The translations under genes and the position numbers were made by a program. A stretch of 42,144 nucleotides of DNA from a virus. Each line of letters opens with the position of its first letter. The stretch's first letter is position 1. The stretch is from positions 1 through 42,144 of IMG/VR virus record IMGVR_UViG_3300022693_002393. The stretch is one strand, 5' to 3'. Below the pieces are notes generated by a model, which saw only the letters and a program-made list of their open reading frames with translations, was not told the origin of the DNA and ran no database searches. Below, in pieces: positions 1-42,144 of this stretch.

Positions 1-138
1 TCCAGCCACCGCTGGATACGCGCATAGGTGCGGCTTTCCTCAATCATGGTCATATGCCCCATCTGGTAGAACAGCTCCCGGGTCAGCCGTTCCGCCTCAG
101 GGTAGAGGCGCGTGGCCAGGCCGCTGTCCACGGTTACT
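1..138 (-). other. GC-rich end fragment with partial reverse-strand reading frame, probably not phage
   Basis: By hand count about 62% of the first 136 bases are G or C, visibly more than the phage DNA that follows. The reverse strand is open throughout and reads as a natural-looking charged peptide (for example SGLATRLYPEAERLTRELF and later MTMIEESRTYARIQRWLE), truncated by the window edge. I do not recognise the protein. The base composition changes near position 138. The last seven bases of the window (TCTTGAT) are identical to positions 139-145, so the phage sequence may really continue from 42144 to 146. This stretch would then be a chimeric end or a fragment of another replicon. Confidence 0.45.
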
Positions 139-146
139 TCTTGATA

Positions 147-175
147 TTCAAAAAAGGAGAATAATACTGTATAAT
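147..175 (+). promoter_or_regulatory. Candidate sigma70 promoter before the gp10-like gene
   Basis: A consensus TATAAT at 170-175 lies 17 bases after TTCAAA at 147-152 (4 of 6 matches to the -35 consensus). The expected start, near 182, lies inside the inverted repeat at 173-202. It would drive the gp10-to-ejection-protein genes. Confidence 0.4.
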
Positions 176-202
176 CAGCCTATCTATCTGCATAGGCTGA
201 TT
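173..202. promoter_or_regulatory. Perfect 11-bp inverted repeat between the -10 box and the gp10 start codon
   Basis: AATCAGCCTAT (173-183) and ATAGGCTGATT (192-202) are perfect inverted copies around an 8-base gap, followed by TTTT and then directly by the ATG at 205. The dyad overlaps the -10 box and the probable transcription start. It could be an operator, or a hairpin in the leader RNA that hides the start of gp10. A weak terminator is possible but less likely directly before a start codon. Confidence 0.55.
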
Positions 203-204
203 TT

Positions 205-1614
205 ATGGAACTCCCCATCCCCATTGGACTAGGTGACGAGCACGGCAGCGAAACCGATTATCGTGACCAATTACCGATTAATTACACCTTGGTCGAACGC
301 AAAATTAAAGGCGCGCAAGGCTATCTTTTATCCCATCCGGGGCTTACTACTTTTGGCGCGGGCGTTGGCATTGACCGCGGCGGCATTTACAATGAGCGCC
401 AACTTGACCACTTAAGAGTATCGGGTGAGGCGTTAATATCGGTTGATACCGATGGCACGACATCCACTGAAGGGGCTATCCCTGGTTCTGATCACGTTAT
501 ATTACCCTATTCATTCACCACGCAAGGTATTTTGGCCGGGGGTCGTTTCTGGCTTTTTGACGGGGCGTCACTCACCGAAGTTGAAGACCCCGATCTCGGC
601 TCGCCGATTGATTGCGTATGGATCAATGGCGTTTATTTCTTTACTGACGGTGAAACGCTTTTTCACACTCTGGCCGCGTCCGAATCTTCGATTGACGGCA
701 TTACGTTTGCAACGGCTGAATTTTCCCCTGATAGAACCTGGGGCCTGCTTAAAAACATTCAAAATCAAGTGGTGGTACTTAATCGATTCTCCACAGAATG
801 GTTTGAAGATACCGGCAGTTCCATTGCGGGGGCCTTTCGTTTTGAAAGGATCCGCGGAAAATCAACTAAAGTCGGCATTGTGGGCACTAATTGCAAAGCG
901 GAATTGGACGGGCAAATATTTATCCTTGGCGGCCGCAAAGAAGAAAGCCCGAGCATCCACATTTTGTTAAATGGCCGCGAAGAAACGATTGCATCCCGCG
1001 AAATTGATAAGATCCTCGCCACCTATAACGAATCAGAATTGCGTCAAGCGGTATTGGAAGCGCGGGTTGAAGAACGGGACAAATACCTCTATGTACGATT
1101 ACTGCGCGATACCTTGTTATTTGATTTGTCAATTGCTAAAAAATTTGGTAACGAGCGTGCATGGACGAGGGTAAAATCAAGCGTGACAGGTGATACGCCT
1201 TGGCGCGGGCGAAATGGGGTGTTCGACCCCCGAGCGACTAAGTGGATTTACGGCGATGACGTCGATGGTCGGTTAGGGTTTTTAGACAATACAACCAATA
1301 ACCAATATGGCAATCAATCGGAAAATATCTTTTTCACCAACATTATTAATATTGAAGAATCCAGTATTAACTGGCTCGAGCTGGACACTATTCCCGGTTT
1401 CGCGTCGGGCATCGTTAACATATTTATCTCGATATCCTATAATGGGGTCACCTTTGGCACCGAAGTTTCCATTACTGAGAGTGAAGAGTTTGAATATTCT
1501 CGGCGTTTTATCGCTAGAAAATTAGGTTACATCGATAAACTCTTTAGCTTTAAATTCCGCGTGGTTTCACCTCACCAAACGGCATTTTCCAGGTTGATGA
1601 TTGACCATGATTAA
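205..1614 (+). CDS. P22 gp10-like packaged-DNA stabilization / tail hub protein
   Basis: The 469-residue product matches the phage P22 gp10 family in length (P22 gp10 is about 472 residues) and along most of its sequence. It has the N-terminal D-YRDQLPINY and GYLLSHPG region, the central RIRGKSTKVGIVGTNCKAEL segment and the C-terminal SYNGVTFG plus RRFIARKLGYIDKL region. In P22, gp10 sits under the gp4 ring and helps plug the portal after DNA packaging, and the tailspikes attach around it. The start lies directly after a perfect inverted repeat. The nearest purine-rich GGAG is about 45 bases upstream, so translation initiation is not well explained. The stop overlaps the start of the next gene. 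Family assignment is firm; the exact start is less so. Confidence 0.9.
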   Translation: MELPIPIGLGDEHGSETDYRDQLPINYTLVERKIKGAQGYLLSHPGLTTFGAGVGIDRGGIYNERQLDHLRVSGEALISVDTDGTTSTEGAIPGSDHVILPYSFTTQGILAGGRFWLFDGASLTEVEDPDLGSPIDCVWINGVYFFTDGETLFHTLAASESSIDGITFATAEFSPDRTWGLLKNIQNQVVVLNRFSTEWFEDTGSSIAGAFRFERIRGKSTKVGIVGTNCKAELDGQIFILGGRKEESPSIHILLNGREETIASREIDKILATYNESELRQAVLEARVEERDKYLYVRLLRDTLLFDLSIAKKFGNERAWTRVKSSVTGDTPWRGRNGVFDPRATKWIYGDDVDGRLGFLDNTTNNQYGNQSENIFFTNIINIEESSINWLELDTIPGFASGIVNIFISISYNGVTFGTEVSITESEEFEYSRRFIARKLGYIDKLFSFKFRVVSPHQTAFSRLMIDHD

Positions 1615-1894
1615 AACACTGCAAACCATACAAGATTACCAGGCCGCTTTTGACGCACATTCTGAATGGTCGGAAGATGCGATTGAGGATTATCAAGGGT
1701 TAAAAGGTGATATTAACAAAATACTGGATGCGATCAATAACGGTAATTTGTCCCCACAAAGTGGCTCGGGCAGCCCGGAAGGGATTGTTTTTGCTAATTA
1801 CAGCCTGCTTTATATCGACCTTGCCGCGGCGCCAACACCGGATATCTATTTTAACCCCCTATTTAACGCGCAAACCGGTTGGGTGGTGACATGA
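1607..1894 (+). CDS. Short virion protein in the tail-needle (gp26) position
   Basis: This 95-residue protein overlaps the end of the gp10-like gene by 8 bases, and its stop overlaps the next ATG (ATGA). I chose ATG 1607 over TTG 1601. The N-terminal half is acidic and helical (QDYQAAFDAHSEWSEDAIED), followed by a Ser/Gly linker. The C-terminal part (SPEGIVFANYSLLYIDLA then NAQTGWVV) resembles the short beta module that ends many phage tail and fibre proteins. In P22 this position holds the needle gp26, a long trimeric coiled coil of more than 200 residues. This protein is much shorter, so calling it a needle or plug is an inference from position only. Confidence 0.6.
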   Translation: MIKTLQTIQDYQAAFDAHSEWSEDAIEDYQGLKGDINKILDAINNGNLSPQSGSGSPEGIVFANYSLLYIDLAAAPTPDIYFNPLFNAQTGWVVT

Positions 1895-2394
1895 GTTATT
1901 TTGTGGTCGGGCTGCCAAGAAGCCGTACCGCGTGGCTGTCCGTGTTTCTTTCTCAGTCCGGTATGTTCTGTCACCATGAAGGGTTAAACGGATGTCGTTC
2001 GTTATTTGACTACCAAATGAAGGTAAAAAACAACGGCGATAGCTCCACCGGGTTAATGTTGATTGATTTGAATAAAATGTTTCCCCACTCACCGGTCGTG
2101 ATTATCGAGAAAACGACCCGTCAAATTTACGAGTGTATCAAATGGTGTGATAATACTTATGGCGGCAGTAGTCATGATTATATCCATCAATTGAATAGAG
2201 AAATGAAGAAAATTAAAGGCTTGCGGATTAATCAATCCGACATTGATGCGCGATTGCATGAAATATGGCGTTATTTGATTGATACCCCTTGGCGAGATAA
2301 TTACGCCACCCTAAAAGATTTTAATATCCAATCAGATCCTTTTAACATTGACACACGCGCCGCTATGGAATTATTCAGTGATCGCCTTCAATAA
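1891..2394 (+). CDS. Sulfotransferase-like P-loop protein
   Basis: The 167-residue product begins with MSYFVVGLPRSRTAWLSVFL. This is the 5'-phosphosulfate-binding loop of the sulfotransferase fold (hydrophobic strand, then G-x-P-x-S-x-T-x-W, residues about 7-15). A second typical feature is the VVIIEKTTRQIYECI strand-helix, where the family carries its conserved Arg/Ser contacts to the cofactor. PAPS-dependent sulfotransferases move a sulfuryl group onto hydroxyl or amino groups. The protein is shorter than typical bacterial enzymes (usually 250-300 residues), so it may be a minimal form. ATG 1891 overlaps the previous stop, and the next gene, a hydroxylase, begins before this one ends. Substrate is unknown; modification of a virion protein or host glycan are both possible. 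Confidence 0.65.
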   Translation: MSYFVVGLPRSRTAWLSVFLSQSGMFCHHEGLNGCRSLFDYQMKVKNNGDSSTGLMLIDLNKMFPHSPVVIIEKTTRQIYECIKWCDNTYGGSSHDYIHQLNREMKKIKGLRINQSDIDARLHEIWRYLIDTPWRDNYATLKDFNIQSDPFNIDTRAAMELFSDRLQ

Positions 2395-2962
2395 AATAAC
2401 CTCAGGGCTTGATGTATTACCTGCGCAAATAGAATTGGCAAAAAATACGCATCTTTTTGATGAATTTAGCGCGCGAAGAGAATCAGGACCGGTTCATGCC
2501 GATATGACCGATATTTGGGTACGGTATGGCGACTTGACTGAAATGTTAACCACCGGCGACTTTTCTGAAATAGCGAACGAGCATGATTCGATTTGGTTAA
2601 AAGATTTACCGGCGATTAAACGACTTTGTTTTGAGGTGATGGCCTTGGTGGATGGTGAAAGGTTAGGCGGCGTATTGATCACCAAAATCCCGCCAGGCGG
2701 CGGGATTAAACCCCATCGCGATAGCGGATGGCACGCAGAATATTATGATAAATACTACATTCCGATTAAAAATAGCCCCGGTGCGGTATTTGGCTTTGAT
2801 TGTGGTATTATAAAGCCAGATTGCGGCGACGTGTGGGCGTTTGATAACGCGTACACTCACTGGGTAGAAAACAATTCAGACGAGGATCGAATAGCCATGA
2901 TTATTTGTATCAAACAATCCAAAATGGATAAGTCAGGCTTTACGCTTGGCGAATCGGTGTAA
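2378..2962 (+). CDS. 2-oxoglutarate/Fe(II) dioxygenase, aspartyl/asparaginyl hydroxylase-like
   Basis: The product has the metal- and cosubstrate-binding signature of the aspartyl/asparaginyl beta-hydroxylase family. His-Arg-Asp lies in GGGIKPHRDSGWH (H113, D115), a distal His lies in NAYTHWVEN (H161), and an Arg follows in DEDRIAMII for 2-oxoglutarate binding. These enzymes hydroxylate a side chain using O2 and 2-oxoglutarate. I chose GTG 2378, which overlaps the sulfotransferase-like gene by 17 bases and has GGA just upstream; TTG 2348 would add 10 residues. The gene sits in a virion block, so the substrate may be a tail or coat protein, but that is inference. Confidence 0.75.
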   Translation: MIAFNKITSGLDVLPAQIELAKNTHLFDEFSARRESGPVHADMTDIWVRYGDLTEMLTTGDFSEIANEHDSIWLKDLPAIKRLCFEVMALVDGERLGGVLITKIPPGGGIKPHRDSGWHAEYYDKYYIPIKNSPGAVFGFDCGIIKPDCGDVWAFDNAYTHWVENNSDEDRIAMIICIKQSKMDKSGFTLGESV

Positions 2963-2965
2963 CGT

Positions 2966-3526
2966 ATGCCTTGGGGGTATGCAGCGGCCGCGGTAGGCAC
3001 ATATGTAGCATCAAGACAAGCAGGACAAGATATTCAGGCCGGTGCTGAAACTGAAGCGCAAGCCCAAATGCGCGCTTTAGAATATCAACAAGAAGTGGAA
3101 GCGTTACCGCTTGAAATTCGAAATCAATTTCTACCCATGCTAGCCGATTACTACGGCGGGGGTGAAGGTCAACGGGGGTTGATTGAGGATGTTCAATCAA
3201 GTCCGATTTATGAGCAGATGATCGCATCTGGCCAGGAAGGCGTGCTTGCCCAAGCAGGCGCACGGGGGTTAACGCGTTCAGGCAATACCACGCGCGATTT
3301 AAATCTATCTAATCAAGGCGTCCTTCAAAATTTACTTCAACAACGTTTATCGGGAATGTCCAGTTTGGCGCAACAACCGCTTAATACTCAGGCTATCGCT
3401 AATCAAATGTCAGGTATTGGTGCGACACGTGGCGCGGGTCAAATCGCTGCCGGTCAAGCAAGACAAACCGGATACGGCAACTATCTGGATATACTCAATA
3501 CTGGCATCGAGCGAGACTGGGGGTAA
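2966..3526 (+). CDS. P22 gp7-like DNA transfer (ejection) protein
   Basis: The 186-residue protein has an Ala-rich N terminus (WGYAAAAVGTYVASRQAG) and a helical middle (LEIRNQFLPMLADYYGGG). A Gly/Gln/Leu-rich C-terminal half carries the pattern AGARGLTRSGNTTRDL and GVLQNLLQQRLSGMSSLA. This pattern recurs in the small ejection proteins of P22-like phages. In P22, gp7 is packaged in the capsid, loses an N-terminal piece and is ejected into the cell with gp20 and gp16 to carry DNA across the envelope. The gene lies in the expected place, directly before the gp20- and gp16-like genes with only a few bases between them. Confidence 0.75.
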   Translation: MPWGYAAAAVGTYVASRQAGQDIQAGAETEAQAQMRALEYQQEVEALPLEIRNQFLPMLADYYGGGEGQRGLIEDVQSSPIYEQMIASGQEGVLAQAGARGLTRSGNTTRDLNLSNQGVLQNLLQQRLSGMSSLAQQPLNTQAIANQMSGIGATRGAGQIAAGQARQTGYGNYLDILNTGIERDWG

Positions 3527-3529
3527 TTT

Positions 3530-4717
3530 ATGGCTGATAATCGATTTTCTATTAACCCCTTGGGTGGATACCGACCCGGTGAAGGGCTGAGGCAAGCTTT
3601 ATCAGGGCGTGATGAGCGCCAACAACAAATGCAGTTAGCCGCTGAGCGCCGAAAAATGCAAGAGGCCATGGCAGGCGCGGCGGGCGGTGACCCGGATGCG
3701 ATTGACAACCTTTTTGCCATTAATCCTGATTTAGCGTCAAAATATGAAAATCGATTGTTTGAACGTCAAAAACGAGAAGGCGTGGTAGCGGATAAAGCCA
3801 AGACCGAAGCCGAGCTGGATTGGGCAATGAAATATAAACGAGCGATTGATGGCGGTGATGAAACCACGGCCACCGCGTTAGTCACTGAAGCGGAAGCGAA
3901 CCCACTCATTGATTTTGATTCGACTATGATGGGCAAAGATTTACGTCAAGACCAACTCGTCGTTAATACCATGTTGTACAAGGGTTTAGGGAAGGACCAG
4001 TACAAGCAATTGGTGACTGAAAAAGGGCCAGAAAAAGGCACGTTTAGTATCACGTCCACACCCACCGGATTTATTAGAACCAATACAGCCACCGGCGCTA
4101 TTACTATAATTGAAAGTAACTCGAAACAAGCGCAAGAGGCCAAGAAAAAAGAAAAAGAAGCGTTCGATCGGAAACTCAAACAATCCAATACCACGTTTCA
4201 ACGAGCGAAAGATATCCGCAATCGGTTCGATAAAAAAAGCGGAGAATTTGTTAAGGTGCGTGACGCTTTCGGGCGCATTGAAGTATCGGCCGAAGACCCA
4301 AGCCCTGCCGGTGATTTGTCGTTAATTTTTAACTATATGAAAATGCTCGATCCGGGCTCCACCGTTCGAGAAGGTGAATTTGCGACGGCAGCCGGCGCGG
4401 CGTCTGTGCCTGAGCGATTTAAGGGTGCGTATAAGAAAGTGGTGAGTGGTGAAATGTTAACCACGGGACAACGTAAAGACTTTGTTAACCGCGCAAAGGG
4501 GTTAATGGGGAAAGCCACAAGCCAGAATAAAAAAGACCGTTCCGAAACGCTACGGCTTGGTAAACAGTGGAATGTCTCCGAGGCGGAATTATTTGGCGCC
4601 CAAACGCCTGAAGCCGGAGCCCAATTCCCCGGTGCGCCTGCTGTGGGTACGGTTGAAAGTGGTTTTGAATATGTTGGCGGCGATCCCTCGAGTCCAGATA
4701 GTTGGAGAGCGCAATAG
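3530..4717 (+). CDS. P22 gp20-like DNA injection protein
   Basis: The 395-residue product is highly charged and helical, with runs such as KQAQEAKKKEKEAFDRKLK. It holds the domain shared by phage injection proteins: AGDLSLIFNYMKMLDPGSTV followed by REGEFATA and a GAYKKVVSGEMLTTGQRKDF segment (about residues 262-325). The C terminus is a Pro/Gly/Ala-rich tail. By homology with P22 gp20 it is packaged in the virion and ejected ahead of the DNA. The stop TAG directly abuts the next ATG, which suggests translational coupling to the gp16-like gene. Confidence 0.8.
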   Translation: MADNRFSINPLGGYRPGEGLRQALSGRDERQQQMQLAAERRKMQEAMAGAAGGDPDAIDNLFAINPDLASKYENRLFERQKREGVVADKAKTEAELDWAMKYKRAIDGGDETTATALVTEAEANPLIDFDSTMMGKDLRQDQLVVNTMLYKGLGKDQYKQLVTEKGPEKGTFSITSTPTGFIRTNTATGAITIIESNSKQAQEAKKKEKEAFDRKLKQSNTTFQRAKDIRNRFDKKSGEFVKVRDAFGRIEVSAEDPSPAGDLSLIFNYMKMLDPGSTVREGEFATAAGAASVPERFKGAYKKVVSGEMLTTGQRKDFVNRAKGLMGKATSQNKKDRSETLRLGKQWNVSEAELFGAQTPEAGAQFPGAPAVGTVESGFEYVGGDPSSPDSWRAQ

Positions 4718-6868
4718 ATGGCCAAACCTTGGGAAAAGTACCAAGCAACTGCGCCCGCTGCGGCTACTGTGGCCCCTGTCGTGGCCGAAGTCCCTGCGGC
4801 TAAACCTTGGGAACAGTATGCAGTTGAGCCGCTCCAGGCCGTCGCAGACGTGCCTGCCGGGGCACAATTGCCGGTACCTGCGGCAGAGGACCCGGCGATT
4901 AGCCAAGATGCCTTTGGCCAATTCAAAGATTTATTACTGCGTCAAGCTAAAGGCGAAACCGGTTTAGAAGGTCAAATCTCAGAGCTTCAAACTCAATTAA
5001 GCACTCAACAAGCCGCGCGGGAACCTCGAGAAATCCCCCAACCCGATCCTGATGGCGTGCAAGTGCCTTGGGCAGTCGATTTATTTACCGGTGAAGCGAG
5101 AATGACGCCGGAGCTGGAAGCGTTGCCGAATTTAGGCGAAGCGCCTGAATTTAATGAAATGTCAGGGCGCGCCTTTAAAGCCAATATCGGCACATTCACC
5201 ACAGGCGACCCGGATGAATTACAGACCATATTCAAAGAGCAATACGGCGAGGATGTGACGTTTACCAAAGATTCGAAAGGCAACCCGATTGTTAATTTTC
5301 CGTCTGGTTCATACGCATTAAATAAACCAGGCGCGTCTCCTCAAGATATCCCTAAATTCTTTGGCGATTTATTGGCGTTTTCCCCTGCCGGCAGAGCGAG
5401 AACGGTGACCAGTGCCGCGGCTAAAAGCATGTTTGGTGAGGCGATCCTTGAGGGGGTTGATGTGGCGGTCGGGGGCGACTTTAAAATTGAAGACATCGCC
5501 GAAGCGGCGGTTTTAGGCGGGTTATTTAAATCGGCTGAGGATGCCATGGGGTTTATTTACCGAAATCTGAAAGGAAAGGGCCTTCCGGAGCAAACGCAAT
5601 TATTGCGCGAAGCTGAAGAAGCCGGCATCCCGATCAAAACAACGGATGTTTTACCGCCGGAAACGTTTGCCGGCAAAACGGCGCAACAAATCACTGAAAA
5701 AATACCTGTGGTGGGTACCGGCGCGGCGAGAGAACAACAACAACAATTAAGGCAGTCCGCGGTTGAGAAGATTGTTGAACAATATAACGCGCCCAGTTAT
5801 GAAGGCATTGTGCAAAGCCTCAAAGACCAAAAAAGTAAAGTAAAAAAAGCGGCGGGAAATGTGATTGGCGCCACGGCTGAAAAACTTGATGCCGTCGGTA
5901 CAGTGTCAATTGATAATACGGAAACCGCCATCATTAACGCGTTGGATGAATTAAATAAGCCGGGAGTTATTCAATCCGGTAAAGCAACGGCTGACCTTGA
6001 TGAGTTGATCCGGGCGATTGATGAAGCCCCGCAAACCTATACTTCGTTAAAAGAGAATCGAACCGCGTTTCGTGAAATTTTAAACAGTTTAGATCCCACA
6101 TCGCGCAGTCAATTAACCTCAAAAGCTAAATCCGATCTGAACAAAGTCTATACGGCCATGACGAAAGATATGGCGGAATTTGCCGAGCAAAACTTACCAG
6201 CCATTGAAGTGGTAAAACTAAACAAAGCGAACAGGATTTATGCGGAAGAAGCGACGAAACTCACTAAAACCAAGTTAAAAAACATCCTTGATAAAGGGGA
6301 TGTGACGCCTGAATCGGTTAAACCGATGTTATACAGTAAAAATTTGTCCGAAACAAAATTGCTTTATAACAGTTTGACGAATGAAGGGCGCGGAAACGCT
6401 CGAGCCGCTATTATCAGTAAAATAGCCGAAGATTTATCCAGACGAGCGGGCGGTATTACACCCAACGCATTTGTCAATGAATTAAAGAAATACCCCAATC
6501 AAATGAGTGTATTTTTTAAAGGTCGGGATAAAAAACAATTGGAAGGGCTGCGCCGAGTGTTAGAAGTGACAAAACGCGCGCAAGAGGCGTCTGTTTCAAC
6601 GCCTACCGGTCAGCAATTAATTCCCCTGCTTACTGGTGGTGCGGCTATTGCTGAACCTGTTACAACAGCAGTAGCAGCGGTATCGATAGGATCATTAGCC
6701 AGGTTGTACGAGTCGCCCGCCGTTCGTAACGCGTTACTAAAACTTGCCGGCACTCGGAAGGGGTCAACCCAGTTTGAACAAGCGCTTGCAGATGCGCGTC
6801 AACTTTTGAGCGTTGGTGCGCAAGCCACACGCGGTCAAGAAATTGGGCAACAAGCGCCCCAAGAATGA
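4718..6868 (+). CDS. P22 gp16-like large ejection protein
   Basis: At 716 residues this fits the third and largest ejection protein of the P22 set (gp16, about 609 residues). The N terminus carries two copies of a short motif (AKPWEKY and AKPWEQY) separated by Ala/Val/Pro-rich sequence. The middle has GIPIKTTDVLPPETFAGKTAQ, typical of gp16-like proteins, followed by long helical segments. A hydrophobic stretch near residues 630-655 (LLTGGAAIAEPVTTAVAAVS) may insert into the membrane during ejection. I see no clear lysozyme or transglycosylase catalytic motif. Confidence 0.75.
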   Translation: MAKPWEKYQATAPAAATVAPVVAEVPAAKPWEQYAVEPLQAVADVPAGAQLPVPAAEDPAISQDAFGQFKDLLLRQAKGETGLEGQISELQTQLSTQQAAREPREIPQPDPDGVQVPWAVDLFTGEARMTPELEALPNLGEAPEFNEMSGRAFKANIGTFTTGDPDELQTIFKEQYGEDVTFTKDSKGNPIVNFPSGSYALNKPGASPQDIPKFFGDLLAFSPAGRARTVTSAAAKSMFGEAILEGVDVAVGGDFKIEDIAEAAVLGGLFKSAEDAMGFIYRNLKGKGLPEQTQLLREAEEAGIPIKTTDVLPPETFAGKTAQQITEKIPVVGTGAAREQQQQLRQSAVEKIVEQYNAPSYEGIVQSLKDQKSKVKKAAGNVIGATAEKLDAVGTVSIDNTETAIINALDELNKPGVIQSGKATADLDELIRAIDEAPQTYTSLKENRTAFREILNSLDPTSRSQLTSKAKSDLNKVYTAMTKDMAEFAEQNLPAIEVVKLNKANRIYAEEATKLTKTKLKNILDKGDVTPESVKPMLYSKNLSETKLLYNSLTNEGRGNARAAIISKIAEDLSRRAGGITPNAFVNELKKYPNQMSVFFKGRDKKQLEGLRRVLEVTKRAQEASVSTPTGQQLIPLLTGGAAIAEPVTTAVAAVSIGSLARLYESPAVRNALLKLAGTRKGSTQFEQALADARQLLSVGAQATRGQEIGQQAPQE

Positions 6869-6926
6869 TATAAATGATGAAAATGTCCATACCACCAATA
6901 TAGCTTATTTTACCTAAAAAATGCAA

Positions 6927-6949
6927 TGTATCAGTTGTTACGTGATATA
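6927..6949. promoter_or_regulatory. Imperfect dyad in the leader of the tailspike operon
   Basis: TGTATCA (6927-6933) and TGATATA (6943-6949) form an imperfect inverted repeat with a 9-base spacer. It lies in the AT-rich 126-base gap between the gp16-like and tailspike genes. No convincing promoter with correct spacing was found beside it. It could bind a regulator or form a weak RNA hairpin. Support is sequence symmetry only. Confidence 0.25.
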
Positions 6950-6994
6950 TTGTATTTAAGTCATAAGCCATAAACCAATACTAGAGGCGATAGA

Positions 6995-8167
6995 ATGACA
7001 CAGATAGCCAATCCTTTTCAGTATATTGCTGATCCGACGAAGAGTCGGGCGATTTTTAACGGCAAACTGTTTTTCGGTTTGCCTGATACCGATCCCACTA
7101 TACCCGCTAATCAAAAACTCGTTCGAGGTGTTCAAGAAAATGGGGACGTGGTTAATTTACCGCAACCCGTTGCCACCGGTTCGGGTGGCGTGCCTGAATT
7201 TCAGGGAAGCCCCGTGGTGCTGGATGTCAGTGGTGATTATTCTTTTACTGTATTGGATCGATTTGATGGCGAGGTTTATCAAGTGCCTCGAGTTGAAAAC
7301 ATTGAGGAAGGCAGTGAGGGGTTTAGCGGCGTGGTGGCGATTGAAGCTAACACGCTGATCGCCGGACAAACCACGGTGATACTCACTACCGGTTTAGGGG
7401 CTAATGAATCCGTCTTTTATTTGGCCTCCTCTGTGGGTGACCAAGGTTTTTTGCAAAAAGATACCGGAAGCGGCGGTGATTATACGGTCACTGACTCCAC
7501 CACGATTGAATTAACTCAGTCTTATAACGCCGGAGATGTGGTTGTTGCCCGGCAAAATGACCCCACGGGGCAACTCGTCCCGATAGCCGGGGCAGGGAAT
7601 CTATTTGTTTATAATATTTTAACGGATGTCCAGGCCGCCGCGGTATCCACTGAAATTGTCGCGGGCGATGTAGTGACTTTAAAAGGTATTATCACGGTGA
7701 ATGATGGCCTTGGCGGGGATAGATACCTTGTTCAATTGACCGGGCCGGCGAATGATGGCGTTAATTTTATTGATTTAAATGGCACGCTGCAACTTGCGAT
7801 AATGGATATCTACTATCGATTTATTAGCTATGCAGAAAGGATCGCCACGCCCATCATTAATGCAAGCGTGCTTAATGTTGATTTATCGGCGGGACCTATT
7901 CATGACATTACGTTAACTGAAAATATATCGGATACCACGTTTTTAAATAAAAACCCGAGTTCAAATTTTGCGACAAGTTTCACCCTTCGGGTAGTACAAG
8001 ATGTCGTAGGCGGGAGAAGTATTGCATGGAATACGAATATCGTATGGGCGGGGGGCATCGTGCCGACACTCACCGCAACCCCTGACGCGGTTGATGTGTT
8101 TGGTTTTTCAAATTTGGCGGGTACGGCTGATTTTCACGGTTTCGTTTTAGGACTTGATTTTTCATGA
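6995..8167 (+). CDS. Tailspike/tail fibre protein with P22-type head-binding domain
   Basis: Residues about 1-105 (TQIANPFQ, AIFNGKLFFGLPDTDPTIPAN, then GDYSFTVLDRFDGEVYQVPR) align with the head-binding domain of the P22 gp9 tailspike. That domain attaches the spike trimer to the gp4/gp10 tail hub. The rest is beta-rich with repeats such as LIAGQTTVILTTGLGANESVF. It ends in a receptor-type module (DITLTENISD, VVQDVVGGRSIAWN, FHGFVLGLDF) common at phage fibre C termini. At 390 residues it is too short for a full endorhamnosidase-like beta-helix, so it may act as an adaptor for the large spike encoded downstream. A ribosome-binding site AGAGGCG precedes the ATG. Confidence 0.8.
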   Translation: MTQIANPFQYIADPTKSRAIFNGKLFFGLPDTDPTIPANQKLVRGVQENGDVVNLPQPVATGSGGVPEFQGSPVVLDVSGDYSFTVLDRFDGEVYQVPRVENIEEGSEGFSGVVAIEANTLIAGQTTVILTTGLGANESVFYLASSVGDQGFLQKDTGSGGDYTVTDSTTIELTQSYNAGDVVVARQNDPTGQLVPIAGAGNLFVYNILTDVQAAAVSTEIVAGDVVTLKGIITVNDGLGGDRYLVQLTGPANDGVNFIDLNGTLQLAIMDIYYRFISYAERIATPIINASVLNVDLSAGPIHDITLTENISDTTFLNKNPSSNFATSFTLRVVQDVVGGRSIAWNTNIVWAGGIVPTLTATPDAVDVFGFSNLAGTADFHGFVLGLDFS

Positions 8168-8526
8168 GTATCGGCGCCGCAAAGTTGTTTTCAGCCGTAC
8201 TTAATATTGTGCCTGTTTATAACGTATTTATAGCGCCAAGTCCCATAGTAGCTATAAATTTACCGAATGGTAACGCGACAACCGTACAAGCGACCGCCAA
8301 TGTTTCGGGGGGTGTCGGCCCGTTCACCTTTTCATGGGTGAGAATAAGCGGCGACACCCAGATAACGGCCGGTAACCCGACGGGCGATAAAACCGCTTTT
8401 TCGGCAAACGGTTTTTTTGGAGATGAATTTTCTGCTACTTTTGAAGTCACCGTTACGGATACAGGTGACGGTAACGCAGAAACGACTGATACGATTAACG
8501 TCATTATGATTTTTGGACTTGCTTGA
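8164..8526 (+). CDS. Small Ig-like/PKD-like beta protein
   Basis: This 120-residue protein overlaps the tailspike stop by four bases (ATGA), so it is translationally coupled. The segment TVQATANVSGGVGPFTFSW through FEVTVTDTGDGNAETTDTI has the strand pattern and the Trp and D-x-G positions of immunoglobulin-like or PKD repeats found in phage surface proteins and bacterial adhesins. No catalytic motif is visible. Its place between two receptor-binding proteins suggests a spike accessory or a linking protein; that role is inferred. Confidence 0.65.
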   Translation: MSIGAAKLFSAVLNIVPVYNVFIAPSPIVAINLPNGNATTVQATANVSGGVGPFTFSWVRISGDTQITAGNPTGDKTAFSANGFFGDEFSATFEVTVTDTGDGNAETTDTINVIMIFGLA

Positions 8527-8536
8527 GTAATTAATT

Positions 8537-10975
8537 ATGAGAAAATTTGACACGACATTAGCCTTCATTAACAGTCATGAACGACCCTCAGGCTATGCGG
8601 CCGGGGAAAACATTCAAACGAATGGGTACACAACCCAGGGCGACAGGGGCGGCGCGATTTGGGCGGCTACCGGTTCGGTGATCGCCGTAAGTCAAGATGT
8701 GATTGATCTCAACGACATTAAAATGTCAGATGCCTCAGGTAATGAATTTAGCCTGGTTGGTGCGGGCGTGATTGACTTAAACGCCTTGGGCGGCACGTCG
8801 GTGGCGTTTCAAAATATCGCCACAGCTGCCGGCCTCACCTTTGTTCAAAACTTATCTACGGATGGTGGCGGCACGATCACTGAAAACACGGACATTGCGA
8901 CGGGTGGCCAAACCTTGTTTAGTACCCCGGTCGTTTATGTGATTGGAAACAATAGTCTCAGCGTGTTTATCGAAGGGCTCCGGCAGATAATCGGTATTGA
9001 CTACCTTGAAACTAGCACGACGTCTTTCACTTTAATTTCGGGCGCCACGGTCGGCGACGAAGTGCAAAGCATTATTCAACAGACGTCTACCTTAAGTGTG
9101 GCATTAGAGGCCACCATTAGTGTAAACACCGTTGACGACATGGTAAACCGTGCGGCCACTCAGGTGGATGAGGCTTTTAATGTCGCAGAATATTCTACGG
9201 GTAATGGCGGCGGCGGGTTATGGGATGCGGTTCTAACCTCAGGGGTAACGCCCAACACTAGAAACATTGTTATTGGGGTGGCTGATCCTTTAATCAGCTT
9301 TGTGTTAAGAATAGAACAATCGATTGATTACAGGCAATTTGGCGCGGTATCCGATGCGGTTCAAATTCTCGATGCCAGCATCAATATTGGTGTCAGCGCA
9401 ACAACATTAGATTCACCGTCTAGTAATTTTACCTCGGCTATTATTGGTCAGGGCATCGGTATTTTTGATGCCGCCGCCGGCACCGCTTCGTTATTTACGA
9501 CGATTGCATCGATTAATTCACCCACATCCCTTGAAATAACGGATGCGGCCAGTACCACTGTAGTGAGTGTAAAAGCGCAATATGGCACCGATAACGTCAC
9601 CCAGGAACAAGGCGTAATTGACTTTGTGAAAGCGGCGGGTAGTGGTTCGATTATCGGTATTGGTAAATTCTTTTCTTCTCAAAGACTCGATTATCGAGCC
9701 GATAATTGTGTTTATCATTATGGTGCGTTTACGGCTTACGGTGCAAATCATGCGATTTTAGATGAGTCGCCTACCACACATCAAGTAACCGGTGTTCTCG
9801 GTTTTGGCGGTGATTTTAACCCCCTTGGAAGTACCAATCCTTTCGGTACAAACGTTGATTTTAATGGATTAGCAGCTGTTCATGCAAACGGCGTGGATTG
9901 GTACGGTGCGGTAGCCCATACCGGAGACGGAACGAGAGCGTTTTCTCAACAAGCGAATGGCGCTCACGGAACCGGGCCGAATTTCGAGAACTTAAAAAAT
10001 GTTCATTTCCACGATTTTAGAGTGTTTGGTGATGGTCTAACTCATGATGGTTTCGATCAGTCTTCTAGTACAGATGGCCAAAACATGTTGGAAGATTGCT
10101 CAATAACAGGAACAGTCGAAGGATGTAAACGACCTTTAAACAATAGCCCCGGCAGTAGTTCACTCAGGCATGTAAGAACCAACTGTAATATAGAAGTTAA
10201 AGACGCCTCTGTTATCGCGGCAAGAATTATGTTCAATAAGGGTGGCGACCATGTGGTTAAAGCCTTTGATGTGACCTTAGACGGTATATTATATAATGGG
10301 CCAGAAAAATGTACCTATGATTTTTATGTATCGGGTTCAGGCGCATCCGTGAATGATGCGGTTGTCTTTGCTGATAATGGCGCAGATACGACCAATAAAG
10401 GGAAAGTATATATTGTTGATGATGGGACGGGAGCCAATAAATGGACGAGAGCCCTACGCCCCACATTACACGACTTAACGATTGAATCATCTTATATTGA
10501 TGGGGCGGTATTAGCTATTTCGAATGCCGGTTTTAGAACGGTGTATGAATCATCACCGGTATTAAAAAACTTTACTACGGCAATAACAACGGTCGGAGCC
10601 GTACAAGATATTTTTGCCTCACCTATTATTAGTCTTGGTACGGGAGATAATCCGGTTTTCCTTTTTCAAACTGAAACGGTTTCTCCAGGGTCAAATTTTA
10701 ATCCTAATACAAGGACAGGATTGGTTAAAGCCGTGACATTAACCGAAAACGTATCGATAGCCAATCCGTCTAATGCTGAATTAGGACAATTATTGTCTTT
10801 TACAATCATCCAAGATGGAACCGGCGGTTTCACCACGACATGGAATTCAAATTATAAATTTAATACCGCTTGGAGTGACACCGGCAATACCGCCGCTAAA
10901 CGATCCACGGTAGCGTTTCGATCAGATGGAAATAATACTTTTCGAGAAGCCGAGCCACAAAGCGCCTTTCAATAA
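8537..10975 (+). CDS. Large tailspike, beta-helix receptor-binding protein
   Basis: The 812-residue protein has two copies of a short N-terminal-type motif (GYTTQGDRGGAIWAA near residue 30 and AEYSTGNGGGGLWDAV near 225). Between them is a SLSVFIEGLRQIIGIDYLE domain found in phage fibres. A central region of short beta strands with Gly/Asp turns (about residues 350-700) is consistent with a right-handed beta-helix of the pectate-lyase or tailspike type. The C terminus (AVTLTENVSIA, TIIQDGTGGFTTTWN) is related to the end of the upstream 390-residue protein. It lacks its own P22-type head-binding domain, so it probably attaches through an adaptor. Glycan binding or cleavage is expected but no catalytic residues are identified. 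Confidence 0.75.
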   Translation: MRKFDTTLAFINSHERPSGYAAGENIQTNGYTTQGDRGGAIWAATGSVIAVSQDVIDLNDIKMSDASGNEFSLVGAGVIDLNALGGTSVAFQNIATAAGLTFVQNLSTDGGGTITENTDIATGGQTLFSTPVVYVIGNNSLSVFIEGLRQIIGIDYLETSTTSFTLISGATVGDEVQSIIQQTSTLSVALEATISVNTVDDMVNRAATQVDEAFNVAEYSTGNGGGGLWDAVLTSGVTPNTRNIVIGVADPLISFVLRIEQSIDYRQFGAVSDAVQILDASINIGVSATTLDSPSSNFTSAIIGQGIGIFDAAAGTASLFTTIASINSPTSLEITDAASTTVVSVKAQYGTDNVTQEQGVIDFVKAAGSGSIIGIGKFFSSQRLDYRADNCVYHYGAFTAYGANHAILDESPTTHQVTGVLGFGGDFNPLGSTNPFGTNVDFNGLAAVHANGVDWYGAVAHTGDGTRAFSQQANGAHGTGPNFENLKNVHFHDFRVFGDGLTHDGFDQSSSTDGQNMLEDCSITGTVEGCKRPLNNSPGSSSLRHVRTNCNIEVKDASVIAARIMFNKGGDHVVKAFDVTLDGILYNGPEKCTYDFYVSGSGASVNDAVVFADNGADTTNKGKVYIVDDGTGANKWTRALRPTLHDLTIESSYIDGAVLAISNAGFRTVYESSPVLKNFTTAITTVGAVQDIFASPIISLGTGDNPVFLFQTETVSPGSNFNPNTRTGLVKAVTLTENVSIANPSNAELGQLLSFTIIQDGTGGFTTTWNSNYKFNTAWSDTGNTAAKRSTVAFRSDGNNTFREAEPQSAFQ

Positions 10976-10989
10976 ATGAGGAAATTAAA

Positions 10990-11202
10990 ATGAGTGAACC
11001 AGAAAAAGTAATCGTCGAAGCTAAAGTCGCCAATGTGCATGGTCTTGAAATAGCCGTCATTAAATGCGAAGGTGTACTTGTAGGTACCAAAGTCTTAGAC
11101 TATGAAGTCACCATACCGACTTTTAACATTAAAGGTGAAAAACGGGATGAATTCTTAAATGAAATAAAAAAGTGCATTGAAAAACACACGTTGTATTCTT
11201 AA
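10990..11202 (+). CDS. Small hypothetical protein
   Basis: A 70-residue, lysine/glutamate-rich protein of alternating strand and helix character with no transmembrane segment. It follows the large spike gene after 14 bases, with a good ribosome-binding site (GAGGAA, 7 bases before the ATG). It is the last rightward gene before the convergent leftward operon; the 47-base gap after it has GC-rich inverted segments but no clear T-tailed terminator. I do not recognise the family. A spike chaperone is conceivable from position only. Confidence 0.65.
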   Translation: MSEPEKVIVEAKVANVHGLEIAVIKCEGVLVGTKVLDYEVTIPTFNIKGEKRDEFLNEIKKCIEKHTLYS

Positions 11203-11249
11203 TAGACCCCTTTTTGCTAAACCGGCGGGGCCAAACCGGTACCTGCCGA

Positions 11250-11678
11250 CTAAACGTTAATATCTTTAAAACTGACAGGCTCGTCAAGCGCCTCAATATT
11301 CTCACCCACATGCACCAGCATATCACACCAACACGACATTAAAACATTATTGGCCTTTTGATATTTCGATTGATACCGGGAACTTTGGTGGCCACAACTG
11401 CAAATACCGATGAACGAATCATTGATAATGCGAACGAAAAAATGATGCTGGCTTTCGTCAACCGTCATTAAAAACCGCCCGCGGGTTAAATAACTGTGCA
11501 TAATGTCAGTTAATACCGGGCTGTCTTTCGGGACAAAAATAGTCGTTTCCGATTGACCGAAAAGCCGGAAAAACCAATTCTCGAACCGTTGAGTGCCAAT
11601 AATGGTGTAAACTTCAGACCCGTCTTCTAAGGTGTGCGGGTACGAAGTTATTTTTCTGTCAAAGTTAAATGTTTTCAT
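11250..11678 (-). CDS. Hypothetical protein, last gene of the leftward operon
   Basis: This 142-residue protein is not recognised. It has aromatic-rich segments (QRFENWFFRLFGQ, SQHHFFVRIINDSF) and a central CSCGHQSSRYQ stretch with two cysteines close together plus a further Cys in SCWCDM. A bound metal is therefore possible. No membrane segment or signal peptide is evident. The gene lies 6 bases after the upstream coiled-coil gene and ends facing the rightward spike operon. Confidence 0.7.
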   Translation of the reverse strand: MKTFNFDRKITSYPHTLEDGSEVYTIIGTQRFENWFFRLFGQSETTIFVPKDSPVLTDIMHSYLTRGRFLMTVDESQHHFFVRIINDSFIGICSCGHQSSRYQSKYQKANNVLMSCWCDMLVHVGENIEALDEPVSFKDINV

Positions 11679-11684
11679 GTTGAT

Positions 11685-12203
11685 TTACCGGTAACCGGCT
11701 TGGTTTTTAAACATATGAATTTCCGCGGTGCATTTATCTAAAAACAGATCGAGCGCTGTTATCTTTTGGTTACCGGTGGCGTCAAATTCAACCGGACAAT
11801 TTATAACCACAGCCCCTTGAATATACCCCACTAACTGATCGCGTTGTGATGAAATAGCGGCGATTTCATTCTGGTGGTTTTCTTGACGGGCCTGTAATTC
11901 ACGCTGATTTTCATGCCGTAATCTTTCCAAGTCATTTTCAAGACCTTCGATCACCGTTTTTCGCAGCTTAACCACTTTTTCCGCGTTAATCAGTTTGATG
12001 TTTTTATCCACCGCGGTATCAACCAGTTTGGCAATTTCTTGGATATACACATCCGCATTTTTTTCTAACTGGGAAATGTGACCGGTCGCTTTTTCAAGTG
12101 ACCCATTCAATTTAACCACCAGTGCGGACTTTATTTTTTCGTCCCTGATCATTTTTGGGGTCAGTACTTTTAATGGTCCTTTCTTTTTATCCGTAGTTTT
12201 CAT
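11685..12203 (-). CDS. Coiled-coil protein of unknown function
   Basis: The 172-residue product is largely alpha-helical. Residues about 30-130 have heptad-like hydrophobic spacing (LEKATGHISQLEKNADVYI, VVKLRKTVIEGLENDLERL, then a Glu/Gln/Asn-rich stretch), indicating a long coiled coil. The N terminus is Lys-rich and could bind nucleic acid. It follows the helicase gene by 19 bases in the same direction. The family is not recognised; a structural or DNA-metabolism partner of the helicase is only a guess from context. Confidence 0.7.
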   Translation of the reverse strand: MKTTDKKKGPLKVLTPKMIRDEKIKSALVVKLNGSLEKATGHISQLEKNADVYIQEIAKLVDTAVDKNIKLINAEKVVKLRKTVIEGLENDLERLRHENQRELQARQENHQNEIAAISSQRDQLVGYIQGAVVINCPVEFDATGNQKITALDLFLDKCTAEIHMFKNQAGYR

Positions 12204-12222
12204 GATTTTTTTCTCCGTCAGT

Positions 12223-13533
12223 TTAAGTTAAATGCGCAAAGAGCGCGTCTTGATCTTCTTGCTTATTTTGGATGGCCTCAAAAACATCTTCATCTTTGGT
12301 GTCCACACAAATTAAATAATGCACAATCACATCGCGTTTTTGGCCTTGACGCCACACGCGATCCGTGCCTTGCTCCACATCTTCCAAGCTCCAAGGGAGC
12401 GTATAAAAACACACGTTGCGGCCACTTTCTTGCATATTGCCGCCCATGCCTGCGGTCTTGGGGTGACAGGCCAGCACAGTGATTTCGCCGCGATTCCATT
12501 GGGCCACAATGTCGGCCATGCTCGAAGGCTTGGTATCGCCATTCAGCACCGGCACGTTGTCGCCAACGACTTTTTTTATCGCCGTTAAATCGTGTCTAAA
12601 TTCAAAAAATAATAATAAGGGATCGCCTTGCAATTCGTCGACTAGATCCCGTAGCGCCGTTTGCTTGGCTTTGTGCAGATTGATGACATCGCCTTCGCTG
12701 TCGTACACACTGCCCGCTGCGATCTGCCGCAGCTTGGCGGACTTAACCCCCGCATTAACCGCCATGATTTCGGTATCGCCCACCATCATGGATTTTTTCA
12801 TTTCCTCGTAAGCCTTGCGCGCGGCTTCCGGCAGTTCCAGATTAATGGCGTTGTGATGCAATCCCGGCATTTCATCCACCATATAATCAAGCGCCATGGC
12901 GTTGGGTTTAATCAATTCAAAGATGCGCTCTTGAGCGTCGTCTCGAGGCGTTTTCACAAAATGATGGTACGGGTGAGGGATAAAAAATTCCGCTTCGAAA
13001 CTGTATTTGGTTTTGCCGAGAGAATCGCCCAAATCCACCACAAACATCTCCCCCCAAAGGTCAATTAATCGATTGCCCATCGGCGTGCCGGTGAGGCCTA
13101 GTCGATAATCAAAGGTTGGCATATGCTTGCGCCATCGACGGAAACGATTCGTACCGGGGTTTTTCATTTTGGATACTTCATCATAAATGATGTAGTCGTA
13201 AGTTTTTAATAATTTTGGTTGTTTTAAAAGCCAGGCGAGCCCGTCGTAATTAATGACCGAAACGTCCTCAAACCCTTGCTTTTTCTCTTTGCCGTGCAGT
13301 ACGCGCATATTAAAGTTGTAGCCCCATTTATCCGCCTCTTGCCGCCAAACAGTTAAAGCAGGGAAAAGCGGCGCGACGATTAAGGTGCGCTTGCCGGTGG
13401 CCTCAATGGTTTCTAGCGCAATGCGCGTTTTGCCTTTACCGGGCCGGGCGAAGAGATTACAGCCGGGGCGGTCGAGGGCAAAATCAATCGCCTGGTCTTG
13501 GTAGTGGTGGAAAGGGAGCATTGACGGTTTCAT
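12223..13533 (-). CDS. SNF2-like superfamily 2 DNA helicase/ATPase
   Basis: The 436-residue protein carries ordered SF2 motifs: Q-rich start [12 protein letters not shown], Walker A ARPGKGKT (residues 29-36), motif Ia TLIVAPLFP, motif [12 protein letters not shown] (DEVS in place of DEAH), motif [13 protein letters not shown], motif [13 protein letters not shown] and motif [16 protein letters not shown]. The QGxDRxWRxGQ motif is characteristic of SNF2-type translocases. Phage relatives commonly sit in replication or recombination blocks and may remodel DNA or displace bound proteins. The start overlaps the stop of the DnaJ-domain gene by four bases, so the two are coupled. Confidence 0.9.
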
Positions 13534-14132
13534 CTTGGAAAAAATCCCGTTTGATTACCCAGACCTTGATCAAAGGAAAACAAGGGTGCACGTTCTTGCG
13601 GTTTTTCATCCGAATATTCGCTAACCATAGTGATTAATTGCGTCCCTTGGTCGATGGCCGTGTTCATATTTTCTTTTGACTTATCTAAGTCCGCCAACTT
13701 TCCGTCAAGCAACAACTCAAAAAAGTTTTCGCCTTTGGCGGTGACGCGACCTTTTTGCTTTTTTAGTTTCTTGATCGTAAGGTCAATTTGAATTAAGTCG
13801 CGTTTAATTTTTGCAATATCCGCTTCGAGGTGTTGGATAACGCGATTGATGATATTGCCGTCAAAATCCCCACTATCCAGTATTCGTTTAAAAATGGCCA
13901 TAATTGCATTATTGGGGTCATTTTTTCGGGTATTTTCTTCGCCGGTTTGGTCATAATGCGCGCGTTTATCTGCGTTACTTAACACCTCGTAGGCGTGTTT
14001 GATTGTTTTAAATTGTTCTTCATCGCCATTGTCTTTATCCGGGTGAAGTTTAGCCGCTAATTTAAGGTAAGCGGTTTTTATTTCTTTCCGGGTGGCGGTC
14101 ACTGCGACGCCTAATGTGCTATAGAGAGACAT
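13530..14132 (-). CDS. DnaJ-domain (J-domain) protein
   Basis: Residues 1-65 form a J-domain: [21 protein letters not shown], then [17 protein letters not shown] with the invariant HPD loop, then [18 protein letters not shown]-domains stimulate the ATPase of Hsp70 (DnaK) and recruit clients to it. There is no Gly/Phe region or DnaJ zinc finger. The rest is a charged helical region ([20 protein letters not shown]) with no known domain. ATG 14132 was chosen over TTG 14147 because it begins right after the upstream gene stops and gives the normal J-domain start. The protein may redirect host DnaK to phage proteins. Confidence 0.88.
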
Positions 14133-14134
14133 TT

Positions 14135-14338
14135 TTAGTTTTTCCAAGTGCGAGTGGTAGCGTTGTATTGGTTTAATTCTTTTTTAAGAGCTATTAAAAG
14201 GTTATGTGACTGCCAAGTATCATCAAGGGTTCTCAAACGACCTTTAATCATTTTTACCATGTTCCGCGTGTTAATATCCGCAAACCTGATCGTTCTTCTA
14301 GCGTCGTTTACCGCATCGTTCATTTCATCAAAGTTCAT
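14135..14338 (-). CDS. Small hypothetical helical protein
   Basis: A 67-residue, basic, mainly helical protein ([35 protein letters not shown]) with no membrane segment. The ATG follows a good ribosome-binding site (AAGGAAAAATTAAC). It ends 2 bases before the DnaJ-domain start. Not recognised. Tight packing in the operon supports it as a real gene. Confidence 0.65.
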
Positions 14339-14339
14339 G

Positions 14340-14478
14340 TTAATTTTTCCTTAAGTTAGCGCACGCATAACAATAGCCGTCTTTATCAAGGTACGTTTTT
14401 CGATTGTGCGTTTTACCGCAAGGCCCCCTTGCATTGGGTGTTGAGGCGGTTATCTGATCGCGTGCGTAGATAAGTCAT
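14340..14478 (-). pseudogene. Small zinc-ribbon-like gene broken by one base in a G run
   Basis: From ATG 14478 (joined to the upstream stop as TAATG) the frame reads MTYLRTRSDNRLNTQCKG and then stops soon after the C5 run at 14424-14428 (G5 in the coding strand). Removing one G from that run joins the frame to a second one reading PCGKTHNRKTYLDKDGYCYACANLRKN and ending at 14340. The joined 45-residue protein has a C-x3-C ... C-x2-C arrangement typical of a small zinc ribbon. Nothing explains this second frame otherwise, since it has no start codon of its own. Either the run length is a sequencing error or the gene is truly frameshifted. Confidence 0.6.
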
Positions 14479-14657
14479 TACTTTTTCACACAAAGGGCCG
14501 ACGCTTTAAAAGTCGCATTCCCCATTTCTTTTTTATCGACGGCGAGCAGCCAGGCATTCGCCGCTTTATTGCAATGACCTTCTTTGAAAAAAGGCCCGAC
14601 CGATTCGATATGAACGCCGGCGCTACTAATGATGGTTAATATTAAAATCCAATGCAT
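14478..14657 (-). CDS. Small secreted-type protein with signal peptide-like N terminus
   Basis: A 59-residue protein too short for most gene callers. It begins MHWILILTIISSAGVHIES, a short hydrophobic stretch that looks like a signal peptide or membrane anchor. The remainder (VGPFFKEGHCNKAANAWLLA ... ALCVKK) has two cysteines that could pair in the periplasm. Its stop TAA overlaps the ATG of the next small gene, and the gene upstream ends 18 bases before its start. A role in the envelope, such as superinfection exclusion or lysis support, is possible but not shown. Confidence 0.6.
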   Translation of the reverse strand: MHWILILTIISSAGVHIESVGPFFKEGHCNKAANAWLLAVDKKEMGNATFKASALCVKK

Positions 14658-14675
14658 GTTATTTACCTATAGGGG

Positions 14676-15335
14676 TTAAGAAACGCCTTCATTAAAATCA
14701 ACGGCCATTTGTTTGGCATCTTCCATTGTTTTGGCTGTCCATTCTCCTCGGCCCCATTTTTCTGGAAATTCTGTAAATTGCTTTGATTCTGTTCCTCTTA
14801 AAGCCTCGTTTGGGACTTTATCGTTGTAAAGACTGTAAATCCACACACCTTTCATTTCATCGCCGTATGTTGTGCTGTTAGGCTTTTCAACCAACGCCAT
14901 GCCATCACTTGGTGATTCTACATATTCACAAAACTTATATCGGTGAGTGCCTTCTTCATACCATTCTCTTTCATGGTATTGTTCATCCCCCCAAAAAGCC
15001 ATAACACTCTCGATAAAATCATCCTTGTTACTAGCGTTATAATGACAACTTCCTTTTTCACAAGTCGATCCAACCTCAAACCCATAAATAGCTCTGTGAC
15101 TCCAACCAAACCACTTGTTTTCCTTTGGGCTGAATCCTACACCATGAGTTAATTCATCCGTTATTTCGCGATCTGCTAAGAATTCGACCGTATCCTCCAT
15201 GCCTACGTGAGTTATATAACTATCATCGAATTTACTAAAATAGCAATCATTTATAAAGTCTGGATCTCCACTGCCATTCGATTGATCAAGCTCTTTAACG
15301 TAAGCCACTTTGTTTAAATAGTCTTTTGTGTTCAT
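14676..15335 (-). CDS. Phage hypothetical protein, acidic
   Basis: The product from ATG 15335 is 219 residues, acidic, and rich in Trp and Tyr (GFSPKENKWFGWSHRAIYGF; EQYHEREWYEEGTHRYKF). The block around FGWSHRAIYGF looks like a conserved motif of phage hypothetical proteins, but I cannot name a family. ATG 15335 was chosen because GGAG lies 10 bases upstream; GTG 15344 is too close to it. No transmembrane segment is seen. Confidence 0.75.
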   Translation of the reverse strand: MNTKDYLNKVAYVKELDQSNGSGDPDFINDCYFSKFDDSYITHVGMEDTVEFLADREITDELTHGVGFSPKENKWFGWSHRAIYGFEVGSTCEKGSCHYNASNKDDFIESVMAFWGDEQYHEREWYEEGTHRYKFCEYVESPSDGMALVEKPNSTTYGDEMKGVWIYSLYNDKVPNEALRGTESKQFTEFPEKWGRGEWTAKTMEDAKQMAVDFNEGVS

Positions 15336-15358
15336 TGTTTTCACTCTCCAAATTAAAT

Positions 15359-15784
15359 TTATCTAACTTTAAAAACTCTCACTTTACCGCCCGTATAAAC
15401 GTCTCGCGTCATGGCATATTGCACCGCTTCTTTTGCTAACTTGCCGTGATCCATCGCGCCGGTGGCGAAACGGCCACCTGAGCCAAGCGTATAATTGTAA
15501 GTGAGTTTTGTATAGCAGCAATACCCACTATCTTCAACATGCACAAGATATACTTCACCATCTTTAATTAATAACGCAGAGCAATCAGGCACCGGTTTTA
15601 CGTGGTCATTATGTTTTAATTTTGCCAAGTCTGCTTCATCACAAGCAGAACCAGAAAAAAACCAAAGCCCTATCTCGTTTTTAAGCGTTTTATCCACGTT
15701 ATCGGTGAGTATTTCTGATCCCCCCGTCGTCCTGGAATCAATCGCAATCTGTTTATCTTTGTGGTGATATGCAACCGTGGTCAT
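15359..15784 (-). CDS. HslV/proteasome-like Ntn hydrolase
   Basis: The 141-residue protein starts MTTVAYHHKDKQIAIDSRTT, matching the beginning of HslV, in which Met removal exposes a catalytic Thr1. The expected partners are present: Asp at mature position 15 (IAID) and Lys at 31 (NVDKTLK), like D17 and K33 of HslV. The later GSGGRFATGAMDHG matches the HslV Gly-Ser-Gly-Gly active-site loop, and TRDVYTGGKVRVF matches its last strands. HslV is the peptidase of the HslUV ATP-dependent protease. No HslU-like ATPase is present here. It may form its own ring, work with host HslU, or poison the host enzyme. Confidence 0.8.
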   Translation of the reverse strand: MTTVAYHHKDKQIAIDSRTTGGSEILTDNVDKTLKNEIGLWFFSGSACDEADLAKLKHNDHVKPVPDCSALLIKDGEVYLVHVEDSGYCCYTKLTYNYTLGSGGRFATGAMDHGKLAKEAVQYAMTRDVYTGGKVRVFKVR

Positions 15785-15805
15785 AATTAACCTCTTTTCT
15801 TTTAG

Positions 15806-15979
15806 TTAAAATTTAGAAATCACACTGAATTTATTCAAAATAATCCAGCGTCCGTCGGCTAATTCAAGTACCTTCCGATCTTTATATATCCAAGTGGTGA
15901 TTTGTTGAGCCGTCACACCGAAAGCCTTAGCGCACCAAGCCCTAGATTTATAACGTTTTTCAAATTCTGATAGTTTCAT
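15806..15979 (-). CDS. Cro-sized helix-turn-helix DNA-binding protein
   Basis: This 57-residue basic protein reads MKLSEFEKRYKSRAWCAKAF with GVTAQQITTWIYKDRKVLEL following. The AWCAKAFGVTAQQITTWIYK segment has the pattern of a helix-turn-helix (helix, Gly-Val turn, recognition helix with QQITTW) like Cro-type or small phage regulators. Its ATG overlaps the stop of the preceding small gene, and GGGGAG precedes it. It is a good candidate for binding one of the dyad operators in this window (16641-16674 or 19996-20050), but that pairing is inferred. Confidence 0.65.
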   Translation of the reverse strand: MKLSEFEKRYKSRAWCAKAFGVTAQQITTWIYKDRKVLELADGRWIILNKFSVISKF

Positions 15980-16149
15980 CACTTCTCCCCAAACTCTTTT
16001 ATAAAATCATTTTTTAACTTTACCGATTCTTCTGCGCTTAAAGGTTGTGGGTCATCACCAATAAATAAATGACAAGGGAAAATGCTTTTTTGCGACATAT
16101 AAAGTATAAACATCGTTATCGTTACGCTTTCAGGTGTTGATTTGGCCAT
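15979..16149 (-). CDS. Small hypothetical protein
   Basis: A 56-residue protein (MAKSTPESVTITMFILYMSQ then an acidic C-terminal helix SAEESVKLKNDFIKEFGEK). The hydrophobic middle is too short to be a sure membrane segment. Its ATG overlaps the upstream stop as TAATG, and its own stop overlaps the HTH gene start, so three genes are coupled in a row. Not recognised. Confidence 0.6.
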   Translation of the reverse strand: MAKSTPESVTITMFILYMSQKSIFPCHLFIGDDPQPLSAEESVKLKNDFIKEFGEK

Positions 16150-16379
16150 TATTGTTTATTCCTTGGTCGGAACATGCCAAAATAATTATCTTTAATAGAC
16201 TCATTGAGTCCGTGAAGTGTATATTCACCTAAAGCCCGTTTATTCAAGTTAAAAAAGAAATAGAAATTGTATTGAAGAAAAAGCCCTATTAGTAACGGAA
16301 TGTATAGGACAACGACAACCGTAATATAAGAAGCGCCAGCAAAAAAACTTCTCCACCCTTTTGGTATTCTGCGTTTCAT
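16149..16379 (-). CDS. Small membrane protein
   Basis: The 76-residue protein has a basic N terminus (MKRRIPKGWRS) followed by a long hydrophobic stretch (GASYITVVVVLYIPLLIGLF) and aromatic residues, consistent with one membrane-spanning helix and a cytoplasmic N terminus. The C-terminal half is polar. A good ribosome-binding site (AGGGG) precedes the ATG by 8 bases. Function unknown; small early membrane proteins in phages often act in exclusion or host control. Confidence 0.65.
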   Translation of the reverse strand: MKRRIPKGWRSFFAGASYITVVVVLYIPLLIGLFLQYNFYFFFNLNKRALGEYTLHGLNESIKDNYFGMFRPRNKQ

Positions 16380-16418
16380 CTATCTATCCCCTTTGGTTAA
16401 GTTTTTAATAAATTTCGA

Positions 16419-16604
16419 TTAATAAAAGCTTTCAATTTCACGTTGTTCTCTAATTAAAGCGAACATTAAGCTATGGTCATCATTATCACTAGCTTTCTGA
16501 ATGAGATCTTTAACACGCTGTCTGTGACATACTCTATGACTTTTATTGTCGATACCTCTTGACTGCCAATGCCACACAGTTTTTTTACAGTCCCAACATT
16601 TCAT
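16419..16604 (-). CDS. Small zinc-finger-like protein
   Basis: A 61-residue protein starting MKCWDCKKTVWHWQSRG with a C-x2-C pair and a further Cys/His pair at VCHRQR, which could form a zinc-binding site. The C-terminal half is a charged helix. It is the first gene downstream of the strong promoter at 16637-16665, with AGGA 6-7 bases before the ATG and a leader of about 25 bases. Function unknown; a transcription-related role is possible. Confidence 0.65.
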   Translation of the reverse strand: MKCWDCKKTVWHWQSRGIDNKSHRVCHRQRVKDLIQKASDNDDHSLMFALIREQREIESFY

Positions 16605-16636
16605 ATTTTTTCCTTTTAATTTGTGTCAGTAGAGCT

Positions 16637-16665
16637 ATTATATACTCAATCGATTATATAGTCAA
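16637..16665 (-). promoter_or_regulatory. Strong sigma70-type promoter, leftward
   Basis: On the reverse strand, TTGACT (16665-16660) and TATAAT (16642-16637) are separated by exactly 17 bases. This is 5 of 6 and 6 of 6 matches to consensus in an AT-rich gap. It would drive the small genes from 16604 leftward independently of the main early promoter. Confidence 0.75.
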
Positions 16666-16674
16666 GCGAGTATA
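16641..16674. promoter_or_regulatory. Operator-like dyad spanning the leftward promoter
   Basis: TATACTC (16641-16647) and GAGTATA (16668-16674) are inverted copies with a 20-base gap. One copy overlaps the -10 box and the other lies just upstream of the -35 box, an arrangement suited to a repressor dimer or loop. The small HTH protein encoded downstream is a candidate ligand. Confidence 0.4.
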
Positions 16675-16690
16675 ATTAAATTAATTTTAG

Positions 16691-16885
16691 TTATTTTCCG
16701 CATTCAAAATTTTGTATCGTTGTTCGTATGAACCGTTTCAACGCGGTTTTGCAAAAGCCACCCATCCCCACTTCGCCGAACGACGTTTTTGTCATGAATT
16801 GGATCCGGGTGCATTTTCTGCCTGGTTCGTCACCACAATTGAAAATTTCATTGGTGATATGCTCGGCTAGTTGTTCAGTGTTCAT
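16691..16885 (-). CDS. Small hypothetical protein
   Basis: A 64-residue protein with three cysteines (IFNCGDEPGRKC, GGFCKTAL, NFECGK) and a basic C-terminal half (TALKRFIRTTIQ). A ribosome-binding site (AGGG) precedes the ATG. It ends at the promoter-bearing gap, so it belongs to the promoter-distal end of the upstream gene set. Not recognised. Confidence 0.6.
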   Translation of the reverse strand: MNTEQLAEHITNEIFNCGDEPGRKCTRIQFMTKTSFGEVGMGGFCKTALKRFIRTTIQNFECGK

Positions 16886-16888
16886 AAT

Positions 16889-17248
16889 TTACCCTTTCCA
16901 TTTTCCAATTCTTAGTTGTTTGTCGTCCGGCAGATTGACATTAAAAGTATGAAATAAACCGTCATCCATCACGGGCATAACAATCGGTACGCGTTTATAT
17001 TTCCGAACCTCAAAGGTTAGATCGACATTTAAAAGCACCGTCGCATCACCGGCGATAAACTTAATTAACCAATGTTTAAAATTAGTAAAAATACCACCAT
17101 TAGAATAATCTTGGCCGATAGGGATAAAAACCGGTTGCTTTTTTGTGTCTTCATTAATTCTAGTTATTGGTTGATATTTAAGCGTCCCAGGATTAAAAAC
17201 GGTTTTAAATCCTTTAAATTCTCGCGGTTCATCTTTTTTAGTGTTCAT
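16889..17248 (-). CDS. Hypothetical protein
   Basis: The 119-residue product is basic at the N terminus (MNTKKDEPREFKGFKTVFNP) and otherwise looks like a mixed beta protein with no membrane segment (VLLNVDLTFEVRKYKRVPIV). The start overlaps the stop of the preceding gene by four bases (ATGA-type). Not recognised. Tight packing within the operon supports expression. Confidence 0.65.
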   Translation of the reverse strand: MNTKKDEPREFKGFKTVFNPGTLKYQPITRINEDTKKQPVFIPIGQDYSNGGIFTNFKHWLIKFIAGDATVLLNVDLTFEVRKYKRVPIVMPVMDDGLFHTFNVNLPDDKQLRIGKWKG

Positions 17249-17460
17249 TTTTGTTGTTTCCTTATTAGTGCACGTTGATATAATTCACCATCGTCTGATG
17301 ACCCAGAATAAGATCCTATCCGTACCACTTCTGAAAAACGTAACCCTTCTAAATGCTCTCTCCGATTGACCGATATAAACAGTGTTCTATCGCCTGGGTG
17401 GACCCAATGTTTGACCCAATCATCAAATTGTCTTTGAGAATTATTAATGACCGCTATCAT
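17245..17460 (-). CDS. Hypothetical protein
   Basis: A 71-residue, basic, Arg/Gln-rich protein (NNSQRQFDDWVKHWVHPGDR; RREHLEGLRFSEVVRIG) without hydrophobic segments. It overlaps both neighbours by four bases, so it is translated as part of a coupled series with the HD phosphohydrolase. Not recognised. Confidence 0.6.
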   Translation of the reverse strand: MIAVINNSQRQFDDWVKHWVHPGDRTLFISVNRREHLEGLRFSEVVRIGSYSGSSDDGELYQRALIRKQQK

Positions 17461-18005
17461 TTTCCCACCCCCAACTCTTTACAACGATTTAAAAACAGGT
17501 CTTTGTGAGCGTGGGGGCCTGGCTTTCCATAATATCTTGCTAAATGACTATGAACATGGATCGGTTCGATGCCTTCCAATATCGGCCACGGCTTAGATTT
17601 TGCCAAGAACTGCTCCCTTTCATAACGTAGATGGGCCAAATCGTACCGTTTTAGAAGTTTGTTAGGGTGTAAATCAACCTTTAATCGTGCCGAAATGGCG
17701 CGATCAAGGCCTTGTTCTAAAACTTTAATAGGGCCGTCGATAATCCATTTAACCGGTGACATGATGTCGCCCATATAGGCCTCGTGTGCATCGTGGAGAA
17801 GCGCTTGTTTAGCCAGGTCGCCCCCGACGGCGCAAGAGACAATCACGCTGTGCAGAGCGACACTGCAATTGACATCGGTGTGACCGTTAAATCGTTGGAT
17901 CCGACTGAGCGCGTGGGCGATGTCGTCAAGGTTTACCATCTCAGGGGTGGGGTTTTCTAAGTCGAATTCAACGCCTGAGTGAGTTAATATCCAGTTATTG
18001 TTCAT
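17457..18005 (-). CDS. HD-domain phosphohydrolase (YfbR-like nucleotidase family)
   Basis: The 182-residue protein (ATG 18005, with AAGG upstream) follows the HD pattern: DIAHALSRIQRFNGHTD, SVALHSVIVS, then the catalytic LLHDAHEAYMGDI, and later a DLAHLRYE helix. This matches the phage and bacterial HD family that includes YfbR-type 5'-deoxynucleotidases, which remove phosphate from nucleoside monophosphates using a divalent metal. In an early phage operon it would help reshape the nucleotide pool. GTG 18011 is an alternative start two codons upstream. Confidence 0.8.
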   Translation of the reverse strand: MNNNWILTHSGVEFDLENPTPEMVNLDDIAHALSRIQRFNGHTDVNCSVALHSVIVSCAVGGDLAKQALLHDAHEAYMGDIMSPVKWIIDGPIKVLEQGLDRAISARLKVDLHPNKLLKRYDLAHLRYEREQFLAKSKPWPILEGIEPIHVHSHLARYYGKPGPHAHKDLFLNRCKELGVGK

Positions 18006-18019
18006 CTTCACACCTTTTT

Positions 18020-18373
18020 TTACGCAGCCTTCTTCAATTGCTCGCTGACTTTGTATGTTGATAAATACAAACGATTATTTTGCTTGCATCGGAAAATAGC
18101 CATATTGGTTTTACCTTTGCTAGGATATAAACGAGGATATTTTGCCAAATCGGCAACGATTGCCTTTCGCATGAATGAAAATGTTGATGGGTTGTTATTA
18201 GCGCAAGCTCTATAGCGCTTTGTTTTACCTCCAACAATCTCAACTAACGTTATAGTCAAATTAGCTTCAACCATATCAGCATGAAGATTCAACTTAGTGG
18301 GTCGATGTTTACGGATCGAAGGCTTTTGAACTCTTTGGTTCCGTTTGTTTGGCGTATATTTTTTTTCAGGCAT
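18020..18373 (-). CDS. Basic hypothetical protein
   Basis: The 117-residue protein is strongly basic, especially at the N terminus (EKKYTPNKRNQRVQKPSIRK), and could bind nucleic acid. The rest (VEANLTITLVEIVGGKTKRY; RLYPSKGKTNMAIFRCKQNN) looks like a small beta domain. It is preceded by GGAGA 7 bases before the ATG and lies just downstream of the tRNA gene. Not recognised. Confidence 0.65.
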   Translation of the reverse strand: MPEKKYTPNKRNQRVQKPSIRKHRPTKLNLHADMVEANLTITLVEIVGGKTKRYRACANNNPSTFSFMRKAIVADLAKYPRLYPSKGKTNMAIFRCKQNNRLYLSTYKVSEQLKKAA

Positions 18374-18410
18374 TTTATTTTCTCCAATATTTTCCTGTTG
18401 TTAAATAATA

Positions 18411-18488
18411 TGGTCAGGATGGTAGGATTCGAACCTACGACCTCTCGGTTCCAAACCGAGAACTCTGTCCAGACTGAGCTACACCCTG
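18411..18488 (-). tRNA. tRNA-Pro (anticodon UGG) with encoded CCA
   Basis: The reverse strand folds as a full cloverleaf. The acceptor stem is CAGGGTG/CATCCTG, the D arm contains AGCTCAG, the anticodon stem is CTCGG/CCGAG around TTTGGAA (anticodon TGG), the variable loop is short, and the T arm is GTAGGTTCGAATCCTAC. Discriminator A is followed by encoded CCA. It reads CCA and, by wobble, other proline codons. It is the only tRNA seen and lies inside the leftward early operon. Confidence 0.95.
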
Positions 18489-18501
18489 TTTTTAAATAAA
18501 T

Positions 18502-18596
18502 GTTTATATCGGCAAATATTGCTTGCTATCCGAATATAGCTGATCGTCTTTCCAACTTCGGTAAGGCGACTAATCACAATATTTCCCGATATAAAC
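18502..18596 (-). ncRNA. Candidate structured RNA, domain B (adjacent to tRNA)
   Basis: Bases 18502-18521 and 18577-18596 are inverted copies over 20 positions with one mismatch, giving a long closing helix. Inside are two hairpins: GCTAT/ATAGC (18525-18529 with 18536-18540, 6-base loop) and a 9-position stem (18545-18553 with 18560-18568, 6-base loop). Together they make a three-way junction. No open reading frame explains it. Transcription through the leftward operon would produce it 13 bases before the tRNA. I do not recognise a known RNA family. Confidence 0.55.
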
Positions 18597-18604
18597 ACTT
18601 TAAA

Positions 18605-18723
18605 CCTGCTTAATTATCGGCTCTAAACTTTTCTGATGCTGTGACTTAACAACAGCCCTTTTTTCTCTGTGGGGGCCAACCACTATTTGAGTCTAACAAA
18701 CATCGAGCCGATATCTAAACAGG
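18605..18723 (-). ncRNA. Candidate structured RNA, domain A
   Basis: Bases 18605-18623 pair with 18705-18723 over 19 positions. On the leftward transcript 16 are Watson-Crick, two are G-U and one is a mismatch; on the other strand the two G-U pairs become mismatches, which favours the leftward RNA. Smaller inner helices are possible (GCTGT 18638-18642 with ACAGC 18652-18656; GTGG 18669-18672 with CCAC 18680-18683). The closing helix shares the TATCGG motif with domain B, suggesting a tandem pair. Family unknown. Confidence 0.5.
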
Positions 18724-18738
18724 CTTTTCTATCGTCCC

Positions 18739-19188
18739 CTATTTAATTAGCTCAGGGTTTTGATGTATATTTCCGATTACTTCAAACTTTTCCGGGTCTT
18801 CTAAATCCTCACCTTCGTAACCAAATGATTCATTTTTAAGCCAATAAACAGGAAACCGTTCCATCGTTACTACATCAGTAACTTCGTCTATAAGTGGAAT
18901 TTTTGCGTGCAGTGCATCGTCGGCACCGTGCGAAAAATTTTCGTTACTCATCCACTCTTGATACTCATCTGAATAATTATTCATTCCTTTTTTAACAACA
19001 ATATCATCCTCGAACAAATATTTACCGTTTTTATCCTTTCTCCCGATACACCGCAAAAATTGAATATCGTTGCCGCCATCAATGCGTTTTTGAACTTCAA
19101 TAAAAAATAAAAATAAATAATCAAAGTTGTTGGAGTGAATTAAATCTTCATTAAATTTATCCCAAGCTCTGAATTTAAGTTCTTTCAT
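18739..19188 (-). CDS. YopX family protein
   Basis: The 149-residue protein has the YopX layout: start MKELKFRAWDKFNEDLIHS, middle FLRCIGRKDKNGKYLFEDDI with the conserved D-K-N-G-K and E-x-D-I-V segment, and end FEVIGNIHQNPELIK. YopX proteins are common in phages and prophages, form beta-rich multimers, and have no proven biochemical function. The gene directly precedes the structured-RNA region and tRNA in the direction of transcription. Confidence 0.88.
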   Translation of the reverse strand: MKELKFRAWDKFNEDLIHSNNFDYLFLFFIEVQKRIDGGNDIQFLRCIGRKDKNGKYLFEDDIVVKKGMNNYSDEYQEWMSNENFSHGADDALHAKIPLIDEVTDVVTMERFPVYWLKNESFGYEGEDLEDPEKFEVIGNIHQNPELIK

Positions 19189-19199
19189 AATTTTAGCCT

Positions 19200-19472
19200 T
19201 TATAATCCATTTAAAAATTGAATCAATTCTAATTTACTATTAATGCAGTCCGCTTTGAAACCGAGCGCCTTTAGTTTCCCAAGCCACACCCATTGAAGCG
19301 GCGTGGCTCTGCCGAACTTTGTTTTCAACTCCACAAACCCCACTCGTGCCCCAGGCAATACAATCAATCGGTCCGGGATGCCTTTGATAAAGCCCAATTT
19401 AAAACAATAACCGCCGCGGCGCTTGACTTCTTTGATGAGCCATTTTTCAAGGCTGACTTCTAAACTAGGCAT
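19200..19472 (-). CDS. VRR-NUC domain nuclease
   Basis: The 90-residue protein is a minimal VRR-NUC domain. It has EVSLEKWLIKEVKRRGG (conserved Glu and helix), then GFIKGIPDRLIVLPG with the catalytic Asp in G-x-PDR, then GFVELKTKFGRATPLQWVWL with the E-x-K motif and the downstream Gln. These PD-(D/E)XK-fold nucleases act on branched or flapped DNA; stand-alone phage forms are thought to resolve Holliday-type junctions. It fits a role in phage recombination or replication-fork processing together with the helicase of the same operon. Confidence 0.88.
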   Translation of the reverse strand: MPSLEVSLEKWLIKEVKRRGGYCFKLGFIKGIPDRLIVLPGARVGFVELKTKFGRATPLQWVWLGKLKALGFKADCINSKLELIQFLNGL

Positions 19473-19475
19473 TCG

Positions 19476-19721
19476 TTATGATCCTAATTTTTCTGTAAAT
19501 GAGCAACTTTCCATAGTGACCTTTTGCCCAAATACTTGTTTGAATGAATCAGACATATCCTTTCTATAGACGTCGAATTCAGGTTTATTTCGCTCATATA
19601 CATTCATTTCAAAGTCTTCACCCTTAATTTCAAAATGAAAGGTTAAACTACAAAATAAAAAATCAACGTTACTAATTCTGTCGTCCAGATAGATATGAAC
19701 TATTCCATTACGAATATGCAT
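19476..19721 (-). CDS. Hypothetical protein
   Basis: The 81-residue protein has a beta-like N-terminal half (HIRNGIVHIYLDDRISNVDF) and an acidic, polar C-terminal half. No known motif is visible. It lies one base after the upstream gene stop and 3 bases before the nuclease gene, in line with operon packing. Not recognised. Confidence 0.6.
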   Translation of the reverse strand: MHIRNGIVHIYLDDRISNVDFLFCSLTFHFEIKGEDFEMNVYERNKPEFDVYRKDMSDSFKQVFGQKVTMESCSFTEKLGS

Positions 19722-19722
19722 T

Positions 19723-19980
19723 CTATGCCCCGCTCCACTGATGACGCCACGCTTCTTTACGGTGGTTTAAATCCCGACGTTCCTTATCCGCGCGCAGTCG
19801 GGTGTATCGCCGGTGCAATTGCATCAACACGCTTTTACGGTTTTGGCCGCATAGCTCCATATCAATGAGTTTATCCAATTGGTCAATCGTCAGGTTAGAG
19901 ACTTCTTTATGGGACACCACCCGACCGTCGTTGCCTTTGGCGTAGAAATCAATTAAAAATTTCGGTAAGTTTTTTATCAT
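19723..19980 (-). CDS. First gene of the leftward early operon, basic helical protein
   Basis: From ATG 19980 the product has 85 residues (MIKNLPKFLIDFYAKGNDGR start). The C-terminal half is very basic and helical (KSVLMQLHRRYTRLRADKER), suggesting nucleic-acid binding. The frame is open to ATG 20049, but the predicted leftward transcript starts near 20014, so the first usable ATG is 19980, which has GGAAA upstream. Two other upstream ATGs lie inside the promoter. As the first early product it may be a regulator. Not recognised. Confidence 0.65.
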   Translation of the reverse strand: MIKNLPKFLIDFYAKGNDGRVVSHKEVSNLTIDQLDKLIDMELCGQNRKSVLMQLHRRYTRLRADKERRDLNHRKEAWRHQWSGA

Positions 19981-19996
19981 AAGAGTTAATTTCCGC

Positions 19997-20025
19997 TTGC
20001 GTTTTTTAAAATCTACGGTCATAAT
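19997..20025 (+). promoter_or_regulatory. Rightward early promoter (half of a symmetric pair)
   Basis: TTGCGT (19997-20002), a 17-base spacer and CATAAT (20020-20025) form a sigma70-like promoter with its -10 box shared with the leftward promoter. The start is expected near 20032. It would drive the replication operon beginning at 20065. Confidence 0.65.
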
Positions 20026-20049
20026 ACTTGCACATTTTAAAAAATGCAA
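20021..20049 (-). promoter_or_regulatory. Leftward early promoter (half of a symmetric pair)
   Basis: On the reverse strand TTGCAT (20049-20044), a 17-base spacer and TATTAT (20026-20021) form a sigma70-like promoter overlapping the rightward one face to face. The start is expected near 20014. It would drive the leftward operon from 19980. Confidence 0.65.
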
Positions 20050-20064
20050 GAGAAACTTAATAAA

Positions 20065-20307
20065 ATGTCTGATGTGATGAAACTATTAACAAGGTATATC
20101 GAAGCTAAAGGCTATGATATAAAAACAATAATTGGCGCAGATAGGGAATGTGCTTGCGGCGTCCGTTATATTGATGGTAAAAAACTACCGAAAAATCAAT
20201 TTAAAACAGTCGAAAGAACCTGTATGAGATGTTTCGGGAGTGGGACGATTGCCGGAGAAATCGATTACAAAGTAACTAAGAAATTTAAATTTAACGGAGA
20301 ACCTTAA
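20065..20307 (+). CDS. Small zinc-binding protein, DnaJ-type cysteine motif
   Basis: The product contains two cysteine groups, ECACGVRYIDGK and RTCMRCFGSGTIAG. The second has the C-x2-C-x-G-x-G form of DnaJ zinc-finger repeats, so a zinc ribbon is likely. The start was taken as ATG 20065 (80 residues), with AAGAG upstream and a leader of about 33 bases. ATG 20044 would lie inside the promoter repeat with no ribosome-binding site and a leader of about 12 bases. It is the first gene of the rightward replication operon. Function unknown. Confidence 0.65.
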   Translation: MSDVMKLLTRYIEAKGYDIKTIIGADRECACGVRYIDGKKLPKNQFKTVERTCMRCFGSGTIAGEIDYKVTKKFKFNGEP

Positions 20308-20310
20308 AAA

Positions 20311-21615
20311 ATGACTAAACATTCAACCGTCTGCGGCGGAAGCAGCGCAAACCGATATATTCACTGCATTGGTAGCAATCATTTAATCAAAAAAATGCCT
20401 AAACAGGAAGCCAGCGAGGCCGCTTGGACCGGCACCATGCTGCATGAAGTGATTGAAGAAACCTTGCTCGACGCGATTGATTTTGACCCGCACGGCTTCA
20501 TCGGCGACGACATTGAAATTGATGATATTGATCCTGAAACCAATCAAAAACGCAAAATTGAAGTGACTGAACAACACATCGTCACCAAAATACTGCCGGT
20601 TTTAAAGTGGTTTGATGAAGTGCTTGCCCCGGCTGATTTCTGGCTAGAAGAAAATGTTGAATTTGATGGCGAGCTTGCAGGCGCTTTCGGCACCGCGGAC
20701 GTGCTTTTTCATGACGGCGACAAAGCCGGCATTGTGGATTGGAAGTTTGGTGACGGGGTACTCGTCAACGCTAAAGATAACATGCAACTCAAATTTTACC
20801 TGGCTGCGGCCATCAAACAAGAGTGGTTTGCTAAAAAGACTCGGGATCCCGATGTCGACGATTATTTCCAAGAATTTCACGCTTATATCGTTCAACCGAT
20901 TGAAGGCGCTAAGGATATGGTCAGTCATACCATATTCACTCGCCAGGAATTACTGGATTTTGAGCAAGAATTGCTCGAGGCCAAACAACTAAAAGATAAT
21001 GGTATTGTGACCACCACCTGCGGGTCATGGTGCCAATGGTGCCCCGCCAAGCCGATCTGTACCGGTTGGCGTAATCGTGGCCAAGAAGCCATTGCCCCGC
21101 TGGTGAAAGGACACGTTTCACGTGAAACCTTGAAATCAGGCAAAGATAAAAAACCGACGAAGCCGTCCACCACCAAAGCGGTGTGTGATGAGTTGGACCA
21201 TGACGAGCTGAAGGCGATTTTTTTAGAAGCCTGTGAAATGGCCTCTTGGATTGACGCGGTTAAAAAATACGTCAAAAACGAATTTGAGCAAGGCCGGCCG
21301 ATTGATGGTTTGAAAAAAGTTGTTCAACAAATGCAAAAACAGTGGATGGATGAAACCAAAGCTGAGCGGTGGTGCCGCGGTCAAGGTTATACCGTGGATG
21401 ACTTTAAATCCCCCCGCATGTTATTGTCGGTGGCCAAAATTGAAAAGCTGGTCGGTAAAGGGAAAATTAAAGAAGCCCTGATCCGGAAAAGCGCTAAAGC
21501 GTTCTCAATTGTCGAAGTGAGTGATCCTCGTCCGGCAGTTGATAGCAATACTGATGACGATGAGTCAGCAAGCAGTTTGTTGGCGGCGTCATTGGGTAAA
21601 AACACGTCACTTTAA
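20311..21615 (+). CDS. RecB/Cas4-type PD-(D/E)XK nuclease (DUF2800-like)
   Basis: The 434-residue protein begins with STVCGGSSANRYIHCIGS. It has the nuclease core WTGTMLHEVIEE (conserved His), then GAFGTADVLFHDGDKAGIVDWKFGDG with the catalytic D...D-x-K pattern. A C-terminal cysteine cluster follows (TCGSWCQWCPAKPICTG). Together with an N-terminal Cys, three of these could hold an iron-sulfur cluster as in Cas4 and AddB. The match is to the phage DUF2800 group, usually found in replication/recombination operons. It probably resects DNA ends for recombination, together with the protein encoded next. Confidence 0.85.
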   Translation: MTKHSTVCGGSSANRYIHCIGSNHLIKKMPKQEASEAAWTGTMLHEVIEETLLDAIDFDPHGFIGDDIEIDDIDPETNQKRKIEVTEQHIVTKILPVLKWFDEVLAPADFWLEENVEFDGELAGAFGTADVLFHDGDKAGIVDWKFGDGVLVNAKDNMQLKFYLAAAIKQEWFAKKTRDPDVDDYFQEFHAYIVQPIEGAKDMVSHTIFTRQELLDFEQELLEAKQLKDNGIVTTTCGSWCQWCPAKPICTGWRNRGQEAIAPLVKGHVSRETLKSGKDKKPTKPSTTKAVCDELDHDELKAIFLEACEMASWIDAVKKYVKNEFEQGRPIDGLKKVVQQMQKQWMDETKAERWCRGQGYTVDDFKSPRMLLSVAKIEKLVGKGKIKEALIRKSAKAFSIVEVSDPRPAVDSNTDDDESASSLLAASLGKNTSL

Positions 21616-21644
21616 ACATTAAACATTAAACTTAATAGGAAAAT

Positions 21645-22385
21645 ATGAATATGTCACAATCTAAAGAAATACAAAGCGCCTTCGGCGGCGCGGATAACAT
21701 GCCGGCTAATTTCAACCCTCAAGCCTTAATGAAGTCCACCGCGGCACTACCCAAAACATCCAATAAGCCGTTTCTCTCGTTTCGAGATGGTGAGTGGACG
21801 TTTGGCGCCGACCATGCGGAAGTGGAAGAAGGATCCCTTTGGGCGGTTAATCCGAACAGCTTTATGTTTGGGTTGATTGAATGGTGCGATAGCAAAGCGG
21901 GGGCCGAATTAATGGTGCCCGCCGGAACCAAGTACAGCGCGGAGGACTTAAATTTGCAGTTCGACCCGGATGACGAGGACCATCGGATCGCGCCGCAAGT
22001 CTCCATTGATTTGTACTGTGTAACGGGTGATGACGAAGGGTTGGAAGTCAATTTCAAAACTTCGACTCGAGGCGGCACGGATGTGATCAATGACTTGGCC
22101 ATTAAAATTGCCAAACAAGCCGCATCCAATCCCGATCAACCCGTCGCCATTATCTCGCTCGAAGAGTCAAGCTACCGACACAAAAAATACGGTAAGAAAT
22201 ATGTGCCTATTTTTAAGTTGGAAGATTTTGACGATTATGAGTTCTCCGCCACTCGGGCTTCCTCGGATGGTAAGAAAACGAAGTCTAATCCGAAGAAACT
22301 TGCAAAAGCGGAAACGCCGGAAAAAGACGACGCGGTGGAAGAAGACCACAAGCCCGCTTCTCGCCGTCGTCGATCTCGTAAGTGA
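21645..22385 (+). CDS. Acidic phage replication-block protein, possible ssDNA-binding partner
   Basis: The 246-residue product (ATG after AGGAAAAT) has a globular beta-rich part (KPFLSFRDGEWTFGADHAEV; RIAPQVSIDLYCVTGDDEGL) and a charged tail of about 45 residues. That tail alternates Lys/Glu/Asp and ends in basic RRRRSRK. Genes next to DUF2800-type nucleases often encode ssDNA-binding proteins, and the size and tail would fit, but I cannot confirm an OB fold by eye. A strong terminator follows the gene. Confidence 0.6.
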   Translation: MNMSQSKEIQSAFGGADNMPANFNPQALMKSTAALPKTSNKPFLSFRDGEWTFGADHAEVEEGSLWAVNPNSFMFGLIEWCDSKAGAELMVPAGTKYSAEDLNLQFDPDDEDHRIAPQVSIDLYCVTGDDEGLEVNFKTSTRGGTDVINDLAIKIAKQAASNPDQPVAIISLEESSYRHKKYGKKYVPIFKLEDFDDYEFSATRASSDGKKTKSNPKKLAKAETPEKDDAVEEDHKPASRRRRSRK

Positions 22386-22411
22386 TTGACGCGGTTTAAC
22401 TAGTAGAACCT

Positions 22412-22451
22412 AAAAGCCGCCTTTATCATTTTTGGTAATGGCGGCTTTTTT
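22412..22451 (+). terminator. Rho-independent terminator
   Basis: AAAAGCCGCC (22412-22421) pairs perfectly with GGCGGCTTTT (22440-22449). The stem can extend inward (TTATC with GGTAA), and a run of T follows on the plus strand. The A run before it makes it possibly bidirectional. It would separate the nuclease/acidic-protein unit from the polymerase genes, or attenuate them. Confidence 0.85.
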
Positions 22452-22470
22452 ATCGACGGAGAATAGGAAA

Positions 22471-22641
22471 ATGAAAAACGGGAGAGAAGTCAGACCTAAC
22501 GGAAGTATCATTACTAAAGTACTAATGAAAAGCGGGATTTATTTGTATTACGTTCAAAATATAAATTATAAACCTTCTAAAAATGGCCCTTGGGACTACC
22601 TAAGAAATGCTAGAAAAGATGCCGATAACTGTAAACTATAG
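22471..22641 (+). CDS. Small hypothetical protein
   Basis: A 56-residue basic protein (MKNGREVRPNGSIITKVLMK and later WDYLRNARKDADNCKL) starting at an ATG with AGGAAA just upstream. It follows the terminator by 19 bases, so it needs read-through or an unseen promoter. No membrane segment. Not recognised; small single-domain proteins of this kind are common before phage polymerase genes. Confidence 0.6.
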   Translation: MKNGREVRPNGSIITKVLMKSGIYLYYVQNINYKPSKNGPWDYLRNARKDADNCKL

Positions 22642-22653
22642 GACTAAAAACTC

Positions 22654-24744
22654 ATGACTCGCGAAATTATCAGCCTCGATTTTGAAACCCGGAGCGCCTG
22701 TAATCTCATCAGAGAAGGCGCGTATCGATACGCCACTTGCCCCACGACTCAAGTGATTTGTTGCAGCTATAAAATAAAAACCGGTGAAATACGAACGTGG
22801 ATCCCGCCATGGGTGGAAAAAATCGTCGGCGTGGGTGACCAAGCCCCTTGGGAATATAACCCGGATGCGATGTATCAAGCCTGGAACAGCCAGTTTGACC
22901 GCCTGATTTGGCAGTATGTCTGCACCAATGATTATAATTGGCCCGATTCCTTTATCACCGATTGGATCTGTACCAGCGCATTAGGCCGAACCAATGGCCT
23001 ACCAGGCAAGCTCGAGAATGCCGCGATTGCCTTAAAACTCAGTCAGAAAAAAGACCATCGCGGATCGCAATTAATCAAATTATTGTCTATTCCCAACGGT
23101 GGCACGCGTTATGCGCCGACGTTTTGTGAGGATGAAACCCTACTGAATGAAATGTGCGATTATTGCGAGCAAGACGTGAGGGTCGAATCCGGCATTGTGG
23201 AAACGATGCGGCCGTTTCTCCCTCATGAGCTCATCGAATTTCATGCCAGCGAAAAAATTAACGACCGCGGCATTGGTTTTGATTTGCCTTTTGCCAAAAA
23301 AGCCATTACTTACGGCGATGTGGAGAAAGCGTTGCTCGAGGAAGAACTTCAAATTATCACTAAAAATGAAGTGGAAAAAACGACCCAATACCAACGGGTG
23401 AAAAAATGGTTGCTTGCCGGATATACCGAAGAGGAAGATGAGAAAGGCACTTTTTACGTGCCAACCGGAGAAACGCGCATTTCACCGGAAGCGGTGAAAA
23501 TGATGACCTTTTACAAAAAAGGTCAACGCAAAATTTCCCTCGATAAAGCGGTGAGAAACAATCTTTTACTCTCCATTGATACCGAGCCCGATCTCTTAAC
23601 CAGCGACGCGCTCGAGGTCATCAAACTCACGGACCTGGCCAATAAATCCAGCGTCGCCAAATACAAACGCATGGTCGAGCGTGAAATTGATAGCCGAATT
23701 TGCGGCGCGTATATGTTCGCCGGCGCCGCGGGTACCGGCCGATTCTCTGCCCATGGCATTCAACCGCATAACATGGTCAGAGATTGCGTCAAAGATTTTG
23801 ACGAGTCACTCAAAAATCTTGATAGCCAAACCGACACCGAAGTCATTCACACACTGTCAAAAATGATGCGCCCCACGATTAAAAGTGAAAAAGGCAAGCG
23901 GCTTTATTGGTCTGATTGGTCGAATGTAGAAGGGCGAGCCCTTCCCTGGTTGGCCGATACCGACGCCGCGGATCGAAAGCTCGATATGTTTCGCCGCCAA
24001 GATGCCCACCCTGAGGAGCCCGACGTTTACGAGCGAATGGCGGAGCGAATGGGCCTAGAAGAGAGACAAACCGGTAAAGTCGCCGAGCTGGCGATGGGTT
24101 TTGGCGGTGGCGTCGGGGCGTTCCAAGCCATGGCGAGAAATTACGGGGTGCGCGTGTCTGACAAGGAAGCCAAGAAAATCCAGAATCTTTGGCGTGAGGC
24201 CAACCCTTGGGCCAAACCGTTTTGGTACAAATTAAAGAATGCCGCATGGGACGCGATGACGAACCCCGATGAGTTTTTCCGAGTGGGCCGAGTCGCTTAC
24301 TTTTATACCGAACATACCCATAATGGGCTCGGCACGCTTTGGTGCCAACTGCCCTCAAAACGACTGATTGCCTATGTGAATCCCAAGTTTGAACATGTGC
24401 CTTGTCCGTGGAATGAAGACGAAACCATGCTCGAGCTGACCGCTATCAAAGCGAACTTTAAACCCAAGCAAGGCGAGCCTGAGTGGCCCCGACATAAATT
24501 GTGGTACGGGGTATTGGCGGAGAACATCACTCAAGCGTTTTGTGCGGACTTACTTCGTCACGCGTTGGTGCAGTTTGAAGAAGCGTGTCTTGAAGTTGTT
24601 CTCCACACTCATGATGAAGTGGTGGTTAAAGACGACGTTAATGTGTCAAAAATAGTCAAAAGAATTATGGAAATACCCCCAAAATGGGCCGAGGGGTTCC
24701 CCCTCGCCGCGGATATTAACTCTGGACTGAGGTATACAAAATAA
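22654..24744 (+). CDS. Family A DNA polymerase with 3'-5' exonuclease
   Basis: The 696-residue protein has an N-terminal DnaQ-like exonuclease: Exo I DFET (D9, E11), an Exo II region near YQAWNSQFDRLIW and Exo III in YCEQDVRVE. The C-terminal polymerase follows: motif A SDWSNVEGR (catalytic D421), motif B RQTGKVAELAMGFGGGVGAF (K475) and motif C LHTHDEVV (H653-D654-E655). It lacks the 5'-3' exonuclease of PolI. It is the replicative polymerase of the phage, working with the primase-polymerase encoded downstream. Its stop overlaps the next ATG (TAATG). Confidence 0.95.
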   Translation: MTREIISLDFETRSACNLIREGAYRYATCPTTQVICCSYKIKTGEIRTWIPPWVEKIVGVGDQAPWEYNPDAMYQAWNSQFDRLIWQYVCTNDYNWPDSFITDWICTSALGRTNGLPGKLENAAIALKLSQKKDHRGSQLIKLLSIPNGGTRYAPTFCEDETLLNEMCDYCEQDVRVESGIVETMRPFLPHELIEFHASEKINDRGIGFDLPFAKKAITYGDVEKALLEEELQIITKNEVEKTTQYQRVKKWLLAGYTEEEDEKGTFYVPTGETRISPEAVKMMTFYKKGQRKISLDKAVRNNLLLSIDTEPDLLTSDALEVIKLTDLANKSSVAKYKRMVEREIDSRICGAYMFAGAAGTGRFSAHGIQPHNMVRDCVKDFDESLKNLDSQTDTEVIHTLSKMMRPTIKSEKGKRLYWSDWSNVEGRALPWLADTDAADRKLDMFRRQDAHPEEPDVYERMAERMGLEERQTGKVAELAMGFGGGVGAFQAMARNYGVRVSDKEAKKIQNLWREANPWAKPFWYKLKNAAWDAMTNPDEFFRVGRVAYFYTEHTHNGLGTLWCQLPSKRLIAYVNPKFEHVPCPWNEDETMLELTAIKANFKPKQGEPEWPRHKLWYGVLAENITQAFCADLLRHALVQFEEACLEVVLHTHDEVVVKDDVNVSKIVKRIMEIPPKWAEGFPLAADINSGLRYTK

Positions 24745-24971
24745 TGAGCGATTTATCAACTGTATTAAATGATTTATACAAAAGTGAAATTAATGTCTCT
24801 TTATCTACTTTTCACGATGCGGGGTATACGGTACAAATTGGTGATACTTGGAATGGATTTAAAGCGGAATCTGCAATGCTTGACACGCCTGGTGAAGCCG
24901 CCAGCGAATTAATACGATTAGCTAAAAAAGCCTTTCCAAAATCTGATTTTGCGAAAAAATATAATCAATAA
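24744..24971 (+). CDS. Small hypothetical protein between polymerase and primase
   Basis: A 75-residue protein (TVLNDLYKSEINVSLSTFHD; YTVQIGDTWNGFKAESAMLD) with a helical Lys-rich C-terminal part (ELIRLAKKAFPKSDFAKKY). Its ATG overlaps the polymerase stop, so it is coupled to it. The pattern of an N-terminal helix, beta hairpin and C-terminal helix is seen in many small phage accessory proteins, but I cannot name a family. Confidence 0.65.
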   Translation: MSDLSTVLNDLYKSEINVSLSTFHDAGYTVQIGDTWNGFKAESAMLDTPGEAASELIRLAKKAFPKSDFAKKYNQ

Positions 24972-24986
24972 GAGGTCAGTAAAATA

Positions 24987-27260
24987 ATGAAAACAAAAAG
25001 AGAATACGCCACGCATTTAATCAACAAAGGATTATGGATATTCCCTCTGCCAAAAGGACAAACCACCCCGGACCTGCCGTTTAGTGAAGTGTCGAGCAGT
25101 GACATTAAACAAATTAATAAATGGTGGCGGACGTCTAAATCACCGAGAAACATTGGGGTACACACCGGAGGAGGGTTGATTGTATTCGATGTAGACGTTC
25201 ATCATAGTGGAGATAAAAGTTTAGACCAATTAGTCAAAGACAATGAAATATTACCTGAAACCTTTACGGTCAGCACGCCGTCCGGGGGGACCCATTACTA
25301 TTTTACCAGTTCTGAAGATATACGCAACAGTGCCGGAAAACTCGGCGAGGGTCTGGATATCCGAGGCCATAATGGTTACGTGGTGGCGCCCGGTAGCCAC
25401 CGAGACGCGAGGAAAACCAAAAAAGGGGGCACTTACGACATCGTTGACGATAAAGATTTTGCGCCAATGCCTGAGTGGCTCGAAAAATTGTGCCTTGAAG
25501 ATAGCGCGCCGAAAACGATAAACCTGAAGGATTTTGGCGCCATTAAGGATAATGACGATCCCCTCGAAGATGTCCCCGCCGGTCAGCGCAATAATGTCTT
25601 GTTCAAAGAGGCGAGCGGTTTACGGGGTAAAGGTTGGAAACAAGGGGCCATTGAAGCGGCTATCATCGCGCGTAATGCGACATTCTCTGACCCGCTACCG
25701 TTAAACGAAATTGATTTAATTGTCAGCCAGGCGTCAAAATATGAGCCTAATACCCCCAGTTTTTACGACAGCCACATTATCGAGGCCAAGGAAAGCCTTA
25801 ATGATGACGATCACCGCAAACGGGCCAAAGAAGCGATTAAAAGCGCCACCTTTTTAATCAAAGAAACAATCAACTTTAAGTTAGAATGTGATTTAGACAT
25901 CGCGCATTTGATTATTAGCTCCTCTTTTTGGCAACCCAAAGAGGCTAGATTGCATACCATCAACCAACAAAGTCTTAAGGTGCTGTTCAGTGAACGAGAC
26001 GCCATTAAGATGTTGGTGGAGTTATTCGGCAATCCGATCGTTAACTTTGACGCGCTTTGCAGCGCCACCTGTGACGAGGATTTAAGCCTCACCGTGGTGC
26101 AAAAGCGCGAAGCGCGGCACGTTCTTATTACCAAACTGTTCGATGTGATTAAAATCAATAATCAGCGCCTGGCGCTCAAACTCAATGTCGATATGTTCAC
26201 CAAAAGAACCTATTTTGAATTTGACCCCGGCCACGCCATTGAGAACCACAAACATTTTAAACTCAAACCGACTTGCCAACCGCTCTATGACGAGGCGGCC
26301 GTTATTGATTATAAGGAGCATTTCCCGCAACTCGATAACGTCTTAAAACTCATCATTGCGGCGCGGTTTGCCGGCTCTCGGAAAAAAGCCTATCTTTGGC
26401 TCAAAGCGCCCAGTGATTGGGGCAAGGATTTTTTTCGGGTGGCGCTCGGCACCATTGCGGTAGAGATGAGCGTTAAAGAGGTGGAAAAAGCGCTAGAAGG
26501 CGCGCCGGTCGGTAAGTCTCCTAATGATTTCCACCGCACCATGGTGATGGTGACCAATGAATTTAAAAGCGTTAAAAGTGAGCTAAAGCAGCTTGAGGAC
26601 TCGATTGTCTTGTCCGCTAAATATCAGCTTGAGACGAAGATACCGCTTTACACCAAGCTGTTTTTATCCGCGGAGGGGGTGGATTCCTTGATTGGCGAGT
26701 ATGGGATTGAAAGCCAGTTTGCGAATCGCTTTTCTTTGATTGATTGTCAAGGGGATTTAACCGAGCTGATTAGTTTTAAAAGGCTCGGCTCTCGATTCCT
26801 GGATGTGATCAAGACCTATTGCACGGATTTTATGAACCGAGAGATTGCCCGTTACCGGGCGATGGGCTTCTATGACAGCCGTGAGGCAGGCGACAAGGCG
26901 GTAGTGTCCTTTCACACCCGCTACGGCATTAAGAAGGTCAACGCCACGATTGAGGACAGCCTGGAAGAACTGGCCCAGTTAATTAAAGAAGAGATCTTAA
27001 GCGACCACACGTTGAACCTCATTCGAGAGGATAAATACCGTCATTTGCAGTGTGCCAAAACGATTATCAGCAACATCTTATTCAGCAATAAAATCGTCGG
27101 ACGGTCGGAAGCGTACACGTTAAAGTATAAAATTGATGAGCTTTGCAAGCTGATATCGGTGGATGGAAAGGGCATTGCCTCGCATCGGATTGGTGAAAAC
27201 GTGAAGAAAACATTGAAATTAATGTCTGATCGACCCAAACTTGAAGTGGTGAAAGAGTGA
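24987..27260 (+). CDS. Primase-polymerase with degenerate helicase-like C terminus
   Basis: Residues about 1-180 form a bifunctional primase/polymerase domain: GLWIFPLPKGQ, the metal-binding D-x-D in IVFDVDVH (D68, D70), STPSGGTHYYF (H103) and LGEGLDIRGHNGYVVAPGS. A PriCT-type domain follows (GQRNNVLFKEASGLRGKGWK, near residues 195-255). The C-terminal part resembles SF3/D5-type phage helicases: LKAPSDWGKDFF in the Walker A position (K480), MVMVTNEFKS as a Walker B-like strand and ESQFANRF as an arginine-finger-like segment. The residue after the Walker lysine is Asp instead of Ser/Thr, so ATP hydrolysis is uncertain. It lies next to the proposed origin. Confidence 0.88.
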   Translation: MKTKREYATHLINKGLWIFPLPKGQTTPDLPFSEVSSSDIKQINKWWRTSKSPRNIGVHTGGGLIVFDVDVHHSGDKSLDQLVKDNEILPETFTVSTPSGGTHYYFTSSEDIRNSAGKLGEGLDIRGHNGYVVAPGSHRDARKTKKGGTYDIVDDKDFAPMPEWLEKLCLEDSAPKTINLKDFGAIKDNDDPLEDVPAGQRNNVLFKEASGLRGKGWKQGAIEAAIIARNATFSDPLPLNEIDLIVSQASKYEPNTPSFYDSHIIEAKESLNDDDHRKRAKEAIKSATFLIKETINFKLECDLDIAHLIISSSFWQPKEARLHTINQQSLKVLFSERDAIKMLVELFGNPIVNFDALCSATCDEDLSLTVVQKREARHVLITKLFDVIKINNQRLALKLNVDMFTKRTYFEFDPGHAIENHKHFKLKPTCQPLYDEAAVIDYKEHFPQLDNVLKLIIAARFAGSRKKAYLWLKAPSDWGKDFFRVALGTIAVEMSVKEVEKALEGAPVGKSPNDFHRTMVMVTNEFKSVKSELKQLEDSIVLSAKYQLETKIPLYTKLFLSAEGVDSLIGEYGIESQFANRFSLIDCQGDLTELISFKRLGSRFLDVIKTYCTDFMNREIARYRAMGFYDSREAGDKAVVSFHTRYGIKKVNATIEDSLEELAQLIKEEILSDHTLNLIREDKYRHLQCAKTIISNILFSNKIVGRSEAYTLKYKIDELCKLISVDGKGIASHRIGENVKKTLKLMSDRPKLEVVKE

Positions 27261-27263
27261 AAT

Positions 27264-27655
27264 GTAACCGGCAGGATTTTGACAAAAGACGTTCGGGCAG
27301 GATTTTGACGGTTAAAATCCTGCCGAAAAAAGTTTTTGTCAAAATCCTGCCGTCATTATTCTGACAAAACGGTGAAATGTAACCTTGTAACCAATAAAAG
27401 AGGCGTGTAACTTTTTCAAGGTTACAAAAATCTCTTTTAAAATCAATACTTTATTATATTGTAACCTTGTAACCTTCTTTCTTTAATATATAACAGGAAA
27501 GAAATATAATATATATAGTATAGTAAGTAGTAAGATCGTATTTATGTATATAAAGATAGGGATCTCGAGGTTACAGGTTACAAATGGTTAAAACTGTTTA
27601 AAATCAAGGAGTTACCAAGGTTACACCCCAAGGTTACAGCAGGTTACAAGGTTAC
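27264..27655. repeat. GGTTAC iteron family, 12 copies
   Basis: On the forward strand GTAACC occurs at 27264, 27379, 27387, 27461 and 27469, and GGTTAC at 27420, 27569, 27576, 27619, 27632, 27642 and 27650. Several copies come as doublets spaced 7-8 bases (for example GTAACCTTGTAACC twice). Copies left of the AT-rich core mostly point one way and all copies right of it point the other. Confidence 0.8.
27270..27351. repeat. GGCAGGATTTTGAC iterons, two direct and two inverted
   Basis: Copies lie at 27270-27283 and 27296-27309 (forward), and at 27311-27324 (one mismatch) and 27338-27351 (reverse). Spacings are 26 and 27 bases. The middle two can form a hairpin with an 11-bp stem. The head-to-head symmetry suggests binding by a dimeric or oligomeric initiator. 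Confidence 0.8.
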
Positions 27656-27658
27656 AGC

Positions 27659-27687
27659 TTGACAATGGGGTTAAAGTGTGGTTTAAA
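27659..27687 (+). promoter_or_regulatory. Sigma70-like promoter after the origin
   Basis: A perfect TTGACA (27659-27664), a 17-base spacer and TTTAAA (27682-27687, 4 of 6 matches) directly follow the last GGTTAC iteron. It would transcribe the small genes from 27810 rightward and probably the genes beyond. Overlap with the iteron cluster would allow the iteron-binding protein to regulate it. Confidence 0.5.
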
Positions 27688-27809
27688 AAGTGTTTAGTGG
27701 TGCGAGGTTTGAATTATCGCGTCATGTGGGTTAATATGCGCAAACGGTTAAATGTTTTAATTAATTGTTAAAGCCGTTTGATAAATTTGAAACTACCGGA
27801 GAAAATATT

Positions 27810-27920
27810 ATGTGTCCAACTAAAGGCGATGGTGACAAGACGACTGAAAAAAAAAGTCAAGAACCTCAAGAAAACCCAGAAAAACAAGACTCTCAAGAAA
27901 ATCGAGAAAGTAACGACTAA
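27810..27920 (+). CDS. Very small hydrophilic protein
   Basis: A 36-residue protein (MCPTKGDGDKTTEKKSQEPQ, then an acidic Gln/Glu/Asn-rich tail) that is probably disordered. It has a good ribosome-binding site (GGAG, 8 bases upstream), and its stop overlaps the next ATG (TAATG), which argues for a real coupled gene. The second-residue Cys is not preceded by a signal peptide, so it is not an Rz1-like lipoprotein. Function unknown. Confidence 0.55.
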   Translation: MCPTKGDGDKTTEKKSQEPQENPEKQDSQENRESND

Positions 27921-28405
27921 TGTTCGATGGTCTTTGCATATTGGCTGCGTTAACGTTGTTTTGGTTAGCTTGTGAAGTTTACCGAAATATTGCGTTTCTA
28001 GTCCTTTGCTTTTTTGTGGTAAGCGAGGTTACCCACACTAATTTTTTTCTAACCTTCCGATCCGCTAATCCTTGGTTTATTTACCAACTTTACAGTTTAA
28101 TCAACGTCATTATCATTTACCGACTTTACAAAGCAAAGGCCCATATTTCAATTGTTGGATTAATCACCTTAAATGTTTTGTTAAATATTGTTGTCTCGTA
28201 CTATTTAATCAGCGATGTACTACCCAAAGCGATTTTCATCCTATATCCTGATATCGCGGGCATTATTGCCGTATTGTGTTTGGTTTATATGGGAGCAATT
28301 ACGCGTTATGGAAATCGATATTTGGACTACAAAAATCATAGTGACCATCTTTTCGGTCGTATTCTTCGCACTTGCGATGGCTTTTTTTGCAGGCGTATTA
28401 CATGA
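27920..28405 (+). CDS. Multi-pass membrane protein
   Basis: The 161-residue protein has about four or five hydrophobic segments: CILAALTLFWLACEVY, IAFLVLCFFVV, FIYQLYSLINVIIIYRLY, ISIVGLITLNVLLNIVVSYY and DIAGIIAVLCLVYMGAI. It is coupled to the preceding small gene (TAATG). The last 30 or so residues overlap another gene in a different frame. It lies where a lysis or host-envelope gene would fit, but the number of helices does not match a typical holin. Family not recognised. Confidence 0.65.
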   Translation: MFDGLCILAALTLFWLACEVYRNIAFLVLCFFVVSEVTHTNFFLTFRSANPWFIYQLYSLINVIIIYRLYKAKAHISIVGLITLNVLLNIVVSYYLISDVLPKAIFILYPDIAGIIAVLCLVYMGAITRYGNRYLDYKNHSDHLFGRILRTCDGFFCRRIT

Positions 28406-28478
28406 ACGACGAAGTAATAAAAAGACCCGAATTCACGCTCTTTCAAAAGACGATGGAAGACGCGCTTCTGTCGATTAA
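28308..28478 (+). CDS. Small single-span membrane protein in overlapping frame
   Basis: The 56-residue frame reads MEIDIWTTKIIVTIFSVVFF with ALAMAFFAGVLHERRSNKKT following: one strong hydrophobic helix and a basic cytoplasmic tail. It overlaps the end of the previous gene by 98 bases and the start of the next by 77, in the third frame. A GGAG lies about 12 bases before the ATG. The natural membrane topology supports it, but overlap on both sides makes it less sure. A holin- or antiholin-like role is possible. Confidence 0.45.
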   Translation: MEIDIWTTKIIVTIFSVVFFALAMAFFAGVLHERRSNKKTRIHALSKDDGRRASVD

Positions 28479-28818
28479 AGATTCGATGAAAGCAATCGCG
28501 GTATCCTCAGAGAAGCATTCTCAAGAGGCCGCAGAACAGAACCGGATCCTTAGAGAATATATTATCACCAATGAATTGAAACATGAAAAAACTGATGACC
28601 GGTTAACCGGTATGGAACGTGGGTTAACCAAGATGGAAGAAGTCGTTGCGGCAACTAAAAACGTTAGCGATTTTTGGGAATTTGTTTGGCGATGGGCGCG
28701 ATATATTCTGGTTGGCGCATTGGCGGCAGGTGGTGGTATTTTAGCGAACAATTATTTTGATATTAACATTGAAGAAAAACCTTCAGTAAAAATCGAGCAA
28801 TCAAAGAGTTTTAACTAA
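28402..28818 (+). CDS. Coiled-coil protein with C-terminal membrane helix (holin-like layout)
   Basis: From ATG 28402 the product has 138 residues. Residues 1-90 are charged helix (TMEDALLSIKDSMKAIAVSS; ERGLTKMEEVVAATKNV), then WEFVWRWARYILVGALAAGG forms one membrane helix, followed by a short polar tail. This layout recurs in phage holin-like and membrane-anchored proteins. The stop overlaps the next ATG (TAATG). Given the lack of a recognised endolysin, a lysis role cannot be established. Confidence 0.6.
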   Translation: MNDEVIKRPEFTLFQKTMEDALLSIKDSMKAIAVSSEKHSQEAAEQNRILREYIITNELKHEKTDDRLTGMERGLTKMEEVVAATKNVSDFWEFVWRWARYILVGALAAGGGILANNYFDINIEEKPSVKIEQSKSFN

Positions 28819-30989
28819 TGCCCGTTACCATATTAGATCCTGCGGTTGGCGTTGGTGATAATAATACCAACCCAATAAACCCAAGTGCCGGTACGGACAG
28901 GGGTTATGCATTGGCTGTGTTCCGAGAGGGTGCGTGGGCGGATGTTGCATTAACTTTAACCGCCGCGGGTGACACTGATGCAACACTAACTCGAATCGCA
29001 ACGCTACAAGGCCCAACCTTTCGGATCGGCTTATATCTCGCTATTGATGCGGATATGGGCGAAAATCTTAGTACCGCGAATGGTAGCTTAACGTATAGCA
29101 GCGGTACGCCCGCTAGTAGCAGTATTGTTGTCGTTGGCGCGACAGTTCAAGGTCTTCATCAAACCACTCCCTACACGGACACAGAAGATATCGGTTGGTC
29201 ACTCGATGCGACTAATAACACCGAAGATTGCCCGTTTACTTTGGATGCAACCGTCGACGCTCTCGGCCTGGCTTTCTTTGCTTGTTCTAAAACAAATACC
29301 ACTTGGACAATCACTGATAATGGCTACGCGGCAAGTGGATCTGGTCAATGGACTAACTCTACCGCAACCGCTGCGAATGCCGCAGCAAAAGAAATTCTCA
29401 CGCAAGTATTGGCACAACTAACAACGTTTACGAGTGGCCTATCATCAGATAAAACAGCCACCGCTGCAATTATGCTGTTGCCCGCTGATTCTGGTCCCGA
29501 TGTTACACCCGATATATTCGATTTCACAGACCAAACCGATTTAGACGTTTCTACACTTATTGAATCTGATATCGAAACGGTCACCGGCATTGATGCCCCC
29601 GCCGATATTTCGGTTGTCGGCGGCGAATTTCGAATTGATGGTGGTTCTTGGACCAGCTCTGCGACTACGATATCTAATAACTCAACGGTTCAACTTCGTC
29701 AAACAACCAGTGATTTTGGTGGTGCAAAGACTACGGTCACTCTCACTGTTGGAACTATCGGAGTTGATTGGAATACGACTACTAGTGTCCTTGCAAAACT
29801 GGATGGTTTGGTTGAAAACTATACTACGAGCGGCAATGTATTATCGTTTGGCCATGCTCTCACGAATACGTCGGGCGGCACATTTAAAGAAGACACCGGT
29901 CAAGTTGCTATCATCCGAAACGGTGTTCGAATTGTCTATTTGTATGACTTAGGCGACTACGATAATATAATTAAAACAATTGATTTAACGCTTGACGGGA
30001 CGGATACCGAAGGCATTTGTGATATGGGTAATGGTGAATTTGCGACTTGTTCAGAGGATGGTGGAAGGCAACAAGTTAATATTTATGATTGGCCAACAGG
30101 GACTACAGCAGCAAGCAAACAAGAATTAACCCTTGGACCAACTTTAGGGGATACTAATTCTGGTCCTGAAGGAATTTGTTATGATAGGGTAAATAAAACA
30201 TTTTATGTGTGTGTTGAGGGAGAACAAACTTCTACGGAAAGAGCGGTATTAAAATTTGTTAGACCGACGAATACCACAACTGATTACACTTACACCGACC
30301 CCGAATTAACCGTTGAAGTAGCATTCGATGCGGAAGTCGCTTTTGATTCCCTCGGCACGTCAGGCGCAACATTCGATTTGTCGGATATGGATTTTGATAA
30401 CGCTACTGGAAATTTAGTGTTTGCATCTCACACCGGTGAAGCGGTGGTTCAAGTCAATAAAGATACCGGCGCGATTATATCCGTGTTAGATGTTTCGAAT
30501 GATGGTTTTACTCAGATTGAAATAGTGGTCATTCTCCCTAATGGGGAAGTGATGACCGGCGGCGAAGCATTTGAATATCGCATTTATGAATATGTTGCCC
30601 CCGGTCCAACTACCACACCCAAATCAATTAATTACACCGCGATAGGTACCGCGTCACTATCACTTGTTACGACCTTTCAAATTCAGCCTAATATGACTGT
30701 CACCGGTTCATTAACTTTAATAAAATCAATTATGAAATTTTTTGGAATGACCGCAACTGGGTCAAGCACCATTCAAAAGACCATCAGTAAATCCATTGAT
30801 ATTACCGCCATAGGCACCGCAACGCAGCAGGAAGGTCTTGTCGTTGACCAAACCGCTAACCAAACGGCTACAGGTACGCTTAACACCGCAACTAGCCTTA
30901 TCATCAGCATTGGTGGTACAATAAAGCGCATATCTAGAGCGATTGTTAGAAATATTGTCCGAAATATTGTTAAGTTAATAGGCGGTTAA
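28818..30989 (+). CDS. Large virion-type protein with beta-propeller and TATGT repeats
   Basis: The 723-residue protein is beta-rich. After an N-terminal region of alternating strands comes an Ig-like or SprB-like segment (about residues 235-315; VTGIDAPADISVVGGEFRID and QLRQTTSDFGGAKTTVTLTV). A domain resembling the SdiA-regulated/YjiK six-bladed propeller follows (about 365-590; TDTEGICDMGNGEFATCSED, EGICYDRVNKTFYVCVEG). The last 130 residues hold repeats of the form TA-x-GTA (NYTAIGTAS, MTATGSS, DITAIGTAT, NQTATGT), then an amphipathic end (RISRAIVRNIVRNIVKLIGG). It is probably a virion surface or receptor-binding protein; no enzyme site was identified. Confidence 0.65.
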   Translation: MPVTILDPAVGVGDNNTNPINPSAGTDRGYALAVFREGAWADVALTLTAAGDTDATLTRIATLQGPTFRIGLYLAIDADMGENLSTANGSLTYSSGTPASSSIVVVGATVQGLHQTTPYTDTEDIGWSLDATNNTEDCPFTLDATVDALGLAFFACSKTNTTWTITDNGYAASGSGQWTNSTATAANAAAKEILTQVLAQLTTFTSGLSSDKTATAAIMLLPADSGPDVTPDIFDFTDQTDLDVSTLIESDIETVTGIDAPADISVVGGEFRIDGGSWTSSATTISNNSTVQLRQTTSDFGGAKTTVTLTVGTIGVDWNTTTSVLAKLDGLVENYTTSGNVLSFGHALTNTSGGTFKEDTGQVAIIRNGVRIVYLYDLGDYDNIIKTIDLTLDGTDTEGICDMGNGEFATCSEDGGRQQVNIYDWPTGTTAASKQELTLGPTLGDTNSGPEGICYDRVNKTFYVCVEGEQTSTERAVLKFVRPTNTTTDYTYTDPELTVEVAFDAEVAFDSLGTSGATFDLSDMDFDNATGNLVFASHTGEAVVQVNKDTGAIISVLDVSNDGFTQIEIVVILPNGEVMTGGEAFEYRIYEYVAPGPTTTPKSINYTAIGTASLSLVTTFQIQPNMTVTGSLTLIKSIMKFFGMTATGSSTIQKTISKSIDITAIGTATQQEGLVVDQTANQTATGTLNTATSLIISIGGTIKRISRAIVRNIVRNIVKLIGG

Positions 30990-31187
30990 ATGAGACTTTG
31001 GGAAAAATATAAAGGTTGGATGCGAAACGAAACCATGTTGCCTGGTGTTAATCGAGGTCGATGCTTTCAGCGTACTAAGCCGGATAGCCAACCAAGTAAT
31101 GATATAAAAATTACCTCCCAACCTGAAGTAACTTTAAAAATCAAAGTAACCAGGGCCGACGGCTCTATTGAGGAATATAATGGCTGA
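30990..31187 (+). CDS. Small hypothetical protein
   Basis: A 65-residue basic protein (MRLWEKYKGWMRNETMLPGV and DIKITSQPEVTLKIKVTRAD) that begins directly at the stop of the large propeller gene. Its tail overlaps the next gene by 8 bases. No domain recognised. Position suggests a small structural or assembly protein. Confidence 0.6.
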   Translation: MRLWEKYKGWMRNETMLPGVNRGRCFQRTKPDSQPSNDIKITSQPEVTLKIKVTRADGSIEEYNG

Positions 31188-31539
31188 TATATATCCCGAT
31201 GTGGGTGAAGACCTAACCGCTGATATTATGGACGGAACGAGCGTAGCGCCCACTTGGCGTGCGGCATGGGGAACGGGAGCAGGCGTTTCTGCAAAAGGGG
31301 ACACCGCTTTATTTTCTGAAGCTGCGGAGGCTCGAGTCAATAGCGTGCAAAGTCAACCTGCATCGAATCAAAATCGTTTTGTCGCCACGATTACCAGTGC
31401 CAGTTCTCAAACTATTACCAACGCCGGTATATTTGACGCCGCGTCTGCGGGTAATATGTTACTTAAATCAGATTTTGCCGGTATCGCATTAGAAATCAAC
31501 GATAAAATTGAACTCACTTTTACACTAACCTGGGCCTAA
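31180..31539 (+). CDS. Phage structural protein, tail or decoration type
   Basis: The 119-residue product starts MADIYPDVGEDLTADIMDGT at ATG 31180, with GAGGAA upstream. It has the pattern seen in phage accessory structural proteins: AKGDTALFSEAAEARV, then TITSASSQTITNAGIFDAAS, then DKIELTFTLTW. It is a beta-sandwich-like protein without catalytic motifs. It lies between a large virion-like gene and a small beta protein, consistent with a decoration or fibre-associated role. Confidence 0.65.
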   Translation: MADIYPDVGEDLTADIMDGTSVAPTWRAAWGTGAGVSAKGDTALFSEAAEARVNSVQSQPASNQNRFVATITSASSQTITNAGIFDAASAGNMLLKSDFAGIALEINDKIELTFTLTWA

Positions 31540-31540
31540 T

Positions 31541-31810
31541 ATGTCAGCGTTAATTACAGCCGGCGTGCCGGGAGCCAGCGCAAACATCTCACTAACGGGT
31601 GAATCAAGAGTGATTGTGTCAGGTTCTTTCGGGAATGGCGCAACGGTATTAATTGAATTAGATGGTGACGGGTTAAGAAAGTCGGCGATCCATACATTCA
31701 AAGGGCAAGGTGGTATTGATGTAGGTGCCACCAATGCCGATAATCTCACAGCGACTATTAACGGCGGCGGACCAGGCACGTCAATTGATGTGTCAGTCAC
31801 CGCGGTATAA
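31541..31810 (+). CDS. Small beta-rich structural protein
   Basis: An 89-residue Gly/Ala/Ser-rich protein of beta-strand character (ISLTGESRVIVSGSFGNGAT; ADNLTATINGGGPGTSIDVS), without charged clusters. It resembles small head-decoration or fibre-tip proteins, but a family is not recognised. It follows the upstream structural gene by a single base. Confidence 0.6.
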   Translation: MSALITAGVPGASANISLTGESRVIVSGSFGNGATVLIELDGDGLRKSAIHTFKGQGGIDVGATNADNLTATINGGGPGTSIDVSVTAV

Positions 31811-31829
31811 CTAAACGGAGATAAATATT

Positions 31830-31937
31830 ATGTTAACCATGATAATTGACAAATCCAAAATGCCCAAGCGGGGGCAGCGTAAAAATACTCATACTAAAAA
31901 CAAGAAAAAGAAGACAATGCGGAAACGAAAGTACTAA
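31830..31937 (+). CDS. Very small, highly basic protein
   Basis: A 35-residue protein in which roughly half of the residues are Lys, Arg or His (KMPKRGQRKNTHTKNKKKKT). GGAG lies 9 bases before the ATG, and the stop overlaps the small terminase ATG (TAATG). It could bind DNA or RNA, or serve only to couple translation to the terminase gene. It is too short for most gene finders. Confidence 0.5.
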   Translation: MLTMIIDKSKMPKRGQRKNTHTKNKKKKTMRKRKY

Positions 31938-32434
31938 TGGCCAAGCGTGGTAGACCTACAAAATACACTAAAAAGCTGGCTGATAAAATATGTGCGCAGT
32001 TGGCCAATGGTGATTCTATGCGCACGGTGTGCAAACCTACTACGATGCCATGTAAAGCGACACTGTTCAGATGGTTAAGAACTAAAAGTGAATTTTTAGA
32101 CCAATACGAGAAAGCCAAGGCAGAATCTGCCGATGCGTTAGTTGATGAAATACTCGACATAGCTGACGATGGCAGCAATGATTGGATGGAAACTCACGAC
32201 AAAGAGGGTGAAAATATTGGGTGGAAAACTAACGGCGAGGCAATGCAGCGATCACGATTGAGAGTCGATACCCGTAAATGGATTGCCTCTAAACTCAAAC
32301 CCAAGAAGTACGGCGATAGGGTTTTTAACGAAACCACACACAAAGGCATTATCGGAATGCGAGATGTATCAGACATGTCCAAAGAAGATATCGAAGCGGA
32401 ACTCGCACAACTTGACCGGGAGAATAAGCAATGA
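31937..32434 (+). CDS. Terminase small subunit
   Basis: The 165-residue protein starts MAKRGRPTKYTKKLADKICA and has a helix-turn-helix (SMRTVCKPTTMPCKATLFRW) as in phage small terminases. A coiled region (EKAKAESADALVDEILDIAD) and the recurrent motif RSRLRVDTRKWIASKLKPKK-YGD follow. It binds the packaging start site and regulates the large subunit. The large subunit lies after two small genes. The stop overlaps the next gene. Confidence 0.85.
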   Translation: MAKRGRPTKYTKKLADKICAQLANGDSMRTVCKPTTMPCKATLFRWLRTKSEFLDQYEKAKAESADALVDEILDIADDGSNDWMETHDKEGENIGWKTNGEAMQRSRLRVDTRKWIASKLKPKKYGDRVFNETTHKGIIGMRDVSDMSKEDIEAELAQLDRENKQ

Positions 32435-32691
32435 CTGAAGAACAAATTGAACTACCAAAATACCTTTGCCATAAACAAGTACACGCGTTAGAAATTAAAA
32501 TGGTTGGTGTTAACGAAGATGGCCACGGACTTATAACGCCAGAAGACCGCAGATATTCCGCATTTAAGGTTAGTAAGGAATTTATGGATAAACACAATCC
32601 TACTTACGGCGGGTATTATGTAGTGTATGAAGACGGTTACCAATCATTCTCTCCTAAAGCAGCTTTTGAAGAAGGTTATAAACCAGTATGA
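32431..32691 (+). CDS. Conserved small phage protein next to terminase
   Basis: The 86-residue product (KYLCHKQVHALEIKMVGVNE; GYYVVYEDGYQSFSPKAAFE) matches a family of small phage proteins with a conserved YLCHK-V-AL-I start and a YYVVYEDGY end, often found near terminase or head genes. No biochemical function is established. It overlaps the small terminase gene by four bases, and the next gene too. Confidence 0.75.
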   Translation: MTEEQIELPKYLCHKQVHALEIKMVGVNEDGHGLITPEDRRYSAFKVSKEFMDKHNPTYGGYYVVYEDGYQSFSPKAAFEEGYKPV

Positions 32692-32927
32692 AAAAGAAGA
32701 ACTGGAAAGCGCACCTTCTCTCGCTTCGCACGTTAGCCATGGCCGAAATTGAGGAACGTAATAAAATACCTAACCCCGATCAAGTCGTAGCCGGTGAAGT
32801 GCTGGTTCTTATCGGTCGTGTGCAAATAGCTGACGAAATGTTGGCCGCATATGGTGTTGAGGTTAAAGATATCAAGCCGCGCATAGCGAGGGGAGCCTCA
32901 TTCGTCGCAGCACTAGTGGCGGCGTAA
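32688..32927 (+). CDS. Small hypothetical protein
   Basis: A 79-residue helical protein (LLSLRTLAMAEIEERNKIPN; VLVLIGRVQIADEMLAAYGV) with a basic start (MKKKNWKAH). It overlaps the upstream gene by four bases, and its stop overlaps the large terminase ATG (TAATG). The hydrophobic end (SFVAALVAA) is short. Not recognised. Confidence 0.65.
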   Translation: MKKKNWKAHLLSLRTLAMAEIEERNKIPNPDQVVAGEVLVLIGRVQIADEMLAAYGVEVKDIKPRIARGASFVAALVAA

Positions 32928-34405
32928 TGGAGAAGGCAGCACTTCAGCGTGAATTAACACTCAAACGCGAGCTGGCGCAGCGACGACGTGATACCCTCGC
33001 CCTATTCCAATACAATAAATTCTATACCTGGCAACATGATTTTTGTAAAGCCACTAAAGATTACCACGAGGCATGCCTTTGCGCGGCTAATCAGATTGGC
33101 AAAACCTACCTCGGCACCACGATTGACTCCTTCCACTTAACCGGCAACTACCCCAAAGATTACGAAGGTCATACGTTTGACTTCGCGCCGCATTGTTGGG
33201 GTCTTGGTTATTCGATGGAGAAGACCCGAGACTTATTACAAACGGCTTTGTTTGGCACTTATCTTAACGGGGAGTTTGCCGGCGGTTTAGTGCCGAAAGA
33301 TAAGATTGTTAACTGGGAATCCGCCACCGGTACCCCGAATGCGATGCGAACGGTGCGCGTTAAGCATGTTTCCGGCGCTATTTCAACCATTCAGTTCTGG
33401 TCATACTCTCAAGGTCAACACGCCATCATGGGCGATATCGTCGACTGGTTCCATGTGGATGAAGAACCGCGCGACCAATCCATCCGGCCTCAAGTACTTA
33501 CCCGAACCATCAACGGGGATAAAGGTAAAGGCGGGCGAGGTATTTACACTTTCACCCCGGAGAATGGGCGAACGGAACTCGTTATCAAGTTCATGGACAA
33601 TGCGAGTAAAGATCAGTTCTTCATGCAAAAAGGGTGGCTCGACGCGCCGCATATCACCAAAGAAAAGCGCGAGCGAATGCTTGAGCAATATCCTGCCCAT
33701 CAACGCGACATGCGGACCAAAGGCATACCGATGCTTGGGCACGGTCGTATCTATGATTTATCCGAGGAGTTTATTACCTGCGAGCCGTTCGATATCCCGC
33801 CGCATTGGTTCATTCTTGGCGGCATGGATTTTGGGTGGGACCATCCCCAATCACAAATACAATTGGTTGAGGATAGGGACTCGGGTACGTTTTACTTGGT
33901 GAATGCCTGGAAAGCGTCGAAGGTTTCCGCCAACGATGCGTGGGGAGCGGTGAAGCCTTGGCAAAAAGGCATCCCGATTGCCTGGCCGCATGACGGCTTG
34001 CAGCATGAGAAAGGCCGCGACGATGCCGTTCAGCAAATGAAACACTACAAGGATGCGGGTTTCAAGATGTTGACCAACCACGCCACCCATCCACCCTTTA
34101 GCAAAGACGGCAAGATGCGATCAGGTGGTATCAGTGTTGAGAGTGGTATCTATGTCATTCACGATTTAATGCGTAAAGGTAAGTTTAAAGTCTTCAGAGG
34201 GTGCCGCGGTTTCTTTGATGAGTTCAATCAATACCATCGAGACGAGCGGGGTAAAATCGTCAAAACAATGGATGATATACTCGACGCTGTGCGTTATGCG
34301 TACATGATGCGACGATTTTCTATCCAAAAAGGTGATATACTCACCCCAGTTAAACCCTTTATCATGCCTCAACCACTCAAAAGAATGGGTAGCCAGCGAT
34401 GCTAA
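32927..34405 (+). CDS. Terminase large subunit (packaging ATPase/nuclease)
   Basis: The 492-residue protein has the two-domain TerL layout of the P22 type. The ATPase has Walker A AANQIGKT (ending T60) and Walker B DWFHVDEEP (D178, E179, E180), with a TFTPENG motif in the coupling region. The nuclease has its first catalytic Asp in GGMDFGWDHP (D301) and a late DDILDAVRYA with paired Asp residues. It powers DNA packaging into the procapsid and cuts the DNA at headful length, consistent with the circularly permuted layout of the window. Confidence 0.95.
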   Translation: MEKAALQRELTLKRELAQRRRDTLALFQYNKFYTWQHDFCKATKDYHEACLCAANQIGKTYLGTTIDSFHLTGNYPKDYEGHTFDFAPHCWGLGYSMEKTRDLLQTALFGTYLNGEFAGGLVPKDKIVNWESATGTPNAMRTVRVKHVSGAISTIQFWSYSQGQHAIMGDIVDWFHVDEEPRDQSIRPQVLTRTINGDKGKGGRGIYTFTPENGRTELVIKFMDNASKDQFFMQKGWLDAPHITKEKRERMLEQYPAHQRDMRTKGIPMLGHGRIYDLSEEFITCEPFDIPPHWFILGGMDFGWDHPQSQIQLVEDRDSGTFYLVNAWKASKVSANDAWGAVKPWQKGIPIAWPHDGLQHEKGRDDAVQQMKHYKDAGFKMLTNHATHPPFSKDGKMRSGGISVESGIYVIHDLMRKGKFKVFRGCRGFFDEFNQYHRDERGKIVKTMDDILDAVRYAYMMRRFSIQKGDILTPVKPFIMPQPLKRMGSQRC

Positions 34406-36480
34406 CAGCCACCGATATTAGAAAACTTCATGATAAAGCCTATGATCGAGGGCAAACAACCAGAGAACGCGGCGCGGATGATTTACTGTTCTATTGGATC
34501 ACCCAATGGGATGATACCAATCTTGGCGGTTCAACCCTGCAATATCGCGGACAGTTCGATATGCTGCGCAAAGCCGGCCGGCAGATAATGACCGATATCA
34601 AAGCCAACCCCACCCAAGTCGATTTCGAGCCGGTGGATGATACCGATCCTAATGGCGCCGAAATCCTTGACGGCATGTATCGCAGTGACATGCGCAATAA
34701 CGTGGCGATTGAAGCAAGAGAAACCACTACCACCGAAGCCATTGTATGCGGTGTGGGTGCGTGGGAATTGCAGACTGAATATAAGAGTCAAAGGGTGGGC
34801 GATGACAAGCAAGTGATCAGGCGCAAACCACTCAATGAAGCGAACAACACGGTCTTTTGGGATCCGAACTCCAAACTAGCAGACCGATCCGATGCCGATT
34901 ACTGTTCAATCCTTGTGCCCTATAGCGCCGACGGTTACCGGGATTTAGTCAAAGAATTAACAGGGGATGAAATTGAGGTTAGCGCCGTACCAAGCTCGTT
35001 CAGATACCCCGAGCAAAGTTATGTGTTTCCTTGGCTTGATGACGGCGATACCTATTACGTGGCACGTTTTTACCACCGTGAGAAAATCAAAGTCAAGACC
35101 ATGGTCTACCAAGATATGATGGGCAGCGAACGCATGCTGAATGACGATGACGAGCGTGAAGAAAAAGAGGAAGCGCTAAACGGTAAAGGGTTTGAGTTAG
35201 TCAGCGAATCAGAACGCGAAGTGTATGAAATAACCCTTTATATTGTCGGTGGTGGCGATGAAGTGTTGCATCATGATCACATACCAGGCCAGAATATTCC
35301 GGTTATCCCGATGTACGGCGAGCGCGCATTTGTTGAAGGTCAACTTCATTACGAAGGGATTGTCAGGCTTGCCAAAGACCCGCAACGATTGCGTAACTTT
35401 GTCAACTCATACCTCGCGGACATCGTTTCTAAAAGTCCTCTGCAAAAATCGATTTACTTACCTGAGCAAATCCAAGGTTTTGAAAAGTTCTATAATGAGA
35501 ACGGGGCCGACGAGCAATTCCCTTATGCGTTGATGAATCGAACCGCGCCTGGAGGCGACGAGGAATTACCGCGCGGCCCCATCGGTACGACGCTTGAACA
35601 TAAGGTGCCGGAATCTCTTCTGATGGCGCAACAAATGTCGCGTGAAGCGGTGAACGACGTGGCGAGTGCGGACCTACCCCAAGATATTAGTGATACTAAT
35701 TTGTCCGGTAAAGCCTTGTCGCAATTGCAGAAACGTTTTGATATGCAGTCATATATCTATCAACATAACTTGAAGGCATCACTAAGGCGGGAAGGTGAGA
35801 TTTACGCCTCAATGGCGAGAGTTGTCTATGATGCGGAGCAAACCGTCACACTCACCAAATTGGATGGCACTCGCACGACTGAAACCATTAATCAAGAAGA
35901 AATCAACCCGGAAACCTTGCAACTTGAGGTTAAGAACGATGTCACTCAGTATATTTTTGATGTGTATGCGGATGTCGGCCCAAGTTACCAATCCCAAAAG
36001 GATGAAGACCGAACCGAATTACGCGATATGTTATCCACCATGCCGCCGGATGACCCCATGCGAAAGACCGCATTGCTGTTGTTCTGGTCCATGAAAGAAG
36101 GCGAAGCGTTTAAGGACATGCGCGAATATGCCAAGAAACAATTGATACTCGACGGCATCAAAGAGCCTGAAACGGATGAAGAAAAACAAATGCTTGCCGA
36201 GGCGCAGCAGTCGCAGCAAGACCAACCGGATCCAATGATGATTGCCGCTCAAGCTGAAATGGGTAAGGCACAAGCCGATCAAATGAACGCTCAATCTAAT
36301 ATGGAAGATACTAAAATTGATATGTTCAACGCCCAGACTAAACGCGCCGAGGTGATGATTAAAGCCAAAGAAGCGGGCGTGAGTATTGAATTGAAGAAGG
36401 CTCAAACGAGTAGCGTTCGAGTAGAGACTATCCAAAAAATTAGAGGCGAAGACCTGCGGCAGCGTGTCGGTCAACGTTAA
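34399..36480 (+). CDS. Portal protein (P22 gp1-like)
   Basis: The 693-residue product is close to the P22 portal in length (725 residues) and position. Typical features are the N-terminal region GADDLLFYWITQWDDTNLGG, RKAGRQIMTDIKANPTQVDF, the stem/wing region HYEGIVRLAKDPQRLRNFVN and a C-terminal helical barrel-like region rich in Gln and Ala (AEAQQSQQDQPDPMMIAAQA). The dodecameric portal forms the DNA entry channel and binds terminase, and later the gp4-like factor. It overlaps the terminase gene by seven bases. Confidence 0.93.
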   Translation: MLTATDIRKLHDKAYDRGQTTRERGADDLLFYWITQWDDTNLGGSTLQYRGQFDMLRKAGRQIMTDIKANPTQVDFEPVDDTDPNGAEILDGMYRSDMRNNVAIEARETTTTEAIVCGVGAWELQTEYKSQRVGDDKQVIRRKPLNEANNTVFWDPNSKLADRSDADYCSILVPYSADGYRDLVKELTGDEIEVSAVPSSFRYPEQSYVFPWLDDGDTYYVARFYHREKIKVKTMVYQDMMGSERMLNDDDEREEKEEALNGKGFELVSESEREVYEITLYIVGGGDEVLHHDHIPGQNIPVIPMYGERAFVEGQLHYEGIVRLAKDPQRLRNFVNSYLADIVSKSPLQKSIYLPEQIQGFEKFYNENGADEQFPYALMNRTAPGGDEELPRGPIGTTLEHKVPESLLMAQQMSREAVNDVASADLPQDISDTNLSGKALSQLQKRFDMQSYIYQHNLKASLRREGEIYASMARVVYDAEQTVTLTKLDGTRTTETINQEEINPETLQLEVKNDVTQYIFDVYADVGPSYQSQKDEDRTELRDMLSTMPPDDPMRKTALLLFWSMKEGEAFKDMREYAKKQLILDGIKEPETDEEKQMLAEAQQSQQDQPDPMMIAAQAEMGKAQADQMNAQSNMEDTKIDMFNAQTKRAEVMIKAKEAGVSIELKKAQTSSVRVETIQKIRGEDLRQRVGQR

Positions 36481-36481
36481 T

Positions 36482-36510
36482 TTGCGTTAGATTACTGACT
36501 GCTCTATACT
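36482..36510 (+). promoter_or_regulatory. Candidate promoter before the scaffold gene
   Basis: TTGCGT (36482-36487), a 17-base spacer and TATACT (36505-36510) lie in the gap between portal and scaffold genes. The -35 box is identical to the rightward early promoter. It would boost scaffold and coat expression. Confidence 0.45.
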
Positions 36511-36593
36511 ATTACCGTCTGGCGAGACAATACGCACCCCGAATATATGCGGATTTCATATAGCTATCGTTACCTAAAACGAGGAATAGACCA

Positions 36594-37727
36594 TTGGGAA
36601 CACAACAAACTCTTGACGAGCTGAAGGTTGAAAATGCTACGGAGCGGGAGGCCAACAAGGCGCCTGTTAAAGATTTATCGAAGAATGAATATATCGAAGT
36701 CGATCCGGAAACGGACGAGCCGATTGTTAAGGACGATGACGAGGTTGAAGATGATACCGACGAGGTAACCCTTGATGATATCGATGATACCGACGACACG
36801 GATAGTGACGATGATGACGATGATTCAGGTAAACCGGAAGCATTAGAGGACTGGCAGAAGTCAGAAGAGGAGGAAGTTTCCAAAGACGGCAAGAAAACGG
36901 GTTTTGTCCCTAACGCCGGCGCGGCAAAATTAAGACATAAACTTAAAGATGCCAAGGCGGTTAATAAAGAACAAACCTCTCGGATGGATGAATTAGAAGC
37001 GGAAATTGCGCAGCTAAAAGTTTCAAGCACGCCTCTTAAGACTGAGGATGTATTACCCCCTCGGCCAAAGATGGACGATCCAGACATTGATTACGATCAA
37101 GATAAATACGATCAAAAAATGGATACCTGGCAGGATTTAAGAGTGGATCGAAAGATAAACTCTCACACTGACAGTTTGCAGAAAAACAGACTCGAAGAAG
37201 CGCAGCATCAAGCGAAGATTCAGAAAACCGACAAAGCTGTCACAGGGCATTTAGAACGAGCGGCTGATCTCATCGGTGAGGGTAAAATCACTGAAGATAA
37301 ATGGCTTGCGGGGGATATGAAAATCAGGCAATCGCTTGAGTCTTTCCTACCCAATGCAGGCGATGCACTGGCCGATCAATTTATTACCCTGCTAAACGAA
37401 AACGGTACAGACAGTGAAAAAGTTTGGTACTACATAGGTAACAATGCAAAAGCATTAGCGGAGTTCACGAGTAAAGTCGTGAGTGACCCCACCGGTGCAT
37501 TAGCCGTTATGTATCTAAGTCGTGTCCAAGATAAGTTTTCATCGTCTGTGAACAAAAAACGTAGTGGCGCACCAAAACCTGCAACGAAGTTGAAAGGCGA
37601 TAAGGGAAGCGGCTCCGGCGGCAAGATGAAAAAGCAATATGATGCTGCCCAAGGTGACCCGCAAACTCGTATCGATTTAAAACAAGCTGCCAAAAAGAAA
37701 GGGATTGATGTGACACTCTGGAAATAG
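36594..37727 (+). CDS. Scaffolding protein (P22 gp8-like)
   Basis: The 377-residue protein is extremely acidic near the N terminus (about residues 40-80; runs of Asp and Glu such as VEDDTDEVTLDDIDDTDDTD). The middle is helical (LEAEIAQLKV; SHTDSLQKNRLEEAQHQAKI), and the C terminus is basic (NKKRSGAPKPATKLKGDKGS, KQAAKKKGIDVTLWK), the end that binds coat protein in P22. Position between portal and coat genes agrees. It starts with TTG, supported by GAGGAA eight bases upstream; no ATG fits. It directs procapsid assembly and then leaves the shell. Confidence 0.85.
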   Translation: MGTQQTLDELKVENATEREANKAPVKDLSKNEYIEVDPETDEPIVKDDDEVEDDTDEVTLDDIDDTDDTDSDDDDDDSGKPEALEDWQKSEEEEVSKDGKKTGFVPNAGAAKLRHKLKDAKAVNKEQTSRMDELEAEIAQLKVSSTPLKTEDVLPPRPKMDDPDIDYDQDKYDQKMDTWQDLRVDRKINSHTDSLQKNRLEEAQHQAKIQKTDKAVTGHLERAADLIGEGKITEDKWLAGDMKIRQSLESFLPNAGDALADQFITLLNENGTDSEKVWYYIGNNAKALAEFTSKVVSDPTGALAVMYLSRVQDKFSSSVNKKRSGAPKPATKLKGDKGSGSGGKMKKQYDAAQGDPQTRIDLKQAAKKKGIDVTLWK

Positions 37728-37737
37728 GTAAATAGCT

Positions 37738-39015
37738 ATGTCACAAACAACACAGATTGTGGAAGTGTTACTTGAAAAGGCGATGATGACTTACGAATCG
37801 CAACAGTCAATGCTTCCAATGGTAAGTTTCTTCGAGCCTGACGGCGACAAGTTACAAATTTCTGGCAACGTCGTATGGCGTCCAGTCCAACAACACGCGC
37901 CCATCATTTCGGGCTTTGATATATCCACTCAAGAAACCGACATCATTGAAGAAGCGTACCCCGCAGTATTGGGTGACCCTCAGAATGATTTCGTCGTTCA
38001 ACGCGCCGATCAAGTCCGTGACCTGCAATATTGGGAACGACGCGGCGAGCAATCAGGGCGACGTCAAGCCTCTAACCTCAATCAACAAATCGTTAGCGCG
38101 ATGACATTGCAAGGGTCATTGTTCACGACGTCTGCCGCAACGAGTGGCTATCCGTTTATTGGTGAGGGTCAAGCCCTGATGAATGAACGCCAAGGTTATG
38201 AAAGTATGCGTTATTATATGCTGAATGATCGAGATACGTTAAAATTTGCAACTGATTTGGCCGCGCGTCAAACGTTGCAAGGTCGACCAGAAGACACTTG
38301 GAAGAAGGGTCAAATTGGTCAGAATGTCGCCGGTTTTGATGTCTATACCGGGTCTTTCTTGCCTAACCTGATTGGCGGCGCGAGTCCTGACGCAACCGTC
38401 ACCGGCGCGCAAACGTTTGCCCCTGAAGGTGGTACCGTCAATGCGACGACTCGGGTCGTTACTAACGTGGATTATCGGGAAGCGGTTATTCCTGTGTCCG
38501 CTTCAGCCAGCTACAACATTGGCGATAAGATTAAATTCGTCAACGTGAGTACGGGTGATATTATAGCGGTGGGCCTTGATGATAAGACGGTTACCGATCA
38601 AGCAATGACCTTTACGATTGTGGCCAAGCCCACCGGTACGAGTATTACGATTTTCCCTAAACCGATTGCCGCAGATGATGCCGCATTGTCGGATTTAGAA
38701 AAAGCGTATGCGAATGTCGATACCATAATCACTAACTTATCCGTAGTCACCCGTTTAAACACGGCTGCCAGCAACAAGGTAAACTTGTTTTGGGACAAGG
38801 ACGCGGTTGAGGTATTGGGCGGTAATATTCCGGTTGAATTGTTCAAGCAGTTCGATGGGATGAAAGTGGTGTCTACTACCATGTCTAACGGGCAACAAAT
38901 GTACATTCTATACGACGGCGATATTGCAACGCTGAACTTTAGATTTCGTATATTCACCTGGTTTGGTATCACCATTGCCGATCCACAACGTGTCGGTATC
39001 GCACTAACTACCTAA
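37738..39015 (+). CDS. Major coat protein (P22 gp5-like)
   Basis: The 425-residue protein matches P22 coat (430 residues) along its length. Conserved blocks include LPMVSFFEPDGDKLQ and NVVWRPVQQHAPIISGFDIS, ADQVRDLQYWERRG, an inserted beta domain (VIPVSASASYNIGDKIKFVN through GTSITIFPKPIAADD) and LEKAYANVDTII. It has the HK97 fold with an extra I-domain as in P22. A ribosome-binding site precedes the ATG. A strong terminator follows, suitable for a very highly expressed gene. Confidence 0.95.
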   Translation: MSQTTQIVEVLLEKAMMTYESQQSMLPMVSFFEPDGDKLQISGNVVWRPVQQHAPIISGFDISTQETDIIEEAYPAVLGDPQNDFVVQRADQVRDLQYWERRGEQSGRRQASNLNQQIVSAMTLQGSLFTTSAATSGYPFIGEGQALMNERQGYESMRYYMLNDRDTLKFATDLAARQTLQGRPEDTWKKGQIGQNVAGFDVYTGSFLPNLIGGASPDATVTGAQTFAPEGGTVNATTRVVTNVDYREAVIPVSASASYNIGDKIKFVNVSTGDIIAVGLDDKTVTDQAMTFTIVAKPTGTSITIFPKPIAADDAALSDLEKAYANVDTIITNLSVVTRLNTAASNKVNLFWDKDAVEVLGGNIPVELFKQFDGMKVVSTTMSNGQQMYILYDGDIATLNFRFRIFTWFGITIADPQRVGIALTT

Positions 39016-39048
39016 TGCGAAACGCCGTTGAAAAATAAGTGAGAAAAT

Positions 39049-39080
39049 AAGAACCCTCTTCACGGAGGGTTCTTTGTGTT
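39049..39080 (+). terminator. Rho-independent terminator after the coat gene
   Basis: AAGAACCCTC (39049-39058) pairs with GAGGGTTCTT (39065-39074) around a 6-base loop, followed by a T-rich end. It would limit transcription past the coat gene. Confidence 0.85.
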
Positions 39081-39108
39081 AAACTAACCAAAACGAGGAA
39101 TAAAAACC

Positions 39109-39507
39109 ATGTCTACGATACTTTTTAAAGATGGTGAAAAGATTACAATCCCGCCTGAAATGATCCACGCTCATTTAGGCAATGGGTATTTTCTGACTCG
39201 TGAGGAATCATTGGGTGACTTAGGTGAAGAACCGCTAAAGGTTGCGAAACCTGTTGAAACGGCTGAAGATGATGAGCTATCGGCTGAGGATGAAGAAAAA
39301 TACGAACGTGAAGACGCGGCTCAAGAAGTTGAAAAAGAGGCTCAGTTAGCGGAAGAGAAAGCGGAAGAATTAGCGGAAGAAGATGAAGTCTCTGAAGAAG
39401 ATATCCGGCTAGTGGCCAAAGACCTGGGTATCCGGCCTTGGAAAAACATGGGCATCGATAAGCTAAAAGCTAAAATCGAGGAAAAGCAACGTGGCAATAG
39501 CGACTAA
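39109..39507 (+). CDS. Acidic head protein with HeH/SAP-like C terminus
   Basis: The 132-residue protein has a short ordered N terminus (ILFKDGEKITIPPEMIHAHL), a long Glu/Asp/Ala-rich helix (EREDAAQEVEKEAQLAEEKA) and a C-terminal HeH/LEM-like motif (IRLVAKDLGIRPWKNMGIDK). Similar motifs occur in small phage head or head-tail proteins between coat and tail-connector genes. It overlaps the gp4-like gene by 17 bases. Role unknown; a DNA- or protein-binding head accessory is likely. Confidence 0.7.
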   Translation: MSTILFKDGEKITIPPEMIHAHLGNGYFLTREESLGDLGEEPLKVAKPVETAEDDELSAEDEEKYEREDAAQEVEKEAQLAEEKAEELAEEDEVSEEDIRLVAKDLGIRPWKNMGIDKLKAKIEEKQRGNSD

Positions 39508-40258
39508 AGCCCAAATTATTAATGATGCTTATTCTCAAATAAGAATAAGCGGCATTACGGTCAACCCTAAAGGCAACGAAATCGAATTAGCTTTGAATCG
39601 CCTTGAGGATATGATGGCCGAATTTGACGGCCGCAATATTTGCGTGGATTATAATTTTGAAGAACTACCGGACCCCGATAGTAGTTCTGGTATCGAGAGA
39701 AAATTCAACTTCATGGCCGCGTCTAATCTGGCTTTGCGGTTAGTCCCTGATTTTGGTAAGAAGTCCGCTAATAATGATTCCCTGGTATTATTGCGTAAAC
39801 AAGCGGGTAATTCTTTGTCGACCGCAAGCGGCGTGATAGCGGCCTCATTAGTGACTGAGATGACTTACCCTCGACGAATGGCTCGAGGTTCAGGCAATAC
39901 GTTTAGATGGAATCATTTGAGACGTTTCACACAAGAAGGCAAGCCCGCTCCGATTTCTTGCGATACCATTCAAATGCCGTTGAATACATCGATGCCCATT
40001 GTTGAATCTTGGCTCGATCAGTTAGAAGAATTGGAAATTATTACCAGTACAATTGTGACGTTTACGACGGGCTTAAGGCAAATAGTGGCCCCGGATATAA
40101 GCGCAAACGGTAAAGAAGTGTCTTTCACGGTTTTGTCAACCGTTATCGGCGCTCAAGAAGCCACCATAGAAATCATTACCGATTTATCCACCCCGTTTAA
40201 TCAAGACGTCCGTATTGTTAATTTTAATATTTTACCGAACAGTACATTAAATCAGTGA
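39491..40258 (+). CDS. P22 gp4-like tail accessory factor
   Basis: The 255-residue product starts at GTG 39491 (GAGGAAAAGCAAC upstream), inside the previous gene. It matches the P22 gp4 family: IINDAYSQIRISGITVNPKG, EIELALNRLEDMMAEFDGRN, then a NFMAASNLALRLVPDFGKK block. The C-terminal extension is beta-rich. In P22, gp4 (166 residues) binds the portal and extends the channel to gp10; gp4 also has muramidase-like activity. This protein is about 90 residues longer than P22 gp4. The next homologue in the P22 order, gp10, lies at the other end of the window. Confidence 0.85.
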   Translation: MAIATKAQIINDAYSQIRISGITVNPKGNEIELALNRLEDMMAEFDGRNICVDYNFEELPDPDSSSGIERKFNFMAASNLALRLVPDFGKKSANNDSLVLLRKQAGNSLSTASGVIAASLVTEMTYPRRMARGSGNTFRWNHLRRFTQEGKPAPISCDTIQMPLNTSMPIVESWLDQLEELEIITSTIVTFTTGLRQIVAPDISANGKEVSFTVLSTVIGAQEATIEIITDLSTPFNQDVRIVNFNILPNSTLNQ

Positions 40259-40271
40259 TATACTGCTGATA

Positions 40272-40388
40272 GGGGTTGACGGAACCCCGAGTCGTTGACG
40301 TCGACGCAAGAATTTTAAACCTCCGTCAGAAAAAACCGTACAAATGTTTTCCGTCATGTTACTCCGTCACTCAGGGATGAGTTTTTTT
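40272..40388 (+). terminator. Non-coding gap with hairpin, weak terminator and CCGTCA repeats
   Basis: The gap from 40259 to 40415 holds no gene. GGGGTT/AACCCC (40272-40277 with 40283-40288) forms a perfect hairpin with a 5-base loop. ACTCA/TGAGT (40369-40373 with 40378-40382) with loop GGGA and seven T residues (40382-40388) is a short terminator. The motif CCGTCA occurs three times forward and once inverted (CCGTCA in the 40320s, 40350s and 40360s; TGACGG near 40277). No clear promoter was found, although a good ribosome-binding site (AAAGGAG) precedes the next gene. Confidence 0.5.
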
Positions 40389-40415
40389 AAGCGTATGCTT
40401 TAAAGGAGTAATACC

Positions 40416-40685
40416 ATGGCGGCATCACTACCATCTGTTCCTATCCCCCCTAATACCTGGGTTGACCTCTACGACGCCACCGGGATAACCATAGGCGTTC
40501 AATTGGTTATCCAGAATGTTGGATCCATCGAAGTAAAATTAACCGAATCAGTCGCAGAGCCTGTAAGTGATGACGTGGGCGTCAATCGTTTACCGGTTAG
40601 AGAATACGTGACGAATACCACAGGAAATGTGGGTGCGTGGGCGTTCGCTAACACGGGTTCGACCTTACATGTGGAGGCGGCGTAA
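40416..40685 (+). CDS. Small structural-type protein
   Basis: The 89-residue protein (SVPIPPNTWVDLYDATGITI; VIQNVGSIEVKLTESVAEP) is beta-rich and polar, like small phage decoration or fibre-capping proteins. It starts after AAAGGAG and ends three bases before the next gene. Not assigned to a family. It lies inside the tail block between the gp4- and gp10-like genes, so it probably is a virion component. Confidence 0.65.
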   Translation: MAASLPSVPIPPNTWVDLYDATGITIGVQLVIQNVGSIEVKLTESVAEPVSDDVGVNRLPVREYVTNTTGNVGAWAFANTGSTLHVEAA

Positions 40686-40688
40686 ATC

Positions 40689-42137
40689 ATGAGCGGATTT
40701 AAACCTTTTGACCCGAGTAATGGCGGCGGTGGTGGTGGTGTTCCTGTGCCGTCTAACGTGGTCTATGTCACTCAGGAGAGCGATTTCGGCACGGTAGTGC
40801 CGGCCACTCGGATTGATGTGACACCGAATACAACCTTTGTACTCAATGCGCCGGTGACTCAAACGTTGCCGTTCCTATTAGCGACGGGTTCCAGTTTTCA
40901 ATTATTAACCACGAGTCGAATTATTAACCAACTGACGTATACCAACGCGGTAGCCGCTCAATTTCAAGGGACGAACGTTGGCCTCGCGATATTTGATGTG
41001 ATTTTACAAGGAAATGAAACCGCCACCCTATTTGATATTACCGGCGGGATCCTCAGTCTTAAATTCCCTGATTTTGTTCGGTATAGTGATTTAGGCACCG
41101 TCCGCGATCTGGTTGATTTTTACGCGCCGGGGGTGTTCTTCGAGATTATAGACTCTGGCCTCGATATGATTGATTGTATTAGTCATACCTTAGCGCAATG
41201 CTTGATTATCGCGCAGGATGCAAATGTCTTAACTTTTCTTAATATCAGTGGAGCCAGTTCGGGCGATACTCAAATACTCGATAATATTATGTTAAATGAT
41301 TCGTCTTCGTCGTTTATTGATGTAGACGGGGCGACGTTCCCAACGACTCAAACCGTTACCTTGATTGGTAATAATGTGCTACTTCCTGATAATTTTTACG
41401 GGCCGGGATCTCTCGATCAGACTGACCCACGTATTCTCGCCGCAGATAATAAAGGATCTCCGGACAGTGTTGTCTCTGGTGAGGCAAATCTTAACGGAAA
41501 CGCGACAACGACCGATATCCCCGCCGTTGGGGCGCAGGTTCTTATCGCCGCGTCTACATGGACCGCGGAGGAGGAAAGCCGGATTACTATCGGGACGGAT
41601 GGCGTGTCGACGTTCAACGGGGCCAGAGAAGTTTCTCTAAAATTCGACGGCAACATCACCTTAGAGCCGAGTAATGCCACGAAGAATTTAAGCGCTTCTT
41701 TTATACGGGTTCTTGCCGGGCGCACCACGGTGACGTTTACCAACGGGACCAACACCGTTAACGACACTGCGACGCCTCTAGTCGATGACGATAGGGTGAT
41801 GTTTAGAGATAACGCAGGGACTCTGCCGACCGGTCTTAGGGAAGATGTTGTTTATTATGTGGTGAGTCAAGCCGTTAATTCGTTCCAGTTATCCTATACC
41901 GAAGGGGGCGCCGCGGTGGCCTTCTCAGACGATGGATCAGGAACTAACGCCTACGCGGTGTGTGAACTTCACGGGGCCAAACCTCAATTGTCAATTCAAG
42001 CGGCTAACCCTGCAAATCTCGTGCCCCAGGCTTTGATGCCCTCGGACACGAGCGATCAAGCGCTCGTTGTAGTCAGTAATTTATCGGACGCGGTGAATAT
42101 ATTGGTATTGTCCAGTTATTACCGCGTCGTTGATTAA
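40689..42137 (+). CDS. Tail-associated beta-rich protein, possible receptor-binding or fibre protein
   Basis: The 482-residue protein begins with a Gly-rich linker (MSGFKPFDPSNGGGGGGVP) after which the sequence is almost entirely beta strand. Residues about 30-210 (VVYVTQESDFGTVVPATRID, LTFLNISGASSGDTQILDNI) have repeats suggesting a beta-helix. The C-terminal half has EVSLKFDGNITLEPSNATKN, then TVTFTNGTNTVNDTATPLVD and VVYYVVSQAVNSFQLSYTEG, resembling phage fibre Ig-like and tip domains. It is probably a fibre or spike of a second type, or a tail-hub decoration. The gene ends at the window edge without truncation. Confidence 0.65.
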   Translation: MSGFKPFDPSNGGGGGGVPVPSNVVYVTQESDFGTVVPATRIDVTPNTTFVLNAPVTQTLPFLLATGSSFQLLTTSRIINQLTYTNAVAAQFQGTNVGLAIFDVILQGNETATLFDITGGILSLKFPDFVRYSDLGTVRDLVDFYAPGVFFEIIDSGLDMIDCISHTLAQCLIIAQDANVLTFLNISGASSGDTQILDNIMLNDSSSSFIDVDGATFPTTQTVTLIGNNVLLPDNFYGPGSLDQTDPRILAADNKGSPDSVVSGEANLNGNATTTDIPAVGAQVLIAASTWTAEEESRITIGTDGVSTFNGAREVSLKFDGNITLEPSNATKNLSASFIRVLAGRTTVTFTNGTNTVNDTATPLVDDDRVMFRDNAGTLPTGLREDVVYYVVSQAVNSFQLSYTEGGAAVAFSDDGSGTNAYAVCELHGAKPQLSIQAANPANLVPQALMPSDTSDQALVVVSNLSDAVNILVLSSYYRVVD

Positions 42138-42144
42138 TCTTGAT

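Follow-up and report, generated by a model that had tools for sequence, protein, structure and literature searches.

A candidate bidirectional promoter with a shared -10 element and mirrored leaders at a gene-block divergence in a phage with P22-like virion genes

Divergent promoters and the gene layout of the window

Bidirectional promoters with a shared -10 element are reportedly the subject of an earlier genome-wide paper, cited by Warman, Grainger and colleagues. In two reports on bacteria (PMC12825309, PMC10268837), such promoters are defined by the shared -10 together with reciprocal -7T/-11A and +1A/-18T; the divergent starts mostly lie 18 bp apart, with distances of 10 and 23 bp also frequent, and opposing polymerases are unable to bind simultaneously. 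The basal activities tested are given there as too low for polymerase competition, which was seen once one direction was activated (PMC12825309, PMC10268837). Promoters that share a -10 are said to be widespread among bacteria, and how they are regulated has received little study (PMC12825309). Judging the literature by titles, which is not proof of absence, we found no description of a phage promoter of this kind placed between operons. Another natural comparison is PR/PRM of lambda or P22, the lysis-lysogeny switch of temperate phages.

The window analyzed here is a stretch of 42,144 nucleotides (positions 1-42,144 of virus record IMGVR_UViG_3300022693_002393). Its virion genes are P22-like, with portal, scaffold, head and Sf6-type small terminase genes (PHROGs, Pfam). 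The portal is closest to those of Vibrio and Pseudomonas phages (48-49% identity), which makes gammaproteobacterial promoter rules a fair guess. According to the ORF list, genes lie on the plus strand from 205 to 10975, on the minus strand from 11250 to 19980 and again on the plus strand from 20065 to 42137, and the sign of the GC skew tracks these blocks, switching near 11 kb and again near 20 kb. The sole divergence of gene blocks in the window is therefore at about 20 kb, between the left block (11250-19980) and the right block (from 20065). The genes nearest to it are as follows.

19200..19472, minus strand: VRR-NUC-like nuclease of the left block (weak Pfam match below the cut-off; homologues found by tblastn)
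19723..19980, minus strand: first left-hand ORF, better-supported start (longer forms from 20022 or 20049)
20065..20307, plus strand: first right-hand ORF, better-supported start; small, Cys-rich and without a family match (the ORF list begins it at ATG 20044)
20311..21615, plus strand: DUF2800 / Cas4-like nuclease, second right-hand gene (Pfam/PHROGs)

The right block thus runs from the small Cys-rich ORF through the DUF2800/Cas4-like nuclease to polymerase A and primase. The near part of the left block holds two small ORFs, the VRR-NUC-like nuclease, a YopX-like gene and tRNA-Pro, followed past the tRNA by nucleotide phosphatase-like, HslV-like, Thoeris-inhibitor-like (Tad6), DnaJ-domain and SNF2-type helicase genes. 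The earlier note had called the site the single switch between two early operons. What is borne out is a symmetric shared -10, with both -35s in mirrored arms, at the only block divergence, and the word "early" is a reasonable guess, since replication genes open the right block and nuclease, YopX-like and counter-defence genes lie in the left.

Several other features of the window were observed along the way. Tad6, an inhibitor of type I Thoeris defence, is a strong Pfam match (14676-15344, minus strand, E 9.8e-38), and the same strand carries the DnaJ-domain protein (13530-14147) and a relative of HslV-like peptidases (15359-15784). Between the YopX-like gene and tRNA-Pro, about 245 nt of the minus strand (18490-18735) contain two long predicted hairpins (-43.6 and -43.5 kcal/mol, z -6.2 and -4.6) with no Rfam match, no phage match and no copy in the relatives' loci compared; the region is possibly a new structured RNA or a mobile repeat. 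Past the primase gene, direct and inverted repeats cluster at 27260-27800 (TGTAACCTTGTAACC, CGGCAGGATTTTGACAAAA and variants) and look like the iterons of a replication origin.

The locus is like lambda or P22 PR/PRM in that close divergent promoters occur in a phage with P22-like virion genes. It differs in that no repressor or integrase, nor any HTH protein, is named in the 30 ORFs scanned with Pfam and the 30 scanned with PHROGs, several of which are matchless, and in that the promoters feed replication and takeover-type genes.

A predicted shared -10 element at the centre of an inverted repeat

The 7-bp sequence CATAATA between the two blocks can be read as a -10 element in both directions, and it lies at the exact centre of an inverted repeat:

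19986..20012, no strand: 27-nt left repeat arm, containing the -35 of the rightward promoter and the larger part of the 5' leader predicted for the leftward transcript
20034..20060, no strand: 27-nt right repeat arm, containing the -35 of the leftward promoter and the larger part of the 5' leader predicted for the rightward transcript
20020..20026, no strand: shared -10 element CATAATA, 7 bp; its centre, 20023, is the centre of the repeat
19997..20002, plus strand: rightward -35 TTGCGT, 17-nt spacer, whole-promoter score 7.07
20020-20025, plus strand: rightward -10 CATAAT
20032, plus strand: predicted rightward transcription start, an A, with T at its -18
20044..20049, minus strand: leftward -35 TTGCAT, 17-nt spacer, whole-promoter score 8.38
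20026-20021, minus strand: leftward -10 TATTAT
20014, minus strand: predicted leftward transcription start, an A on the minus strand, with T at its -18
20027..20050, no strand: second palindrome, imperfect, 24 bp, 10 of 12 pairs

The hexamers, the 17-nt spacers and the common CATAATA lie where the earlier note had placed them, symmetric about 20023, and its two starts about 18 bases apart fall at 20032 and 20014 when each +1 is predicted 7 nt past its -10. The window site therefore has the published start distance of 18 bp. It also has the reciprocal -7T/-11A (20021 is A and 20025 is T) and +1A/-18T in both directions (20014 is T and 20032 is A). With its near-symmetric -10, its 18-bp start distance and its position between divergent genes, it resembles the bacterial shared -10 promoters of Warman, Grainger and colleagues. 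The difference is that the symmetry in the window spans both -35 elements and both 5' leaders. What had been described as a 17-bp repeat does contain both -35s in inner 17-nt arms with 16 of 17 positions identical, but the arms extend to 27 nt at 85% identity, with a gap of 21 nt. Read outward from the centre, both sides give ATTTTAAAAAA(T/C)GCAAG(A/C)G(A/G)AA(A/C)TTAA. Within the repeat, CTTGCNNNTTTTAAAA occurs in three exact copies (19996-20011, plus; 20027, plus; 20050, minus), all inside 55 bp, and a search of the whole window allowing up to one mismatch found no match beyond these three.

The promoters themselves are weak. Each matches 8 of 12 positions of a sigma70-type consensus that may not be the host's, the -35s being poor past TTG, and a promoter scan with a cut-off of at least 9/12 detected neither direction. 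The leftward promoter, at 8.38, is the top leftward site within 19960-20085. The top rightward score, 8.84 versus 7.07 for the promoter using the shared -10, belongs to TTAAAA-18-TAAAAT at 20061, the start of which would land within the ORF.

The better-supported start codons at 19980 (minus) and 20065 (plus) both lie 42-43 nt from the repeat centre and have some Shine-Dalgarno pairing (-3.5 and -2.9 kcal/mol, respectively); the promoter-overlapping starts at 20022 (minus) and 20044 (plus) have almost none (-0.2 and 0 kcal/mol). With transcription starting at 20014 and 20032, each arm would serve as a 5' leader nearly equal to the other, and each leader would carry the -35 of the opposite direction. 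The 75-nt span has a strong predicted fold as RNA (z -4.4), but no single predicted transcript holds both arms because the predicted starts fall between them, and on that ground an mRNA hairpin was ruled out as the main role of the repeat. Single leaders fold no better than shuffled sequences (182/200 and 160/200 shuffles were at least as stable), and Rfam matches at the promoter region were at chance level.

Comparisons with shuffled sequences show which parts of the element are in statistical excess. The hexamers by themselves are weak and common: 3 shared -10 pairs in the window equal or exceed this one in both scores, compared with 2.5 expected (the 3 include the pair itself), and when the 126-bp region was shuffled 2000 times, 1.6% of the shuffles reached the strength of the pair. 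The repeat score of 15, in contrast, was reached in none of 1000 dinucleotide shuffles of 300 local bases and in none of 100 shuffles of the whole window (best shuffle, 13); two higher-scoring repeats exist elsewhere in the window, with centres near 27311 and 18549. When the arms were kept fixed and the loop alone was shuffled, 10 of 20,000 shuffles placed a shared -10 of equal quality precisely at the centre. The window contains 40 shared -10s matching at least 5/6, six of which have +1A/-18T on both strands and one of which also has TTG at both -35s. That one is the promoter described here, the sole site in 42 kb with the strict signature of starts 18 bp apart, reciprocal -7T/-11A, +1A/-18T both ways and TTG -35s; 2 of 200 shuffles contained any such site. 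These tests were designed post hoc, with the site already seen, and the +1A/-18T rule was taken from print (PMC10268837).

Predicted overlapping promoters in relatives of the replication module

At the nucleotide level, phage DNA gave no match for 18700-22700 and only short chance-level matches for 19940-20110, and the inverted repeat used as a DNA pattern had no match in IMG/VR. Single-protein scans of IMG/VR found nothing with the first left ORF, the DNA polymerase or the primase, and one locus (26%) with DUF2800; a polymerase alignment gave 80 loci, all at 36-40%. One locus of record G001, L133, has a portal at 82%. It was rejected for aligning the promoter site because that record is a mosaic, lacking both the DUF2800 and the polymerase genes. 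Across long stretches the virion genes of the window share about 73-77% DNA identity with G001 (L133, L164), and this match, with DUF2800 and polymerase missing from G001, reads in sequence comparison as module exchange between P22-like phages. The homology with L133 begins only at position 161; positions 1-160 have no other match in the loci compared and are possibly a chimeric or foreign end of the window.

Distant relatives were collected in two sets, which are related and not fully independent. Homologues of DUF2800 were fetched with their flanks from 80 loci, plus 46 host-genome loci that were used just for L087-L089 (L087 and L088 entered the counts). Among the 83 loci L007-L089, 60 had a readable divergent gap, with coordinates taken by hand, and these together with L003 form the first set. 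The second, polymerase-based set started from 80 loci (L167-L246); tblastn detected DUF2800 together with VRR-NUC in 59 of them, in 54 cases within 700 bases, and dropping four of these as contigs already in the first set left 50. Relatives commonly have the helicase/VRR-NUC block on the left side and DUF2800 on the right side, in divergent orientation, and VRR-NUC and DUF2800 are divergent in all 59 second-set loci where both were detected.

The shared -10 geometry of the window is not kept in these relatives. At offset +1, shared -10 pairs were found in 5 of 42 first-set clusters compared with 3.3 expected (threshold 5), in 2 compared with 1.2 (threshold 6) and in 1 compared with 0.33 (threshold 7); in the second set there were 0/19 at threshold 7, so the pairs show no excess over chance. 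No strict shared -10 site was found in the 159 other loci (1.77 Mb, with a mean GC higher than that of the window). A shared -35 is the frequent arrangement: at thresholds 5, 6 and 7 the first set had 18/42 clusters against 5.3 expected, 11 against 1.7 and 6 against 0.58, and the second set 13/19 against 3.1, 11 against 1.1 and 10 against 0.37. A smaller group has abutting -35s (TTGACAGGTCAA), with 11/42 against 3.0 in the first set and 4/19 against 1.7, inside the shuffle range, in the second.

The motif TTGACAA is present in 52 of 112 regions, with a few matches, as in L003, falling in coding sequence. In the 36 TTGACAA regions whose leftward -10 scores at least 3, the only ones counted and many of them near-copies, that -10 is always followed 6-7 nt on by an ATG, which coincides with +1 or adjoins it; the leftward mRNA of these relatives is therefore predicted to be leaderless, and the fit supports their leftward promoters. 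Loci of this kind, with the ATG in the gap between VRR-NUC and DUF2800, include L016, L067, L168, L188 and L220. Relatives such as L016, L067 and L188 are like the window in that the site occupies the same gap between VRR-NUC/helicase and DUF2800/polymerase genes, and in that a polymerase bound at one of the two overlapping promoters should keep a second off the other. They differ in that the overlap is at the -35 and the 7-nt rule puts their starts about 64 bp apart, whereas the window combines a shared -10 with a predicted leader in each direction. No TTGACA occurs in 19960-20085, which places the window outside the shared -35 class.

Another arrangement is the palindrome TAGCACA-N11-TGTGCTA, with variants, in 13 of 112 regions (L032, L033, L036, L040, L049, L051, L061, L063, L167, L213, L215, L218 and L227), where it could be an operator or, as the sequence can also be read, interleaved promoters; the leftward hexamers are often weak (scores 2.8-7.8). 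As in the window, L032, L213 and L218 have at the divergence a palindrome with promoter-like hexamers in both arms, but the sequence is different and each arm joins a -35 to the -10 of the other direction. Neither this palindrome nor its G/C/A variants occur in the window, which has the different 24-bp near-palindrome. An inverted repeat as a general feature of the family was considered and rejected, as the repeats of just 2 of 61 regions (L051 and L061), the window aside, beat all 100 shuffles.

The proposal to check conservation in relatives thus has a split outcome. No close relative was found, and the distant ones keep the divergence and an overlapping promoter pair, mostly with a shared -35 or with another palindrome, while the shared -10 is not conserved. 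In 34 loci of relatives, tblastn places homologues of the window's first left ORF on the far side of the helicase, which indicates that the genes beside the promoter were rearranged in the lineage of the window. Such rearrangement may have been the route by which the promoter was replaced.

Alternative readings and a possible mode of action

We consider the element, placed where two phage gene blocks diverge, to be probably, though by no means certainly, a bidirectional promoter of the sigma70 type whose two directions share one -10. The earlier note had added that one binding protein could control both directions, and a related alternative takes the three CTTGCNNNTTTTAAAA copies, with the promoter between them, as half-sites of a regulator from phage or host that would span the two -35s and switch the blocks together. 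Their clustering in 55 bp of an otherwise copy-free window, the 24-bp near-palindrome that two of them make up, and the similar-sized palindrome between divergent genes in 13 of 112 relatives' regions are consistent with an operator. However, the arms are already accounted for by the -35s and the leaders, so that the repeat needs no protein, and the scanned ORFs, several of them matchless, include no named DNA-binding regulator; we regard an operator as unlikely. It is likewise doubtful that the leftward promoter alone works as described and that rightward transcription starts from another site. One candidate for such a start is the high-scoring site at 20061 and the other an interleaved TTGCAC-18-GAAACT (TTGCAC at 20028, GAAACT at 20052), which ends 7 nt upstream of ATG 20065 and would start next to it, giving a leaderless mRNA of the sort predicted at the divergence in all 36 scored shared -35 regions. 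The GAAACT site scores 4.4 compared with 7.07 for the shared -10, and a separate rightward start leaves unexplained why a two-way -10 with +1A/-18T on both strands lies at the loop centre.

Each predicted start has a repeat arm downstream of it, so the leaders have most of ATTTTAAAAAA(T/C)GCAAG in common, and a single RNA-binding factor or RNase could act on both. We hold this to be very improbable, as neither leader alone folds better than its shuffles and a shared ribosome-site context also yields similar leaders, as in L061 and L049 with their mirrored AAAGGA-type leaders. A chance repeat, or one serving another purpose such as replication or packaging, would fit the abundance of chance shared -10 pairs in the window, but it is quite improbable given a repeat score above every shuffle, the position at the only divergence and the presence of the strict signature.

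Under the bidirectional promoter reading, we infer that the promoter is active, early and read by the host RNA polymerase, which would bind in either orientation and never in both simultaneously. In one orientation TTGCGT/CATAAT would be used, with a rightward start near 20032, and in the other TTGCAT/TATTAT, with a leftward start near 20014. By analogy with the published bidirectional promoters, the polymerases would thus exclude each other at the window promoter. The mirrored arms would give both directions a near-equal -35, spacing, 5' leader and weak ribosome site, so that the two blocks should stay near balance. The weak -35s make polymerase competition doubtful without an activator, as it depends on promoter strength.

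The feature is real and a good candidate for a promoter kind that is already known; what is new are the mirrored leaders and the change of register across the family. These results lead us to speculate, quite tentatively, that the divergence point of this replication-module family always carries an overlapping, mutually exclusive promoter pair, whose register has changed between -35/-35, -35/-10 and, in the window, -10/-10. Selection would then keep the exclusion and not the sequence, and the pair would split the takeover genes from the replication genes without the help of a regulatory protein. A phage that apparently drives both opposite gene blocks from one shared -10 with mirrored leaders is a compact natural test case for whether polymerase competition alone can balance two operons, and the family offers several overlap registers at the same locus for side-by-side comparison.
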